Source: Aureimonas sp. AU22 (lineage in GTDB: Bacteria > Pseudomonadota > Alphaproteobacteria > Rhizobiales > Rhizobiaceae). Taken from it: DNA of 64,000 nucleotides. Where the stretch lies: NCBI RefSeq assembly GCF_001463745.1, contig NZ_BBWJ01000040.1, positions 1-64,000 of the forward strand. The letters run 5' to 3'. Position numbers and translations under genes: made by a program. Under the pieces are notes generated by a model that had not been told where the DNA came from, searched no databases, and saw only the letters and a program-made list of their open reading frames with translations. Within the stretch, counting starts at the first letter, position 1; every line of letters starts with the position of its first letter. This document shows positions 1-64,000 of this stretch, piece after piece.

Positions 1-309
1 CAACTGCCCCGAGGCGCCCGCCATGACGGCCCGCGTCAGGACACCGTAATCCCGACGCACACGCTCGTCCGCCGCCATGTCGGTGTTGCGTACGAGCGCC
101 CCGATCCGTAGACCGCCCTCCTCCGTCGCCTCGATCCGGTCGAGCCCCAGGCCGTTGACGTCGATGAGATGCTGCGGTGTCTCGATCTCGAGCTTCATGA
201 GATCGAGGAGGTTCGTGCCACCGGCGATGAACTTTGCGCCGGGCTTGGCGGCGGCCGACGCCGCGGCTTCCTGGGGGCTCGCGGCACGTTCGAAGGTGAA
301 GGACTTCAT
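1..309 (-). CDS. paoB: Molybdenum hydroxylase FAD-binding subunit (partial)
   Basis: This is the N-terminal 103 residues of the FAD subunit of a xanthine dehydrogenase-family molybdenum hydroxylase (PaoB/YagS type); the rest lies beyond the window edge. The start MKSFTFERA and the FAD-loop segment [14 protein letters not shown] are characteristic: GGTNL contacts the FAD pyrophosphate. The protein would pass electrons between the 2Fe-2S subunit and an acceptor. Its ATG overlaps the stop of the upstream 2Fe-2S gene as ATGA, so the two are translationally coupled. The catalytic molybdopterin subunit is expected just outside the window. Confidence 0.9.
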
Positions 310-941
310 GCGGGCCTCCCGGCGACCTCGGTCATGGCTTCGGCGATGTTGGAATAGGCCCCGCACCGGCAGATGTTGCCGCTCATACGCTCGCGCAGTT
401 CCACGTTGGTAGGTTCGGGGGCGGCGGCGAGGTCGTCGGTGACATGGCTGGGAATTCCGGCCTTGACCTCCTCCAGGACAGCAACCGCAGACACGATCTG
501 GCCGGGCGTGCAGTAGCCGCACTGGTAGCCGTCGTGCTTCACGAAGGCGTCCTGCATGGGATGGAGCGCGTCGGGCGTGCCCAAGCCCTCGATCGTCGTG
601 ACCTCGTCGCCCTCGTGGAGGACCGCCAGCGTCAGGCAGGCGTTGATGCGTCGTCCATTGACCATGACGGTGCAGGCACCGCACTGGCCGTGGTCGCAGC
701 CCTTCTTCGTTCCCGTGAACTTCAAGTGCTCGCGCAAAGCGTCGAGAAGGGTCGTGCGCAGATCGAGATCCATCTCCTGGCGCGTCCCGTTGACGGTGAA
801 CGTAACCTGGGAACGGACGGCGGACGCGGCGTCCCTTGTGTCCTGTGCCATCGCGGTCCCCGGCAATGTGGTGGCGGCGACGCAGGCGGACGCGCTGACC
901 ATCAGCTCGCGCCGGTTGAGTTCGAGGTTGGTCGTCTTCAT
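306..941 (-). CDS. paoA: Molybdenum hydroxylase 2Fe-2S subunit with Tat-type signal
   Basis: This is the iron-sulfur subunit (PaoA/YagT type) of an aldehyde or xanthine dehydrogenase. The plant-type cluster motif [15 protein letters not shown]...C is followed by the second, alpha-helical cluster domain with CGYCTPGQ and CRCGAY. The N-terminus carries a twin-arginine-like stretch, LNRREL, then a hydrophobic segment ending AMAQ. This suggests Tat export of a folded, cofactor-loaded complex, as in E. coli PaoABC. The second of two adjacent ATGs was chosen because GGAGA is correctly spaced from it; the alternative starts at 944. A longer open frame to 1022 has no ribosome site. Confidence 0.9.
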
Positions 942-1184
942 CATTCTCTCCGTCGCCGGAGCCCTTGGCTGCCACGCATACCGTCCGACGTAGGAGCGTT
1001 GCGCTACGATCGGCAATTTCACCGATCGATCTGCCAGAGGCGATTACAGTTTATAATTGGTCCAAGGAGGCGTCGGAATTACCCCTCCTGATCCGCATGA
1101 TCTCATGAACACAGCCCATGAATGGGACGCGACGGAACGGCCTGACCAGCCGTCCAGTCCCGCCGGACGGATGATTCCGGGGTG

Positions 1185-2399
1185 TCAGGAGGTTGCCTTC
1201 TGCGCCCCTCGCGAGCCCGCGGTCCTCCAGGTAAGGACCGCCAGACCGGACGATCCGCAGAGGAGAAGCGCACTGAGGAGGAAGGTGCTCCGATAGCCAC
1301 TCGCGTCGAACAGAAGGCCCCCTACGGTCGCACCGAGCGTGATGGCGAGCTGGATGATGGCGACCATCAGTCCGCCACCGGCATCGGCGTCGTCCGGTAC
1401 GGTCCGTGTGAGCCACGTTCCCCAGACCACGGGAACCGGAACACTGACGAGGCCCCAGAGACCGAGCAGGGTCGCGGTCGAGACGGTCGAGCCGCCTAAG
1501 AAGACGAGCGCGACGGCGATCACGGCCATCAGGACCGGAATGGTGATCAGGAGCGTGAACAGCCGGGACCTGAGGATCGCCCCGACGACCGAGGTCCCGG
1601 CAAGCCCTGCCACACCGATGGCAAGGAGGATGAGCGACATGGTCGAGACGTCTACGCTCGTCACGGTCTCGAGGAAGGGACGCAGGTATGTGAAGAGCGC
1701 GAACTGCCCCGTGAAGAACAGGAAGATCGCGGCCATCCCGTAGACGACCTGCGAATGGCGGAAGAGACGGAACACGTTGCCCGTCGGCATCTCGCCGTTC
1801 CTTGGTGGCATCCGCGGCATCGCCAGGAACTGCCATGCCATGGCGGCAGCAGCGAGCGGCACCACGACGCTGAACGTGCCACGCCACCCGATAAGGCTCC
1901 CGACGAAGCTACCCAGAGGGGCGGCCACGGTCGCCGCCAGGGCGTTCCCGCCGTTCATGAGCGCGAGGGCCTTGGGGACGGCGTCCTTCGGCACGAGGCG
2001 CATGATGGTCGCGGTGGACATGGACCAGAAGCCGCCAATCGCGACGCCGAGCAGCGCACGACCGCCCATCATGACGACATAGTTCGGGGCGAGCGCGACG
2101 ATAGCCCCCGAGACGATCAGCAGCGATGTGAAGAAGAGGGTTACCAGGCGCCGGTCGTGGCGGGCGACGAACGAGGAACTGGCTAGGCTGGTGAGGACGG
2201 CGAACACTCCCGAGATCGAGATGGCCTGACCAGCCTGACCTTCGCTGATCTGCAGCGTGTCGGCGATCGGCGTCAGCAGGCTCACGGGCATGAATTCGGA
2301 GGCGATGAGAACGATGACGCCAAGCGTCATCGAAAGGACCGCGCCCCACGCGGCCGTACCGCGGGACGCGGAAACGTCGCCGGGGATGGCGATGGACAT
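1185..2399 (-). CDS. MFS exporter, DHA1 family (NepI-like)
   Basis: A 404-residue, 12-helix major facilitator of the drug:H+ antiporter-1 type. The opening segment (GVIVLIASEFMPVSLLTPIA, then ISEGQAGQAIS) resembles the sugar-efflux/NepI purine-nucleoside-efflux group. The cytoplasmic loop after helix 2 (ARHDRR) and motif C-like LGVAIGGFWSM in helix 5 are visible. The frame stays open far upstream, antisense to the response regulator, but the transporter begins at this ATG where family similarity begins. It is followed on the same strand by the molybdenum hydroxylase genes. Its substrate cannot be told from sequence. Confidence 0.88.
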   Translation of the reverse strand: MSIAIPGDVSASRGTAAWGAVLSMTLGVIVLIASEFMPVSLLTPIADTLQISEGQAGQAISISGVFAVLTSLASSSFVARHDRRLVTLFFTSLLIVSGAIVALAPNYVVMMGGRALLGVAIGGFWSMSTATIMRLVPKDAVPKALALMNGGNALAATVAAPLGSFVGSLIGWRGTFSVVVPLAAAAMAWQFLAMPRMPPRNGEMPTGNVFRLFRHSQVVYGMAAIFLFFTGQFALFTYLRPFLETVTSVDVSTMSLILLAIGVAGLAGTSVVGAILRSRLFTLLITIPVLMAVIAVALVFLGGSTVSTATLLGLWGLVSVPVPVVWGTWLTRTVPDDADAGGGLMVAIIQLAITLGATVGGLLFDASGYRSTFLLSALLLCGSSGLAVLTWRTAGSRGAQKATS

Positions 2400-2680
2400 G
2401 ACTGGACCTTTCGGTATCGTTGGTCGCAGACTTCGAAGGTCGCGACGCGAGGGAGACGAGCTTTCCCTGGTCGGTCGGCTCGGCTGGACTTCAGGTAGGC
2501 CCTCGCCCGTCCATCGTTTATTCCCTGGGATCGGCATGTCGTCATGAACACTTCTCATCAATCGCTGCGAGAAGGCGTAGGGAGGCCGCCGCCCTGCCCT
2601 ATTGGTCGGATGCCGAATCCATCCGCGTAGGGGAATGGAGGTGCGTCGCTCCTGGACGCACCCCCGCTGGGCTGCCGTGG

Positions 2681-3046
2681 TCAGAAGCTGTCCGAGCCCG
2701 GTACGATCGCCCCGATGCCGGCGGAACCCGCGGAAGGATTTGCGCCAGGCGTGCCGTGGATCACGCTCATGATGGCGTCGCGCTCGGCAGCGTCGTCGAC
2801 AGAACGGGAACCGGGAACGAGGGCACCGCTCGATGCGGTGGCGTTCGGAAAGCCGTAGGTCGACCGATCGACGACCGTGCCGCGGCCGCCCCTTGATGCG
2901 GTGCCCTCGATCACGGACATGACGGCAGCGCCGTCGCGAGCCCGCTCGTAGGTGTCGGAGCCGGGGACGACGGCCTGGGCGGTGGACATCGTGCCGAGCG
3001 AAGCGGCTGCGAGAAGGGCGGAGGCAATGATGCGGGTCTTGGTCAT
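2681..3046 (-). CDS. Small secreted protein with internal VPGS/MSVI repeats
   Basis: A 121-residue protein of unknown function. A Sec signal peptide (MTKTRIIASALLAAASLG...AQA) is followed by an internal repeat: VVPGSDTYERARDGAAVMSV, then LVPGSRSVDDAAERDAIMSV, and a final IVPGSDSF. Each MSVI is followed by xGT. The start has GAGGA seven bases upstream. The gene is divergent from the two-component operon at 3345 and shares a 298-bp intergenic region with it, so control by that system is plausible. Small alphaproteobacterial envelope proteins with such repeats exist, but I cannot name this family. No catalytic motif is visible. Confidence 0.7.
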   Translation of the reverse strand: MTKTRIIASALLAAASLGTMSTAQAVVPGSDTYERARDGAAVMSVIEGTASRGGRGTVVDRSTYGFPNATASSGALVPGSRSVDDAAERDAIMSVIHGTPGANPSAGSAGIGAIVPGSDSF

Positions 3047-3255
3047 GGTCTTGTCCTCGGTAGGGCCTCGTACGGCCGTTGGATCGGGGAAGTCCGGAGG
3101 CAGTGGCGTCCCGGATACGACCGACACCGTCGATCGCTTCCCTGTGTTTGACGAGGGTCAGACTAGCCGCGGGCTGTCGCAGGGCTGTGCCGCAGTCGTC
3201 TTGATTTGTCCAAAAAGTGTATCGGATCGGGCAGTCGATCGAAAGCAACTGCCCG

Positions 3256-3268
3256 ACTTGCGACAAGT
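3256..3268. promoter_or_regulatory. Candidate regulator-binding palindrome
   Basis: The sequence ACTTGCGACAAGT is a 5-3-5 inverted repeat in the divergent region between the secreted repeat protein and the response regulator. The same core, TTGCGACAA, with palindromic flanks, recurs upstream of the paralogous two-component system at 56516. This is consistent with a site for an OmpR-type response regulator. Binding is inferred, not shown. Confidence 0.4.
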
Positions 3269-3344
3269 TGATACAGTTTTCCGCAGGCATCCAGGCGCGG
3301 ATTGCTCTATGTGTGTACGCTAATTGCCGCCTCGAGGCCGTCGG

Positions 3345-4064
3345 ATGGACAGCGCACCCCACATCATCATCGTCGACGACCACCAGGATATCCGCGATCT
3401 CGTCGGATCCTATCTGGAACAGCAGGGATATCGGGTGAGCGTGGCGGAAGGCGGCATGGCGCTTCGGCGCCTCCTGGAGCGATCCGTGCCCGATCTGATC
3501 GTACTCGACATCATGATGCCTGGTGACGACGGTCTGACGATGTGCCGCGAGATCCGCACCATGGGAGAGACACCCATCATCTTCCTGACGGCACGGGCCG
3601 AGGAGACCGACCGGGTCATCGGTCTCGAACTCGGTGCCGACGACTACCTGACCAAGCCCTTCTCGTCGCGGGAACTCCTTGCTCGCATCAAGGCCGTCCT
3701 TCGTCGCGTGAGGCCGACGGGCGCCCCGCGCGCCGTCCGGCGTCCATCCACCCTGCGCTTCGATCGTTGGACGCTCGACGTCAGCCGCCGCGAGTTGCAG
3801 GACGAGGACGGCGTCGGCGTCCCCTTGAGCACCGCCGAGTTCCGGCTCCTGAAGGTCTTCGTCGAGCATCCCGGTGCCGTCCTGACCCGCGACCAGCTCC
3901 TCGACCTCACCGTCGGGCGCGAGGCCGAGCCCTTCGACCGCGCCATCGACAACCAGGTCAGCCGCCTGCGCAAGAAGGTCGAGAGCGACCCGAAGAACCC
4001 GACCATCATCCTGACCCACTGGGGCGGCGGCTACAGCTTCGTGCCGGAGGTGACCGCGCCATGA
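3345..4064 (+). CDS. OmpR-family response regulator (first system)
   Basis: A 239-residue two-component response regulator. The receiver domain (about 1-120) has the acidic pair in VDDHQD, phosphoacceptor Asp in IVLDIMMP, conserved Thr in FLTAR and Lys in LTKPFSS. The C-terminal winged helix (about 140-235) carries LSTAEFRLLKVFVEHPG and the recognition-helix region AIDNQVSRLRKKVE. ATG at 3345 has GAGG upstream; a TTG at 3324 is possible but less likely. Its stop overlaps the kinase start as ATGA. It is closely paralogous to the regulator at 55677-56396, nearly identical in the receiver core. Confidence 0.95.
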   Translation: MDSAPHIIIVDDHQDIRDLVGSYLEQQGYRVSVAEGGMALRRLLERSVPDLIVLDIMMPGDDGLTMCREIRTMGETPIIFLTARAEETDRVIGLELGADDYLTKPFSSRELLARIKAVLRRVRPTGAPRAVRRPSTLRFDRWTLDVSRRELQDEDGVGVPLSTAEFRLLKVFVEHPGAVLTRDQLLDLTVGREAEPFDRAIDNQVSRLRKKVESDPKNPTIILTHWGGGYSFVPEVTAP

Positions 4065-5563
4065 CCATCGCATCGAACCACGCCACGGGATGGAAGCGCG
4101 CCCTGGGCCGGACGGCTCCCGATACCATGCGGTGGAGCCTGGCCTGCTGGTGGCGAAGGAGCTTGGCGATCCAGCTCCTGGCGTCGATGCTGATCGCTCT
4201 CTTCGGCAGCCTCACCTTCGGCCTCTACATCTGCTGGGACGAGTACAAAGGCGCCATCCAGAGTGCGGCACGCACGGAACTGCACAGCCGCTCGGCGGCG
4301 GTGGCGCGGCTGATGGAGGTCGCGACCCCCGACCTCAGGGACGAACTCGCTCGCGTCAACAGCACGCAGTACACGCGCTTCTGGGTCTCGCCGGGCGGCA
4401 CGCCGGATCTCGGCGGCTGGGTCGATGCCGCGTTCGTCCAGTTCCAGGTCCCGCTCCGCGACCTACTTGGCGACAGGGCCGAGGACGCCCCGGTCGGCAG
4501 CCCGGCGGCCGGACTGGTCTTTGAGGCGGATGCGACGAACGACCTGTTCCGTCGGGGAACTCGTTGGGATGGTCCCGTTGCCCAAGGCGCATCCGATAGA
4601 CCGCTTCTGGCACGATACCTCGACTACGCCGACGGAGACGGGGCCGGCGTCATCATTCCTCTGACCGACGGTCAGACGCTCAACGTCGCCTTCTACAAGC
4701 ACATCGTCCCTTCGATCTGGGCGACACCGCTTCCGTTGACGCTTGCCTTCACGGCAGGGCTGGTCGCGCTCGTTGGCGCCGTCACGGCCCGGCGCATCGC
4801 CCGTCCCCTGAGACAACTTACGATCGCGGCGGAAGCGTTAGGCCGCGGCGAGGCCGTGGAGCCCCTGTGCGAGTGCGGACCGGACGACATCCGCCGGACG
4901 TCGGAAGCCTTCAACCGGATGCAGGAACGGCTCCACCGCTTCGTTGACGATCGCACGCGGATGCTCGCCGCGATCAGTCACGACCTACGCACGCCACTCA
5001 CCACCCTCCGCCTGCGGGCGGAACTCGTCGGGGACCTGAACCTCCAGGGCCGCATGTTGTCGACGATCGACGAGATGCAGTCGATGACCGATGCCACGTT
5101 GGCTCTCATCCGCCAGGAGACGACTGCGGAGGCGACGCGCACGGTGGATCTCTGCGCGCTCGTCGAGAGCACCTGCGAGGATCTCGCCGAGCTTGGCCAC
5201 GACGTGACGTTCGAGACCAGCGAGCGTCTTCCCTACCGTTGCAGGCCGGATGGTCTGCGACGTGTCGTGCGCAACCTCGTCGAGAACGCCGCTCGATACG
5301 CTGGCAATGCGAACGTGCGCGTCGTCACCACGCGTTCGACCATCGAGATCGTCGTGGAGGACGACGGTCCCGGCATTCCGGCAGACAAGCTGGACGAGGT
5401 CTTCGCCCCATTCTACCGGCTCGAGGGATCCCGGTCCCGCGAGACAGGCGGGGCCGGCCTCGGCCTGTCGATCGCTCGAGCCATCGCACGGCAGCATGGT
5501 GGCGACATCGTTCTACGCGGTCGGTCGCCCGGACTGAGCGCGGTGGTCAGGCTCCCCGCCTGA
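4061..5563 (+). CDS. Sensor histidine kinase (first system)
   Basis: A 500-residue membrane kinase. The first membrane helix is near residues 35-60 and the second near 225-250, bracketing a periplasmic domain of about 165 residues. Next come HAMP (ITARRIARPLRQL region), the H-box AISHDLRTPLTTLRL, N-box NLVENAARYA, G1 DDGPGIP and G2 GGAGLGLSIA. The layout matches EnvZ/AdeS-type kinases. It starts inside the regulator's stop codon, so the pair is translationally coupled. The periplasmic domain aligns by eye with that of the kinase at 54265-55680, including the element TRFW, suggesting duplicated systems with diverged sensing. Confidence 0.94.
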   Translation: MTIASNHATGWKRALGRTAPDTMRWSLACWWRRSLAIQLLASMLIALFGSLTFGLYICWDEYKGAIQSAARTELHSRSAAVARLMEVATPDLRDELARVNSTQYTRFWVSPGGTPDLGGWVDAAFVQFQVPLRDLLGDRAEDAPVGSPAAGLVFEADATNDLFRRGTRWDGPVAQGASDRPLLARYLDYADGDGAGVIIPLTDGQTLNVAFYKHIVPSIWATPLPLTLAFTAGLVALVGAVTARRIARPLRQLTIAAEALGRGEAVEPLCECGPDDIRRTSEAFNRMQERLHRFVDDRTRMLAAISHDLRTPLTTLRLRAELVGDLNLQGRMLSTIDEMQSMTDATLALIRQETTAEATRTVDLCALVESTCEDLAELGHDVTFETSERLPYRCRPDGLRRVVRNLVENAARYAGNANVRVVTTRSTIEIVVEDDGPGIPADKLDEVFAPFYRLEGSRSRETGGAGLGLSIARAIARQHGGDIVLRGRSPGLSAVVRLPA

Positions 5564-5691
5564 CGCCGAATTACCCTCCTCGACGGCAGGCCACCACAGC
5601 CCTGTCGAGATCACCGGAACGCGGAAAGGACGGCGAAGCCAGCCTCCGATCCTCAACGCCGCCGCGTGTCGGCACCCCGTCGAAGGCCTGA

Positions 5692-6804
5692 ATGTTCCAT
5701 CTCAACTTCTCGGTCCCGTGCCTCTACGTGCTGGCACGCTTCCTGTTGCCGCTTCCTTGGTCCCGCCGTTCCAAGGTCGCCGCAGGCGTGCTGCTGCTCT
5801 TCGGGTCGCAGTTCCACCTCTGGAACCGGCTGTCTTCGGGATCGGTCTTCGCGCCGGAATTTCCGCAGGCCATCGTCGTCGCCTTCAACTGGGCGTTCGG
5901 CGCGATCCTGTTCCTCGCAATCCTCCAGATCGTGTTCGACGTTGTGGGAATCGCCACCCTGCCTTTCCGTCGGCCCGCGCCGATCGTGTCGACGAGGTTT
6001 CGGTACGGGGCAGCCGTGACCGCGATGCTACTCGCCGCCATCGCCGTCCATCAGGCGACACGCCTTCCGGAGTCGAAGGACATCGAGGTCGCGATCCCGA
6101 ACCTGCCGCCGGCGTTCGACGGGTACAGGCTCGTCCAGCTCACCGACCTCCATCTCAGCCGCCTCTTCCAGGCAGACTGGGCACGCGCCGTCGTGGAGCG
6201 CGCCAACGCGCAGGACGCGGACGTGATCGTCGTCACGGGAGACCTGATCGACGGTTCGGTCGAGGCGCGCCGTGAGGACGTGGCGCCGCTCGCCGACCTA
6301 CGTGCCCAGGACGGCGTGTGGATGATCCCCGGCAATCACGAATACTACTTCGGCTACGACGAATGGATGAGTCGTTTCGAGGAGCTGGGCCTCCAAGTCC
6401 TGACGAACCGCCACACGGTGCTGCGCAAGGACGGTGTGGCGATCGTCCTGGCTGGTCTCGCGGACCTCCGGGCGCCGGCGAACGGTCAGGACGGGCCGGA
6501 CATCGACGCGGCGCTGGCAGGCGCTCCGGCGGGAGCCTCCGTGATCCTCCTCGAGCACCAGCCGCGCAACGCTCCCGAGCGGGCGACACGTGCCGATCTG
6601 CAGCTATCCGGACACACGCATGGTGGCATGATCGTTGGGCTCGATCGCCTCTTCGCCCGAGCCAACAATGGGTTCGTATCGGGGATCTACGCCGTGGACG
6701 ACATGACCCTGTACCTGAGCAACGGCACCGGGCTCTGGCCTGGCTTCGCCCTCCGCCTTGGAAAGCCACCCGAGATCACCCGTATCACGCTGCGCCGTTC
6801 CTGA
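5692..6804 (+). CDS. Membrane-anchored metallophosphoesterase (YaeI-like)
   Basis: A 370-residue calcineurin-like phosphoesterase. Three or four hydrophobic helices (about residues 8-135) anchor it. The dinuclear metal motifs follow: TDLHLSRL (Asp, His), GDLID, GNHEYY, the His of LLEHQPRN, and GHTHGG. Members of the YaeI branch are often phosphodiesterases of membrane lipids such as UDP-diacylglucosamine; the substrate here is unknown. GAAGG lies upstream of the ATG. Its stop codon is 18 bp before the left end of a Tn7-like transposon, so the gene's 3' end is the probable attachment target of that element's TniQ protein. Confidence 0.9.
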   Translation: MFHLNFSVPCLYVLARFLLPLPWSRRSKVAAGVLLLFGSQFHLWNRLSSGSVFAPEFPQAIVVAFNWAFGAILFLAILQIVFDVVGIATLPFRRPAPIVSTRFRYGAAVTAMLLAAIAVHQATRLPESKDIEVAIPNLPPAFDGYRLVQLTDLHLSRLFQADWARAVVERANAQDADVIVVTGDLIDGSVEARREDVAPLADLRAQDGVWMIPGNHEYYFGYDEWMSRFEELGLQVLTNRHTVLRKDGVAIVLAGLADLRAPANGQDGPDIDAALAGAPAGASVILLEHQPRNAPERATRADLQLSGHTHGGMIVGLDRLFARANNGFVSGIYAVDDMTLYLSNGTGLWPGFALRLGKPPEITRITLRRS

Positions 6805-6817
6805 GAGCGGTAGCGGA

Positions 6818-6822
6818 CGGCC
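6818..6822. repeat. Left target-site duplication (CGGCC)
   Basis: These five bases immediately precede the TGT terminus of the Tn7-like element and are repeated exactly at 17565-17569 after its ACA terminus. A 5-bp duplication is the hallmark of Tn7/Tn5053/Mu-type DDE transposition. Confidence 0.85.
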
Positions 6823-6893
6823 TGTCGTAGTTCGCACGGTGGTTCGCCCAGGCCCGTGGTCGTGCATCGGCCCGCGGGTCGACTGCCTCGTCC
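6823..6893 (+). repeat. Left transposon end with TnsB-type sites
   Basis: After the terminal TGT, a first site GCACGGTGGTTCGCCCAG begins 11 bases in. It matches the right-end sites (GGTTTGCCTCAG type). A weaker second copy, GTCGACTGCCTCGTCCG, lies at about 6878-6893. The remaining noncoding stretch to 7256 shows an AT-richer patch near 7085-7145, probably the promoter of the first cargo gene. I see no other feature there. Confidence 0.65.
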
Positions 6894-7256
6894 GTTGCGG
6901 GCCGACCGGGCGACGCCGGCATTCCGCGACGGATCGCGCCACTTCGATACACCGGAGGTGCGCGTCGTGCCGCGACTTTCGGACCGAAGCCCCGAGATGA
7001 AGTGCTGATCTGCGCCTGGACCATCGGATCGGATGATCAAATCACCAGTCGACAGTTAGCCGACCGTTCACCAACGGCGCCATTACACAGCGTCAGCTCA
7101 TGAACGACCGTTGATTTATCAGTCTAACGCAACAATTATGATATCACGCCGAACGATAGATCCGGCGTACTGGAAACAGATCGTCATCGGGCGGTCACCA
7201 CGACGTTTGCGGCGTCGCGGCGACCTGACCACGGAATCGCTTTAGGGAGCGAATAC

Positions 7257-7553
7257 ATGGATACGCTGGAATACACGCAGTTCGACAACTCGCACAACCA
7301 TCAAATCGGACATGCTCCGAGCATGGTTAAGCATTCGTTCAGGACGAACCTCACGCGAGGACAGATCGATCTTCTCGAGATGCTTCCCGAACGGGACGAC
7401 GTGATCTTGCTCGACGATGCGGTGGCCATCGTCTCGCGAACCGGGCGGCAGGCCTACGGGCAGATCGTCACCCTCATCAACCGCGGCGCGATCGCCGTCG
7501 AGTTCCTTCGCCATCCTACGGTCGACCCGGAGATCATCCTGCGTCGCCTCTGA
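7257..7553 (+). CDS. Cargo protein 1, unknown (98 aa)
   Basis: The product is not recognised. It is a 98-residue soluble protein with a polar, histidine-containing start followed by a compact segment (residues about 35-98) rich in Leu, Ile and Val: RGQIDLLEMLPERDDVILLD, then YGQIVTLINRG. No signal peptide or membrane helix is seen. The ribosome site AGGGAG is well placed. It is the first gene inside the transposon and heads a co-directional set ending with the DnaQ-like gene. It may be a regulator or partner of the AAA protease, but nothing in the sequence proves that. Confidence 0.6.
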   Translation: MDTLEYTQFDNSHNHQIGHAPSMVKHSFRTNLTRGQIDLLEMLPERDDVILLDDAVAIVSRTGRQAYGQIVTLINRGAIAVEFLRHPTVDPEIILRRL

Positions 7554-7633
7554 CGTCATGCGCATCGCGTCATCGACGGATTCGCCCTCCTCTCGTCAGT
7601 CGCAGGCCTGAAGCAGGCCGAAGGAACATCATC

Positions 7634-7921
7634 ATGTATCATCCGACACCGGACGCCCCGTGTTCCGGCGACCGCCTTCGCACGCCCGATCGTGCGTCGT
7701 GTGAAATCGTCTCGATGCCCCCCTCGCTTATCGTGGGGGCAGCCATCCGAGCCGCCAGGCGCGGAGCCGCCCCGTCGATCCTCTCGTCTCTGGCCCGCGA
7801 CCTCGAGGCGCTCGCCGAGGACGGCGACTGCGTCGCCCCCTTCGTCTTGACCTGGCTTCGCGTCCAGTCCTGTGGTTCGGCCGAGAACACTGTCACGCAC
7901 GGGGAGACGGCCCATGGGTGA
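7634..7921 (+). CDS. Cargo protein 2, unknown (95 aa)
   Basis: A 95-residue protein without a recognised domain. A central helical segment (SLIVGAAIRAARRGAAPSIL, followed by SSLARDLEALAEDGD) looks amphipathic. Its last 8 bases overlap the start of the AAA protease gene, so translational coupling is likely and a functional link is plausible. GAAGGAAC lies upstream of the ATG. It could be an adaptor or substrate of the protease; that is inference from coupling alone. Confidence 0.5.
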   Translation: MYHPTPDAPCSGDRLRTPDRASCEIVSMPPSLIVGAAIRAARRGAAPSILSSLARDLEALAEDGDCVAPFVLTWLRVQSCGSAENTVTHGETAHG

Positions 7922-9827
7922 AACGAACTTCTCGCAGGGCCTGACGATGCCCGATCAGTTGCCCGACTCCGACGTCTTCGATGCCATCGAGGACGCCCGC
8001 TGCGAGGCGGTCCGATACCTCAGCCCAGGTCTCTATGCGATGCACCGCGAGCTTCTCGCGGCATTCCCGAAGGAGGCCGTCGAGAAGATCTGCGGCGGGA
8101 CCCTGCCGCTCGTGATCGGCCTCCGGTCGGCGTTCCACGGTATCGACCTGATGACGGCGGCAAGGGCGACGATCGAGTTCATCGCAGCCGACCTTGCACC
8201 GAGGCAACCGCCGGTGATCGACATCATCGTCGAGGACAACGACGTCGCGACCGAGCGACAGCTCGTCAGGACGGGGCTTCTGGCCCGGCGATTGATCGTG
8301 TTGATCCGCGCGGATCCGCCTGTATCGGCCCACGATGCGCTTCTCGATGCTTGTGTCGACGTTCCGCCCGTCGGGGTCGCCGCCATTCGGGATACGCTGG
8401 AGCGCGAGTACGGCGAGGACACGGTACCGGACCTCGTCGGGTTGCCGTCCTCGATCGATTGCGACGTTCTCGATCTGGCGTGCACGAAGGCGGGAACGGT
8501 CGACGATGCGCTGAGGATCATCCAGTCGCTCGCGGCGACTTTGTCACGCAAGGCGATCGACCGCACCCCGCCCGTTCCCCTTCTGCAGGACATGCTCGGC
8601 TATGGCGAGGCGATGACGTGGGCGACTGACCTTCTGTCGGACATGGCCGCCTACCGCTCCGGCGAGATCGCCTGGGGCGACGTCTCTTCGCGGGCACTTC
8701 TGGTGGGACCACCCGGAACGGGCAAGACGTCGCTTGCCGCGTCCATTGCGAGGACCGGTGGCCTTGCCTTCTTCCCGACGTCGTATGCCTCCTGGCAGAG
8801 GTCGGGTGACGGCCATCTCGGCGATCTGCTGAAGGAGATGGTGGAGGTGTTCCGTCAGGCGGCGACGGCTGCGCCATCGCTTGTGTTCATCGACGAGATC
8901 GATTCGGTTCCCTCCAGATCCGCCTCCCGACGCTCGAGCGGATGGTGGCGCTCGGTCGTCAACGCTCTTCTGGAACGCCTCGACGGGGCGGAACGGCAGG
9001 CCGGCGTCGTGGTGATCGGAGCCTGCAACGACGACAGCAATCTCGACCCGGCCCTGATCCGGGCTGGACGCCTTGATCGCCGCCTTTTCATCGACCTTCC
9101 CGACGGGCGGACATTCGCAGGTATCCTGGCGTCGCATCTCGGCAGCACCGTTTCGCCGGACTCACTGACAGGCATCGCGTCGCAGATCGCCGGGTCGCTG
9201 TCGGGAGCCGATGCGGCGCGCATCGCCAGGGATGCCAGGAGGATCGCACGTAGGGCGGGACGAGCCGTGTGCCTCGCCGATGTGGAAGCCATCGCGCTCC
9301 CGGCGGAGACGAGATCCGCAGACGAGGTCTGGAGGATCGCCGTGCATGAGGCGGGCCATGCCGTCGTGGCACTGGCAAGCGGTGTCGTGCCGTCTCGAGC
9401 CACTCTTCTCGTCGGTGTCCGGTCGAGAGGAAGCGTCGTGATCGACGAGACGCACCGAAGCGAGACGTTGGCCGGGGATCTGGATACCGACGCGAGGATC
9501 GCGCTCGGCGGACGGGCGGCCGAAACGGTTCTTCTGGGTTCACCATCCACCGGGTCCGGCGGATCCGGGACGTCGGATCTGGCTCTAGCCACGGGTACCG
9601 TACGAGCCGGCCTGTCGCTGTTCGGGTTCGGCGACACTCTGGTACACGGGGCCGCCGTCGATCCCGCGGTCCTCGCCGCACGCCTCGGAGATCTGTTCGA
9701 CGAAGCCGTCGACATAGTCTCCCGGCATCGGACCGCGGTCGAAACACTGGCGCGACTGCTCGTCCATCGACGCACGCTGACCGGCATCGATCTGAGCCAG
9801 TTCGCTCAAGAGAACGGGCTCGACTAG
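7914..9827 (+). CDS. Soluble AAA+ ATPase fused to M41 (FtsH-like) metallopeptidase
   Basis: A 637-residue protein. Residues 1-230 form an unrecognised N-terminal domain in place of FtsH's membrane helices. The AAA+ module has Walker A GPPGTGKT (from about 265), Walker B FIDEID (about 325) and sensor/arginine-finger region ALIRAGRLDRR. The peptidase has zinc motif HEAGH (478-482) and a third ligand Asp at about 555 in GTSDLALAT, aligned with FtsH's downstream Asp. All catalytic residues appear present. It would be an ATP-dependent cytosolic protease or unfoldase. GGGGAG lies 7 bases before the chosen ATG. It is cargo of the Tn7-like element and a reasonable candidate for a defence or conflict function, which is untested. 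Confidence 0.85.
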   Translation: MGETNFSQGLTMPDQLPDSDVFDAIEDARCEAVRYLSPGLYAMHRELLAAFPKEAVEKICGGTLPLVIGLRSAFHGIDLMTAARATIEFIAADLAPRQPPVIDIIVEDNDVATERQLVRTGLLARRLIVLIRADPPVSAHDALLDACVDVPPVGVAAIRDTLEREYGEDTVPDLVGLPSSIDCDVLDLACTKAGTVDDALRIIQSLAATLSRKAIDRTPPVPLLQDMLGYGEAMTWATDLLSDMAAYRSGEIAWGDVSSRALLVGPPGTGKTSLAASIARTGGLAFFPTSYASWQRSGDGHLGDLLKEMVEVFRQAATAAPSLVFIDEIDSVPSRSASRRSSGWWRSVVNALLERLDGAERQAGVVVIGACNDDSNLDPALIRAGRLDRRLFIDLPDGRTFAGILASHLGSTVSPDSLTGIASQIAGSLSGADAARIARDARRIARRAGRAVCLADVEAIALPAETRSADEVWRIAVHEAGHAVVALASGVVPSRATLLVGVRSRGSVVIDETHRSETLAGDLDTDARIALGGRAAETVLLGSPSTGSGGSGTSDLALATGTVRAGLSLFGFGDTLVHGAAVDPAVLAARLGDLFDEAVDIVSRHRTAVETLARLLVHRRTLTGIDLSQFAQENGLD

Positions 9828-9961
9828 GCAACTCCGTGATTCGACGGATCCGTTGCTCGGCGCGGAGGCGCCTCCGCCTGCCGTGCGGCCTCGGTCCGCG
9901 ACACAGCCACCGCTCCGCTCCTCACCATTCCCCGAATATGATGCTTCCCGTGAGGTCCACG

Positions 9962-10819
9962 ATGTCCATCGACCCCTCAACGCCCGTTCCTCGGTTCACC
10001 CACGGTATGGGCAAGGGCCCCCGCCGCGACGAGGACGAGGCGAGCGCCATTCGCCTCGGCGAGACTGGGCTCTACCGCGTCCTGCGGAGGCTGCCGCCGC
10101 CTGTCTTCATCCACCCGCGGGTCGACGACTACAGCCCGGTCGTCCTGATCAGTTCGTCTCCCGTCGTCCCGCGAGGACGGGCCGGAACCGGCGTCGGCTC
10201 AGTTCTCCTCGCCACCTACGATCATCTGGGCGTGCACGCACCATTCGGACGCCTCAGGACGGACCCGTCGATTGGGTCGACCGTGGTCGACGGCCACGAC
10301 CTGACCTTGGCGTCCGTCCTGGAGAGCGTCCGACTGACGCTCTCCCACGATGCTTCCGACGGGCTGGCCTCCCTGCGCGCGGAGCATCCTGGCCTGCAGT
10401 CGGTTCCGCGTGTCGCCGTGGGTCACACCGTTCCATGGTCCACCTACGGGATCGACGGCACGGGGCTGGATTCGATCCTGGCGCATCACGGCCGATTCAC
10501 CGACACTTCGGATCCGGACGACGCCTGCATTGCGCTGCACGCCGTCCTGACCGAGGATTTCTGGGACGGGCATATGCGCGGGCCGTTTTCGCATGTGCTT
10601 GCGGCCGTTTCGTCACAGCGCGTCCGGGTCGAGATGACGGGTGCGACGTTCAGGATCCGGGATGCGCTCAAGGCCAGGGGCTGGAGGTTCAGCGACGGGA
10701 CCGGGTCGATTCCGAAGGGCTGGCATCTGACAGCCGCACGACCGGACGCGCAACGCGAGGTCCAGTGGGTCGAGCAGATGCTGGACGACGACGTGCGCGT
10801 GTCGATCCGGGAGACATAG
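9962..10819 (+). CDS. Degenerate DnaQ-like (DEDD exonuclease fold) cargo protein
   Basis: A 285-residue protein. Its second half follows the layout of PolIII-epsilon-like exonucleases: LSHDASDGLASLR in place of AHNAxFDR, then PWSTYGIDGTGLDSILAHHG, then SDPDDACIALHAVL in place of HRALDDCRALL. A C-terminal element, LKARGWRFSDG...KGWH, is typical of related stand-alone exonucleases. The first catalytic motif (normally DxETTG) reads LISSSPV, so nuclease activity is probably lost. The role may be nucleic-acid binding. ATG at 9962 has GAGG upstream; the frame is open from 9836. This family call is my own alignment by eye and is moderately secure. Confidence 0.55.
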   Translation: MSIDPSTPVPRFTHGMGKGPRRDEDEASAIRLGETGLYRVLRRLPPPVFIHPRVDDYSPVVLISSSPVVPRGRAGTGVGSVLLATYDHLGVHAPFGRLRTDPSIGSTVVDGHDLTLASVLESVRLTLSHDASDGLASLRAEHPGLQSVPRVAVGHTVPWSTYGIDGTGLDSILAHHGRFTDTSDPDDACIALHAVLTEDFWDGHMRGPFSHVLAAVSSQRVRVEMTGATFRIRDALKARGWRFSDGTGSIPKGWHLTAARPDAQREVQWVEQMLDDDVRVSIRET

Positions 10820-11366
10820 TACTGACACACCCGCTCAATCAGTCTACTGATTCTGTGTACGAATATTATCGCCGTGCGATGGCAGTTTCGACGTTGCGGT
10901 AGACCGCAATTCCACCGTCGCCAATCCGCCGCAAAGCGAATCGGTCAGCGCAACAAATCGAGTTTTGGGATATCTTTCAGGTACTTAGGTGCTCTGAAAA
11001 GTTATGGTAGCTGCGGTACCGGGGGGAGTCCACCGGCTTGCGGAAAGAAAAATCCGTGCCCTTTTCCGAGTCGTCGACGCATCGGATGGCGTCTGAACCG
11101 GAGGATACGATGCACTGATTACCAAAATGAAAAACGCCACTCCGTTAGCCGCGGAGTGGCGCTGATTTCAAACCGGACGGGCCAAGCCACGAAGCAACCC
11201 CGATCCGACTCACTTCACTGACAGACGAGCCGTCGCTCGCCTGAGCCCGTTGTCGCCGATCGCGTGTTTGCGGTCAAGCGTCGGCGGCCGGGGATCCGCG
11301 ACGCTCGCAGGAGCAACGCGCCATGACGAGCCCCCGACGCCTCCGGCCGGATCGTGAGATCCGCAC
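10820..11366. other. 547-bp noncoding interval before tnsA
   Basis: There is no convincing gene here; the short frames lack ribosome sites and family features. It holds the hairpin at 11135-11161 and presumably the tns promoter. The composition is lower in GC than the neighbours (many A/T runs near 10850-11050). A weak resemblance to a TnsB site (GGCAGTTT at 10881) is noted but not claimed. Confidence 0.5.
11135..11161 (-). terminator. Hairpin with T-tract on the minus strand
   Basis: CGCCACTCCG pairs with CGGAGTGGCG across a 7-base loop. Read on the minus strand it is followed by TTTTTCATTTT, a good intrinsic terminator. On the plus strand the tract after it is poor. It could shield the cargo genes from antisense transcription or act on a leftward transcript upstream of tnsA. 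Confidence 0.6.
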
Positions 11367-12218
11367 GTGAGCGAGAAGACCATCATCCAGCACCTGCACG
11401 AGCGCCGCCTCGGTATCAGCTCGTACGACCGGCCCATGCCGGAAACGCCGATCTACCTGGCGCCGGACATGAACATGCCCGGACGGTTCGTCGGCTCCGA
11501 CGGAACGCCGCTCGACCGCTTCCTGCCCGGAGAGCACGACCGCACGGCGGTCGTCTGGTTCCCCTGCGACAAGACCACTGCCTCGCGTATCCCGGAGCGG
11601 CGTACCAAGCGTTCGTTCCGCATCCGCATGAACGATGTCGCCTCGAACCGCGAGATGGTGACGGAGAGCACCCTGGAATTCGACTTTCTGCGCATCATGC
11701 GGGCCGAGAGTCGTGACGCCGTGATTCATGACCAGCCGCCGGCCAGACGTTTCATCGGGCCGGATGGCGCGAAGGGCTGGCACACGTTCGACTTCCTGAT
11801 CGAAGAGCCGAGCGGGTCGCGCCTCGCGTATGCGGTCCGACCGATGGCGAAGATCGACCAGAAGCTTCGGACGGCGCTTCGGTGCGTCGAGGAGCAGAGC
11901 CTGGCCGCCTTCGCCGACGCGATCATCCTCGTGACGGAGACCTTCGTCACGGCAGCTAGAACGTTCAACGCGAACGAAATCCTCGATGCCCGTGAGAACC
12001 GCAACGAGGCGGACGTCCGACGGGCGAGGTCGATCGTCGACCGCATCCGCGGCGGCGTGATGCTCGACGACCTCGTGCAGGCGATCGGCATCGGTCCGCG
12101 CGGACGAACCGCCCTTCTCTGCCTCGTCGACGACGGCGTCCTGGACTTCGTGCGCCGCGAGCGCCTGACGGCCGCGACGCTCCTGCGCCCGGCAAACCCC
12201 GCCCTCAAGCCCAACTGA
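11367..12218 (+). CDS. tnsA: TnsA-like transposon endonuclease
   Basis: A 283-residue TnsA homologue, which in Tn7 cuts the 5' strands at the element ends in complex with TnsB. The restriction-endonuclease-like core is visible: STLEFDFLRIM (Glu104 matching Tn7 Glu63), HTFDFLIEE (Asp142 matching Asp114), and YAVRPMAKID, where Tn7 has VKPAK. The catalytic Lys132 position is therefore Arg158, with Lys162 nearby. The C-terminal half (about 185-283) would be the TnsC-interacting domain. The start is GTG. The gene ends 17 bp before tnsB. If Arg cannot support cleavage, the element might transpose replicatively; see findings. Confidence 0.85.
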   Translation: MSEKTIIQHLHERRLGISSYDRPMPETPIYLAPDMNMPGRFVGSDGTPLDRFLPGEHDRTAVVWFPCDKTTASRIPERRTKRSFRIRMNDVASNREMVTESTLEFDFLRIMRAESRDAVIHDQPPARRFIGPDGAKGWHTFDFLIEEPSGSRLAYAVRPMAKIDQKLRTALRCVEEQSLAAFADAIILVTETFVTAARTFNANEILDARENRNEADVRRARSIVDRIRGGVMLDDLVQAIGIGPRGRTALLCLVDDGVLDFVRRERLTAATLLRPANPALKPN

Positions 12219-12235
12219 TCCAGAAGGAGCCCAGC

Positions 12236-14416
12236 ATGAACGCCCTGACGAAAATCGAGGAAGACGTTCCCATCTACGAAGTCGCCCCACGGAGCCGCTG
12301 GGTGACGGGCGGTGTCGAGTACATCTACGAAGAGCGTCTGCCCGGTGGTCACAAGGTCGCCCGCGTGGACGACATGAAGGTCAACGAGACCTTCACGCAC
12401 GTCCACCTTCACCACCTGATCCAGGCGAGCGAAATCGTCATCGACGAAGGCTTCTTCTCGTCCGTGAAGGCGAACCTGCGCCTCATGACCGGCAAGAAGA
12501 CCTTCTCGGATCTGACGCAGGCACAGGCCGTGAAGGTCATTTACAAAAAGGCGTGGTGCGACCGCTATCTGCGTCTCGAGGCGAGCGACAGGAGCGTCAA
12601 GAGATCCGACGCGAAGCTCGAGATCGCCATCAAGCGTATCTCGGAGGAGTTCAGGACCGAACGTAAAACGGCCGACGAGCGCCGTCGGGCCGAGAACGGC
12701 CTCAAGAAGAAGCGCGGTGGATCGAAGCAGGAAAGCGCGCCGACCGATCCTAGCGTGTGCCAGATTCGTAGGTGGGTCGCCCGGTACCAGAAGGGCGGTT
12801 ACCACGAGGATGCACTGATCGACCTCTACAATGGTCCCGGTCCGAAGCGCACGGTTCTCTGCGCGGAGGGATACGAACTGCATTCACGGTTCGCCGCAGG
12901 GTACGCCAGTTCGACTCGACCCTCGATGCGGCAGCAGTTCGATCTGCTCGAGATCGCCCTGAACGATGCCGATGCCAAGCGCGCCGAGACGGGCAAGCCC
13001 CCTCTCCGCCGTCTGAAGCGCAAGGCGTTCGAGGCGATGATCAACGCTCTCGACCCGTTCTTCGTGACGCTGGGCCGCGAAGGTCCTGACGCCGCCCTAC
13101 GCCTTCATGGCATCGTCAATCAGGGTCTCGACGTCGAGAAGCCGTTCGAGCGCCTGGAGATGGACGAGTGGAACGTTTCCTTGATGCGCATCCTCATCGA
13201 TGCCGGCGTCTGGGGCTTGCTCGAGGACTGGCAGCGCGAAGCCGTCGAACGTGCCCGTGTCTGGCTTTCGGTCGCGATCGACGCTCGCACGCGCATGATC
13301 GTGGCGATGCGCTTCCTGCCCGCCGCACCGTGCGTCGAGAGCGCCCTGTCGACGATCGAACTGGCGATGACCGACAAGTCCCGGATCGCAGTCCATGTCG
13401 GCGCCAGACGCACCTACCTTCATGCCAAGCCACGCTCCATCGTGATGGACAACGGCGTGAACTATGTGGCCGACGACGTCATACTTGCTCTGGTCCGCCT
13501 CAACATCAATCCGGTCCACCCGCCGGCGGGCCTGAAGGAAATGCGCGGAAGGGTCGAGCGCATCTTCGGCACCCTCAAGACGAAGATCGCGTCCTATTTC
13601 AGCGGGCAGACGTTCTCCAACGTGGTCGAGAAGGGCGCCTATGACGCCCAGGCCAATGCGATCGTAAACGTTGACGAGCTGAACCGCCTCTTCGTCGTCG
13701 GGGTGCTCGATCTCTACCACAACCATCCGCATGAGGGTCTGCAAGGCGAGACGCCGTATGACTGCATGCGCCGACTCAGCGGAGTGTACGGTCTCCCGCT
13801 GCCGCCCAACCGCGACGTCCTGCGCCACGTGATGGGTGTCTCCTGCCAACGCCGCATCGGGGCCGAGGGGATCCGCTTCCTCGGCATCCGCTACCAGTCG
13901 TCCGAACTCCAGCGCCTGCGTCGCCGGATGGGCCAGAGGCCCGTCGAGATCAGGATCGATCGTTTCGACCTGTCCAGCATCTCGGTCAGGCACGACACCG
14001 GTGGCTGGATCGTCTGCGATGCGCGCTTCGTCGGCCTTGAGAACGTCAGCATCTGGCAGTGGACGGAAGCCGTCCGCGACCTCCAGCACCGCAACGCCTC
14101 CGTGGCGGCGTTGTCCCGTCACCACGTTCTGTCCGCGGTGCGCACGTTGAGCGAAGCGGCGGCGGCAGCCGTCGAGCGGGCCGAGATCGCCAATCCCGTC
14201 CTCACCGCGACGGTGTTCGAACAGTTCGAACGGGCCCTCTTCAAGGGGTTCGAGTTCGTCGACGACGGCGCGTACGGAGACGATCTGCAGCTCCCCGCCG
14301 ATCTGGCGAGGCAGGTCGCCACGACGGACCTCGCCACTTCCGACACGCCAGAGCACGGTGAGGGCGACGAGCAGGACGACACGTTCGGCGATGCGACGGA
14401 CTGGGGTTCGGACTGA
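12236..14416 (+). CDS. tnsB: TnsB DDE transposase
   Basis: A 726-residue DDE recombinase that recognises the element ends and joins 3' ends to target DNA. The catalytic triad is visible as Asp310 (LEMDEWNVSL), Asp405 (IVMDNGVNY) and Glu441 (MRGRVERIFG), giving the family's D-x35-E spacing. The N-terminal 300 residues contain the basic, helix-rich DNA-binding region; the C-terminus after 560 has the beta-barrel and an acidic tail typical of TnsC contact. AAGGAG precedes the ATG. The stop overlaps tnsC by one base. The length and motifs indicate an intact enzyme. Confidence 0.95.
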   Translation: MNALTKIEEDVPIYEVAPRSRWVTGGVEYIYEERLPGGHKVARVDDMKVNETFTHVHLHHLIQASEIVIDEGFFSSVKANLRLMTGKKTFSDLTQAQAVKVIYKKAWCDRYLRLEASDRSVKRSDAKLEIAIKRISEEFRTERKTADERRRAENGLKKKRGGSKQESAPTDPSVCQIRRWVARYQKGGYHEDALIDLYNGPGPKRTVLCAEGYELHSRFAAGYASSTRPSMRQQFDLLEIALNDADAKRAETGKPPLRRLKRKAFEAMINALDPFFVTLGREGPDAALRLHGIVNQGLDVEKPFERLEMDEWNVSLMRILIDAGVWGLLEDWQREAVERARVWLSVAIDARTRMIVAMRFLPAAPCVESALSTIELAMTDKSRIAVHVGARRTYLHAKPRSIVMDNGVNYVADDVILALVRLNINPVHPPAGLKEMRGRVERIFGTLKTKIASYFSGQTFSNVVEKGAYDAQANAIVNVDELNRLFVVGVLDLYHNHPHEGLQGETPYDCMRRLSGVYGLPLPPNRDVLRHVMGVSCQRRIGAEGIRFLGIRYQSSELQRLRRRMGQRPVEIRIDRFDLSSISVRHDTGGWIVCDARFVGLENVSIWQWTEAVRDLQHRNASVAALSRHHVLSAVRTLSEAAAAAVERAEIANPVLTATVFEQFERALFKGFEFVDDGAYGDDLQLPADLARQVATTDLATSDTPEHGEGDEQDDTFGDATDWGSD

Positions 14417-15531
14417 TGACGGAGAACACCGACGAGGACGTCTTCCCTGGCGACATCCAGATCGTAGACGCCGACATCGCGGCCCGCATGGACGAAAGGT
14501 CCATGCGGGTCGCCACCCGTATGGCCAATATCCGGGCTCGACATCTGTCGACGAAGCGCGACCGGGACATCAAGACCGAGCTGACCCTTCTCGTGGCCAA
14601 TGCCACGGTCCGCACCAAGGGAGATACGGCAGGAGGCTGCCTTGCACTGATCGGTGGCACGGGGGCTGGCAAGTCATGCAGCATCGCGAAGGCGATAGCC
14701 GCCTGTCCCGAGTTTCTGCCACGTGTAACTGGAATGACCGAAACGGCCCCGATCCTTACCATCCTGGCGCCCCGTCCCTCCGATCTTCTTCAGATCGCGT
14801 ACGAGGGGCTCGAGAAACTGGGATACCCGCTCGAACGGGATCTGAAGCCACCGGCTGCCTGGAAGCTACTGCGCAGGCAACTGCGCGCCCGTCAGGTGCG
14901 CTTCCTGCATATCGACGAGGCCCAGCACATGCTGAACGTCGGTGATCCGGATTCGATGAAGGAACTGTCCGACGCCTTGAAGATGCTTCTGGAGGATCGT
15001 GACTGGCCGGTGAGTCTGATCCTGACGGGGATGCCGGAACTGGCGGATTTCCTTTCCATCTACCGACAGATCCAACGTCGGAGCAGGAAGATCATCCTGC
15101 ATGAACTGCGCTACCCCCAGGACGAGGAACTGATGTCCTGGATCGTCAGTACGATCGTCACTAAACACGCCAAGCTGAAGATCAACTTCGAATGGGGTGG
15201 CAACTTCCTGGCGCGGCTCCATCACGCGGCCAATCGACAGTTCGGAACTTTGACCCAGATCGTCCGGGCGTCCATCGAACGCGCGCTCGTGGAGAACCCC
15301 GAGGCCGTCACGGTCACCAAGGCGCACTTCATTCAGGCGTATGCGCTCTTCTCCGGATGCGCGCCGGAGCAGAACATCATATCGGCCCGCGACTGGGAGG
15401 CGATCGAGCCGCTCAACGCCCTCCTTCGCGAGGAAGAGGAGGCCTACACCCGTCTTCTTCAGACGCTCGCCGACAGGGAGAAGGAGCTACGTGCCCGCCG
15501 CAGACGCCGCAGGAAGAAGGACGAGAACTGA
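14416..15531 (+). CDS. tnsC: TnsC AAA+ transposition regulator
   Basis: A 371-residue AAA+ ATPase that links the target selector (TniQ/TnsD) to the TnsAB transposase and mediates target immunity. Walker A is GGTGAGKS (from about residue 80) and Walker B is FLHIDEAQ (Asp167-Glu168), the form usual for the TniB/TnsC family. The C-terminus is highly charged (KELRARRRRRRKK), suited to DNA or TnsA contact. It is coupled to tnsB (TGATG overlap) and to tniQ (TGATG), so the three proteins are made from one message. Confidence 0.93.
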   Translation: MTENTDEDVFPGDIQIVDADIAARMDERSMRVATRMANIRARHLSTKRDRDIKTELTLLVANATVRTKGDTAGGCLALIGGTGAGKSCSIAKAIAACPEFLPRVTGMTETAPILTILAPRPSDLLQIAYEGLEKLGYPLERDLKPPAAWKLLRRQLRARQVRFLHIDEAQHMLNVGDPDSMKELSDALKMLLEDRDWPVSLILTGMPELADFLSIYRQIQRRSRKIILHELRYPQDEELMSWIVSTIVTKHAKLKINFEWGGNFLARLHHAANRQFGTLTQIVRASIERALVENPEAVTVTKAHFIQAYALFSGCAPEQNIISARDWEAIEPLNALLREEEEAYTRLLQTLADREKELRARRRRRRKKDEN

Positions 15532-17357
15532 TGTTGAAGATCGTCGTACCGCTCAACGTCGGTGAAACCCCCGCCAGCCTGTGCTCACGCCTCGCGCAGG
15601 CGAACGGTCGCGAGCGCATGCTTGATTTCGCCCTCGACGTCGGTCTGGATCTGGCCGGCGTCGTGGCAGGTCAGCCGGAACCGCTGGACCGTCTGGCGGA
15701 CCTGTGCGGTTGCTGCCCGGATATGCTGCGCGAATGGGCCCCCATGACGGTCGATGGTGCCGCATACCTTCGGGGGGAGCAACTCGGGCGCCGGAAGCTT
15801 CGCCGGAACAGGGTATTCGCCTGCACCGCCTGCCTGCTTTGCGATCTCGAGAACGACGACATCGATCGTGAGGTACGCCCATGGGGCCGTGCGCTCTGGC
15901 AGGTTCGCTCGCTCCGTACCTGCCGCATACATCATCAGGAACTCAGGCAGGTCGCCCATACGACGGAAACGGGGTTCCATCATGACGTCGCCGCTCTCGT
16001 CGGTCCTGCGATTGCCGACCTCCCTGCCCTCCACGAGGCTTCGGAGCGACGCAGGCCTTCAAGGCTGGAAGATTACGTTCACGCGCGTCTGACCGCAGGT
16101 TCGGGAAGGAACGGATTTCTCGATGGATTGCCCCTCTATGCTGTGACGCGGACATGCGAGACCCTCGGCGCCGTTATCGAATACGGTCCGGAGAAAAGTG
16201 CCGAGGATCTCACGGAGCACGATCTCTGGATGGCTGGAGAGAGGGGCTTCAAGGCGATGTCGAAGGGGGAACCGGGCATCCGGTCCGCCCTTGATCGCCT
16301 TCAGTGCGCATTCCAGATCACCAGCGGAGACTGGGGGATCGCCAAGTTCTACGGCCGCTTCCACGACTGGCTGGCCCGAGATGAAGACCACGTCTACGAC
16401 CCGATCCGGGACATCGTCTTTCGCCACACCGTCGACACGTTGCCGGTCGGGCCGGGCGAGGTCGTTCTGAACCGGGAAGTGACCGAACGTCGGATGCACT
16501 CGATGCACTCGGCGTCGCGTGAATACGGCCTGCACCCGAAGCGTCTGCGCAAGATTCTGATCGCGGAAGGGATCCTGTCGCCGGAAGACGCGGGTAGGCA
16601 CTACGAGCGCATTCTCATACCTGTCGACCGCGTGGCAAAGCGCGCAGCCGAGTTGTCGGACGCGATGTCCCTGACCAGAGCACAATCGTATCTGAATTCC
16701 GGTGAGGTGCAGACGCGGCTGCTCTTCGAAGCAGGCATCATCCGACCCATCGTGCTTGGGGGAACGCTTGCGCACAGCTCCCACGGCTTCCTCAAGGACG
16801 ACCTTGATGCGTTTCTCTCGAAGCTGAGATCGTCCTGCCGTCCGGGCGTCCGAGGCGTTACCATCCCGCAGGCAGCGCGACGTGCCAAGTGCGCGAGCAT
16901 GTTCATCGTTGCCCTGCTTCTCGAAGGGCGTCTTAAGAAGGTGGGGCTCGACGATAAGGAGCACGGCTACCTGGCGGTTCTGGTCGATGTTGCCGAAGTG
17001 ATTTCCTTCCTCGAACGGGAAAATCCTGTCGGCCTCTCTCTGCAGATGGTCGAGAAGCGGATGCGGTGGTCGTTCGCGGTCGTGACGGGTTTGATCGATG
17101 GAGGCCACCTTCCATTTGCGGAGGTCCGCAATCCGGTGACTGGCCAGCGTCAACGGATCGTCCGAGAAACCGACCTGAAGGCTTTCGACAACACTTTCGT
17201 CAGCCTCCATTCGGCGGCATCCGAAAGAGGGACCCACTTCCGTAAGCTAAAGGCTGATTTGGCCGCGCGTGGCGTGATGCCGGATCCGGCGTTTGTCGGG
17301 GTTCCGGCAACATTCTTCAGGCGGTCGGGAATCGAGGAAGCGCTCCCCCGGAGTTAG
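15531..17357 (+). CDS. tniQ: TniQ/TnsD-type target-site selector
   Basis: A 608-residue TniQ-family protein. The N-terminal TniQ domain (about 1-170) begins PLNVGETPASLCSRLAQANG and contains zinc-ligand clusters CGCCPDML, CTACLLCD and CRIHH. The long C-terminal half contains helix-turn-helix-like segments (for example DAMSLTRAQSYLNSGEVQTR and VTIPQAARRAKCASMFIVAL), as in TnsD proteins that read a specific attachment site. The size is above Tn7 TnsD (508). The element's position suggests it recognises the 3' end of the metallophosphoesterase gene. The start was placed at the ATG overlapping the tnsC stop; the frame is open much further upstream. Confidence 0.88.
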   Translation: MLKIVVPLNVGETPASLCSRLAQANGRERMLDFALDVGLDLAGVVAGQPEPLDRLADLCGCCPDMLREWAPMTVDGAAYLRGEQLGRRKLRRNRVFACTACLLCDLENDDIDREVRPWGRALWQVRSLRTCRIHHQELRQVAHTTETGFHHDVAALVGPAIADLPALHEASERRRPSRLEDYVHARLTAGSGRNGFLDGLPLYAVTRTCETLGAVIEYGPEKSAEDLTEHDLWMAGERGFKAMSKGEPGIRSALDRLQCAFQITSGDWGIAKFYGRFHDWLARDEDHVYDPIRDIVFRHTVDTLPVGPGEVVLNREVTERRMHSMHSASREYGLHPKRLRKILIAEGILSPEDAGRHYERILIPVDRVAKRAAELSDAMSLTRAQSYLNSGEVQTRLLFEAGIIRPIVLGGTLAHSSHGFLKDDLDAFLSKLRSSCRPGVRGVTIPQAARRAKCASMFIVALLLEGRLKKVGLDDKEHGYLAVLVDVAEVISFLERENPVGLSLQMVEKRMRWSFAVVTGLIDGGHLPFAEVRNPVTGQRQRIVRETDLKAFDNTFVSLHSAASERGTHFRKLKADLAARGVMPDPAFVGVPATFFRRSGIEEALPRS

Positions 17358-17392
17358 GGCCGGCCAATCCAAACAGGTTTTGTCTGAACATG

Positions 17393-17416
17393 AACCCCGC
17401 CTTCGAGCGGGGTTTT
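17393..17416 (+). terminator. Intrinsic terminator after tniQ
   Basis: AACCCCGC pairs with GCGGGGTT across the loop CTTCGA and runs into TTTTCTG. It lies 35 bp after the tniQ stop and should end the tnsABC-tniQ transcript just before the right transposon end. Confidence 0.85.
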
Positions 17417-17444
17417 CTGTTGCTTGTCGACCGCAGCCTCGTCG

Positions 17445-17564
17445 AACTGAGGCACACCTATGCTGCCACGACATCCGACCAGGATGCCGAAAACAACCTC
17501 GGCGCCTAAAATAACAATGCCTTACGTGATAAACTGAGGCAAACCAAACTGCCCGTCATAGACA
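17445..17564 (-). repeat. Right transposon end with two TnsB-type sites
   Basis: Read inward from the terminus, TGTCTATGACG leads into GGCAGTTTGGTTTGCCTCAG (17534-17553). A second copy, GGCAGCATAGGTGTGCCTCA, lies at 17448-17467, 87 bp further in. A third, decayed copy may sit between them near 17485. The terminus ACA at 17562-17564 is followed by the duplication CGGCC. Confidence 0.8.
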
Positions 17565-17569
17565 CGGCC
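17565..17569. repeat. Right target-site duplication (CGGCC)
   Basis: An exact repeat of 6818-6822, directly after the ACA terminus of the Tn7-like element. Confidence 0.85.
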
Positions 17570-17621
17570 AATAAGTCCAACTCAGGGGCAATATCATATA
17601 CCTGCGCAGGAGGCGGCGGAC

Positions 17622-17695
17622 TGAGTGAAAGCGGCACGATGGTTTGCCTCAGCGAACTCTGAAACATCCGCCGTGGCACGGTAGGTGTGCCGCAG
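17622..17695 (+). repeat. Decayed second left-type transposon end
   Basis: TGAGTGAAAGC is followed 11 bases in by GGCACGATGGTTTGCCTCAG (17633-17652) and, 43 bp later, by GGCACGGTAGGTGTGCCGCA (17675-17694). Both point away from the intact element's right end and resemble its left site. The terminus reads TGA where TGT is expected. This looks like the relic left end of an older, related element lying in tandem. Confidence 0.55.
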
Positions 17696-17767
17696 TTTCC
17701 GGTGGCCCCGAAAGTGGCCTCCGGACCGGAGTCCGGCGGAGCTGACCACCTCTCATGCATCACGGCC

Positions 17768-17807
17768 AGAAGGGCCCGGGCGGGCTTCGATCCGCCCGGG
17801 CCCTTCT
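17768..17807. terminator. Strong 16-bp hairpin
   Basis: A perfect 16-bp inverted repeat (AGAAGGGCCCGGGCGG and its complement) flanks the 8-base loop GCTTCGAT. No U-tract follows on either strand. It may be a bidirectional transcription barrier left in the remnant zone. The interval 17696-18017 otherwise holds only an unrecognised short frame on the plus strand (from 17915, beginning MDGTKADPTYLAHG), which I do not call as a gene. Confidence 0.6.
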
Positions 17808-18017
17808 GATTCAGCGCCGGCCCCGCCAGGGCGCAGCGAAATCCACTCGATGGAATGCAGGCGAATGGCAGTCCTCGGTCTCAACTCCAGTAAGGCAAAC
17901 TGCATTTTTGCTTCATGGACGGCACGAAGGCTGATCCGACCTACCTCGCGCACGGGTGCCATCGCTTCGACGTCGACCAACCGCAGCCGGAGTTGGCCAA
18001 CTACTTCAAGCAGACGT

Positions 18018-18507
18018 TCAACGAACTGATCGAGGCGCATGAGCCTCCCACACCGTCGCGGATCCATCGCCGACATGGACGACGATGGCCTCCCTCACGC
18101 CAGCCAGAACCGCGCCCAGCGTTGCGGCGCAGTCCCGCGGCCGCGCTCCGATCCGGGCGCAGTGGGCGTTGCTCCGCTCCCGCGTGCCGTCGAGTCAATC
18201 GAGCACGACCTCGTCGTCCGCGTCGCGTAGCGATTTTCCCTCGCGCAGGTACTGCCCGACAGCCCGGAGGAAACCGCCGCAGATCGGCCGGGAGCCTGCC
18301 GTCGCGTGGGAGGCGCTGTCCGCACCGCCCGAAACGACGGCCGCCAGGATACCCCTGTCCGCGACGTCGAGATCCGTGCAGGCGGTGAGGTCCTCGCAGC
18401 CCTCGCCCGACTTCAGGTGGAACGCTCCGACGGAGTGGGCGCCGGCCCCTCACGGTTCCCGGCATTCCCGCACGGCGTCGGTGGTCGAGTGACCGCTTGT
18501 TCCGCCT
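18018..18507 (-). pseudogene. PP2C-type phosphatase pseudogene fragment
   Basis: One minus-strand frame reads like a PP2C-family Ser/Thr phosphatase: SVGAFHLKSGEGCEDLTAC (the family's GxSH...G..CQD opening), AAVVSGGADSASHA (normally ADGAGSA), ARPRDCAATLGAVLAG and VVHVGDGSATVW. It is interrupted by in-frame TGA at 18450-18452 and 18195-18197, both at positions where the family usually has Trp. The metal-binding Asp of ADGAGSA is Gly. The frame ends at 18018, so the C-terminal third is absent. It lies between the transposon and the liu operon, in a stretch of degraded DNA. Confidence 0.6.
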
Positions 18508-18539
18508 CCCGTCCCGCAGCCGACGTTGGACCGGCCCTG

Positions 18540-19337
18540 TCAGGCCCGCGCAGCGGTTGCCCACTGCGGCGACCGCTTCTCCAGGAACGCTGCAATGCCG
18601 GCACGAGCCTCGTCGCTCTCCCAGGCGTCTGCCAGCGCCGCGATGGATGCCTCCACCGACGCCTCGTCGACAGGCGACGCGAGTTGGAGGGCGAGCCGCT
18701 TCGCCCGGGCGACCGCACCTGGGGCAGCGGCGAGATACGGAGCGACCTCCTCTTCCACTGCGGAGCCCAGACAACCGGGCTCGACGCATCTGGCAATGAG
18801 TCCCAGCCGCTCCGCCTCTACCGCGTCGAAGACCCTAGCCGACATGAACACGCGTCGCGCACGACCCTCACCGAGCCTGGCGAGGACGTACGGCCCGATC
18901 GTCGCCGGGATCAGCCCGAGCCTCGTTTCGGTGAAACCGAAGTGCGTCCCCGTCTCGGCGATGGCCACGTCGCACACTGCGGCAAGCCCGGCGCCGCCAC
19001 CGAGCGCCGCCCCGCGGATCGCGCCGACCAGCGGGGCCCGGAGGCTGTTGAGGGCCCCGAGCATGGCTGCCAGCTTGCGGGCCTCGGACATCCGCGTCGC
19101 CCGGTCGGCCTCCACCTGACGCTTCATCCACGACAGGTCGCCCCCGGCACAGAAGGTCTCGCCGGCACCTTCGAGGACGACGGCGCGCACCGTCCCGTCG
19201 GTGTCGATGCGCGCCGCGAAATCCATCAACTCGGAGATCATCGCGGCGGAGAGCGCGTTGCGCTTCTCCGAACGGTTGAGGGTCACCGTGACGACATCGC
19301 GCGCGTCACGCCGGACCAGGATGGTTTCGTACTGCAT
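18540..19337 (-). CDS. liuC: Methylglutaconyl-CoA hydratase-type crotonase
   Basis: A 265-residue enoyl-CoA hydratase/isomerase. The oxyanion-hole segments are GAGETFCAGGDLSWMKR and RGAALGGGAGLAAVCD. The acidic loop is TETRLGLIP, with Glu in the position of the crotonase catalytic glutamate. The position in a liu operon indicates 3-methylglutaconyl-CoA hydratase, which gives HMG-CoA in leucine degradation. Its ATG overlaps the stop of the upstream mvaB remnant as ATGA, so the original operon order is preserved even though the lyase is broken. Confidence 0.88.
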   Translation of the reverse strand: MQYETILVRRDARDVVTVTLNRSEKRNALSAAMISELMDFAARIDTDGTVRAVVLEGAGETFCAGGDLSWMKRQVEADRATRMSEARKLAAMLGALNSLRAPLVGAIRGAALGGGAGLAAVCDVAIAETGTHFGFTETRLGLIPATIGPYVLARLGEGRARRVFMSARVFDAVEAERLGLIARCVEPGCLGSAVEEEVAPYLAAAPGAVARAKRLALQLASPVDEASVEASIAALADAWESDEARAGIAAFLEKRSPQWATAARA

Positions 19338-19764
19338 CAGCGAGTGCTCCCGAGCGTTCCGACGAAGGCAACCGCCTCAGACCGACGCTCCGTGTCTATG
19401 GCCGTTTCCAGACCGAGTTGAGGGATGCGTTCGCAGTCGGCCTCCGTCGCAACGTTGCCTTTCGCGCCGGACGCGTAGGGGCACTCCCCTAGCCCTTCCA
19501 CCGAACTGTCGAAGGTGCGCACGCCCTACTCCAGCGCGACCTCGATGTTCGAGAGCGCGCTGCCCGCCGTGTCGTGGAAATGTCCCGCGAGCCTTGCGGC
19601 GTGGATGCTCCCCGCCAGGCACCGGAGCAGCTCATGGACGGCCGTTGGGCTCCCCGACCGAGCGTATCACCGAGACTGACCTCGTAGCACCCCGAGATCG
19701 ACCGCCTCTCGTTCTGGAGGCCGTCCCGCGGCCGCATCTCGAAGACCGTCACCGCGTCAGCCAT
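19337..19764 (-). pseudogene. mvaB: Hydroxymethylglutaryl-CoA lyase pseudogene
   Basis: The remnant begins MADAVTVFEMRPRDGLQNE, the family's N-terminus, then jumps directly to CYEVSLGDTLGRG, normally more than 100 residues later: an internal deletion of roughly 450 bp. A frameshift follows just after GRG; the new frame continues SPTAVHELL...AGHFHDTAGSALSNIEVAL. An in-frame TAG occurs at 19526-19528, and then GVRTFDSSVEGLGECPYASG runs to the end. The catalytic His of HFHDT and the C-terminal Cys (normally GCPYA) remain, but no functional lyase can be made. It starts 8 bp inside the end of liuD. Confidence 0.9.
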
Positions 19765-21748
19765 CGACCGTCGGCTCCAGCGTTGCCAACACATCGCCGT
19801 CCCCGACTCGCAACCCGACGTCGACGAGGACCTCGGCCACGACCCCGTCGCGCGGCGCACGCAGGGTATGCTCCATCTTCATCGCCTCGAGGACGACCAT
19901 CGGATCACCCGCCGCGACGGTATCGCCGGCCGCGACCAGAAGGCCCGTCACGACGCCGGGCATCGGGGCCGCGATGGCATCGCCGCCGCTGGACGGGTCG
20001 CCGACCGCGTCGAGCGCGTCCAGGAGGTGATAGGTGGACGACGCCCCGCCCCCGAACAACATCGCCTTTCCGTGTCGGGCGACGGCGACGAGTGAGGTGT
20101 TGCGTCCGTCGCGTCCGACGGTGACCACAACCCCGTCGCGGCGTACGGACACGGCGGCGCCGTCCGACACCACGGTCCCGTCAGCCGTCAATTCGAAGGA
20201 CACCGTGGTGTTCTGCCCCTCGTGCACGAGGGGAGCCCTCACCTCCGCGACGCCCCAGGACCTGAAGCCGCGGAGGCAGCTCCACGGTTCGTCCCCTTCC
20301 GCCGGGTCCAGAAGCCCGGTGAGCGCGAGCGCGGCGACCAGGGGTGCGTCCTCGGGTGCGTCGGGCTCCGCTGAAAGGCGCTCGACGTCGCGGGCGATCA
20401 GGCCGGTATCGACGCGCCCCGCCGCAAAGTCCGGCTGGCGCGCCAGCCGGGCAAGGAAGCCGATGTTGGTGACCGTGCCTCCCACCCGAACGCAGTCGAG
20501 CGTGTCGGCCAAGGCCCGGAGCGCGCTCGGCCGATCCTCGCCATGGACGATCACCTTGGCGATCATCGGGTCGTACCACGGGGTGATCGTGTCCCCCTCG
20601 ACGACGCCGCTGTCGATGCGCACCTGCCCGGGCGCGAAAGATGTCGCCTCGGGGAAGGACAGGTGCTCCAGGCGTCCCGTCGCGGGCAGGAACCCCTTGG
20701 CGACGTCCTCGGCATAGAGCCGTGCCTCGAAGGCATGGCCACGGATCGCCAGGTCCTCCTGTCGGAACGGCAGTGGCTCCCCTGCCGCGACGCGCAGTTG
20801 CAGCTCCACGAAGTCGAGGCCGGTGATCGCCTCGGAGACGGGGTGCTCCACTTGGAGGCGGGTGTTCATCTCCATGAACCAGAACCCGTCCGGCCGGAGC
20901 CCGGCCGAGCCGTCCGCGATGAATTCGACCGTCCCGGCTCCGCGATAGCCGATCGCGCGCGCCGCCTCGACCGCCGCGCGGCCCATCGCCTGGCGCACCT
21001 CCGGCGTCATGCCTGGCGCGGGCGCCTCCTCGATTACCTTCTGATGGCGGCGCTGGAGCGAGCAATCGCGCTCGAAGAGGTGGACGACGTTGCCGTGCGC
21101 GTCGGCGAAGACCTGCATCTCCACGTGGCGTGGGGCGGTGACGTAGCGCTCGATAAGGACAGCCGGATCGCCGAAGCTCGCCTGCCCTTCGCGCCGGGCG
21201 CCCTCGAGCGCGTGCGCGAAGTCCCCCGGCCGCTCGACGAGGCGCATTCCCTTGCCCCCGCCACCGGCCCTCGCCTTGATCAGAACCGGGTAACCCACCC
21301 GGTCGGCCTCGGCTGCCAGCAGCGCCGGATCCTGCTCCGACCCGTGATAACCCGGCACGACGGGGACGCCCGCTTCCTCCATCAGCCGCTTGGCGGCGTC
21401 CTTGAGGCCCATCGCGCGGATGGCGGAGGCCGGCGGACCGACGAACACGAGACCGGCGGCCTCGACGGCCTCGACGAAGTCCGGGTTCTCGGACAGGAAC
21501 CCGTAGCCGGGATGGATGGCCTGCGCGCCCGTGCGCCGCGCGGCCTCGAGGATAGCGTCTCCCCGGAGGTAGCTTTCGGCGACAGCGGCCGGCCCGATCA
21601 GGACGGCCTCGTCGGCGGTGCGCACGTGCAGCGCATCGCGGTCGGCCTCCGAATAGACGGCGACGGTGCGGATGCCCAGCCGGCGGGCAGTCGCCATCAC
21701 GCGGACGGCGATCTCGCCCCGGTTGGCGATGAGGAGCTTCTCGAACAT
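19757..21748 (-). CDS. liuD: 3-methylcrotonyl-CoA carboxylase, biotin-carrying alpha subunit
   Basis: A 663-residue acyl-CoA carboxylase alpha subunit. The biotin carboxylase domain (about 1-445) has the N-terminal MFEKLLIANRGEIAVRV, ATP-grasp loop ARAGGGGKGMR, HQKVIEEAPAP and MNTRLQVEHPVSE. A linker/BT region follows, and the biotinyl domain ends the protein with the EAMKMEH biotin-lysine site. It is paired with the LiuB carboxyltransferase just upstream, so it carboxylates 3-methylcrotonyl-CoA in leucine catabolism. GAGGAA lies 8 bases before the chosen ATG; the open frame extends upstream without a start site. Confidence 0.95.
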   Translation of the reverse strand: MFEKLLIANRGEIAVRVMATARRLGIRTVAVYSEADRDALHVRTADEAVLIGPAAVAESYLRGDAILEAARRTGAQAIHPGYGFLSENPDFVEAVEAAGLVFVGPPASAIRAMGLKDAAKRLMEEAGVPVVPGYHGSEQDPALLAAEADRVGYPVLIKARAGGGGKGMRLVERPGDFAHALEGARREGQASFGDPAVLIERYVTAPRHVEMQVFADAHGNVVHLFERDCSLQRRHQKVIEEAPAPGMTPEVRQAMGRAAVEAARAIGYRGAGTVEFIADGSAGLRPDGFWFMEMNTRLQVEHPVSEAITGLDFVELQLRVAAGEPLPFRQEDLAIRGHAFEARLYAEDVAKGFLPATGRLEHLSFPEATSFAPGQVRIDSGVVEGDTITPWYDPMIAKVIVHGEDRPSALRALADTLDCVRVGGTVTNIGFLARLARQPDFAAGRVDTGLIARDVERLSAEPDAPEDAPLVAALALTGLLDPAEGDEPWSCLRGFRSWGVAEVRAPLVHEGQNTTVSFELTADGTVVSDGAAVSVRRDGVVVTVGRDGRNTSLVAVARHGKAMLFGGGASSTYHLLDALDAVGDPSSGGDAIAAPMPGVVTGLLVAAGDTVAAGDPMVVLEAMKMEHTLRAPRDGVVAEVLVDVGLRVGDGDVLATLEPTVDG

Positions 21749-21759
21749 CGGAGTGTTCC

Positions 21760-23367
21760 TCACATCCGAAAGACGCCGAAACGCGTCGGCTCGATCGGTG
21801 CGTTCAGGGCGGCGGACAGCGACAGCGCGAGCACGTCGCGGCTCTTGCGTGGGTCGATGATGCCGTCGTCCCAAAGGCGGGCCGAGGCGTAGAGCGGTTT
21901 CGACTGCCGCTCGAACGTCTCGATCGTCGGACGTTTGAACTCGGCCTCTTCGTCGGCGGACCAAGCCCCGCCGTCCTTCTCGACCGCGGCGCGGCGCACG
22001 GTTGCCAGCACGCCCGCCGCCTGCTCACCGCCCATGACGGAGATGCGGCTGTTCGGCCAGGTCCAAAGGAATTGGGGCGAGTAGGCCCGTCCGCACATGC
22101 CGTAGTTGCCGGCGCCGAAGGAGCCGCCGACCAGCATCGTCACCTTCGGCACGGCCGTGGTCGCGACCGCGGTGACGAGCTTGGCGCCATCCTTGGCGAT
22201 GCCCCCGGCCTCGTACTTGCGGCCCACCATGAAGCCAGTGATGTTCTGGAGGAACACGAGCGGGATGCCCCGTTGCGAGCAGAGTTCGACAAAGTGCGCT
22301 CCCTTCAGGGCGCTCTCGGAGAACAGGACGCCGTTGTTGGCGACGATCCCGACGGGGATCCCGAACACGTGGGCGAAGCCGCAGACGAGGGTCTCGCCGA
22401 AGCGCGCCTTGAACTCGTCGAAGCGCGAGCCGTCGACGAGGCGGGCGATCACTTCACGGATGTCGTAGGGCGTGCGCAGGTCAGCGGGCACGACGCCGAG
22501 GATCTCCTCCGGGTCGTAGAGCGGGTCCTCCGGCGTGCGCAACTCGACGGCAGGCCGCTTCTCCCGGTTGAGGTTCGCGACCGCGCGCCGAGCGAGCGCC
22601 AGGGCGTGCACGTCGTCCTCGGCGAGATAGTCGGCAACGCCCGAGAGGCGCGTGTGGACGTCTCCGCCGCCCAGGTCCTCGGCCGACACGACCTCGCCCG
22701 TCGCCGCCTTCACGAGCGGCGGCCCGGCCAGGAAGATAGTCCCCTGCTCGCGGACGATGATGGTGACGTCCGACATGGCGGGCACGTAGGCACCACCGGC
22801 TGTGCAGGATCCCATCACGACGGCGATCTGGGGAAGGCCCGCCGCCGACATGCGGGCCTGGTTGTAGAAAATGCGCCCGAAGTGATCGCGGTCCGGGAAG
22901 ACCTCGTCCTGGTTGGGCAGATTGGCACCGCCCGAATCCACGAGGTAGACGCAAGGGAGATGGTTCTCCGCCGCGATCTCCTGGGCCCGCAGGTGCTTCT
23001 TGACCGTAAGGGGATAGTAGGTGCCGCCCTTCACGGTCGCGTCGTTGGCAAGCACCATGACCTCGCGCCCAGACACGCGCCCGATCCCTGCGATCACGCC
23101 GGCCGCCGGGACGGCGTCGCCGTACATCCCGTACGCGGCGAAGGCGCCGATCTCGAGAAACGGGGAGCCGGGGTCGAGCAGGCGCTGCACCCTCTCCCGG
23201 GGGAGCAGCTTGCCGCGCGCCGTGTGGCGGGCGCGGGCGGCGTCGCCTCCGCCGAGCTCCGTGCGGGCGGCTGTCCGCTCGATCTCGGCGATGGACGCGA
23301 GGTGCGCCTGGCGGTTGGCGGTGAACTGGGCGGAGCCCGCGACGACCTTGGAACGGATCGCGCCCAT
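21760..23367 (-). CDS. liuB: 3-methylcrotonyl-CoA carboxylase, carboxyltransferase beta subunit
   Basis: A 535-residue acyl-CoA carboxyltransferase. The N-half contains [18 protein letters not shown] and [16 protein letters not shown]; the C-half contains [20 protein letters not shown] and [16 protein letters not shown]. These signatures are typical of MCC beta subunits rather than propionyl-CoA carboxylases. It accepts carboxyl from the biotin on LiuD. Its ATG overlaps the liuA stop by one base and its stop is 11 bp before liuD, a tight operon. Confidence 0.95.
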
Positions 23368-24530
23368 CAGCCTTGCGCTCCGACGAGCTCGCGCCCGATC
23401 AGCATGCGGCGGATCTCGCTGGTGCCGGCCCCGATCTCCATCAGCTTGGCGTCGCGGAAGAGGCGGGAGACCGGCGTCTCGTTCATGAAGCCCGCCCCGC
23501 CCATCGCCTGCACGGCTTGGTGTGCGACCGCCATCGCCTCCTCCGACGCATAGAGCACGCAGGCCGCCGCGTCCTGGCGCGTGACGCGGCCGCGGTCGCA
23601 GGCGCGGGCCACCTCGTACGTGTAGGCGCGCGCGGTGTTCAGCTTTGTGTAGAGGTCGGCGATCTTGGCCTGCATGATCTGGAACGAACCGATGGCCTGG
23701 CCGAACTGCTTGCGTTCGACCATGTACGGCATGATCTCGTCCATGCAGGCCGCCATGATGCCGAGCCCGATGCCGGACAGGACGACCCGTTCGTAGTCCA
23801 GCCCCGACATCAGGACGCGCACGCCCCGCCCCTCCTCGCCGAGCACATTCTCGAAAGGCACCTCGACGTCCGCGAAGACGAGTTCGGCCGTGTTGGAGCC
23901 GCGCATGCCGAGCTTGTCGAAGTGCTTCGACGTGGAGAACCCCTTCATGCCGCGCTCGACCAGGAACGCCGTGATGCCTTTCGATCCCGCGTCGGGATCG
24001 GTCTTGGCGTAAACGACGAGCGTCTCCGCCTCCGGCCCATTGGTGATCCAGAACTTCGTCCCATTCAGCAGGAAGCGGTCGTTGCGCTTCTCGGCGCGCA
24101 GGCGCATCGAGACGACGTCCGAGCCCGCACCCGCCTCCGACATGGCGAGGGCGCCGACGTGCTCGCCCGACACGAGCGGCGGAAGGTACCGTGCCTTCTG
24201 CTCGCGCGATCCGTTCAGCTTGATCTGGTTGACGCAGAGGTTCGAGTGGGCGCCGTAGGACAGCGCGACCGAAGCGCTCGCCCGCGCCACTTCCTCGACC
24301 GCGACGACATGGGCGAGGTATCCCATCGCGGCCCCGCCGAACTCCTCGTCGACCGTGATCCCGAGAAGGCCGAGGTCGCCCATCTCGCGCCAGAGCTCAG
24401 CCGGGAACTCGTTGGCGTGGTCGATCGCCGCCGCCATCGGCTTCACGCGCTCCTGCGCCCAGGCGTGGACGGTGTCACGCAGCGCATTGACCTCGTCGCC
24501 GAGATCGAACGTCATCGAATTGGTGAACAT
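23367..24530 (-). CDS. liuA: Isovaleryl-CoA dehydrogenase
   Basis: A 387-residue acyl-CoA dehydrogenase. It shows FAD/substrate motifs [13 protein letters not shown] and [10 protein letters not shown] and the C-terminal [16 protein letters not shown]. The catalytic base is the Glu in [10 protein letters not shown], the helix position characteristic of isovaleryl-CoA dehydrogenases and absent in short-chain relatives. It oxidises isovaleryl-CoA to 3-methylcrotonyl-CoA and passes electrons to ETF. It leads the liu genes, 21 bp after the ferredoxin oxidoreductase gene. Confidence 0.95.
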
Positions 24531-24551
24531 GATGCTGTCTCTCTCCCGCGT

Positions 24552-27500
24552 TCACTCGGCCGCGACGGCGGCCGGCTCCTCGCCCGTGTTCTCGATCTCG
24601 GCCCGCAGCACCTCCCGCCGGACCATGGCCTTCTCGAAGGCCTTCTCCTTCACCGGGCCGAAGCCGCGGATGTCGTTCGCAAGGCCCAGCAGCGCCTTGA
24701 CGCGGGGGGCGGTCCGGGCCGTCAGGTGCCGTTCCGCGAAGTCGAGGTCCGCCTCGTAAAGCTCGATGAGGCGGCGCTCGAGCTTGCGGTCGGCGGTGCG
24801 CCCGAACGGATCGAGCGCGGTGCCGCGTAAGCCCTTGAAGCGGGCGAGGATCCCGAAGACGGGCAGCATCCAGGCGCCGAACTCGCGCTTCCGCGGTCGC
24901 CCGTCCGCGTCGGTGCCCGGCAGCATCGGGGGCGCGAGGTTGAAGGTCAGGCGGACATCGCCGTCGAAGGCCTTCGCGAGCCCCTCACGGAAGGCCGGGC
25001 TGCTGTAGAGCCGTGCAACCTCGTACTCGTCCTTGTAGGCCAGGACCCGGGCGTAGCCCGTCGCGACCGCGCGAACAAGGTCGTCGTCGCTTGGCAGGCA
25101 TCGTGCGGCGGTGGAAAACCGCTCCACGCGATCCGCGTACCGACGAGCCAGCGCGGCGTCCTGGTAGGCCGTGAGATGCGCCTTGCGGTGCTCGACGATC
25201 TCGGGCGTCGACATCGTCGCCAGCGGTCGCGGCCGGTCCTCCTCCACCGCCATGTGCTCGACGGCGGCCGGATTGTGCGCCAGGAGACGCCCCCAGTCGA
25301 AGGCGGACAGGTTGAACGGTACGGCGACCGCGTTCAGCTCGATGGCCTTTGCGATCGCGTCGCGGCCGAGCGGGATCAGGCCCCTTTGCCAGGCGTAGCC
25401 GAGCATCATGATGTTGGCGCCGATCTCGTCGCCGCACACGGCCACCGCGATGTCCGAGAAATTGTGGAAGTCGCTCCGGTGGCGCACCGCCTTCTCGACG
25501 GTGCGCTCGACGGCGGCTTGCCTGAAGTCGAAGTCGCGAAGGCGCACGAAGTCCGAGACGGGCGTGTTGCGGGTGTTGAAGACGGCATGGGTGCGCTTGG
25601 CGTCGCACAGGAGGATGGCCTCCTTCGAGGCGGCGACCACCGAGTCGGCCGCCAGCAGGAGGTCGGCGCCGCCCGCCGCGATGCGGGGCGCGGCCACGGG
25701 ACGGTCGGCCCGCGCGATGCGTACGTGGCTGAGAACCGCGCCACCCTTCTGCGCGAGACCTGCCATGTCGAGGATCATCGGGATCTTGCCCTCGACATGG
25801 GCCGCCATGCCGAGCAGTGCGCCGATGGTGAGGACCCCGGTGCCGCCGACACCCGTCACGGCGATGTTCCAGGCCCGGTCGATTTCGGGCAGGACCGGGT
25901 CCGGCAAGGCGGTGACGTCCGGCCGTCCGAGCGCCGCGCGGCGTTTCAGCTTGGCGCCGTTGACCGTCACGAAGGACGGGCAGAAGCCCTTCTGGCAGGA
26001 GTAGTCCTTGTTGCAGGCGGACTGGTTGATGCGCCGCTTGCGGCCCATCTCGGTCTCTTCGGGCTCGACCGCGACGCAGTTCGACGTCTCGGAGCAGTCG
26101 CCGCAGCCCTCGCAGACGGCGGGGTTGATCCAGAGGCGCTTGTCGGGGTCGAGCGACTTGTCGCGCTTGCGGCGGCGCCGCTTCTCGGCGGCGCAGGTCT
26201 GCTCGAAGACGATCACGGTAACGCCCGGGACCTCGCGCAGTTCGAGCATGGTCGCGTCGATCTCGTCGCGATCCCGGATTTCGGTTCCCGGGGCCAGCTC
26301 GGCTGCCGCGTAGACGTCCGGTCTGTCGGACATCAGCACGATGCGCGCCACGCCCTCATGGTGCATCTGGTGGGTGATCTGCTGGGGCGTCAGGACGCCG
26401 TCGACGGCCTGGCCGCCCGTCATGGCGACGGCGTCGTTGTAGAGGATCTTGTAGGTGACGTTGGCCTTGGCCGCGACCGACTGACGGATCGCGAGATGGC
26501 CCGAATGGAAGTAGGTTCCGTCGCCGAGGTTGACGAACCGATGCGCCTCGGTGGTGAAACGCCCGATCGCCGTCCAGGGCACGCCCTCCGCGCCCATGTG
26601 GGTGAAGGTCTCGGTGTTGCGGTCCATCCACTGCGCCATGAAGTGGCAGCCGATGCCCGCCATCGCCTTGGAGCCCTCGGGAACGCGGGTCGAGGTGTTG
26701 TGCGGGCAGCCGGCGCAGTAGTGTGGCAGGCGCGTGATGGGTGCGGTGTGCTCGGCGCCCCGTCCCTCGGCCGCCTCGACGATGCGCAGGCGCTCGGTGA
26801 TCCGTCCGGCCAGGTCGGCGGGGAGCTTGAGGCGCAGCACGCGCTCCGCGATGGCGCGGGCGACGGTGGAGACGGTCAGCCCGGCCGACAGGGACAGGAA
26901 CGGCCGGTCCTCGTGGTCGAACTTGCCGACGATCCGGGGGCGCACGTCGGCACGCCAGTTGAAGAGCTGCTGCTTGATCTGGTTCTCGATGATCTCGCGG
27001 CGCTCCTCGACGATCAGCACCTCCTCGAGCCCTTCCGAAAAGGCGCGGATGCCCTGTGGCTCCAGCGGCCAGGGCATGCGCACCTTGTAAAGCCGGAGCC
27101 CGATCGCCTCCCATTCCGCCTGGCGGAGGCCAAGTTCCGCAAGGGCCTGCCGCACGTCCTCGAACGCCTTGCCGGACGCCACGATGCCGAAGCGGGCCCG
27201 GGGCGTGTCGATGACGATCTGGTCGACCCCATTGGCGCGCGCGAAGGCGATGGCGGCGAAGCCCTTGGTCTCCTGGAGGCGTGCGTCCTGCACCAGCGGG
27301 GTGTCGGGCCAGCGCAGGTTCAACCCGCCCTCCGGCAGTTCGAAGTCCGCCGGCAGGACGAACTGCCGGCCCTCCTGCGCAAGGTCGACGACCGTCGTCG
27401 TCTCGACCGTCTCCGAGATGACCTTGAAGCCGACCCAGCAGCCCGAGAAGCGCGACATTGCAACGCCGAGGAGGCCGAGTTCCAGGAACTCGTGGACCGA

Positions 27501-28019
27501 CGAGGGATAGAGCATCGGCATGAGGGCCGAGATGAAGGCGTGGTCGGACTGGTGCGGGATGGAGGAGGACTTGCAGGTATGGTCGTCGCCTGCGAGGGCG
27601 AGGACGCCACCGTGGGGAGCCGATCCTGCCGCATTGCCGTGCTTGAACGCATCGCCCGAGCGGTCGACGCCCGGCCCCTTGCCGTACCAGATGCCGAGAA
27701 GGCCGTCCTTCGTCGCGCCCGGCGACAGGTGGAGCTGCTGGCTGCCCCAGACCGCGGCCGCCGCGAGATCCTCGTTCAGCCCAGGCTGGAAGACCACGTC
27801 GTGTGGCTCGAGGTACTTGCGTGCCTCCAGGAGCTGCTGGTCGTAACCGCCGAGCGGCGATCCGCGATACCCGGAGATGAAGGCGCCGGTGTTCAGCCCC
27901 ACCGCCCGGTCGCGGCGCATCTGCGTCATCGGCAGGCGCACAAGCGCCTGCGTCCCCGTCATGTACACGGGCCCGCCGAGCGCGGTGTACTTGTCGTCGA
28001 GCGAAACCAGCATGTTCAT
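24552..28019 (-). CDS. Indolepyruvate ferredoxin oxidoreductase, fused alpha-gamma type
   Basis: A 1155-residue thiamine-diphosphate 2-oxoacid:ferredoxin oxidoreductase with all domains in one chain. The N-terminal pyrimidine/transketolase-like region (GNAAGSAPHGGVLALAGDDH) leads to a TPP domain with LPHYCAGCPHNTSTR and GIGCHFMAQWMDR. A 4Fe-4S region follows (CEGCGDCSETSNC, then ACNKDYSCQKGFCPSF), and the C-terminal gamma domain begins VTGVGGTGVLTIGALL. It converts aryl- or branched-chain 2-oxoacids to acyl-CoA. Being first in the liu transcript, it may supply isovaleryl-CoA from 4-methyl-2-oxopentanoate; that is inference. GGAGG precedes the first of two close ATGs. Confidence 0.92.
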   Translation of the reverse strand: MNMLVSLDDKYTALGGPVYMTGTQALVRLPMTQMRRDRAVGLNTGAFISGYRGSPLGGYDQQLLEARKYLEPHDVVFQPGLNEDLAAAAVWGSQQLHLSPGATKDGLLGIWYGKGPGVDRSGDAFKHGNAAGSAPHGGVLALAGDDHTCKSSSIPHQSDHAFISALMPMLYPSSVHEFLELGLLGVAMSRFSGCWVGFKVISETVETTTVVDLAQEGRQFVLPADFELPEGGLNLRWPDTPLVQDARLQETKGFAAIAFARANGVDQIVIDTPRARFGIVASGKAFEDVRQALAELGLRQAEWEAIGLRLYKVRMPWPLEPQGIRAFSEGLEEVLIVEERREIIENQIKQQLFNWRADVRPRIVGKFDHEDRPFLSLSAGLTVSTVARAIAERVLRLKLPADLAGRITERLRIVEAAEGRGAEHTAPITRLPHYCAGCPHNTSTRVPEGSKAMAGIGCHFMAQWMDRNTETFTHMGAEGVPWTAIGRFTTEAHRFVNLGDGTYFHSGHLAIRQSVAAKANVTYKILYNDAVAMTGGQAVDGVLTPQQITHQMHHEGVARIVLMSDRPDVYAAAELAPGTEIRDRDEIDATMLELREVPGVTVIVFEQTCAAEKRRRRKRDKSLDPDKRLWINPAVCEGCGDCSETSNCVAVEPEETEMGRKRRINQSACNKDYSCQKGFCPSFVTVNGAKLKRRAALGRPDVTALPDPVLPEIDRAWNIAVTGVGGTGVLTIGALLGMAAHVEGKIPMILDMAGLAQKGGAVLSHVRIARADRPVAAPRIAAGGADLLLAADSVVAASKEAILLCDAKRTHAVFNTRNTPVSDFVRLRDFDFRQAAVERTVEKAVRHRSDFHNFSDIAVAVCGDEIGANIMMLGYAWQRGLIPLGRDAIAKAIELNAVAVPFNLSAFDWGRLLAHNPAAVEHMAVEEDRPRPLATMSTPEIVEHRKAHLTAYQDAALARRYADRVERFSTAARCLPSDDDLVRAVATGYARVLAYKDEYEVARLYSSPAFREGLAKAFDGDVRLTFNLAPPMLPGTDADGRPRKREFGAWMLPVFGILARFKGLRGTALDPFGRTADRKLERRLIELYEADLDFAERHLTARTAPRVKALLGLANDIRGFGPVKEKAFEKAMVRREVLRAEIENTGEEPAAVAAE

Positions 28020-28075
28020 GAGGAGCCTCCCAGCCTCATGACGCTCGCATGCCGGCATCGCGGAGCGGTCACTAT

Positions 28076-28092
28076 TTTGGAGCCGCTCCAAA
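28076..28092. promoter_or_regulatory. Perfect palindrome, candidate Lrp-type operator
   Basis: TTTGGAGCCGCTCCAAA is a 7-3-7 inverted repeat in the divergent region between the ferredoxin oxidoreductase/liu operon and the Lrp/AsnC-family gene. The position suits an autoregulated operator controlling both directions. Regulator identity is inferred from adjacency. Confidence 0.5.
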
Positions 28093-28195
28093 CCGCTTTC
28101 GCAACACTGTCCCTGAATGCTACCACTTGGGAGGACGACATCCTCCGGCGCCGTTTCGCGGGGTGACGAAATCAACTATCGGAAGGTCGGCCACA

Positions 28196-28660
28196 TTGCG
28201 CTTGGAGATCGACGAAGCCGACCGACGCATCCTCCGGGTCATTCAGGAGAAGCCGGGCCTCACCATGCGTGAACTTGGTGAGGAGACGGGGCTGAGCCAC
28301 ACCCCATGCTGGCGCCGCCTGCAGCGGTTGCAGGAGGTCGGGATCGTCAGCGAGAAGCGCTACCTCGTCGACCCAGAGGCCGTGGGTTTCGACATCGTGG
28401 TGTTCTGCTTCGTCCGGATCTCCGAGCACCGCCGCGAGCGCTTGCAGGAGTTCGAACGGGCCGTGGAGCGCGTGCCGGAGATCCTCCAGTGCTACTCGCT
28501 GAGCGGCGAGCACGACTACGTCCTCCAGGTCGTGTCGCGCAGCGTGCGCGACTACGAGGCGACGGTGAAGAACGCCCTCACGGAGCTGCCGAACGTGCGG
28601 TCCATCAGCACGAGTTTCACCCTCAAGAAGGTCAAGGCGTCGACCTATGTCCCCGTCTGA
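28196..28660 (+). CDS. Lrp/AsnC-family transcriptional regulator
   Basis: A 154-residue regulator: N-terminal winged helix (RLEIDEADRRILRVIQEKPG, then LSHTPCWRRLQRLQEVGIV) followed by the ligand-binding RAM domain with CYSLSGEHDYVLQVV. It is divergent from the oxidoreductase/liu operon and so probably senses an amino acid such as leucine or an aromatic. The chosen TTG has GGAAGG at proper distance and gives the family's usual N-terminus. A GTG at 28163 or the ATG at 28049 would add an unconserved leader. Confidence 0.88.
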   Translation: MRLEIDEADRRILRVIQEKPGLTMRELGEETGLSHTPCWRRLQRLQEVGIVSEKRYLVDPEAVGFDIVVFCFVRISEHRRERLQEFERAVERVPEILQCYSLSGEHDYVLQVVSRSVRDYEATVKNALTELPNVRSISTSFTLKKVKASTYVPV

Positions 28661-28704
28661 CGTCGCGGTCGCAGTATCCCATCGCCATCCAGGAGAGGTG
28701 CAGC

Positions 28705-29628
28705 ATGTCGCGCCGGGTCGACCCCTATAGCCTGCGCCTGTTCCTGACCGTCGCGCAGGAAGGGTCCATCGCCCGCGCGGCCGAGCGGGAGCACATCGCG
28801 CCGTCCGCCCTCAGCCGACGGATCGCCGACCTCGAGCAGGCGCTCGGCGCCCCCCTTCTCGTGCGCTCGCCCCGCGGCATCAAGCTCACCGACGCCGGCG
28901 AGATCGCCCTGTCGCGCGGCACGCGGCTGGAATCTGAACTGAACGCGCTGGCGCGGGAGGTGCAGGCGCGCTCGGGAACTTTGTCGGGAACGCTGCGGGT
29001 TTTGGCCACCCCGTCGGCCATTGTCGGCTACCTGCCCGAGCGCCTGCGCGCGTTCCGCGACGGCTACCCCGCCGTCGACGTCGCGCTCCAGGAATGCTCG
29101 ACGCAGGAGGTCGTCCGCGGCTGCCTCGACGACCGGGCGGATGTCGGCATCGGCATGCGGACGGAGGCCCCCTCGGGCGTGGAATCCTGGTTCTTCTGCA
29201 ACGATCCCTTCATCGTCGTCCTGCCACGCGGCCACCCCTCCGCACGGCGGCAAGCGATGACGCTCGCGGAACTTGCCGCCCATCCCCTGATCTCGATCCA
29301 GGCAGGTGGGTCGCTCGACCGGACTCTTCGCGCCAAGGCCTCGGAAGCCGGACTCAAGCTCGACGTGCGCGTCGTCGTCACCAGCTTCGACGCCGTATGC
29401 CGCATGGTCGAGGTCGGGCTCGGGATCGCCGTCCTGCCGCAGGGGGCCGCCTCCGCCTACGCCGGTACCGACAAGTTCGTACGCCGGACGCTCGCCGAAG
29501 ACTGGAGCCAGCGCGAGCTTCGGCTCTATGCCCTCCGCAAGACACCGCGCCTGCCCTCGGCCGACGCGTTCATGACCGTGATGCGCGGTGAGCCGTCGCA
29601 AACCGCGATGCCCCCCGCCCCGCCTTAG
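28705..29628 (+). CDS. LysR-family transcriptional regulator
   Basis: A 307-residue LysR-type regulator. The N-terminal helix-turn-helix (LRLFLTVAQEGSIARAAERE, then LSRRIADLEQALGAPLLVRS) precedes a two-lobed effector domain. It lies 52 bp upstream of, and codirectional with, the aconitase-like/Tct/RraA cluster, which it probably controls in response to the transported acid. AGGAGAGG precedes the ATG. Cognate sites (T-N11-A boxes) are expected upstream of 29681, but I did not identify one. Confidence 0.9.
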   Translation: MSRRVDPYSLRLFLTVAQEGSIARAAEREHIAPSALSRRIADLEQALGAPLLVRSPRGIKLTDAGEIALSRGTRLESELNALAREVQARSGTLSGTLRVLATPSAIVGYLPERLRAFRDGYPAVDVALQECSTQEVVRGCLDDRADVGIGMRTEAPSGVESWFFCNDPFIVVLPRGHPSARRQAMTLAELAAHPLISIQAGGSLDRTLRAKASEAGLKLDVRVVVTSFDAVCRMVEVGLGIAVLPQGAASAYAGTDKFVRRTLAEDWSQRELRLYALRKTPRLPSADAFMTVMRGEPSQTAMPPAPP

Positions 29629-29680
29629 CACCTTAGACCCGGACCAAACTGGGCTACGCAATGCGTCGGGAGAACGCATC

Positions 29681-31630
29681 ATGAAGCTCAAGCTGTCCGG
29701 ACGCATCCTGTTCCTTGCGGCCGACCCGGCCGCCGTGCGCGGGCAGCTCGGAGGCGAGAATGCGACGCTGGCAACGGTCGGGCCGTTGCGCGACGACATC
29801 TCGACGGACGAGATCACGCCGATCGTAAGCCTCGTCCATTACGACGAGACACTCGGCGAACATCCGTACACGGGATTCAAGGCGGGAAACGAACGCCCGA
29901 TCGGCCATCGAGCCGTTCTCGACGGCGGGTTCGCCGTGACGGTCGCCGGCCGGCGCTACGGCAAGGGATCCTCGCGCGAGCACAGCCCGGCCGCGGAGCT
30001 GGCAGCAGGCATCCGGCTCGTCGTGGCGGAAAGCTTCGAGCGCATCTACCGACAGAACGCCGACAATCTGGGTCTCTTCACCTCCACCGACTTCAGCCTT
30101 CTCGAAAGGATCGAACGGGGCGAGGAGATCGACGTCGAGGAGCTCGTCGCCGGACGCGACACGCTCGCCGGCACCATCCTCCGGAGCGGGAGCCTGCTCC
30201 GCTACGGCCACGAGAGGCTCGGCACCAGCGCGAACGGCGACGGCATCGAGCAACCTGCCGCCGAAAGCCCGCTGACCCTGTTCGAGAAGATCGTCCGGCG
30301 ACACGTCGTGGCGACGCCCGACACGTGCGTGCCGACGGGCGACGCTGGCGGCTTCGTCCGGGCGGACTTCCGTTTCATCCACGAGTACTACACGGGCATG
30401 TGCAGCCACCTCCTGCACAAGACGTTCGGTCGCCCGGCCCCCTTGCGCAAGCGCGAGACGATCGTCTGCTTCGAGGACCACCTGTCCTACGTCGACCGCA
30501 GCCCGGCGCACGTGGCGGGCGGCCTGATCCCCAGAGCCCGAAGGCTCTCGACTGCGCACCGCGAGTTCGTCGCCGACTACGGTCTGCGCAACCACGGCTA
30601 CCTCAAGGGCCGGGCCGGGTCGGAGGGCATCTCGCACGCGATGATGGCCGAGAGCTACGCGTTGCCCGGCCAGCTCATCGTCGGCACCGACTCGCACACA
30701 CCGCACAGCGGGGCGCTCGGATGCGTTGCCTTCGGCGTCGGCACCACGGACATGGCGAACGCGATGGTGACGGGCGCCGTGCGGATGGTGATGCCCGAGG
30801 TGCTGCGCATCGAGCTGGAGGGCTCCATTCCCCGCAGCGTGACCGCGAAGGACGTCATCCTGCATCTCCTTGCCCTGCCCTCGCTGAAGGGCGGGTTGGG
30901 CGTCGGGCGCGTGTTCGAGTTCGCGGGGCCCGGCATGGCCGGCCTGTCGACGGACGAGCGGGCCACCCTCACCAACATGACGGCCGAGCTCGGCGGCTTC
31001 ACCGGCATCGTCGAGCCCGACGCGGAGACAGTCCGGTTCCTGCGCGAACGCCGTGGCGTCGAGTTTGCGATCGAGCCGTGGATGCGCAGCGATGACGGCG
31101 CAGGATATGCCGAGGTCATCCGCATCGACTGTTCCGCCATCCCGCCGATGGTGGCCGCGCCCGGCGATCCCGGCAACGGCAGGCCGCTGGCAGAGATCGA
31201 GGAGCGCATCACCTTTGAGATCGCCTACGGCGGCTCCTGTACGGCGGGCAAGCGCGAGGACTTCGACCGCTACCACGAGGTGCTGGCCTGGGCCGACGCC
31301 AACGGCCTCAGGGTCGCCCCGCACGTGACCCTGTTCCTTCAGTTCGGGACGAGCGCCGTCCGGGACTACTGCGAGGAACGCGGCTACGTCGACACGTTCC
31401 GCCGCGTCGGCGCCGAGCTCCTGGAGCCGAGCTGCGGCGCCTGCGCCAACTGCGGACCGGGATCGTCGACGCGGGGCGACCAGGTGACCGTCAGCGCCAT
31501 CAACCGCAACTTCCCCGGCCGCTCCGGCCCGGGGCAGGTCTGGCTCGCGAGCCCGCCCACCGTCGCCGCGAGCGCGATCGCGGGGACGCTGGTGTCCTTC
31601 GACGAGCTGCGGAACCAGCAAACGAGATAA
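29681..31630 (+). CDS. Aconitase-superfamily hydratase, swivel domain first
   Basis: A 649-residue fusion of both halves of an aconitase/isopropylmalate-dehydratase-type enzyme in unusual order. The small swivel domain is N-terminal (about 1-190; DDISTDEITP, YGKGSSREHSPAAEL). The large 4Fe-4S domain follows (GTDSHTPHSGALGCVAFGVG). Cluster cysteines appear in YGGSCTAGKR and SCGACANCGPG. Ordinary aconitases carry the swivel at the C-terminus. It would hydrate or isomerise a di- or tricarboxylate, likely the acid imported by the adjacent TctCBA and cleaved by the RraA-type aldolase. GGGAGA precedes the ATG. Confidence 0.88.
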   Translation: MKLKLSGRILFLAADPAAVRGQLGGENATLATVGPLRDDISTDEITPIVSLVHYDETLGEHPYTGFKAGNERPIGHRAVLDGGFAVTVAGRRYGKGSSREHSPAAELAAGIRLVVAESFERIYRQNADNLGLFTSTDFSLLERIERGEEIDVEELVAGRDTLAGTILRSGSLLRYGHERLGTSANGDGIEQPAAESPLTLFEKIVRRHVVATPDTCVPTGDAGGFVRADFRFIHEYYTGMCSHLLHKTFGRPAPLRKRETIVCFEDHLSYVDRSPAHVAGGLIPRARRLSTAHREFVADYGLRNHGYLKGRAGSEGISHAMMAESYALPGQLIVGTDSHTPHSGALGCVAFGVGTTDMANAMVTGAVRMVMPEVLRIELEGSIPRSVTAKDVILHLLALPSLKGGLGVGRVFEFAGPGMAGLSTDERATLTNMTAELGGFTGIVEPDAETVRFLRERRGVEFAIEPWMRSDDGAGYAEVIRIDCSAIPPMVAAPGDPGNGRPLAEIEERITFEIAYGGSCTAGKREDFDRYHEVLAWADANGLRVAPHVTLFLQFGTSAVRDYCEERGYVDTFRRVGAELLEPSCGACANCGPGSSTRGDQVTVSAINRNFPGRSGPGQVWLASPPTVAASAIAGTLVSFDELRNQQTR

Positions 31631-31673
31631 CCGAGCCGGCGGCCAACGCCGGACACCCATGGGAGGAAGATCG

Positions 31674-32663
31674 ATGACCAACGCATTCTCCAGACTGACC
31701 CGGCGCGCCCTCGTTTTCGGGGTCACGATGCTGCAGCTCCTGTCGGCGCCCTCGTTCGCTGAGGACGCCTATCCGTCCAAGCCCGTCCGCATCCTCGTGC
31801 CTCTCGCGGCCGCGTCCACGGTCGACATCGTCGCGCGCAAGCTCGCCGAGGACCTTGCCGCGCCGATGGGGCAGCAGTTCATCGTGGAGAACCGCCCTGG
31901 CGCCGGTGGCGTGATCGGCACCTCGGAGCTCGTCCGGGCCGAAAAGGACGGCTACACGATCGGCATGATCTCGTCGAACCACGTGATCAACCCGAGCATC
32001 ATGAAGTCCGTGCCCTTCGACAGCCTCGCGGACATCAAGCCGATCTCCGTGATGGCCACGGTGCCCCTTATGCTCGTGGCCCATCCCTCGCTCGAGGCGA
32101 AGAGCGCGCAGGACCTGGTTGCCATGGCGAAGGCGCAGCCCGGCACCGTCGACTACGGCTCCTCCGGCAACGGCACCGCCCTCCACCTCGCCGGTGTCCT
32201 CTTCACGAGGGAAGCTGGTGTTGAAATGCGCCACGTGCCGTACAAGGGCACGGGCCCGCTTACGAACGATCTCGTGGCCGGCCACGTCAAGGTTGGCTTC
32301 CTGTCCGTCGCCGCGGCGCTGCCGCAGATCCAGGGCGGGACCCTCAAGGCCCTCGCGGTCTCCACGCCAACCCGGAACCCGTCGCTGCCCGACGTCCCGT
32401 CGCTGGCCGAGTCCGGCCTGCCGAACTACAGCTTCGACGCCTGGGTCGCTATGATCGGCCCGGCGGGCCTGCCCCAGCCGATCGTCGACCGCCTCTATAC
32501 CGAGACGAAGCGCCTTCTCGACACTCAGAAGGTCAAGGACGACTTCGCCGCGCAGGGCCTCGTCGTCGTGGGCAGCGACCCGGCGACGGCCGAGACGTTC
32601 TTCCGGGACGAGTTGAAGAAGCACTCCGCGCTGGTCGCGGCGTCCGGCACCAAGCCGGAGTGA
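31674..32663 (+). CDS. tctC: Bug/TctC-family periplasmic solute-binding protein
   Basis: A 329-residue extracytoplasmic receptor with a signal peptide (LVFGVTMLQLLSAPSFAE). Typical Bug features are YPSKPVRILVPLAAASTVDI, IVENRPGAGGVIGT and HVPYKGTGPLTNDLVAGHV. It binds a carboxylate in the periplasm and delivers it to TctAB. GGGAGGAAG sits just before the ATG. A 13-bp GC hairpin follows the gene, a common arrangement allowing more binding protein than permease. Confidence 0.93.
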   Translation: MTNAFSRLTRRALVFGVTMLQLLSAPSFAEDAYPSKPVRILVPLAAASTVDIVARKLAEDLAAPMGQQFIVENRPGAGGVIGTSELVRAEKDGYTIGMISSNHVINPSIMKSVPFDSLADIKPISVMATVPLMLVAHPSLEAKSAQDLVAMAKAQPGTVDYGSSGNGTALHLAGVLFTREAGVEMRHVPYKGTGPLTNDLVAGHVKVGFLSVAAALPQIQGGTLKALAVSTPTRNPSLPDVPSLAESGLPNYSFDAWVAMIGPAGLPQPIVDRLYTETKRLLDTQKVKDDFAAQGLVVVGSDPATAETFFRDELKKHSALVAASGTKPE

Positions 32664-32677
32664 CGCCGGCCTGACGA

Positions 32678-32707
32678 CCGACGCCGCGGCTTCGGCCGCG
32701 GCGTCGG
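32678..32707 (+). terminator. Intercistronic 13-bp hairpin with TTCG loop
   Basis: CCGACGCCGCGGC pairs perfectly with its complement around a TTCG tetraloop, directly after tctC. It lacks a U-tract, so it more likely attenuates read-through or protects the 3' end of the tctC message than terminates fully. Confidence 0.7.
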
Positions 32708-32785
32708 ACCTCGCCCACGACCGGAGCCATTGGGAGGTGGCCGGCCGACAGCCGGGCGAAGCGCGACGGAATTAGGGAGGAGTTC

Positions 32786-33448
32786 ATGAACGACCATCGG
32801 CACGCGATCCGAGGGAGGGCGGGCCTCGTTCGCTCGCCCTCGGCTCTGGCCGGAGGGCTGACACTCGTCGCGCTCGCGGCCGTCGCGCTCTGGCTCACCC
32901 GCGACCTCGCGCAAGGGACACTCGACGAGATCGGGTCCGGCCTCCTGCCGCGGTGGCTCGCGATCGGCGTCGGCGGTAGCGGCGTCGCCCTTCTCGTCCT
33001 GTCGGTCCTGCGCCGCGGCGAGGAACTGGAGCCGTTGCCCCTGCGCGGTCCCGTAGTCCTGTCGATCGCGATCCTCGCCTTCGCCGTCCTCGTCCGCCCG
33101 TTCTCCATCGGCGACATGACGCTTCCCGGGCTCGGCCTCGTCGTCGCCGGCCCCGTAGCGGTGTTCGTCTCCGGCCTTGCGAGCGACGAGGCGGACTGGC
33201 TGGAACTCGCGATCCTTGCGCCCGGGCTGACGGCGTTCTGCATGGTCCTGTTCGGCGACCTCCTCTCCTTGCAGATCCCGCTTTACCCGGATGCCCTGGC
33301 TGGGTCCTTTCCGGGTAGCTGGTCGCCGAAGGCGGTCCTGAGGGTCGTCGCACTCGTGCTCGCGTTGGTCGCGGCCGCCTTCGCCCCGCTCTGCTGGCAT
33401 CGACGCCTGCGCCGCGGTCCCTCGGCACGCCGGGAGGTGTCCCCGTGA
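32786..33448 (+). CDS. tctB: Tripartite tricarboxylate transporter small subunit TctB
   Basis: A 220-residue membrane protein with about four helices, of the TctB family. Family landmarks include GSGLLPRWLAIGVGGSGVAL and the helix AFCMVLFGDLLSLQIPLYP. It associates with the large TctA permease. GGGAGGAG precedes the ATG. The stop overlaps the tctA GTG start. Confidence 0.88.
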   Translation: MNDHRHAIRGRAGLVRSPSALAGGLTLVALAAVALWLTRDLAQGTLDEIGSGLLPRWLAIGVGGSGVALLVLSVLRRGEELEPLPLRGPVVLSIAILAFAVLVRPFSIGDMTLPGLGLVVAGPVAVFVSGLASDEADWLELAILAPGLTAFCMVLFGDLLSLQIPLYPDALAGSFPGSWSPKAVLRVVALVLALVAAAFAPLCWHRRLRRGPSARREVSP

Positions 33449-34947
33449 GCGACTTCGTCTCGCACCTGACGTTAGGCTTCGGCGTCGCGCTGACCCTTCA
33501 GCACCTCGGCCTCGCGTTCCTCGGCTGCCTCGTCGGAACGCTGATCGGCGTTCTGCCCGGCCTCGGCGCCACGGCCACCATCGCGATGCTGCTCCCCGTC
33601 ACTTTCGGCCTCGGCCCGGTCGGCGCGCTCATCATGCTGTCGGGCATCTACTACGGCGCACAGTACGGGGGCTCGACGACGGCCATCCTCGTCAACATCC
33701 CGGGCGAGGGCACGTCCGTCGTCACGGCGCTCGACGGCCACCAGATGGCCCGGCAGGGGCGGGCCGGCATCGCGCTCGGCGTGGCCGCGATCGGGTCGTT
33801 CTTCGCTGGCACGGTCGGCACCCTCGTCATCGCCGCCCTCGGCACGCCCCTAACCCGCCTCGCGCAGGTGTTCAGCCCGGTCGAGTACTTCTCGCTGATG
33901 GTGATGGGCCTCGTCTTCGCGATGGTGCTGGCGCACGGGTCGCTCCTGAAGGCTTCCGCGATGATCCTCCTCGGCATCCTCCTTTCCACGGTCGGGATCG
34001 ACATGGAGACGGGCGAGGAGAGGATGACGTTCGGCCTACCGATCCTCTACGACGGGATCGACTTCACCGTGCTCGCGATGGGCATCTTCGGCATCGCCGA
34101 GATCCTGAGGAACCTCGAGAACAAGGAACGGCGCGACGTGGTGCGGCAGTCTATCGGCCGCCTCATGCCCAACCGCGACGACTTCCGCGAATCCTACAAG
34201 CCCGTGGTGCGCGGGACGCTCATCGGCTCGATCCTCGGGATCCTGCCGGGCAACGGCGCCGTCCTCGCACCCTTCGTCTCCTACACGGTGGAGAAGAAGC
34301 TGGCCCGGGATCCGAGCCGCTTCGGACGTGGCGCCATCGAGGGCGTCGCCGGCCCGGAGGCCGCCAACAACGCGGGCGCCCAGACCTCCTTCATCCCCCT
34401 CCTGACCCTCGGCATCCCACCAAACTCGGTGATGGCCCTGATGGTCGGCGCGATGACGATCCACGGCATCGTCCCCGGCCCGCAGGTGATGACCACCAAC
34501 CCCTCGCTGTTCTGGGGCATGGTCGCGTCCATGTGGGTCGGGAACCTGATGCTTCTCGTCATCAACCTACCGCTGATCGGCCTCTGGGTTCGCCTGCTGG
34601 CGGTCCCCTACCGCCTGCTCTTCCCTTCGATCGTCCTGTTCTGCTGCATCGGCATCTACTCGGTGAACGCGCTGCCCACGGACGTGATGTTCATCGCCTT
34701 CTTCGGCGTCGCCGGGTTCGTCCTGATCAAAATGGGCTTCGAGCCGGCACCCCTCCTCCTCGGCTTCGTCCTCGGCAAGCTCCTGGAGGAGAACTTCCGG
34801 CGGTCGCTGATCATCTCGCGCGGCGACATGATGACGTTCCTTGAGCGGCCCGTCAGCGCAGGGCTCCTTCTGGTCGCCGTCCTGTTCCTCGCGTTCGCCC
34901 TGCTGCCGACGGTGCGGAAAAGCCGGGACGAGGTCTTCGACGAATGA
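33445..34947 (+). CDS. tctA: Tripartite tricarboxylate transporter large permease TctA
   Basis: A 500-residue permease with about 11-12 helices. It carries the TctA signatures GVLPGLGATATIAMLLPVTF, YYGAQYGGSTTAILVNIPGE and GILPGNGAVLAPFVSYTVEK, and the second-repeat motif GVAGPEAANNAGAQTSFIPL. It moves a di- or tricarboxylate with Na+ or H+. The start is GTG, overlapping the tctB stop. Confidence 0.95.
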   Translation: MSDFVSHLTLGFGVALTLQHLGLAFLGCLVGTLIGVLPGLGATATIAMLLPVTFGLGPVGALIMLSGIYYGAQYGGSTTAILVNIPGEGTSVVTALDGHQMARQGRAGIALGVAAIGSFFAGTVGTLVIAALGTPLTRLAQVFSPVEYFSLMVMGLVFAMVLAHGSLLKASAMILLGILLSTVGIDMETGEERMTFGLPILYDGIDFTVLAMGIFGIAEILRNLENKERRDVVRQSIGRLMPNRDDFRESYKPVVRGTLIGSILGILPGNGAVLAPFVSYTVEKKLARDPSRFGRGAIEGVAGPEAANNAGAQTSFIPLLTLGIPPNSVMALMVGAMTIHGIVPGPQVMTTNPSLFWGMVASMWVGNLMLLVINLPLIGLWVRLLAVPYRLLFPSIVLFCCIGIYSVNALPTDVMFIAFFGVAGFVLIKMGFEPAPLLLGFVLGKLLEENFRRSLIISRGDMMTFLERPVSAGLLLVAVLFLAFALLPTVRKSRDEVFDE

Positions 34948-35018
34948 TGCACTCGCCAGCCGACCGCCACGTCATGGCCGACCCGCGATACGCGCCCCTT
35001 GACCGACGGCGAGGCACC

Positions 35019-35510
35019 ATGGACCACATCTGTACCGCCGACCTCTGCGACGACCGCCCGGACGAAGTCGAAGTCTGTTCGTCCCCGATGCACCTTTACG
35101 GCGGCCGCCGCCGTTTCCGCGGCGAGATCGCGACCGTCGGCACCGACGGGGACGCCGGGCTGGTGAAGCAGGAGCTGGCGTCGGAGGGCCGCTCCCGCAT
35201 CCTCGTCGTCGATGGCGGCGGTTCGTTAGACGTCGCCCTGTTCGGGGACAGGCTCGCCGACCTCGCCATCCGCAACGGCTGGGCCGGCGTCGTGGTGTTC
35301 GGGGCGGTGCGTGACACGCAGGCGCTCGCCACGCTGGATCTCGGCGTCGCCGCCCTCGGGACCGCACCACGGCGGGGACGCTTAGACGCCGCCGGCTCCA
35401 TCGGCGTGAGCTTCGATCGCGGCGGGGCCAGGTTCTCGCCCGGCCGTATCCTCGTCTGCGACATGGACGGGATGGTCGTGACGGACAGCCCCTCGTCCGC
35501 GGGTGGGTGA
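35019..35510 (+). CDS. RraA/HMG-aldolase-family protein
   Basis: A 163-residue protein of the RraA-like family. It matches the fold throughout: TADLCDDRPDEVEVCSSPM, RILVVDGGGSLDVALFGDRL, NGWAGVVVFGAVRDTQAL. The Arg-Asp in AVRD is the catalytic or metal site of the aldolase members (4-hydroxy-4-methyl-2-oxoglutarate and 4-carboxy-4-hydroxy-2-oxoadipate aldolases). Placed after a hydratase and a tricarboxylate transporter, an aldolase role fits better than RNase E inhibition. The frame extends to 34944 overlapping the tctA stop; the chosen ATG has GGCGAGG and gives the family length. Confidence 0.82.
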   Translation: MDHICTADLCDDRPDEVEVCSSPMHLYGGRRRFRGEIATVGTDGDAGLVKQELASEGRSRILVVDGGGSLDVALFGDRLADLAIRNGWAGVVVFGAVRDTQALATLDLGVAALGTAPRRGRLDAAGSIGVSFDRGGARFSPGRILVCDMDGMVVTDSPSSAGG

Positions 35511-35713
35511 CGTCCACCTGCGCGTGAACCGGAAGCCGTACGTTTCGCCGCCGGCGACGTCGGCGGGGCCAAAGGCACGAAGCTGCCCTCGACGGGCAGC
35601 ACCCTTCGAAACTCGGTGAAGGGTCGCCCCCATGCTGCCATGGACGATGCACGCCAAAGGCCATACAGCGGTTTGGGTCGGGCCCTCACGCCCGTGAAAA
35701 CCGGGATCCCGGA

Positions 35714-36328
35714 GTGCCCTTTCCATCTCCCATCCTTTCGCCGTGGCTCGATGTCGTCGGGCTGACCGTCTTCGCGGCATCGGGCGCCCTCGCGGGCGTC
35801 CGCCTGCGCGTCGACGTCGTCGGTGTCTGCTTCTTCGCCGTTGTAACGGCGGTCGGCGGCGGCACGTTGCGGGACCTCCTCATCGGAGCGCCGGTCTTCT
35901 GGATGCGCGACTCAACCCCCATCGTCCTCTGCCTCGCCGTGGCGCTCGCGTCGTGGGTCGTGCCAAAGCGATGGTGGCCGGAACGCGCACTGGAGTGGCT
36001 CGACGCGGCGGGGCTGGCCGCCTACGCGGTGTTCGGCGCGGCCAAGGCCCTCGAGTTCGGCATCTCGCCGTTGCCGGCGGCAACGATGGGCGTCGTGACG
36101 GCGTGCGCGGGCGGGGTCATTCGCGACATCGCCGCCGGGGTCCCCTCGATCCTTCTGAGACCCGAACTCTACATCAGCGCCGCAGTGCTCGCGGCGGGGC
36201 TCTTCGTGGCCATGTCGGCGTTCGGCGTCGCCGCTCCCTGGCCGGCAGCCTGCGGCGCCGCCGCTGGTTTCGCCCTGCGGGGCGCGGCGATCCGGTGGGG
36301 CCTGACGTTGCGTCCGCACCGAGGCTGA
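35714..36328 (+). CDS. TRIC/UPF0126-family membrane protein
   Basis: A 204-residue protein with about seven helices arranged as two repeats. Each repeat holds the signature glycine-rich turn (VGGGTLRDLLIG and AGGVIRDIAAG), which lines the pore in prokaryotic trimeric intracellular cation channels (YadS/YicG relatives). The start is GTG at 35714 after GGA. It has no evident link to its neighbours; the 203 bp before it show no gene. Confidence 0.88.
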   Translation: MPFPSPILSPWLDVVGLTVFAASGALAGVRLRVDVVGVCFFAVVTAVGGGTLRDLLIGAPVFWMRDSTPIVLCLAVALASWVVPKRWWPERALEWLDAAGLAAYAVFGAAKALEFGISPLPAATMGVVTACAGGVIRDIAAGVPSILLRPELYISAAVLAAGLFVAMSAFGVAAPWPAACGAAAGFALRGAAIRWGLTLRPHRG

Positions 36329-37300
36329 GAACACTGTCGGCCCGGCAGGGTGCCTTGTCCCGCAGCCGGCGTGCCTCTTCGAGTGCGGTGCCTCCGAAGT
36401 ACCCCCGGGTCCCGTCCCGGCCCGGCGGCTCCCCTTCCGTCGTCGCGGTGAATGAACCTCAGGGAAGGCCCTGTCCTGCTGTTGCCGAGACACGAGGAAC
36501 GTGCGGCATGGAAAATCCGGTTCGCGGGATCGAGACCGTCATCCGCAGGAACGGCGAACCTGTCGGCTGGCTCATGGTTCGCCCCGCCCAGCGGAACGGC
36601 TTCGCCGACGTCTCGGACTTCGGCAACTAAAAGACGATCTCCTTCCTCTGCAGGCGGCGCCGCCAACGGAACGACGAGCGGGCGCCGCTGGGGCGGACCA
36701 TCCCCCGAGGCGCTGGCGGCGTGGACGCCGACGGAGGTTCCGGGGCCGGAAGGTGGAGCTCAGGGGCAGGTCCTGCGCATGCCCTGGGACTGGCTGCATC
36801 CCGTCCGGGATCGCGCGTCAGGGGCTGCCCGTCGTGCTTGCGTGCCGACGCCGATAGGGAGACTGAAGGACGTGACGGTTCCTTCATCCGGGCATGGCGG
36901 TGCGTGAACGATGTCATGCTGCCCGCGTCCGATGTCGTGCGCTGGGGCGGTGCTCCGGTCACAGGTGGTGCGACGTGCCTGATCGACATCAGCCCAGAGG
37001 TTGCGTCTGGCGAGATCCAGACACTCCAACCCCCACTGGCTCGTTCTTGCGCATCGGGTCGCGGGACAGCTTCTGACCCACCATTGACGCTCTGGCGGAT
37101 AAAGCTACGGGCCCTACGCCGACATCGTCCGGGCATCGATCGATGCATGATTGCCGAACTTTGGGACGGACCATCGAGGTGCCTGTGCCGACGTGAAGCT
37201 ACGGTGGACGCGACCCGCTCCTTCTCGGTCACCCTTCAGGCATGGATGTCATTCCCCTGCCATCACGAATAAAGCTTCCGGCATTCCGTCGAATAGCTAC
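36329..37300. other. About 970 bp with little coding signal
   Basis: The interval holds only short overlapping frames in several phases with no recognisable family. The best candidate is the 40-residue frame listed separately. Towards 37260 the GC content falls, marking the promoter region of the sugar operon. The composition suggests decayed former coding DNA, but I could not identify a parent gene. Confidence 0.5.
36508..36630 (+). CDS. Possible 40-residue protein
   Basis: A short frame beginning MENPVRGIETVIRRNGEPVG, with GAGGAA about nine bases upstream of its ATG. The residues look protein-like (RNGEPVGWLMV), but no family is recognised and it may be a fragment of a larger lost gene. 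It stands alone in a poorly coding interval. Confidence 0.3.
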   Translation: MENPVRGIETVIRRNGEPVGWLMVRPAQRNGFADVSDFGN

Positions 37301-37334
37301 ATACTTGACGAGTTCACGTTAATTCGTAAAGTAT
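37301..37334. promoter_or_regulatory. Imperfect palindrome upstream of the sugar operon
   Basis: ATACTTGACGAGT and, inverted, ATACTTTACGAAT (11 of 13 matching) flank an 8-base spacer, 22 bp before the isomerase start. Its size and place suit an operator for the operon's own RpiR-family regulator (42035-42904), possibly overlapping the promoter. Confidence 0.5.
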
Positions 37335-37355
37335 CTCCAACGCAGCGGAGCTTCT

Positions 37356-38339
37356 ATGACCCTTTCCCGATTCGCCACCCGCCTCAACTCCTTCGGCTCC
37401 GCGCCGCACCTCTTCTGGCCCGATCTCTCCGGCAAGCCGAGTTTCATGCAGATGGCCGAGCGGGCGGCCACCGCCAAGGGTCTGACCGATGTGGATCTCA
37501 ACTTTCCCGACCATGTGACGGATGACCCGACGACGGTCGGCCGGCGCATCAAGGACCTCGGCCTGTCGGTCAACGGCTTGGCCATGCGCTACTATGCCAA
37601 CCCTGCGTTCAAGCTAGGCGCCTTCACGAATCCTGATAAATCCGTGAGGCGAGAGGCGATTGACATGACGAAGCGCGGCGTCGATGCCGCACGCGCCATG
37701 GGCGCCGACCTGATGACGCTCTGGCTCGGCCAAGACGGCTTCGACTACAACTTCCAGCTCGACTACGCCGAGGCCTGGGACCTCGAGATCGCGGGCATCC
37801 GCGAGGTCGCCGAACACGATCCGGCCTGCCAGATCTCGATCGAGTACAAGCCGGACGAGCCTCGCGCCCATGCCCTACTGCGCGACTGCGCAACGACGCT
37901 TTTGGCGATCGGGGATGTCGGCGCACCCAACCTCGGCGTCACGCTCGACTTCGCCCATGCGCTCTATGCCGGCGAGCAGCCGGCCTACGCCGCGCACCTC
38001 ATCCATCGCCGCTCCAAGCTCCTCGGCGTCCACCTCAACGACGGCTACGCCAAGCGCGACGACGGGCTGATGGTGGGTGCGGTGCACCTGCGCTCGACGC
38101 TGGAGCTGCTGCGCCAGATCCGCCGCGAGGGCTACGAGGGCGCCCTCTACTTCGACACCTTCCCCGACGCCTCGGGGCTCGACCCGGTGGCCGAGTGCGA
38201 GACCAACATCGAGACCGTACAGCGGCTTCTCGCCGTCGCCGACCGGCTCGATGCCGACAACCGTCTGGGCGACGCGCAGAGCCGCCAGGACGGCGTCGCC
38301 AGCCAGAGCATCGTCAACGCCGCGATGATCGCGGCCTGA
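37356..38339 (+). CDS. Sugar isomerase/epimerase, TIM-barrel family
   Basis: A 327-residue xylose-isomerase-like TIM barrel (AP endonuclease 2 superfamily). Probable metal ligands are the Glu in ISIEYKPDEPRAH, Asp/His in GVTLDFAHAL, and His/Asp in GVHLNDGYAK. The layout resembles bacterial L-rhamnose/D-allose-type isomerases. It leads an operon with a ribose-type ABC transporter, RpiR regulator and PfkB kinase, so it probably converts the imported sugar to a ketose for phosphorylation. The sugar cannot be identified from sequence. Confidence 0.85.
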   Translation: MTLSRFATRLNSFGSAPHLFWPDLSGKPSFMQMAERAATAKGLTDVDLNFPDHVTDDPTTVGRRIKDLGLSVNGLAMRYYANPAFKLGAFTNPDKSVRREAIDMTKRGVDAARAMGADLMTLWLGQDGFDYNFQLDYAEAWDLEIAGIREVAEHDPACQISIEYKPDEPRAHALLRDCATTLLAIGDVGAPNLGVTLDFAHALYAGEQPAYAAHLIHRRSKLLGVHLNDGYAKRDDGLMVGAVHLRSTLELLRQIRREGYEGALYFDTFPDASGLDPVAECETNIETVQRLLAVADRLDADNRLGDAQSRQDGVASQSIVNAAMIAA

Positions 38340-38403
38340 CACGCGAACCGCGCGCCGGGCCGCGACGCCTGCCCGGCACCAATCCAACGGGAGGAACCAA
38401 CCC

Positions 38404-39459
38404 ATGACCAACCGACTGAAGGCCCTGGTGGCCGGCTGCGCCCTGTCGCTCCTGAGCGCACCCGCCTTCGCCCAGACGCTGAGCCCCCTCAACTCCGACA
38501 CCGAGACTGACCGGGTCGAGTGGTCGCAGCTCAACGCCAAGTTCGGCGCGGTGCCGGCCGCACCCGCCGGCACTCGCATCGGCGGCGTCTCCAAGACCCT
38601 GACCAACGAGTATTGGCGCTCGCTCGGCGAGGGCTACGAATCCTATGCCAAGAAGGCCGGCGTCGAGGTCGTCTATCAGGCGGCGCAGAGCGAGGGCGAC
38701 CAACTGGGTCAGCTCTCGATCGCCGAGAACCTGATCAGCCAGGGCTTCGCCGCGCTCCTCCTGTCGCCGCAGACCGACAACAACCTCCAGCCCGCGCTGG
38801 AAAGCGCCGAGGCGCAAGGGATCCCCGTCGTCAACGTCAACGACGCCGTGATTCCGAGCGTGAGGCACTATGTCGGCAACGTGCAGCGCGACAACGGCGT
38901 ACGCGTCGCCAAGTGGTTCCTCGAGAACCGGCCGCAGGGCGGCAAGGTCTCGGTGATCGAGGGCCAGGCGGGCGTCTTCGCCGCCGGCCAGCGGACCAAG
39001 GGCTTTGCCGAGACCGTGGTCGAGGGCGGCAAGTTCCAGGTCGTCGCCAGCGTTCCGGGCAACTGGGACCGCCAGGTGGCCTATGATGCCGCCTCCACCA
39101 TACTGCAGCAGAACCCGGATCTCGTCGGCTTCTATGCCAACAACGACGGCATGGCGCTCGGCGTCGTTGAGGCTGTGAAGGCCGCCGGCCTCCAGGACAA
39201 GGTCGTGGTGTTCGGCACCGACGGCATCTCCGACGCCTATGCCTCCATCCGGGCCGGCGAGCTGACCGGCACGGTGGACTCCTTCCCCGTGCTCACCGGC
39301 GAGGTCGCGATGGAGGTCGCCCTGCGCCTCGTCGGCAAGCAGGAGTTGCCGCGCGTCGTCTCGACGCCCCAGGCGCTCATCACCAAGGACAACGTCGAGA
39401 GCTTCGCCGTGAAGGGCGACGCCCTGCGGGAGGTCCTCCTCAAGCAGCCCGCCAACTGA
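38404..39459 (+). CDS. Sugar ABC transporter periplasmic binding protein
   Basis: A 351-residue ribose-binding-family protein with a signal peptide (LKALVAGCALSLLSAPAFAQ). Two Rossmann-like lobes are evident: IGGVSKTLTNEYWRSLGEGY and, later, NNDGMALGVVEAVKAAG and VFGTDGISDAYASIRAG. It delivers sugar to the ATPase/permease encoded downstream. GGGAGG precedes the ATG, and a hairpin follows the stop. Confidence 0.93.
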   Translation: MTNRLKALVAGCALSLLSAPAFAQTLSPLNSDTETDRVEWSQLNAKFGAVPAAPAGTRIGGVSKTLTNEYWRSLGEGYESYAKKAGVEVVYQAAQSEGDQLGQLSIAENLISQGFAALLLSPQTDNNLQPALESAEAQGIPVVNVNDAVIPSVRHYVGNVQRDNGVRVAKWFLENRPQGGKVSVIEGQAGVFAAGQRTKGFAETVVEGGKFQVVASVPGNWDRQVAYDAASTILQQNPDLVGFYANNDGMALGVVEAVKAAGLQDKVVVFGTDGISDAYASIRAGELTGTVDSFPVLTGEVAMEVALRLVGKQELPRVVSTPQALITKDNVESFAVKGDALREVLLKQPAN

Positions 39460-39464
39460 CCGTC

Positions 39465-39495
39465 CGGCGGGGACCGCGTCGCGCGATCCCCGCCG
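39465..39495 (+). terminator. Intercistronic hairpin after the binding-protein gene
   Basis: CGGCGGGGA pairs with TCCCCGCCG across a 13-base loop, immediately after the binding-protein stop and before the ATPase gene. No U-tract follows. As at 32678, this suits differential expression of binding protein over membrane components. Confidence 0.6.
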
Positions 39496-39522
39496 ATCCC
39501 GACGTCTCCGGGAGGGAGCGCC

Positions 39523-41058
39523 ATGACCACCTCGTCTGCCCAACGCCTGAGCCTCAACGCCATCGGCAAGACCTTCGGAACGCTTCGCGCCCTCGACGAC
39601 GTGTCGATGAGCGTCCGGCGCGGTTCGGTTCACGGACTGCTCGGCGAGAACGGCGCGGGCAAGTCGACGCTGCTGCGCATCCTGTCCGGCGTGATGGAGC
39701 CGTCCGGCGGGACGGTCGCCGTGGACGGGACGCGCGTGACGGGCCATGGGCCACTGGCCGCCCGACGCGCCGGCATCGCGATGATCCACCAGGAACTCCA
39801 GCACGTTCCCGAGCTCACCGTCGCGCAGAATATGTTTCTCGGCCGGCCCATGCGCATGGCGGGCGGCCTCCTGGTGGATCGCCGGGCGCAGGAGCGCGCT
39901 GCGCGCAAGGCGCTCGCACCCCTCGACGCCTCGATCGATCCGGCCGCGCCGATCCGAACCCTCAAGGTCGCCCAGCGCCAGATCGTGGAGATCGCGCGCG
40001 CCCTCATGGAGGACGCCAGGGTCATTGCGATGGACGAGCCGACGTCGAGCCTGACGCCAGCCGAGTTCGACCGCCTCGCCGTCCTGATCCGCGACCTCGC
40101 CGAGAACGGCGTCTCGATCATCTATGTCAGCCACAAGATGGACGAGGTCTTTCGGGTTTGCGACACGGCGACGATCCTGCGCGACGGGCGCAAGGTCGCC
40201 GACGTCGCGATGGCCGAAACGACCGAGAGCGAGGTGGTCTCGCGCATGGTCGGCCGCGAGCTCGCTCAGGCCGAGCATAAGGGTTTCGCGACCGACGAGA
40301 TCGTTCTCGACGTCGAGAACCTGTCGCGGGGGCAGGCCGTGCGCGGCGCGAGCTTCCGATTGCGGCGCGGCGAGGTGCTCGGCATCTCCGGGCTCGTGGG
40401 CGCCGGGCGCACTGAGCTCCTGCGGCTCGTCGCCGGCGTGGACCGGCCCGACGGCGGATCCATCCGGGTCGAGGGCAAGCCATTGCGGCTGGGTAACCCG
40501 CGCACGGCGATCCGCGCCGGGCTCGGCCTCCTGCCCGAGGAGCGCAAGCGCGACGGCATCGTGGCCCGTCGCTCGATCCGCTCCAACATCGCCCTCTCCT
40601 CCATGCGGCGCTTCTCGCGCGGCGGGTTCGTGCGCCGCCGCGCCCTTCAGGCCGAGAGCCTGAAGCTGATGCGGGACATGAACCTGCGCCCGCTCGACGT
40701 CGAACGCCCGATCGGCCAGTTCTCCGGTGGCAACCAGCAGAAGGCCATCATCGGCCGGTGGATCGCGGCGGGCGCCCGCATCCTCCTCTTCGACGAGCCG
40801 ACTCGCGGCATCGACGTTGGCGCCAAGGCCGAGATCTACGCCCTGATCGAGCGCCTCGCCGCCGAAGGCCGCTCCGTGATCGTAGTGTCGTCCGAGCTGC
40901 CCGAAATCTTGCGGGTCTCCGATCGCGTCCTCGTCATGCGGGAAGGCGAGATCGCCGGCATCCTGGAGCGCCACGCGATCAGCGAGGAAGCGATCGTTGC
41001 CCTCGCCGTGCCGCAGTCCGCACGCTCCGCTTCCCATTCCTCCCGCGCGGAACACTGA
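39523..41058 (+). CDS. Sugar ABC transporter ATPase (tandem domains)
   Basis: A 511-residue RbsA/MglA-type ATPase with two nucleotide-binding domains. The first has Walker A GENGAGKST and Walker B VIAMDEPTSSL. The second has a degenerate Walker A, GLVGAGRTELL, usual for this family, with signature FSGGNQQK and Walker B ILLFDEPTRGID. It energises import of the operon's sugar. GGGAGGG precedes the ATG; the permease starts five bases after its stop. Confidence 0.95.
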   Translation: MTTSSAQRLSLNAIGKTFGTLRALDDVSMSVRRGSVHGLLGENGAGKSTLLRILSGVMEPSGGTVAVDGTRVTGHGPLAARRAGIAMIHQELQHVPELTVAQNMFLGRPMRMAGGLLVDRRAQERAARKALAPLDASIDPAAPIRTLKVAQRQIVEIARALMEDARVIAMDEPTSSLTPAEFDRLAVLIRDLAENGVSIIYVSHKMDEVFRVCDTATILRDGRKVADVAMAETTESEVVSRMVGRELAQAEHKGFATDEIVLDVENLSRGQAVRGASFRLRRGEVLGISGLVGAGRTELLRLVAGVDRPDGGSIRVEGKPLRLGNPRTAIRAGLGLLPEERKRDGIVARRSIRSNIALSSMRRFSRGGFVRRRALQAESLKLMRDMNLRPLDVERPIGQFSGGNQQKAIIGRWIAAGARILLFDEPTRGIDVGAKAEIYALIERLAAEGRSVIVVSSELPEILRVSDRVLVMREGEIAGILERHAISEEAIVALAVPQSARSASHSSRAEH

Positions 41059-41063
41059 CGCCC

Positions 41064-42038
41064 ATGACCTCCACCGACAGCCTCCCCGCCGCCGGCAAGC
41101 GCGGCCTGAAGCTCGGCTTCGGCCTGCGCGACGCCGGAACACTCATCGGCCTCCTGGTGATCGTCGGCGTCTTCGCCGCGCTGAGCCCGAACTTTCTGAC
41201 CGAGCGCAACCTCCTCAACATCCTTCAGCAATCGTCGATCAACGCCTGCGTGGCGCTCGGCATGACGCTGGTCATCATCTCGGGCGGCATTGACCTGTCG
41301 GTCGGTCCGACGGCTGCGATCGCGGCGGTCGCCGCCGCCGCGATGATGGTGGGCGGCGCGCCGATCCTGGTCGCCATCCCCGCCGCGATCCTGTTCGGCA
41401 TGGCGGCGGGCGCGGTGAACGGCGCCCTCGTCGCCTACGGCGGACTGCAACCGTTCATCGTGACGCTTGGCACGCTGTCGCTATACCGGGCCTCGGCGCT
41501 GATCTACACGGGGGGCAACCCGATCTTCGGCATCCCGCCGGAGTTCCGCTCCCTGTTCAACGGCGACCTCCTCGGCGTGCCGACTCCGGTCGTCCTCGTC
41601 GCGATCCTGGCGCTCGTCGTCTGGGTCGTCCTCAACAAGACGCCGCTTGGCGAGTATTTCCTCGCCGTCGGCGGCAACGAGGAGGCCTCCCACATCGCGG
41701 GCGTCCCCGTCGCCATGACCAAGATCGCAGCCTACGTCATCTCGGGTGGCCTTGCCTCCATCGCCGGCCTCATTCTCGTCGGGCGCCTGGGCGCGGCCGA
41801 TCCGACGCTCGGCAATCTGTGGGAGCTCGACGCGATCGCGGCGGCGGCTATCGGCGGTGCCTCGCTCATGGGCGGGAAGGGCTCGGTGGTGGGCACAATC
41901 CTCGGCGCCATCATCCTCGGCTCGCTTCGCAATGGACTGACGCTCCTCAACGTCCAGGCCTTCTACCAACTCCTCGCCACGGGCCTTATCATCCTCGTCG
42001 CAATGCTGATCGATCGCGCGACCAGGGGACGGGGATGA
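41064..42038 (+). CDS. Sugar ABC transporter permease (RbsC type)
   Basis: A 324-residue permease with about eight to ten helices. It shows family motifs: LVIISGGIDLSVGPTAAIAA near residues 70-90 and the coupling segment GGNEEASHIAGVPVAMTKI. AAIGGASLMGGKGSVVGTIL marks the C-terminal half. Its stop overlaps the RpiR gene start (ATGA), binding transport and regulation in one message. Confidence 0.93.
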   Translation: MTSTDSLPAAGKRGLKLGFGLRDAGTLIGLLVIVGVFAALSPNFLTERNLLNILQQSSINACVALGMTLVIISGGIDLSVGPTAAIAAVAAAAMMVGGAPILVAIPAAILFGMAAGAVNGALVAYGGLQPFIVTLGTLSLYRASALIYTGGNPIFGIPPEFRSLFNGDLLGVPTPVVLVAILALVVWVVLNKTPLGEYFLAVGGNEEASHIAGVPVAMTKIAAYVISGGLASIAGLILVGRLGAADPTLGNLWELDAIAAAAIGGASLMGGKGSVVGTILGAIILGSLRNGLTLLNVQAFYQLLATGLIILVAMLIDRATRGRG

Positions 42039-42904
42039 ACATGACCTTCAGCGATCCGAGGACCATCGGGCCTCGGATCCGCATGATGATGCCGCAACTG
42101 ACGCCGCTCGAAGGGCGAGTTGTCGAGATGATTCTCGGCCGCCGCGACTTCGACGAGACGACGGCCCTGAAGAGCGTGGCCGAGGATGCAGGCGTGTCCG
42201 AAGCGATGCTGGTCAAGATCGCCAAGAAGTTGGGCTTCTCCGGCTTCAAGGACTTTCGGGCCGGCATCGCCGACTACAACCGCCTGCCGACCGCCGATCT
42301 ACACCAGGAGCTTTCGCCCGACGACAGCGGCGCCCAGATCGCGCAGAAGGTGTTCCGCACCTCGATCCACGCCCTGGAGGAGACGCTCTCGATCCTCGAT
42401 CCCGAGGCCTTCGAGCGCGCCGCCGACCTGATCTTTGCCGCCCGGCAGCGCGACCTCTACGGCATCGGCGGCTCGGCCCAGATCGCGCGCGACGTCGCAC
42501 ACAAGTTCCTGCGCATCGGCGTGCGCACCAGCGTCTTCGACGACGCTCACATGATGCTGATGTCGGCAGCCCTCCTGACGGAAGGCGATGTGGCTATCGC
42601 CTTCTCGCATTCCGGGCAGACGACGGCCGTGCTGGAGCCTCTCGAACTCGCCCGCAAGCGCGGGGCACGCACGATCGCCCTGACCAACTACGCCACCTCG
42701 CCGATCGCTGAAGTCGCCGACGTCGTTCTCTGCTCCACGGCGCAGGGGTCTCCCCTTCTCGGCGAGAACGCGGCCGCGCGCGTCGCCCAGCTCATCATCC
42801 TCGACGCCGTCTTCGCGGCCGTCGCCCAGCGCGACCTCAAGGCGGCCGAACGCAACCTCGCGGCCACCATGGGGGCCGTAAAAACCAAGCGACGCAATTC
42901 ATGA
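42035..42904 (+). CDS. RpiR/MurR-family transcriptional regulator
   Basis: A 289-residue regulator. The N-terminal helix-turn-helix (LKSVAEDAGVSEAMLVKIAK, then KLGFSGFKDFR) is the RpiR type. A C-terminal SIS sugar-phosphate-binding domain follows, with YGIGGSAQIARD and FSHSGQT. It likely senses the phosphorylated sugar made by the downstream kinase and acts on the operator at 37301. ATGA overlaps join it to the permease and to the kinase gene. Confidence 0.92.
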   Translation: MNMTFSDPRTIGPRIRMMMPQLTPLEGRVVEMILGRRDFDETTALKSVAEDAGVSEAMLVKIAKKLGFSGFKDFRAGIADYNRLPTADLHQELSPDDSGAQIAQKVFRTSIHALEETLSILDPEAFERAADLIFAARQRDLYGIGGSAQIARDVAHKFLRIGVRTSVFDDAHMMLMSAALLTEGDVAIAFSHSGQTTAVLEPLELARKRGARTIALTNYATSPIAEVADVVLCSTAQGSPLLGENAAARVAQLIILDAVFAAVAQRDLKAAERNLAATMGAVKTKRRNS

Positions 42905-43776
42905 GCACCGCCGAGAAGCCCGTTGTCGTCGTCGTCGGCAGCCTGCACTACGACATCATGGTCGATGCGCCGGACCGACCTCGCAAGGGCGAAACGGTGA
43001 CGGGGCACGCCTGGGCTCCGAAGTTCGGCGGCAAGGGGGGAAACCAGGCGGTCAGCGCCTCGAAGGCGGGCGCCATCGTCCGCATGGCTGGCGCCGTCGG
43101 CGACGACGAGTTCGGTCGCTTCCTTCTCGCCAGGCTGGGCGCCTCGGACATCGACGCGACGCGTGTCGCGAAGCTGCCAGGCATCGGCTCCGGGATGAGC
43201 GTTGCAATCTCGGATGCCGAGGGCGACTACGGCGCGGTGATCGTGTCGGGTGCCAACCTCAAGATCGACACGGCTTCCCTCTCGAACGTGGAGCTCTGGA
43301 AGGATGCGAAGGCGCTGATCCTCCAGAACGAGGTGTCGGACGCCGTGAACCTTGCCGCCGCGCGAGCCGCACGCGAGGCAGGCGCGCTGGTCTGCCTCAA
43401 CGCTGCCCCCTTCCGAGCGCTTCCGGGCGAACTCGCGGCCTTGGTGGACGTGCTGATCGTCAACGCGATCGAGGCCGAGGAACTCTGCGGACGCCAAGTC
43501 ACCGATCTGGCATCGGCGGCGGATGCGGCACAGGAGCTTGCGACACGCTTTCCGAGCGTGGTCGTCACCGCTGGAGGCGCTGGCGTTGCAGGCGTTCAGT
43601 CCGGCGGATTGCCAGTTGCTCGCGAGGCCCTGCCTGTCGGCCTCGTAAGCACGCACGGGGCGGGCGACGCATTCGTCGGCGCTCTAGCGAGCTCTCTTGC
43701 TGCCGGCAAGTCATTCGCCGAAAGCCTTTCAGTCGCGAACGAAGCGGCAGCCCGACATGTCTCTGCTCGTTCGTGA
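42901..43776 (+). CDS. PfkB-family sugar kinase (ribokinase-like)
   Basis: A 291-residue ribokinase-family kinase. The substrate-binding motif is FGGKGGNQAVSASKAG near residue 40. The ATP/anion-hole motif THGAGDAFVGALA near residue 245 holds the catalytic Asp. It phosphorylates the sugar released by the isomerase. It is the last gene of the operon, overlapping the RpiR gene by four bases. A weak terminator lies about 65 bp after the stop. Confidence 0.92.
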   Translation: MSTAEKPVVVVVGSLHYDIMVDAPDRPRKGETVTGHAWAPKFGGKGGNQAVSASKAGAIVRMAGAVGDDEFGRFLLARLGASDIDATRVAKLPGIGSGMSVAISDAEGDYGAVIVSGANLKIDTASLSNVELWKDAKALILQNEVSDAVNLAAARAAREAGALVCLNAAPFRALPGELAALVDVLIVNAIEAEELCGRQVTDLASAADAAQELATRFPSVVVTAGGAGVAGVQSGGLPVAREALPVGLVSTHGAGDAFVGALASSLAAGKSFAESLSVANEAAARHVSARS

Positions 43777-43842
43777 TGGTTCCGGATCATCGCTGCCGGC
43801 CAAATCCAAAGCTGCGGCACCGGCTGCGATCGCAAATCATGT

Positions 43843-43864
43843 AGCAGGCGGCTTATTGCCTGCT
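43843..43864 (+). terminator. Weak hairpin after the sugar operon
   Basis: AGCAGGC pairs with GCCTGCT across an 8-base loop, followed by TCCTTTGG. A modest intrinsic terminator, placed where the sugar operon should end. Confidence 0.45.
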
Positions 43865-43995
43865 TCCTTTGGTCGATGAGCGAAACCGGACGATCGGGTC
43901 TCCATCCTTTGACGGCGGTTTTTCTGTGCCGATTCAACCCTGAAACGGAACCGGCGGCGCTTGGGGCCATCAAAGCGGTAAGCGAAGGGGAGTGA

Positions 43996-44268
43996 TACCG
44001 GGACGACGTCCGGCGCGAGGTGGACGGATTGGCCGTTACCCCCTTCGACCTGCCGGACGGGTGCCTCGGCAGCTACCATCCGGAGATGAACCCCTTGATG
44101 CCGTTGTCGCATCACGACGATCCGTCCAAGACGCCGGCGGCCAAGTCCGTGGCGGTGCGGATCGACGCCACCGACCGATCCGGCCTGTTCAGCGCGCAGG
44201 GCGAAGCGTCCGGCGAAGCGCGCCGCTCGCGGCCGGCAGACGCCAACCCGCACCCCGTTCCCAGCTAG
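43996..44268 (+). pseudogene. C-terminal remnant of a YdeP/FdhF-type oxidoreductase
   Basis: The frame encodes VTPFDLPDGCLGSYHPEMNP, then LMPLSHHDDPSKTPAAKSVA and VRI. This matches the C-terminus of YdeP-type molybdopterin oxidoreductases (GC.aaYyPE.N.LvPl...S.TPaaKsvpVr). A TGA lies directly upstream at 43993-43995 and no further homologous sequence precedes it. About 690 N-terminal residues are gone. The rest of the 600-bp gap between 43777 and 44378 shows no gene. Confidence 0.7.
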
Positions 44269-44378
44269 CGTTTCGACCCAGAACAGCCACCCCGTTTTCC
44301 GTTATGGATAAGCGGTCGATAACGAGTTGAACGCGATGCCGCCTTCCTTCGCCAGGACAGCGGCGTCAGGTGTCACGA

Positions 44379-44858
44379 ATGCAGCGCCCGAAATCCTTGT
44401 GGTTCCTGATCGGCCTTGTCGGCATCACGCCGCTGCTCGCGGCCTGTGGGCGGGAAGTGCGTGACGACACCCTTCTGGCGCGCACGGGGCCGAACGGCGC
44501 CGACGATCGCCGGATCCCTTACTTCGACCGCAATGCCTATCAGATCGGCCAGGGCGGACGGTATGCGGGCTGGTACGGTTGCAATGCGTGTCACGGGCAA
44601 GGGGCGCGAGGCGTCCTGAACCTTGGCGACGCTTTCTGGCGCTACGGCGGTTCCTTTCCCGACATCTACGCCTCGATCGCGGAACGGCATACCGCCCCGG
44701 ATCAGCGCTACGGCGAGCGCATTCCGATCCAGCAGCTCTGGCAGATCACGGCCTATGTCCGGAACCTCGCCGGCTTCGGAGCGGAGCGCATCCGCCGTCA
44801 GAGCTTCGACCAGGCGGGCGAACCCGAGGGGCGCCGGTGGACGGGGCCGCTCCGATGA
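44379..44858 (+). CDS. Lipoprotein cytochrome c of the oxidase cluster
   Basis: A 159-residue protein with a lipobox near LLAAC (about residues 16-20) and one haem c site, GCNACHGQ. A Met in the axial position is not obvious; the distal region reads RIPIQQLWQITAYVRNLAG, typical of small class I cytochromes. It probably donates electrons to the caa3 oxidase encoded next. Its stop overlaps the subunit II start. An upstream GTG (44370) in frame adds three residues. Confidence 0.85.
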   Translation: MQRPKSLWFLIGLVGITPLLAACGREVRDDTLLARTGPNGADDRRIPYFDRNAYQIGQGGRYAGWYGCNACHGQGARGVLNLGDAFWRYGGSFPDIYASIAERHTAPDQRYGERIPIQQLWQITAYVRNLAGFGAERIRRQSFDQAGEPEGRRWTGPLR

Positions 44859-45858
44859 TCTGCCGCTTCGTGCCCCTTCTGACGCTGACGGCACTCGGCG
44901 GATGCTCCGGCGTCCAGTCCGTCGTCGCGCCGGGCGGGCGGCAGGCGGCGGACCTCAACGACCTTTTCGTGCTGATGCTCGTCGTCTGCGGAACGATGTA
45001 CGCGCTCGTTCTCGGCTTTCTCGGCTGGAGCCTGTGGCGACGGCACCGCCCGATCGCGGCCGGTGAGACGGCGGTGGAGCCCTCCGACCGAGGGCTTTCG
45101 CGTTCGCTCGGGGCGTGGGCGGCGCTCATCGTCGTCGGCCTCAGTGTCCTGATCACCGCAAGCTTCCTGACCGACCGGAGCCTTGCGGAACGAAGCCGGG
45201 AGGAGACGCTGACGATCCGCGTCACCGGTCACCAATGGTGGTGGCGCATCGAATACCCTGCCCCTTCGGGGCAAGGCACTGTCGAGACGGCGAACGAGCT
45301 CCGCGTGCCGGTCGGTCGGACCGCGCGGATCGAGCTGGCATCCGGCGATGTGATCCACAGCTTCTGGGTGCCGAACCTCGCCGGCAAGACCGACGCGATC
45401 CCGGGCCGCGCCAACGCACTGAGCCTCACGCCGACTCGCACCGGCTGGTTTCGCGGCCAGTGCGCCGAGTATTGCGGGACGCAGCACGCGCACATGGCGC
45501 TGGATGTGAACGTGCTCCCCAAGGCCGAGTTCGACGCCTGGCTCGCGGGACAATCCGATGCGGCGGCCGATCCTCGTGGCGACCCCGTCCTCGCGCGCGG
45601 CCGAGACCATTTCGCATCCGGCCCCTGCGCCGCCTGCCACACGGTTCGCGGCACGACGGCTGGTGGCCGCGCCGGGCCGGACCTTACGCATGTCGCCTCG
45701 CGCCGCTCGCTGGCGGCCGCCACCCTTCCGATGAGCCGGGGCGGGCTTCAGGGCTGGATCGCCAACCCGCAGGCGTTGAAGCCCGGAACCCTGATGCCGA
45801 CCGTCCCGATGCTGCCCGCCGATGCCGACGCGATCGCGTCCTACCTGAGTTCGTTACG

Positions 45859-45862
<4 letters not shown>
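44855..45862 (+). CDS. ctaC: Cytochrome c oxidase subunit II with fused cytochrome c (caa3)
   Basis: A 335-residue subunit II. The N-terminus has a lipobox (ALGGC) and two membrane helices. The cupredoxin domain carries the CuA ligands: His in VIHSFWVP and the cluster CAEYCGTQHAHM. A C-terminal cytochrome c (about 235-335) has CAACHTV and Met ligand candidates in GTLMPTVPM. This fusion defines caa3-type oxidases. The start overlaps the upstream cytochrome's stop and the stop overlaps ctaD. Confidence 0.95.
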
Positions 45863-47595
<1,733 letters not shown>

Positions 47596-47604
47596 CAGGA
47601 GAGC

Positions 47605-47784
47605 GTGCCGCCCTCGATCTGGCCTCTCGTCTCGGCGCTGGCGGTCTCGGCCATGTTCGTCGGCAGCATCTACACGCCCTGGGCGATCGTCGCCGGCACG
47701 CTGCCCATCGCGATCGCCCTCACCGTCTGGTTCTGGCCCCGCCGGGAGCGCGCCAAGAGTGGGCTGCTGGGGGTGGGGCGTTGA
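47605..47784 (+). CDS. Small membrane protein of the oxidase cluster (59 aa)
   Basis: A short gene between subunits I and III. GTG start with AGGAGA upstream; the product has two hydrophobic segments (SIWPLVSALAVSAMFVGSIY and AIVAGTLPIAIALTVWFW) and a basic tail. Small oxidase subunits in this position are common in caa3 operons. Its stop overlaps the TTG start of subunit III (TTGA). No cofactor motif is present; it may be a structural or assembly subunit. Confidence 0.7.
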   Translation: MPPSIWPLVSALAVSAMFVGSIYTPWAIVAGTLPIAIALTVWFWPRRERAKSGLLGVGR

Positions 47785-48401
47785 GCGGCGAAGCCAAGGA
47801 AACGGTGGTGGTCGGGAGCCTCGCCGACCTGCCCGAGCATGCGGACGGCTCGCGGTACCTCGTCTGGTGGGGTAACCTCGGCTTCATGGCGATCGAAGGG
47901 ATGGGCTTCGCGCTGGCCGCCGCTGCCTATCTCTATCTCATGAGCCGGGGGGACAGCTGGCCGCCCCCCGGCGACAGCCTGCCGTCCCTGGGCTGGAGCG
48001 GCGTCTTCACCGCCGCGCTCATCCTCAGCGAAGTGCCGAACCTCTGGATCCTCCGACAAGCCAAGGCGAAGGACGAGCGCCGCGTGCGGCGCGGCATGGC
48101 CCTTGCGACATTGATTGGGGTCCTCCTTCTCATCCTTCGGGGCTTCGAACTCGCCCACCTCAACGTGCGGTGGGACGCCGATGCCTACGGCTCGGTCGTC
48201 TGGCTCCTTCTCGTGCTGCACACGACCCATGTCGCGACGGAACTCGGCGACACGGCGGTCCAGACGCTCTGGCTCTTCACGCACGAGATCGGCGACGCCC
48301 AGTTCGCGGACGTCGAGGACAATGCGAACTACTGGAGCTTCGTGGTGGCGACCTGGCTGCCGCTCTACGGCCTCGTCTACTGGCTGCCGAGGCTCGCCTG
48401 A
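47781..48401 (+). CDS. ctaE: Cytochrome c oxidase subunit III
   Basis: A 206-residue subunit III with about five helices. It is recognised by GNLGFMAIEGMGFALAAAAY, a helix with HLNVRWDADAYGS and LLVLHTTHVATELGD, and the C-terminus NYWSFVVATWLPLYGLVYWL. The start is taken as TTG overlapping the previous stop, with GGTGGGG upstream; no ATG or GTG precedes the conserved region. It stabilises subunit I. Confidence 0.9.
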   Translation: MSGEAKETVVVGSLADLPEHADGSRYLVWWGNLGFMAIEGMGFALAAAAYLYLMSRGDSWPPPGDSLPSLGWSGVFTAALILSEVPNLWILRQAKAKDERRVRRGMALATLIGVLLLILRGFELAHLNVRWDADAYGSVVWLLLVLHTTHVATELGDTAVQTLWLFTHEIGDAQFADVEDNANYWSFVVATWLPLYGLVYWLPRLA

Positions 48402-48402
48402 C

Positions 48403-48732
48403 ATGACTTCTCCGATCGGCCGCTTCGCCCTTCCCGTCGCCCTCCTCCTGCCGCCAGCCGCCTGGATGACGTTCGAGACGGGCCTTGCCGCAACGCTGCG
48501 CCCGGCCTGCGCTGCGGCGGGATGGATCGGACCGATTTGGGGGACCGGAGCCTTCCTTGCCTGCCTTCTGGCGCTGGCTGCGAGCTACCGGGCGATCGAG
48601 GACAGAACGCGCCGCGAGGGCTCGACAGGCCGCTGGATGGGACGCGTCGCAAGCCTTGGTGCGGGCGTCTTCGCGCTTGCCATCCTGTTCCAGACGCTTG
48701 CCACCTTGATTGTCCCGCCGTGCGCGCGCTGA
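48403..48732 (+). CDS. Hypothetical membrane protein in oxidase cluster
   Basis: A 109-residue protein with about three hydrophobic helices (FALPVALLLPPAAWMTF; WGTGAFLACLLALAASY; SLGAGVFALAILFQTLATLI). The family is not recognised; similar short membrane proteins occur between subunit III and CtaG in alphaproteobacterial caa3 loci. Its end overlaps the ctaG start by 13 bases. It is probably an assembly or accessory factor. Confidence 0.65.
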   Translation: MTSPIGRFALPVALLLPPAAWMTFETGLAATLRPACAAAGWIGPIWGTGAFLACLLALAASYRAIEDRTRREGSTGRWMGRVASLGAGVFALAILFQTLATLIVPPCAR

Positions 48733-49622
48733 CCGTCTTCCTCTGCGTCCTCGCAGCTCCCGCCATCGCGCATGATGGGCACCCGCACGCAAATGCCGGC
48801 TTCCCTTGGACCTTGGATCCCCGGATCACCGTGTCGCTGGCGCTCCTCGGTCTCCTATACTCCGTTGGCAGCGCACGGCTCGCAGCGCGGAGCGGACGCG
48901 GGCGCGCCAAACTTGCGCGGCATGGGCGCTTGTTCTGGCTGGGCTGGGCGATACTCGCCCTCGCCCTGGTCTCCCCGCTTCACGCGGCCGGGGAGCGGTC
49001 ATTCCTACTCCACATGGTGGAGCACGAGATCCTGATGCTCGTAGCCACACCGGTCCTCGTACTCGGCGAGCCTTTGGCCGTGATGCTTTGGGCCTTTCCA
49101 GGCACCGTCCGCCGGCGGTTGGGACGCATCGGGGCCGCGATCGGCTCGTCCGGTCCTTGGCGCGCCCTGTCCGGCCCGGTCGGCGCGACGACAATTCAGG
49201 CGGCCGCGCTCTGGCTTTGGCACGCGCCGGCGCCCTTCAACCTGGCGCTGGAACACGGCGCATTCCACATCGCGCAGCACGCAAGCTTCGTCGCCTCTGC
49301 GCTCCTGTTCTGGAACGCCATGCTCGGACGACGCGGGGCGCGCGGCGCCCGTGCGGGGGAGCCGGCGATCGCCGCCCTCTGCCTTTTCGTCACCTCGCTC
49401 GTCGGCGGCGCGCTCGGCGCCCTGATGGCCGTGTCCGAAAGCCCTTGGTACGCCGCCTATGCGCGGATGGGGGAGATGCCCTTCGGTCTGTCGCCCGCCG
49501 AGGACCAGCAACTCGCCGGCCTCGTGATGTGGGTGCCGGGCGGCATGGTCCATGCGCTAGCGGCCCTTCTCGTCGTGGCCTCGCTCCTGCGTGCCCGGAA
49601 GGACATGGCCGATGTCCGCTAG
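48720..49622 (+). CDS. ctaG: caa3 oxidase assembly factor CtaG
   Basis: A 300-residue protein of the CtaG_caa3 family: a signal-like start (LTVFLCVLAAPAIAHDGHPH), then about seven helices. Conserved His-containing helices include LLHMVEHEILMLVATPVLVL and HGAFHIAQHASFVASALLFW. It assists copper insertion during oxidase biogenesis. The start is GTG, overlapping the previous gene; no better start exists downstream of the overlap. Confidence 0.88.
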   Translation: MRALTVFLCVLAAPAIAHDGHPHANAGFPWTLDPRITVSLALLGLLYSVGSARLAARSGRGRAKLARHGRLFWLGWAILALALVSPLHAAGERSFLLHMVEHEILMLVATPVLVLGEPLAVMLWAFPGTVRRRLGRIGAAIGSSGPWRALSGPVGATTIQAAALWLWHAPAPFNLALEHGAFHIAQHASFVASALLFWNAMLGRRGARGARAGEPAIAALCLFVTSLVGGALGALMAVSESPWYAAYARMGEMPFGLSPAEDQQLAGLVMWVPGGMVHALAALLVVASLLRARKDMADVR

Positions 49623-50019
49623 CCTGCGCTTCGGCCTCGCCTTGTTCGTCGCAGGGCTCCTTGCCGCGTCCGCGGCTCTCAGCCTTGCGCAGTGGCAAAG
49701 GGAGGCACGCGCCCGGACCATGGCGGAAGCTGCGACAGGTGGCCATGTCGACGCCGGCAAGGTCTTGATCGGGCGCTATGGCTGCGGCGCCTGTCATGAA
49801 ATCCCCAGCGTCCTGGCTGCGAGCGGGCGCGTCGGTCCCTCGCTCGAAGGCTTTGCCGGCCGCGCCGAAATCGCGGGGCTCCTCCCCAACGATCCCGCAG
49901 AACTCGACCTATGGCTGCGCAAGCCGCAGTCGGTGAAGCCCGGCAACGGCATGCCGAACCAGGGCATCAGCGAAACCGACGCCCGCGACATCGCGGCCTA
50001 TCTTCTGACCTTGAACTGA
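49612..50019 (+). CDS. Membrane-anchored class I cytochrome c
   Basis: A 135-residue monohaem cytochrome with an N-terminal anchor (LRFGLALFVAGLLAASAALS) and haem site GCGACHEIP. The Met ligand is probably in GNGMPNQGI, and ARDIAAYLLTLN is the usual C-terminal helix. It closes the oxidase cluster and overlaps ctaG by 11 bases. It could bring electrons from the bc1 complex or other donors. Nothing is seen in the 278 bp after it. Confidence 0.88.
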   Translation: MSASLRFGLALFVAGLLAASAALSLAQWQREARARTMAEAATGGHVDAGKVLIGRYGCGACHEIPSVLAASGRVGPSLEGFAGRAEIAGLLPNDPAELDLWLRKPQSVKPGNGMPNQGISETDARDIAAYLLTLN

Positions 50020-50297
50020 AGGGCATGCGCGTGGACTTCCGACGGCGGAAGCCAGAGGCTCAGGCAGGCCACGATCCGCCAAGGCCTTTCCGGTTCAGCC
50101 TCGCTTCACCGGGAGCAGAGCCGATGACGTTCCACGGAAGGCAGCCTGATCGCGGTTCTCGGGTTCAACCATCAGAAGGAAAATCTGCTCGATAGGGCGC
50201 ACGAAGGCCGACCGGTGACGAAGCCCCCTTCGCTTCAAGATGGCACACAATCACGCGTTGCAGTCACAACGAGGTAGAGCGACCCGGCGCGCCCGAG

Positions 50298-52364
50298 CTA
50301 CGCGGAGCCGCCCGACCGATGATGGGCGATCGCCACGAGCGAGTTCGAAGGCTGTGGTCGGCCCGTATGGTATCCCTGAATCAGATCGGCACCGGCCGAG
50401 CGCACGAGTGCCAGTTCGCCGTCTGTTTCGACGCCTTCCACCAGCACGCATACGTCCCTGTTTCGCAGGAGATGCAGCACGTCCTGAAGGAAGTTCTGCC
50501 CGTCCTGCGAGTCGGCACGGCGGAGGAAGCAGCGGTCCACCTTCACGACATCGAACGTGATCATCTGCAACCACCTCAGCCCGGCATATCCGGTTCCGAA
50601 GTCATCCAACCAGATCTGTACCCCGAGCGCCTTCAGGCTACCGACGACGTCCAGAATATGGGCATCCAAGGCGATGTCGACGCTCTCGGTGATTTCAAGC
50701 GCCAGCGTCGAGGGTTGCAGCCCGAGTTCGGCAAGAAGGCGGGCGACATACATGGGGAAGCCGGGCGCCCGCAACTGGACACCCGAAACGTTCACCGAAA
50801 CACGATCGGCAACACCGGCGACGAGAATGTCGGTGCAGGCTCGACGCAGCACCCACCGCCCCAGCTCGCCTATCAATCCGGTGCGTTCCGCGACCGGGAT
50901 GAACGACGCCGGGCTTATGGATACCCCCTCGTCGGTGCGCAACCGCATCAGTGCCTCGACGGCACACAGTCGTCCCGTGTCGGCTGCGACGATCGGCTGA
51001 TAGACCAACGACGCCAAGCCGTCCGAAACGGCACGAGCGAGAAGTTCCGTAATCTCGTGATCGCGATGAAGGCTCTCCGGGACGCTGGGGTCGAAGCGGT
51101 GGGTGCGATTGCGTCCCTCCGCCTTCGCGAAGTAGAGGGCCCGATCGGCTTCGCTGCTGATGCGCTCGAGATCCGGGACAACTCCGGAACGCGTTACGCT
51201 GGCGCCGATGCTGACCGTCACGATCCCCATGCCATCCGAGCGTTCGGAATGCTGGACCTCCAAAGCCTCGATCGACTTGCGCATGTCCTCCGCGAGGCGA
51301 AGGAGCGCGTCTTCGTCCTCGACGTGGGAGAAGGCGATGAACTCCTCGCCTCCGTAGCGCCCGACGATGGCATCGTGTCGCTCTGCAGCAGCATCTAGTG
51401 CACTTCCGACGCTGATCAGACAGCGATCGCCGGCTTGATGGCCATGACGGTCGTTGAACGCCTTGAAGTGGTCGACATCGATCAGCAGCACGCCGATCGT
51501 TCGGCCATCGGAGTTCCATCGTTCCCGATACTCGGAATAGGCCTCCACCATGGCTCGGCGGTTGCGCAGCTTGGTGAGATGATCCGTGTTGGCGATCCGA
51601 GCGAGCTGCCGACCGTTGTCGCGAGCCGCCTTCTCGTTGATGCGTGCGCGGGTCTCGTTGAGGAACGTGGCGTAGCGCTCGAAAGAGAGTTGCCACGAAA
51701 GATAGAGGGCAAACCAGAGAAAGGTCAGGAAGTAGGCGATCAGGACGAGCTTGGTACCGAACGAAACGTCGGTCGTCGCGGCAACACCGCACAACAGGAA
51801 GGTGATGGCCGAAGAGCAGGCAGCGCTCGTGGCGAACCGGAACCGGAAGAAGAGGCTCGAGCTGACGACGAAGACCGTACCGAAAACCAGAAACAGCGCG
51901 AAGGCATCCTGGTAAGCGGTGTGCCTCGCTATCTCCGACCACACCGCAGCGGCGACGAACAAGCCGATCGCGCAGGCGGAGTTGACCAGTTGCAAGCCGA
52001 CCTGGCGCCAGACCAGGAACTCGACGAACGCGAGGATCGCAAGACCCAACAGGATCCGCGTCGTCGCACTGGACAACCCAATGTCGGGAAAGAGCCAGAG
52101 GTCGAACAACCCGAATGAGATGAAGCAGGCGACAGCGGCACGAACCCCCCGGTGCAGGAAGCCTATGTCCGCCCGCTCGGTCCGGCTTTCGAACAATCCA
52201 CGTAGTACCGGATCGTAACTCTTCCAGCGCGATCGAACCAATGCCCGTTCGATACGCTCCTCGAGATCATCGTCGCCAACGGTCAAGGGTTCATTTCTTC
52301 CCATCAGCGCCCGTGATTCGATTCCGTCGGTGCCGAACCTGCGCGCCCATACGGATGTATTCAT
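50298..52364 (-). CDS. Membrane GGDEF/EAL cyclic-di-GMP protein
   Basis: A 688-residue protein. About five or six membrane helices (residues 75-215) precede GGDEF (RYGGEEF, about 340) and EAL domains. The EAL site is well kept: VEALMRL, NVSGVQL, LEITES, DDFGTGYAGL, VKVDRCF and VEGVET. Both activities (diguanylate cyclase and phosphodiesterase) are possible. It is divergent from the methyltransferase at 52542. The sensory input would come through the membrane region. Confidence 0.93.
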   Translation of the reverse strand: MNTSVWARRFGTDGIESRALMGRNEPLTVGDDDLEERIERALVRSRWKSYDPVLRGLFESRTERADIGFLHRGVRAAVACFISFGLFDLWLFPDIGLSSATTRILLGLAILAFVEFLVWRQVGLQLVNSACAIGLFVAAAVWSEIARHTAYQDAFALFLVFGTVFVVSSSLFFRFRFATSAACSSAITFLLCGVAATTDVSFGTKLVLIAYFLTFLWFALYLSWQLSFERYATFLNETRARINEKAARDNGRQLARIANTDHLTKLRNRRAMVEAYSEYRERWNSDGRTIGVLLIDVDHFKAFNDRHGHQAGDRCLISVGSALDAAAERHDAIVGRYGGEEFIAFSHVEDEDALLRLAEDMRKSIEALEVQHSERSDGMGIVTVSIGASVTRSGVVPDLERISSEADRALYFAKAEGRNRTHRFDPSVPESLHRDHEITELLARAVSDGLASLVYQPIVAADTGRLCAVEALMRLRTDEGVSISPASFIPVAERTGLIGELGRWVLRRACTDILVAGVADRVSVNVSGVQLRAPGFPMYVARLLAELGLQPSTLALEITESVDIALDAHILDVVGSLKALGVQIWLDDFGTGYAGLRWLQMITFDVVKVDRCFLRRADSQDGQNFLQDVLHLLRNRDVCVLVEGVETDGELALVRSAGADLIQGYHTGRPQPSNSLVAIAHHRSGGSA

Positions 52365-52541
52365 ACCCGCGGAATGCAGGCTTCAAGTCACACTAGGCTC
52401 AGGTCGTTACAGACTTGCTAAAGCCGCTTCTGGATAACCCCCGTTCGATCCAAAAAATCGTTAAAAATTCGTATAAGATTTTCCGTATTCGTAGGACAGT
52501 CACTTCGCATCTCTGGCGTGTGATTGGGTGGAATCATCGGA

Positions 52542-53573
52542 ATGGCATTTGAAATTGACGGACAAAGCCTCATCACCGGCAATCTTGTCCGGTCCTCAAA
52601 GCTTGCATTGCCCGCGGAAGAGGCGGCATCGAGGTTCGAGGTTGCCGCGAGCAATGTGCTTCCGATCTTGTCGATGGCCGAGCGGGCCTTTGTCGACGGC
52701 CTATCCCCGAGCGGCATCGTCGAACGGTTGGCGGCTCGCCTCGGTGAATTGCGGAGAACCTGCGCGCCCGACGTCTGGGACGCCGTGGTCGAGCTCGCGC
52801 AAGGGCATTCCGTCAAACGGTTCCTGATGGAGGATCCGCTGACCCATTGGTCAGCCACAAAGCCCCGGGGTTATTCCGGCGACGCCGGCCTGCTCGACAT
52901 CTATTACAAGCACCCGAGCATGGATCATCTGTTGGCGGACTGCTCGCCGCTCGGACGTGCGATCTACGACTACACGTCGGAAGTTCCCGCTTGCGAAGCC
53001 GGACGCGAGCGCTGCCGTATCCTCGCCAGGACCGTCGACGACGTCGCCGGACGGACAGAGGAAGGAGCACAGATCTTTGCCGTCGCGGCGGGGCACCTTC
53101 GTGAAGCGGAGATCTGCGAAAGCCTTCCAGCGGGGAAGATCGGGCGCTGGGTGGCCTTGGACCAGGACCCCATCAGCATCGAGGTGATGACCAAGGCCCA
53201 TGGCGGAACTGTCATCCAACCGCTCAACGGTTCTGTGCTTGGTCTCCTGCGCCGATCCTACGAACTCGGCTCTTTCGACCTTGTCTACGCCTCGGGACTC
53301 TACGACTACCTGAACGACAAGACGGCCGTGAAGCTCATGCAGCGGTTGGTCGAATTCCTAAAGCCCAATGGTACGATTCTGTTCGCCAACTTCAGCGACG
53401 AGATCGCATCGGCCGGGTACATGGAAACATTCATGGACTGGCCGCTCATCCTGCGGTCGGAGGCCGACATGTGGCGGATCATCAATGCGAGCGTCGACCG
53501 CAATCTGTTCGATGCGCATGTCTGGTACGGGGAAAACCGGAACATCGTCTACGGAACACTTCGGATGCGTTAG
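52542..53573 (+). CDS. SAM-dependent methyltransferase, PhcB-like
   Basis: A 343-residue protein. A helical N-terminal half with KPRGYSGDAGLLDIYY is followed by a Rossmann methyltransferase region (IFAVAAGHLREAEICESL; RWVALDQDPISIEV; FDLVYASGLYDYLND). The arrangement matches the family of Ralstonia PhcB, which makes the quorum signal 3-hydroxypalmitic acid methyl ester. Function here is inferred. The ATG at 52542 has GGTGGA upstream; a TTG at 52524 would add six residues. It is divergent from the cyclic-di-GMP protein, which may reflect a shared signalling role. Confidence 0.7.
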   Translation: MAFEIDGQSLITGNLVRSSKLALPAEEAASRFEVAASNVLPILSMAERAFVDGLSPSGIVERLAARLGELRRTCAPDVWDAVVELAQGHSVKRFLMEDPLTHWSATKPRGYSGDAGLLDIYYKHPSMDHLLADCSPLGRAIYDYTSEVPACEAGRERCRILARTVDDVAGRTEEGAQIFAVAAGHLREAEICESLPAGKIGRWVALDQDPISIEVMTKAHGGTVIQPLNGSVLGLLRRSYELGSFDLVYASGLYDYLNDKTAVKLMQRLVEFLKPNGTILFANFSDEIASAGYMETFMDWPLILRSEADMWRIINASVDRNLFDAHVWYGENRNIVYGTLRMR

Positions 53574-53689
53574 CCGCACCGATATCGAACGTCAGGCGGC
53601 GGTACTGAAGGCCCGGCTGTTCAATCGTCGAGCGTCCGGATCCTCTCGGTTCCGGATTGCCGTACGAGCGAGGCTGTCGCGACCTGTGT

Positions 53690-54136
53690 CACGCCGACGA
53701 GCGGAAGCCTGACGATAGACGGACAGTATACGGGAACGCTCGACAAGAATGGGCTGACTATGCTTCGCGGACGTTGCATCGGCTTCGTCTTCCAGTACCA
53801 TCATCTGATCCCGGCGTTCAGCGCCGTCGAGAACGTCATGGTGCCGCTGCTCGTGCGGCGCGGATACGCCGACAAGGACATGCGACGGACGGCCGAGCGG
53901 CTATTGGACCAGGGTAGCCGCCTCGCTTTTGCCGGTCGCAAGGCGACGCACGCGTCGGGTGGGCAGCGGCAGCGCGAGGCGATCGCAAGGGCGTTTGTCG
54001 CAGTTCCAGCGATCGTCCTCGCGGACAAGCCGACAGGCAACCTCGACACCAGGAGCGCCGGAGGTGTCTGCGACCTCATTGGACTTGCCCTGCCTTGTAG
54101 AAGGCGCTTTCGGGGAGCAGCGGGTGCTGGGCTGAT
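53690..54136 (+). pseudogene. LolD/MacB-type ABC ATPase remnant
   Basis: The frame reads PTSGSLTIDGQYTGTLDKNG, then RCIGFVFQYHHLIPAFSAVE, HASGGQRQREAIARA and IVLADKPTGNLDT. These are the Q-loop, signature and Walker B of a LolD/MacB-type ATPase. Walker A and everything before it are missing. The Walker B Glu is Lys (ADKPTGNLD), and the sequence loses homology after GLALP, where the switch His should follow. It cannot hydrolyse ATP. It lies between a methyltransferase gene and a histidine kinase gene. Confidence 0.8.
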
Positions 54137-54264
54137 CGACAGACCTACCTCAGAGAACATGCTGGTGCCGTGCATCGTCACGAAGCGCGACCGCGGCGAT
54201 GCGTCGAAAACCGGCCATGCTTGGCAGCGTTCGCTTTGTCGCGACGGGCGCATGACGAGGCGGT

Positions 54265-55680
54265 TCAGAGCGGCAGGCGGATCGCGGCTTCCAGCCCCGA
54301 CCCGTCACTGCGCAGCGTCACGTCGCCGCCGTGCTGGCGGGCGATTGCGCGGGCGATCGACAGTCCGAGGCCAACGCCACCCGTCTCGGAGTTGCGCGAA
54401 GCTTCGAGGCGCACGAACGGCGCGAAGACGTCCTCCAACCGGTCCGGCGGAATGCCCGGCCCCCTGTCGCGAACGAGAATCTCCACGCCATCATCCGCCG
54501 GCGCAAGTGAGACGCGCGCCTGCTCGCCGTAGCGAACGGCGTTCTCGATGAGATTGCGCAGGGCGCGGCGCACGCTGTCGGGTCGACAGCGGCAGGTGGT
54601 GACGCGCTCGCCTTCCACGAACCGGACATCGTTGCCGACCTCCGCAAGGTCCTCGCACAGGCTTTCTACCAGGGTGCCAAGGTCCACGGTGCGTGTCGGC
54701 TCGGTCTCGCTTTCCTGCCGGGCCAAGGAGAGAATTGCCTCGGTCATCGCCCGCATCTCGTCGATCGTCGCGAACATGCGGGACTGCAGTTCCTCGTCGT
54801 CCACGAACTCGGCGCGCAGGCGGAGCGTGGTCAACGGCGTGCGCAGGTCGTGGCCGATCGCCGCCAGCATCCGCGTCCGGTCCTGGACGAAGCGTTGAAG
54901 CCGCTCCTGCATCCGGTTGAAGGCCTCGGCCGTGTGGCGAATGTCGTCGGGCCCCGTTTCCGGCAGCGGATCGAGCGCCTCGCCGCGCCCGAGCGTCTCG
55001 GCGGCTTCGGTCAGACGCGCGAGCGGCTTGGCGATACGCCGGATCGCGACGATCGCGACGAGGGCCACCAGACCCGCCGTCAGGCTGAAGGTGAGCGGGA
55101 ACGGCGTCGTCAGGATCGAGCCGGAGAAATGATTGTAGTAGGCGGCGTTGAAGCTTGTGCCGTCGCCGAGCGGTACGGCGAAGCCGGTACCGAGGTCGTC
55201 GGCGAACGCGACGGCGCGGGCCTCGGTCGGCAAGTCGCCGGGCCAGTCGACGGGTGGCGACCGCTCGTCGGCGACCGTCGCCCCGGCCATGGCGCGCGCC
55301 GCCTCGCCGGGACGGCGGCCGCCCCCCTGGACGACGCCCTCGGAAGCATCGAGAAGCTGGGCGAGCGGCGTCGCGAACTGCGCCCGCATCGCGGCGAGCC
55401 ACTCGCCGGAGCGGGGCTCCGCGGTCCCGGCGATCCAGAAACGAGTGTCGTCGGTCGCGCTGGCGCGGGCAATGCGAGCGCGCACGTCGGTGGGCACCGA
55501 GGCGACGAGGCGCGCCAGCGACTGCGTCCGGTTGGTGAATTCCGTCCGGTCGCTCGCCTCCAGCACCTGCTTGCGCTCCTGCCAGACGAACAGGAACGAG
55601 GCGACCTGCGACAGGAGCAGCGCGCCGAGAAGAGCGGCGACGAGCTGCCCCGAAAGGGTCTTGTGCCACCACGACATCAT
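54265..55680 (-). CDS. Sensor histidine kinase (second system)
   Basis: A 471-residue kinase with two membrane helices (about 10-35 and 200-225), a periplasmic domain and HAMP. The motifs are H-box AIGHDLRTPLTTLRL, N-box NLIENAVRYG, G1 DRGPGIP and G2 GGVGLGLSIA. It closely parallels the kinase at 4061, even in the post-HAMP segment NRMQERLQRFVQDRTRMLA. The first of two ATGs overlaps the regulator stop (ATGA). The pair is divergent from an RND efflux operon it probably controls. Confidence 0.94.
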   Translation of the reverse strand: MMSWWHKTLSGQLVAALLGALLLSQVASFLFVWQERKQVLEASDRTEFTNRTQSLARLVASVPTDVRARIARASATDDTRFWIAGTAEPRSGEWLAAMRAQFATPLAQLLDASEGVVQGGGRRPGEAARAMAGATVADERSPPVDWPGDLPTEARAVAFADDLGTGFAVPLGDGTSFNAAYYNHFSGSILTTPFPLTFSLTAGLVALVAIVAIRRIAKPLARLTEAAETLGRGEALDPLPETGPDDIRHTAEAFNRMQERLQRFVQDRTRMLAAIGHDLRTPLTTLRLRAEFVDDEELQSRMFATIDEMRAMTEAILSLARQESETEPTRTVDLGTLVESLCEDLAEVGNDVRFVEGERVTTCRCRPDSVRRALRNLIENAVRYGEQARVSLAPADDGVEILVRDRGPGIPPDRLEDVFAPFVRLEASRNSETGGVGLGLSIARAIARQHGGDVTLRSDGSGLEAAIRLPL

Positions 55681-56396
55681 GCCGGTGTCACCTCGGCGGC
55701 GAGCCGATAGCCGCCGCCCCAATGCGTCTGGATCAGCGAGGGAGTTCGCGGGTCAGCTTCCACCTTCTTGCGCAGGCGGCTGACCTGGTTGTCAATGGAG
55801 CGGTCGAAGGCGTCGCCCTCGCGTCCTGTGGTCAGATCGAGAAGCTGGTCGCGCGTCAGCACGAGGCCGGGGTGCTCCACGAAGACCTTCAGCAGACGGA
55901 ACTCGGCGGTCGACAGGGAGACCGTGACGCCGTCGGCGCCCTGCAGTTCCCGGCGTCCGAGATCGAGCAGCCAGCCCGCGAAGCGAACGCGCTGGTTCAC
56001 GGGCAACTCGCGGTGCGGCGGCACCGCGTTGACGCGACGAAGCACCGCCTTGATGCGAGCCAGCAGCTCGCGGGCGGAGAACGGCTTCGTCAGATAGTCG
56101 TCGGCGCCGAGCTCGAGCCCCACCACGCGGTCGGTCTCGTCGGCGACGGCGGTCAGGAAGATGATCGGAACGCCGTTGGTGGCGCGTAGATCGCGGCAGA
56201 TGGTCAGCCCATCCTCGTCCGGCATCATGATGTCGAGGACGATGAGGTCGGGACGTTCGGTCTGGAGCAGGCGGCGCAGGGCGCGCCCGCCGTCCGCCAC
56301 ACTGATGCGGAAGCCCTGCTGGACCAGATACTTGCGGACGAGGTCCCGGATTTCGCGGTGGTCGTCGACCACGACGATATGTGGAACGGCGGACAT
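55677..56396 (-). CDS. OmpR-family response regulator (second system)
   Basis: A 239-residue regulator. Receiver: VDDHREIRDL, phosphoacceptor Asp in IVLDIMMPDEDG, FLTAVADETDR, LTKPFSARELL. DNA-binding winged helix: LSTAEFRLLKVFVEHPGLVL and SIDNQVSRLRKKVEADP. The start at MSAVPHIVVVDD was chosen because it opens the receiver fold; the frame is open upstream through the intergenic region. It is divergent from the RND operon. It is a clear paralogue of 3345-4064. Confidence 0.94.
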   Translation of the reverse strand: MSAVPHIVVVDDHREIRDLVRKYLVQQGFRISVADGGRALRRLLQTERPDLIVLDIMMPDEDGLTICRDLRATNGVPIIFLTAVADETDRVVGLELGADDYLTKPFSARELLARIKAVLRRVNAVPPHRELPVNQRVRFAGWLLDLGRRELQGADGVTVSLSTAEFRLLKVFVEHPGLVLTRDQLLDLTTGREGDAFDRSIDNQVSRLRKKVEADPRTPSLIQTHWGGGYRLAAEVTPA

Positions 56397-56515
56397 GATG
56401 GCCCTCGATCGAACTCGAATGGTGGCCTTCGCCTCTACACCCGCCGCGCCGCGCCGTGGCGGAAAGTTTGTAACGAGATGTACCGTATGGGCCGAACGCC
56501 GGGGCGCGGATACAA

Positions 56516-56526
56516 TTTGCGACAAA
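56516..56526. promoter_or_regulatory. Palindrome shared with the first two-component locus
   Basis: TTTGCGACAAA (4-3-4 inverted repeat) lies between the second response regulator gene and the RND operon, about 95 bp before the latter. It shares the core TTGCGACAA with 3256-3268. Candidate binding site for one or both paralogous regulators. Confidence 0.4.
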
Positions 56527-56620
56527 GCGCCATGGGGGTGACACACCTGCCGACACCGCACCAGTTTATGACGGGTATCAAGTTGGCGGGCGCTCGCGCT
56601 CGCGCTGCGGATAGGTCCTG

Positions 56621-57904
56621 ATGTCTGTCGATACTCCCCCACCGCGGCGCCGCGTCGCCGGGTTCCTGATCGGCCTCGCGGCCCTTTCGGCGCTGTCCGC
56701 CTGCACCCAGCCGGAAGCCGCTGCGCCCCCTCGGGCCGCGGCGACACCGCCGGAGGTCGGGTTCGTGACCCTGCACCCGAGCTCCGTGACGATCCACAGC
56801 GACATGGCCGGCCGCGTCGTCGCGTTTCGAACCGCCGACATTCGGCCCCAGGTCGGCGGGATCGTCGTCGAGCGCGTGTTCGAGCCCGGCAGCCGCGTGA
56901 CGGCGGGCGACGTCCTGTTCCGCTTGGATCCCAAACCGTTCCAGGCGCAGTTGGCCGCCGCCGAGGCGACGCTGACGAAAGCCGAGGCGTCGCTTCCCAG
57001 CGTCCAGGCGAAGGCGCAGAGATACGCCAACCTGTCGGCGAGCACGGTCATCAGCGAGCAGGACAAGGAGGACGCGCAGTCGCTGTTCCTCCAGACGAAA
57101 GCCGACATCGCCGTGGCGCAGGCGGCGGTCGAGACGGCCCGCATCAATCTCGGCTACTCCGAGATCCGCGCGCCCATCGACGGGATGATCGGCACCACCA
57201 ATGTCGATGCCGGCACACTCCTCACCGCCGGTCAGGCGGAGGCGCTGGCCACCATCCGCCAGCTCGATCCGGTCTATGTCGATCTCACGGAATCGTCCGG
57301 CAATCTGATCAAGAACCGGGCCGCACTTGAGACGGGCGGCTTCCGATCCGCCTTCGGCGACAAGGCGTCGCCGCCGAAGATCACGCTCCGCCTCCCCGAC
57401 GGCACGCCGTACGGCGAGCCCGGTACGCTGGAGGCGCGAGAACGCTTCGTGTCGGAGACGACGAGCAGCTTCACCATTCGCGCCCGCTTCGCGAACCCCG
57501 AGGCCCTGCTGCTGCCCGGCCAGTATGTGCGCGCCACGCTCGACATCGGCGTCGACGACCAGGGCTTCCTGGTTCCCCAGCGGGCCGTCTCACGCAACAA
57601 CAAGGGCGAGCCGACCGCGAGTTTCGTGAAGGAGGACGGCACGGCCGAGACCCGCGTTCTCCAGCTTTCCACCGACATCGGCGGCAACTGGGTGGTGACA
57701 TCCGGCGTCTTCGACGGCGACCGCCTCGTCGTCGACGGGTTCCAGAAGATGCAGGCGGGCAAGCCGGTGTCGGCGGTCGAGGTCACGCTGGACGAGAACG
57801 GCGTTGCGCGTCCCGTCGAAGCCACCGCACCGACCACCCCTACGCCGGTCGAGGCGCAGAAGGTCGCGGGGCGCGGCGAGACAACCGGCAAGGCGCAGGA
57901 CTGA
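56621..57904 (+). CDS. RND efflux periplasmic adaptor (MFP), lipoprotein
   Basis: A 427-residue HlyD/AcrA-type adaptor. A lipobox, LSAC (about residues 25-28), should anchor it to the inner membrane. The lipoyl/barrel halves are seen as RPQVGGIVVERVFEPGSRVT and SEIRAPIDGMIGTTNVDAGT, flanking a coiled-coil hairpin (about 95-165). It links the RND pump to an outer-membrane channel; no channel gene lies nearby, so a shared TolC is presumed. It is followed four bases later by the pump gene. Confidence 0.94.
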   Translation: MSVDTPPPRRRVAGFLIGLAALSALSACTQPEAAAPPRAAATPPEVGFVTLHPSSVTIHSDMAGRVVAFRTADIRPQVGGIVVERVFEPGSRVTAGDVLFRLDPKPFQAQLAAAEATLTKAEASLPSVQAKAQRYANLSASTVISEQDKEDAQSLFLQTKADIAVAQAAVETARINLGYSEIRAPIDGMIGTTNVDAGTLLTAGQAEALATIRQLDPVYVDLTESSGNLIKNRAALETGGFRSAFGDKASPPKITLRLPDGTPYGEPGTLEARERFVSETTSSFTIRARFANPEALLLPGQYVRATLDIGVDDQGFLVPQRAVSRNNKGEPTASFVKEDGTAETRVLQLSTDIGGNWVVTSGVFDGDRLVVDGFQKMQAGKPVSAVEVTLDENGVARPVEATAPTTPTPVEAQKVAGRGETTGKAQD

Positions 57905-57907
57905 ACC

Positions 57908-60900
57908 ATGGCCCAGTTCTTCATCCGCCGGCCCGTCTTCGCCTGGGTCATCGCGATCGCGATCATGCTCGGCGGCCTTCTCGGCCTGACGCAACTCTCG
58001 ATCTCGCGGTACCCCGACATCGCGCCGCCCAACGTGCGCATCTCAGCCACCTATCCCGGCGCCAGCGCCCAGACGCTCGAAAATTCGGTGACGAAGATCA
58101 TCGAGCAGAACATGACGGGGCTCGACGGCCTTCTCTACATGGCGTCGAACTCGACGTCGGCCGGCACCGCCTCGATCACGCTGACCTTTCGGAACGGCAC
58201 GGACCCCGACATCGCGCAGGTCCAGACGCAGAACAAGCTCGCCCAGGTCACCTCGCAGCTCCCCGAGGCGGTGCAGCGCCAGGGCCTGACGGTGTCGAAG
58301 TCGTCGTCCGGCATCCTGATGGTCGCTGCCCTGACCTCGACCAATCCGTCCTACACCTCGATCGACCTCGCCGATCTCGTCTCTACCAACCTCGAGGATG
58401 CGATCCGCCGCGTGCCGGGCGTCGGTGATCTCAACCTCTTCGGCTCCGGCTATGCCATGCGGGTCTGGCTGGACCCGGCCAAGCTCGCCCAGTTCCAGTT
58501 GACGCCCGGCGACGTGACGTCGGCGATCGCCGCGCAGAACAGCCAGGTTTCAGTCGGCCAGCTCGGCGCCTCGCCGTCTGCGCCCGGCGCACAGATGAAC
58601 TACACCATCACCTCGCAGAGCCAGCTGCAGACACCGGACCAGTTCCGCTCGATCATCCTGAAGACGGCGACCGACGGCTCGCTCGTGACGATCGGCGATG
58701 TCGCGCGCGTCGAGATCGGTGCGGAAAGCTACAACACCAGCGCTCGCTACAATGGCCAGCCGGCCGCCGGCTTCGGCGTGAACCTGGCAGCCGGGGCCAA
58801 TGCGATCGACACGGCGGAGGGCGTCCAGGCGGCGATGGAGCGGCTGAAGGGCTCGCTGCCCGCGGATGTCGACATCGTCTATCCTAACGACACGACACCC
58901 TTCGTGAAGCTCTCGATCGAGAAGGTCGTTCACACGCTGATCGAGGCGGTGGTTCTCGTGTTCGTAGTGATGCTCCTGTTCCTTCAGAACTGGCGCGCGA
59001 CGCTGATCCCGACCATCGCGGTGCCCGTGGTGCTGCTGGGCACGTTCGGCGTGCTGGCCGTGGCGGGGTACTCCATCAACACGCTGACCATGTTCGCCAT
59101 GGTGCTCGCCATCGGCCTTCTCGTCGACGACGCGATCGTGGTGGTGGAGAACGTCGAGCGTGTCATGGAGGAGGAAGGCCTCGGCCCCCGCGAGGCGACC
59201 GAGAAGTCGATGCGCGAAATCACGGGCGCGCTCGTCGGCATCGCGCTCGTCCTGTCGGCCGTGTTCCTGCCGATGGCCTTCTTCGGCGGCTCGGTCGGCA
59301 TCATCTACCAGCAGTTCTCGATCACCATCGTCACCGCCATGCTTCTCTCCGTGGTGGTAGCCGTGGTGCTGACGCCGGCCCTTTGCGCCACCCTTCTGAA
59401 ACCGACGCACGGCGCGCGAAAGAACTGGTTCTTCCGCGGCTTCAACCGGGGCTTCGGCGCGCTCACGAACGGCTACGAGCGCGCGACCGGCGGCCTCCTC
59501 GCTCGCCCCATTCGCGTCCTCGTCGTGTTCCTCGTGATCTGCGGCGGCACGGCCTACCTCTTCACGCGCCTCCCCTCGTCATTCCTGCCCCCGGAGGACC
59601 AGGGCGTGCTGATGACGCAGATCGAACTACCCGTTGGCGCGACGCGGGCGCGCACGCTCGAGGTGCTCAATCAGGTCGAGCAGTTCTACCTCACGCAGGA
59701 GAAGGACAGCGTCCAGGCGGTCTTCGCGACGCAGGGCTTCTCCTTCGGCGGCCAGGGCCAGAACCTCGCGATGGCCTTCGTACGGCTGAAGCCTTTCGAC
59801 GAACGCACGGCGAAGGGCCAGGACGCCGCTTCCATCGCCGGCCGCGCGATGCGCGCCTTCGCCAAGGTCCGCGACGCACGCGTCGTCGCCCTATCGCCGC
59901 CCGCCCTGCCGGGTATGGGTCAATCCGGCGGCTTCGAGATGTATCTCCAGGATTCGGGCGGCCAGGGCGCGCAAGCCCTCGCCGACGCCGGGCAGCGCCT
60001 TCTCCAAGCCGCTGGCTCCGACCCGATGCTGTCGGGCGTTCGCCGCAACGGCACGCCGACGCAGCCCCAGCTCGACGTGAAGATCGACCACCAGATGGCT
60101 GGCGCGCTCGGCATCGACGTTGCGGCGGTCAACGGCGTCCTCTCAACGGCCTGGGCCGGCGACTATGTCAACGATTTCGACAACAACGGCCGCATCAAGC
60201 CCGTCTATGTCCAGGCCGACGCGCCCTTCCGCATGGTGCCCAGCGATCTCGACCGCTGGTACGCCCGCAACACCAAGGGCGAGATGGTCCCGTTCTCGGC
60301 TTTCACGCAGATCGGCTGGGATCAGGGAGCGGCCCGTCTGGAACGCTTCAACGGGCTGAGCGCGATCAACATCCAGGGCTCCGCCGCCGGCGGCACGTCG
60401 TCTGGCGAGGCCATGGCGCGCATGGAGCAGCTCGTCGCGGACCTCGGACCCGGCTGGACGGTAGACTGGAGCGGCCTTTCCTATCAGGAGCGCCTTTCGG
60501 GATCGCAGGCGCCGCTTCTCTATGCCCTGTCGGTGCTCGTCGTGTTCCTGTGTCTCGCGGCTCTCTACGAGAGCTGGACGGTACCGTTCTCGGTGATCCT
60601 CGCGGTTCCGATCGGTGTCTTCGGCGCGCTGGTCGCAGCCAGCGCCAGCGGTCTTTCGAACGACATCTACTTCAAGGTCGGCCTTCTCACGACGATCGGT
60701 CTGGCCGCCAAGAACGCGATCCTGATCGTCGAGTTCGCGCGGGATCTGCACGCCGCCGGACGCCCCCTCGTGGAGGCGACGCTGGAAGCGGCACGGCTGC
60801 GCCTGCGCCCGATCCTGATGACCTCGTTCGCCTTCATCCTAGGCGTGCTGCCACTCGCGATCTCGACGGGTGCCGGTGCGGGGGCCCAGCGGGCCATCGG

Positions 60901-61045
60901 CATCGGTGTGATGGGGGGCATGATCGCGGCGACCGCGCTCGGCATCTTCTTCGTCCCGCTGTTCTTCGCGGTGGTGATGCGCCTCGGTGCCCGGCTTGCG
61001 CGTCGCCCCGCGACCCCGGAGGCCGTTGCCGCGCCGGCGGAATGA
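57908..61045 (+). CDS. RND multidrug efflux pump (AcrB/MexB type)
   Basis: A 1045-residue hydrophobe/amphiphile-efflux pump with 12 helices and two large periplasmic loops. The N-terminus is MAQFFIRRPVFAWVIAIAIM. The proton-relay Asp pair is in LLVDDAIVVVENVERVM and the Lys in GLAAKNAILIVEFARDLH. The length equals AcrB. It exports drugs, detergents or dyes; the substrate range is unknown. Control by the divergent two-component system is likely from gene order. Confidence 0.96.
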   Translation: MAQFFIRRPVFAWVIAIAIMLGGLLGLTQLSISRYPDIAPPNVRISATYPGASAQTLENSVTKIIEQNMTGLDGLLYMASNSTSAGTASITLTFRNGTDPDIAQVQTQNKLAQVTSQLPEAVQRQGLTVSKSSSGILMVAALTSTNPSYTSIDLADLVSTNLEDAIRRVPGVGDLNLFGSGYAMRVWLDPAKLAQFQLTPGDVTSAIAAQNSQVSVGQLGASPSAPGAQMNYTITSQSQLQTPDQFRSIILKTATDGSLVTIGDVARVEIGAESYNTSARYNGQPAAGFGVNLAAGANAIDTAEGVQAAMERLKGSLPADVDIVYPNDTTPFVKLSIEKVVHTLIEAVVLVFVVMLLFLQNWRATLIPTIAVPVVLLGTFGVLAVAGYSINTLTMFAMVLAIGLLVDDAIVVVENVERVMEEEGLGPREATEKSMREITGALVGIALVLSAVFLPMAFFGGSVGIIYQQFSITIVTAMLLSVVVAVVLTPALCATLLKPTHGARKNWFFRGFNRGFGALTNGYERATGGLLARPIRVLVVFLVICGGTAYLFTRLPSSFLPPEDQGVLMTQIELPVGATRARTLEVLNQVEQFYLTQEKDSVQAVFATQGFSFGGQGQNLAMAFVRLKPFDERTAKGQDAASIAGRAMRAFAKVRDARVVALSPPALPGMGQSGGFEMYLQDSGGQGAQALADAGQRLLQAAGSDPMLSGVRRNGTPTQPQLDVKIDHQMAGALGIDVAAVNGVLSTAWAGDYVNDFDNNGRIKPVYVQADAPFRMVPSDLDRWYARNTKGEMVPFSAFTQIGWDQGAARLERFNGLSAINIQGSAAGGTSSGEAMARMEQLVADLGPGWTVDWSGLSYQERLSGSQAPLLYALSVLVVFLCLAALYESWTVPFSVILAVPIGVFGALVAASASGLSNDIYFKVGLLTTIGLAAKNAILIVEFARDLHAAGRPLVEATLEAARLRLRPILMTSFAFILGVLPLAISTGAGAGAQRAIGIGVMGGMIAATALGIFFVPLFFAVVMRLGARLARRPATPEAVAAPAE

Positions 61046-61073
61046 TGCTCAGCTTCAGCCGGAGGAGGATCCG

Positions 61074-61964
61074 ATGACCGAACGCCTGACCGCCAAGGAC
61101 TTTCCGCCCGAACTCCTAGAACTCTACGACGGCTACGCCCACGGGCTCGTCACAAAGCGCGAGTTCCTAGAGCGGGCGGCTCGGTTCACCGTGGGCGGGT
61201 TGACCGCCACCGCGCTTCTGTCGGTCATGAGCCCGAACTACGCGATGGCAACCCAGGTCGAGTTCACCGATCCCGACATCACGGCGGAATACATCACCTA
61301 CCCCTCGCCCGAAGGACACGGCGAGGTGCGCGCCTATCTGGTGCGTCCCGCCAAGGCGACGGGCAAGGTCCCGGGCGTCGTCGTTGTGCACGAGAACCGT
61401 GGGCTCAACCCGTATATCGAGGATGTGGCCCGCCGCGTCGCCAAGGCGGGGTTTGTCGCGCTTGCTCCCGACGGCCTGACGTCGGTGGGTTTCTATCCCG
61501 GCAACGACGAGAAGGGGCGCGAGCTTCAAGCGCAGGTCGATCCGGAAAAGCTGATGAACGACTTCCTCGCGGCCGTCGACTTCCTCGGCCAGCACGAGGC
61601 GACGACGGGGCGGATCGGCATCACCGGCTTCTGCTATGGCGGGGGCGTCGCCAACGCGGCCGCCGTCGCGCGCCCCGATCTCGGTGCAGCCGTGCCTTTC
61701 TATGGGCGTCAACCGAGGGCCGAGGACGTCGCCCGCATCCGGGCGCCTCTCCTCATTCACTACGCCGAACTCGACACGCGCATCAACGAGGGCTGGCCGG
61801 CCTACGAGGCGGCGCTGAAGGCGGAGAAAAAGACCTTCGAGGCCTACATCTACCCCGGTGTGAACCACGGCTTTCACAACGATTCGACCCCGCGCTACGA
61901 CGAGGCGGCGGCCAACCTGGCCTGGGAGCGTACGATCGCTTGGTTCCGCAAGTATCTGGCCTGA
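61074..61964 (+). CDS. Dienelactone hydrolase-family protein with N-terminal leader
   Basis: A 296-residue alpha/beta hydrolase. The DLH triad is Cys in GITGFCYGGG, Asp in AELDTRIN and His in GVNHGFHND, with the acidic residue of VVVHENRGLN conserved. An N-terminal extension with a Tat/Sec-like hydrophobic segment (RFTVGGLTATALLSVMSPNY) is typical of YghX-type members and suggests export. GGAGGAGG precedes the ATG. It follows the RND gene by 28 bp and may be cotranscribed. Confidence 0.9.
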   Translation: MTERLTAKDFPPELLELYDGYAHGLVTKREFLERAARFTVGGLTATALLSVMSPNYAMATQVEFTDPDITAEYITYPSPEGHGEVRAYLVRPAKATGKVPGVVVVHENRGLNPYIEDVARRVAKAGFVALAPDGLTSVGFYPGNDEKGRELQAQVDPEKLMNDFLAAVDFLGQHEATTGRIGITGFCYGGGVANAAAVARPDLGAAVPFYGRQPRAEDVARIRAPLLIHYAELDTRINEGWPAYEAALKAEKKTFEAYIYPGVNHGFHNDSTPRYDEAAANLAWERTIAWFRKYLA

Positions 61965-62116
61965 GCGTTACGTCCTGGCTTCGGGCGCAGCCCGTGGAAG
62001 GCGAGCGCGCTTCAACACGCCGGGAGTTCCCTGAACAGGCTTCCCGTCGATGCAGAAAGGGCTTGTCCGCGGCGGTGATCGAGCGCTTCCTTGCGCCATT
62101 GCCTAGGAGGTCCACG

Positions 62117-63454
62117 ATGAACGTTCACGCCAAGCCGAACGCCCCGGTGCTCGACAGCTACTGGATGCCCTTCACCGCCAACCGCCAGTTCAAGAAGGCG
62201 CCCCGCCTTCTCGTGGCGGCCGAGGGCATGCATTACACGAGCGACGACGGGCGCAAGGTGCTGGACGGGACGGCAGGCCTCTGGTGCGTGAACGCAGGCC
62301 ACGGCCGCCGCACAATCGCGGAAGCCGTGCAGAGGCAGCTCACGACGCTCGACTATGCGCCCTCCTTCCAGATGGGCCATACGATCGCCTTCGACTTCGC
62401 CGAGCGGCTTGCCGAGATCGCACCGGGTCCGGAAGGCGGCAAGCTCGATCGGGTCTTCTTCACCGGGTCCGGCTCGGAATCCGTCGACACCGCGCTCAAG
62501 ATCGCGGTCGCCTACCAGCGAGCCATCGGCCAGGGTACACGCAACCGTCTCATCGGGCGCGAGCGCGGCTACCACGGTGTCGGCTTCGGCGGCATCTCGG
62601 TCGGAGGCCTCGTCAACAACCGACGCGTCTTCCCGCAACTCCCCGGCACCGACCATCTACGCCACACGTTCGACCCAGCGCGCAACGGCTACGTGAAGGG
62701 CCAGCCCGAACACGGGGCCGAGCTTGCCGACGATCTGGAACGCCTCGTCGCCCTTCACGGCGCGGAGACCATCGCCGCCTGCATCGTCGAGCCCGTCGCG
62801 GGATCCACGGGCGTCCTGCCCCCGCCGAAGGGCTACCTCGAGCGCCTCAGGTCGATCTGCGACAAGCACGGCATCCTCCTCATCTTCGACGAGGTCATCA
62901 CCGGCTTCGGGCGCCTCGGCGCGCCGTTCGCCACCGACTTCTTCGGCGTCGTTCCCGATCTCATCACGACCGCCAAGGGCTTGACCAACGGCGCGCTTCC
63001 GATGGGCGCGGTCTTTGCGAGCCGGAAGGTCCACGACGCGCTGATGCAAGGGCCGGAGGGCGCAATCGAGCTGTTCCACGGCTACACCTATTCCGGCCAC
63101 CCGGCCGCCTGCGCCGCCGGCATCGCAACGCTCGACATCTACGAGAGCGAGGGCCTCCTTACCCGCGCGACGGAGATCCAGGCCGAGTGGGACGCGGCGA
63201 TCCATTCACTGAAAGGTTCGGCCCACGTCACGGACATCCGCACCATCGGCCTCATTGCCGGCATCGAGCTTGCATCGCGCGAAGGATCGGTTGGCTCGCG
63301 CGCCTACGACGTGTTCGTCGACTGCTTCGAGAAGGGCCTTCTCATCCGCGTCACCGGCGACATCATCGCCCTGTCCCCGCCGCTCGTCATCGAGAGCGGC
63401 CAGATCGGCGAAATCGTCGATGTCCTCGGCAAGGCCATCGCCGCCGTGGCGTAG
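62117..63454 (+). CDS. Class III omega-aminotransferase (beta-alanine:pyruvate type)
   Basis: A 445-residue PLP enzyme. The N-terminal segment DSYWMPFTANRQFKKAPRLL and FTGSGSESVDTALKIA are those of omega-amino-acid:pyruvate aminotransferases. IFDEVITGFGRLG holds the PLP-interacting Asp and TTAKGLTNG the Schiff-base Lys. It transfers an amino group from beta-alanine or a similar omega-amine to pyruvate, giving alanine. Alanine dehydrogenase, encoded next, can recycle the alanine. AGGAGG precedes the ATG. Confidence 0.92.
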   Translation: MNVHAKPNAPVLDSYWMPFTANRQFKKAPRLLVAAEGMHYTSDDGRKVLDGTAGLWCVNAGHGRRTIAEAVQRQLTTLDYAPSFQMGHTIAFDFAERLAEIAPGPEGGKLDRVFFTGSGSESVDTALKIAVAYQRAIGQGTRNRLIGRERGYHGVGFGGISVGGLVNNRRVFPQLPGTDHLRHTFDPARNGYVKGQPEHGAELADDLERLVALHGAETIAACIVEPVAGSTGVLPPPKGYLERLRSICDKHGILLIFDEVITGFGRLGAPFATDFFGVVPDLITTAKGLTNGALPMGAVFASRKVHDALMQGPEGAIELFHGYTYSGHPAACAAGIATLDIYESEGLLTRATEIQAEWDAAIHSLKGSAHVTDIRTIGLIAGIELASREGSVGSRAYDVFVDCFEKGLLIRVTGDIIALSPPLVIESGQIGEIVDVLGKAIAAVA

Positions 63455-63475
63455 GGTCCGCAACGGCCGCACCGG

Positions 63476-63494
63476 CCGGGCGCGAGGCGCCCGG
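63476..63494 (+). terminator. Intercistronic GC hairpin
   Basis: CCGGGCGC pairs with GCGCCCGG around GAG, between the aminotransferase and ald. There is no U-tract, so it is probably an mRNA-stability or attenuation element rather than a full terminator. Confidence 0.5.
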
Positions 63495-63520
63495 TCCGAA
63501 CACCACCGGGAGGAACGGGC

Positions 63521-64000
63521 ATGCGCGTCGGCGTACCGAAGGAGATCAAGAACAACGAGTTCCGCGTCGGGATGACGCCCGGCGCGGTGTCGGAGCTTAC
63601 GCACCGGGGCCACGAGGTCGTCGTCGAAACCGGAGCCGGCGACGGGATCGGGCTCGACGACGCCAGCTACCTCGCCGCTGGCGCGAGGATCGCCACGAGC
63701 CCCGACGAGGTGTTTGCCGCCGACATGATCGTCAAGGTGAAGGAGCCGCTGGCCGACGAGCGCAAACGCCTGCGTCCGGGGCAGATCCTGTTCACTTACC
63801 TTCACCTCGCCCCGGATCTCCAGCAGACACGCGACCTGATGGCGTCCGGCGCCGTCTGCATCGCCTACGAGACGGTGACTTCGGCCACGGGTTCCCTGCC
63901 GCTCCTGGTCCCGATGTCGGAGGTCGCCGGTCGGCTCGCGCCGCAGGTCGGCGCGCACTCGCTGGAGAAGGCGCAGGGCGGACGCGGCGTGCTCCTCGGT
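63521..64000 (+). CDS. ald: Alanine dehydrogenase (partial, 3' end outside window)
   Basis: The first 160 residues of an alanine dehydrogenase, cut by the window edge. MRVGVPKEIKNNEFRVGMTP contains the substrate-binding Arg; KVKEPLADE holds the catalytic Lys region and FTYLHLAPD the His. It oxidatively deaminates L-alanine to pyruvate with NAD+. Together with the preceding omega-aminotransferase this forms an amine-disposal loop. GGGAGG precedes the ATG. Confidence 0.95.
   Translation, partial: MRVGVPKEIKNNEFRVGMTPGAVSELTHRGHEVVVETGAGDGIGLDDASYLAAGARIATSPDEVFAADMIVKVKEPLADERKRLRPGQILFTYLHLAPDLQQTRDLMASGAVCIAYETVTSATGSLPLLVPMSEVAGRLAPQVGAHSLEKAQGGRGVLLG

What the first reader, a model, noticed from the sequence alone, without database searches (positions are those of the whole stretch)
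6823..17564. Complete Tn7-like transposon at a new-looking attachment site behind a metallophosphoesterase gene
TGT...ACA termini with repeated TnsB-type sites are flanked by an exact 5-bp duplication, CGGCC (6818-6822 and 17565-17569). The left end lies 18 bp after the metallophosphoesterase stop, very like Tn7 at glmS. Metallophosphoesterase is not among the attachment genes I know for TnsD/TniQ systems (glmS, tRNA, SRP RNA, yhiN, parE, guaC, comM). Also, tniQ rather than tnsA is next to the terminus, so gene order relative to the ends is reversed compared with Tn7.
Basis: partly seen in the sequence, partly recalled or inferred. Interest (0 to 1): 0.88.

Follow-up and report, generated by a model that had tools for sequence, protein, structure and literature searches.

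The report
Giant Tn7-like transposon behind nrdJ
The stretch is not a small complete transposon behind a phosphoesterase gene but the right-hand end of a roughly 87-kilobase Tn7-like transposon whose left end sits just behind nrdJ, a DNA-building-block enzyme gene that many related giant elements appear to use as their landing site.

Summary
The Tn7-like machinery is real: TnsA, TnsB, TnsC and TniQ lie at 11367-17357, with a genuine right end at 17560. The 'left end' at 6823 with CGGCC repeats is no better than chance. The true left end is on another contig of the same genome (C39:57060), 23 nt after the stop codon of nrdJ (class II, B12-dependent ribonucleotide reductase). C39 and C40 are adjacent by collinearity with a relative, so the element is about 87.5 kb and the metallophosphoesterase is internal. 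An automated test (5-bp duplication plus 24-bp inverted repeat, L behind nrdJ, R behind tniQ) succeeded in 13 of 27 genomes and in 0 of 702 cross-genome pairs. Those insertions lie 12-49 bp after the nrdJ stop; the eight measured on one contig span 41-118 kb. nrdJ is not named as a Tn7 attachment site in the papers I could search. Open: how elements with different ends share one 73-kb block.

The parts
17561..17565 (.). right copy of the 5-bp target duplication GACAC; left copy at G000:C39:57055-57059, positions 19-23 after the nrdJ stop
17534..17560 (-). right terminus: 7-nt tip plus outer TnsB-type site (GGCAGTTTGGTTTGCCTCAG read inward); 27 bp identical in inverted orientation to the left end behind nrdJ
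17445..17470 (-). inner right-end TnsB-type site
17395..17416 (+). hairpin plus T-run after tniQ (intrinsic-terminator-like)
   Evidence: read; similar hairpins after tniQ in L059 and L060 (read)
15492..17357 (+). tniQ, about 621 aa, target selector (start codon not settled)
   Evidence: Pfam TniQ 8.7e-11; relatives; tree
14416..15531 (+). tnsC (TniB/AAA)
   Evidence: Pfam TniB, AAA_22; VchTnsC 7.3e-5
12236..14416 (+). tnsB, DDE transposase
   Evidence: Mu-transpos_C; aligns to a solved TnsAB fusion, 1.7e-12, through D, D and E
11367..12218 (+). tnsA endonuclease homologue; invariant E104, H139, D142 in 13 rows; Arg in the V-K/R-P motif (Arg in 6, Lys in 9 of 15 rows)
   Evidence: fold match to Tn7 TnsA, E 3.9e-6, TM-score 0.35-0.38; alignments
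9836..10819 (+). accessory protein with partial similarity to a 3'-5' exonuclease family
   Evidence: NCBIfam NF006615 2.5e-18, below its cut-off; homologues in L066, L068, L071
7914..9827 (+). AAA+/M41 (FtsH-like) metalloprotease homologue, Walker A/B and HExxH conserved in 8 aligned sequences
   Evidence: homologue in 9 of 20 related loci
7257..7553 (+). 98-aa protein before the AAA gene
   Evidence: homologues in L060, L067
5692..6804 (+). metallophosphoesterase, inside the element and not the attachment gene
6818..6825 (.). CGGCC+TGT taken for the left end; chance level
1..17560 (+). right part of the element (the rest is G000:C39:57060-126955)
17626..17812 (+). left-end remnant of another, presumably older, related element: sites 17633-17652 and 17672-17697, hairpin 17773-17808

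Best explanation
The window holds the right 17.6 kb of an approximately 87.5-kb Tn7-like transposon inserted 23 nt behind nrdJ. Shown by sequence: the two ends, the 5-bp duplication, the TnsABC-TniQ genes next to the nrdJ-distal end, and insertion of relatives at the same place in other genomes. Inferred: TniQ binds the 3' coding end of nrdJ, TnsC joins it to TnsAB bound at both ends, and TnsAB inserts the element 12-49 bp past the stop codon, so that nrdJ stays intact. The metallophosphoesterase, two-component genes, a short-Argonaute defence pair near the left end and the AAA+ protease module are cargo or accessory genes. A left-end remnant just beyond the right end suggests that an older element used the site before.
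For: G000: TSD GACAC and 24/24 inverted repeat (27 bp in all) between C39:57060 and window 17560; of 401 GACAC occurrences in the 227,094 bases of this genome that I held (of 4.63 Mb) it is the only one above 13/24. Across genomes: 13 of 27 own pairs score at least 18/24 with an exact 5-bp duplication, 0 of 702 crossed pairs (max 17) and 0 of 270 pairs with shuffled right flanks (max 17). C39 end and C40 start map 13 bp apart on G009. In 21 genomes other than G000 with a tniQ match and nrdJ on one contig, 14 have tniQ on the nrdJ strand 23-115 kb downstream. Part of the flank past G018's right end matches what follows nrdJ in G003, which has no tniQ match (77.6% over 299 columns, starting 139 bp past the end).
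Against: A 73-kb block (C39:61135 to C40:6794) is collinear with G009 at mostly 82-92% identity, although G009's element has other ends and only about 34% identical TniQ, so the stretch may not have moved as one simple unit. 14 of 27 pairs stayed below 18, among them 6 of 14 same-contig cases; 7 of 21 same-contig genomes have tniQ on the opposite strand. The contig join is inferred. Outside the family 0 of 8 pairs reached 18 (best 17). No exact empty site was found for G000.
Confidence: 0.9

Rival explanations
1. A composite island: successive Tn7-like insertions behind nrdJ, deletions and exchange of end and tns modules, so that outer ends L and R belong to one insertion but much of the interior arrived otherwise.
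For: 73-kb block shared with G009 but with different ends and tns genes; two probes from it match near full length in only 2 of 21 genus genomes; left-end remnant beyond R; left-end-like sequence beyond R in G325, G086, G425.
Against: One exact duplication and a perfect inverted repeat bracket the whole. Capture of cargo before a single insertion explains this as well.
Confidence: 0.35
2. One reading: a complete 10.7-kb element at 6823-17564 behind the metallophosphoesterase.
For: CGGCC flanks; a weak TnsB-like site at 6833; collinearity with G009 stops at the end of the phosphoesterase gene.
Against: 10/24 inverted repeat, chance-level duplication; the right end pairs with nrdJ; the gene is in none of 20 related tniQ stretches.
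Confidence: 0.03
3. The nrdJ co-location reflects integrase-type islands at nrdJ, with Tn7-like elements only carried inside them.
For: G081 has a displaced 3' end of nrdJ 1.27 kb past tniQ, as integrase islands leave.
Against: 13 elements have 5-bp duplications next to inverted repeats; G081 itself scored only 13 in that test.
Confidence: 0.06

Closest known systems
Tn7-like transposons (TnsABC + TnsD/TniQ)
   Same: DDE TnsB, AAA TnsC, TnsA fold, TniQ; repeated end sites; 5-bp duplication; insertion just behind the 3' end of a conserved gene; defence genes as cargo (passages of PMC11406308, title and passages of PMC8649781; 5-bp duplication recalled)
   Different: attachment gene nrdJ; tips not TGT/ACA; the end far from the tns genes is next to the target and tniQ beside the distal end; eight elements of 41-118 kb, where medians of 14-29 kb and a maximum of 140 kb were reported (PMC8649781 passage)
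Tn7 itself at glmS (partly recalled, partly PMC11406308 passages)
   Same: targeting of a 3' coding end through a TniQ-domain protein
   Different: glmS and not nrdJ; TnsE not looked for; opposite orientation to the target (recalled)
Tn6022/Tn5053-type elements (PMC10293859, PMC11406308 passages; gene content recalled)
   Same: TniQ and TniB-like proteins
   Different: site is nrdJ, not comM or plasmid res sites; TnsA homologue present, unlike Tn5053 (recalled)

Membership tests
Tn7-like transposons (broad sense) | DDE transposase TnsB | tested here: met
Tn7-like transposons (broad sense) | AAA regulator TnsC | tested here: met
Tn7-like transposons (broad sense) | TniQ/TnsD selector | tested here: met
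Tn7-like transposons (broad sense) | TnsA endonuclease (usual, not universal) | tested here: met
   no Pfam, NCBIfam or credible PDB sequence hit, but Tn7 TnsA (1t0f, 1f1z) are the only fold hits with E under 0.001, at TM-scores of 0.35-0.40; Arg at the Lys position of the motif, activity unknown
Tn7-like transposons (broad sense) | repeated end sites, inverted ends, 5-bp duplication | tested here: met
Tn7-like transposons (broad sense) | site-specific insertion behind a conserved gene | tested here: met
   nrdJ, in 13 of 27 genomes tested
Tn7-like transposons (broad sense) | transposition activity | not testable with these tools
   needs a bench test
Tn7 sensu stricto | glmS attachment site | tested here: not met
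   attachment gene is nrdJ
Tn7 sensu stricto | TGT...ACA tips (recalled) | tested here: not met
   tip TATGACG in the window, TCTCAGC in G410; some relatives (G086, G353, G018) do begin with TGT
Tn5053/Tn402 | no tnsA; targets res sites (recalled, res sites also in PMC11406308 passage) | tested here: not met
   TnsA fold present; target nrdJ
CRISPR-associated transposons | CRISPR effector genes in the element | not tested
   no targeted search was made

The most novel reading that the evidence does not exclude
The 3' end of nrdJ is the ancestral attachment site of a large, divergent TniQ clade in Hyphomicrobiales. Giant Tn7-like elements of about 40-118 kb stack there in tandem, exchange end and tns modules while keeping cargo blocks, and may bring their own hairpin to replace the terminator that insertion cuts off from nrdJ.
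Probability: 0.5. Interest if true: 0.68.

Novelty: new variant of a known kind. Interest (0 to 1): 0.6.

Why it matters
It adds a metabolic 'safe site' to the short list of Tn7 attachment genes, shows where very large mobile islands enter in rhizobia-related bacteria, and gives a target-selector family with a clear predicted DNA target that can be tested and possibly used for large-cargo insertion. It also shows how easily a 5-bp duplication found by eye misplaces a transposon end in G+C-rich DNA.

Tried and rejected
Empty sites behind the metallophosphoesterase: of 60 relatives searched, six (G020, G009, G018, G010, G029, G034) align over the gene and the alignment ends at the gene end in all six, with no match to the sequence right of the element (I read the downstream flank of three), so no empty site could be read there. 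The flank 17565-19400 helped because it revealed the left-end module elsewhere. TniQ in viral contigs: no match. TnsB in genome contigs: two relatives at 56% identity, both Aurantimonadaceae, and one distant. TnsB in plasmids: 3635 records, all under 60% identity.

The first duplication test was wrong for minus-strand loci, because loci from the genome search keep contig orientation; one search replaces it. The first own-genome scan (part 2) used an end one base off and found nothing above 11/24; one search replaces it. The idea that left ends carry a substitute terminator is only suggestive: hairpins of at least 10 pairs in 12 of 13 left ends, but also in 119 of 260 shuffles and 37 of 58 interior windows, and the terminator scan found none at the G000 left end. 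In the TniQ tree (34 rows) the nrdJ-proven rows did not form one clade and were no more clustered than shuffled labels. Outside the family: 0 of 8 pairs at 18 or more, control of 48 crossed pairs max 16; best G514, 17/24 at +18, with tniQ 56 kb downstream of nrdJ on the same strand.

Rows dropped: G002 (nrdJ cut by a contig end) and G216 (nrdJ end not found by my pattern) were left out. Its 27 genomes are 25 of the 64 with a TniQ match plus G018 and G010, taken because I held both flanks. nrdJ was sought in 63 of those 64 (not G352).

Full report
What was claimed. A complete 10.7-kb Tn7-like transposon at 6823-17564, flanked by CGGCC, behind a metallophosphoesterase gene.

What is there. The window is G000:C40:1-64000. 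The genes at 11367-17357 encode a TnsA homologue (no Pfam or credible PDB sequence hit, but its AlphaFold model, mean pLDDT 81, has Tn7 TnsA 1t0f and 1f1z as its only fold hits at E under 0.001, with TM-scores of only 0.35-0.40), TnsB with the DDE residues aligned to a solved TnsAB, TnsC and TniQ. The right end carries two TnsB-type sites, at 17445 and 17532.

The left end fails. Three TSD+TGT left ends with CGGCC lie in 1-11367, and shuffled sequence gives 1.2 on average. The TnsB-like site at 6833 ranks eighth in the window with a score of 5.8; the real right end scores 33.8, but it is one of the seven sites the matrix was built from. None of the 20 related tniQ stretches held (7-20 kb) has the phosphoesterase. 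In G009 it lies inside the element, 38 kb upstream of tniQ.

Where the left end really is. A search with the right flank found, in the same genome on contig C39, a module carrying the tip and outer site of the window's right end in inverted orientation, directly behind a 1275-aa gene. That gene is nrdJ, class II ribonucleotide reductase. At C39:57055-57060 one reads GACAC followed by the element tip; at window 17560-17565 the tip followed by GACAC; 27 bp of the element ends are identical. Among 401 GACAC occurrences in the 227,094 bases of this 4.63-Mb genome that I held, no other comes above 13/24. The C39 end and the C40 start map 13 bp apart on G009 contig C12, so the element is about 69,896 + 17,560 = 87.5 kb. 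Near its left end it carries a restriction-type partner protein and a short Argonaute (PADLOC).

It is a family habit. TniQ matches were found in 64 of 394 family genomes and 9 of 21 genus genomes, own genome included. I sought nrdJ in 22 genomes (22 with a match), 15 (14 with a class II match, G006 only a weak one) and 48 (45 with a match, 43 of them near full length). In 21 genomes other than G000 a tniQ match and nrdJ share a contig: 14 have tniQ on the nrdJ strand, 23-115 kb downstream; 7 have it on the other strand, 8 kb to 2.2 Mb away. For 27 genomes I tested automatically whether a left flank behind nrdJ and a right flank behind tniQ share a 5-bp duplication next to a 24-bp inverted repeat. 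Thirteen score 18-24 (G000, G410, G145, G325, G009, G086, G023, G061, G353, G268, G141, G018, G425); no crossed pair of 702 exceeds 17, nor does any of 270 with shuffled right flanks. Their left ends lie 12-49 bp after the stop. Eight lie on one contig with nrdJ and are 41-118 kb long; G268, G141, G018 and G425 have nrdJ and tniQ on different contigs. Fourteen of 27 stayed below 18, six of them same-contig cases. Part of the flank after G018's right end (from 139 bp on) matches what follows nrdJ in G003, which has no tniQ match, at 77.6% over 299 columns: an occupied and empty pair, though not exact at the junction.

Neighbouring remnants. Sixty bp past the window's right duplication begins another left end (17626-17812), similar to left ends in G410, G007, G019 and G000 itself. 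Left-end-like sequence also follows the right ends of G325, G086 and G425. The site seems to be reused.

A puzzle. From C39:61135 to C40:6794 (73 kb) G000 is collinear, with gaps, with G009 at mostly 82-92% identity (one piece 76%), while ends, tns genes and TniQ (34%) differ. Two 3-kb probes from the block find a near-full match only in these 2 of 21 genus genomes; the others have partial, more distant matches. So it does not look like general core sequence of the genus. Either cargo was passed between element backbones, or ends and tns modules were exchanged around it. I leave this open; it is the main reason for not claiming that all 87.5 kb moved in one simple step.

Mechanism. Shown: ends, duplication, genes, repeated site. 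Inferred: TniQ reads the 3' end of nrdJ, which encodes a conserved Cys-rich tail (ends listed), TnsC bridges, and TnsAB inserts a short distance past the stop. The TnsA of this branch has Arg in a motif where 9 of 15 aligned rows have Lys and 6 have Arg; if that is the catalytic Lys known from Tn7 TnsA (recalled), cutting may be altered; not tested.

Literature. I saw passages, not whole texts, of PMC10293859, PMC8649781 and PMC11406308. Between them they name glmS, tRNA genes, comM, parE, guaC, yciA, ffs and rsmJ as sites; a search of their main texts for 'reductase' found no ribonucleotide reductase. Searches joining Tn7 or island terms with nrdJ, ribonucleotide reductase or Rhizobiales gave no paper that, by its listing, treats nrdJ as an attachment site; I did not read those listed papers. 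The library is open-access only, and supplementary tables were not readable.

Verdict. A new variant of a known kind: Tn7-like, with nrdJ as attachment gene.

Noticed in passing
G000:C4:119611-119704 (L013:1501-1594): An orphan copy of 94 bp from the end of the phosphoesterase gene (79% identical) stands between unrelated genes in the same genome.
   Followed up: partly
L071 (G081:C1:1044713-1044946): A displaced nrdJ 3' end, 79% identical in protein to the C39 gene, lies 1.27 kb past tniQ while the full nrdJ is about 107 kb away: an island bracketed by nrdJ ends.
   Followed up: partly
window 7257-10819: A 98-aa protein, an AAA+/M41 protease homologue with HExxH and an exonuclease-like protein sit before tnsA. 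The AAA gene has homologues in 9 of 20 related loci (7 on the tns strand) and at many other places in family genomes. PADLOC similarity to IetA covers only the AAA part (2.8e-20).
   Followed up: partly
G000:C39:57524-60303 (L099:12524-15303): Short Argonaute with its restriction-type partner, just inside the element's left end.
   Followed up: no
L074 (G145:C8:125001-145000): Two further tniQ-like genes lie on either side of a tRNA-Gly gene in the relative G145; a tandem tniQ pair is in G002:C45, and the tree pairs them.
   Followed up: no
window 54310-56381: On the minus strand, a region similar (71-74% identity, seen through relatives) to the response-regulator/histidine-kinase region at about 3.4-5.5 kb.
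   Followed up: no
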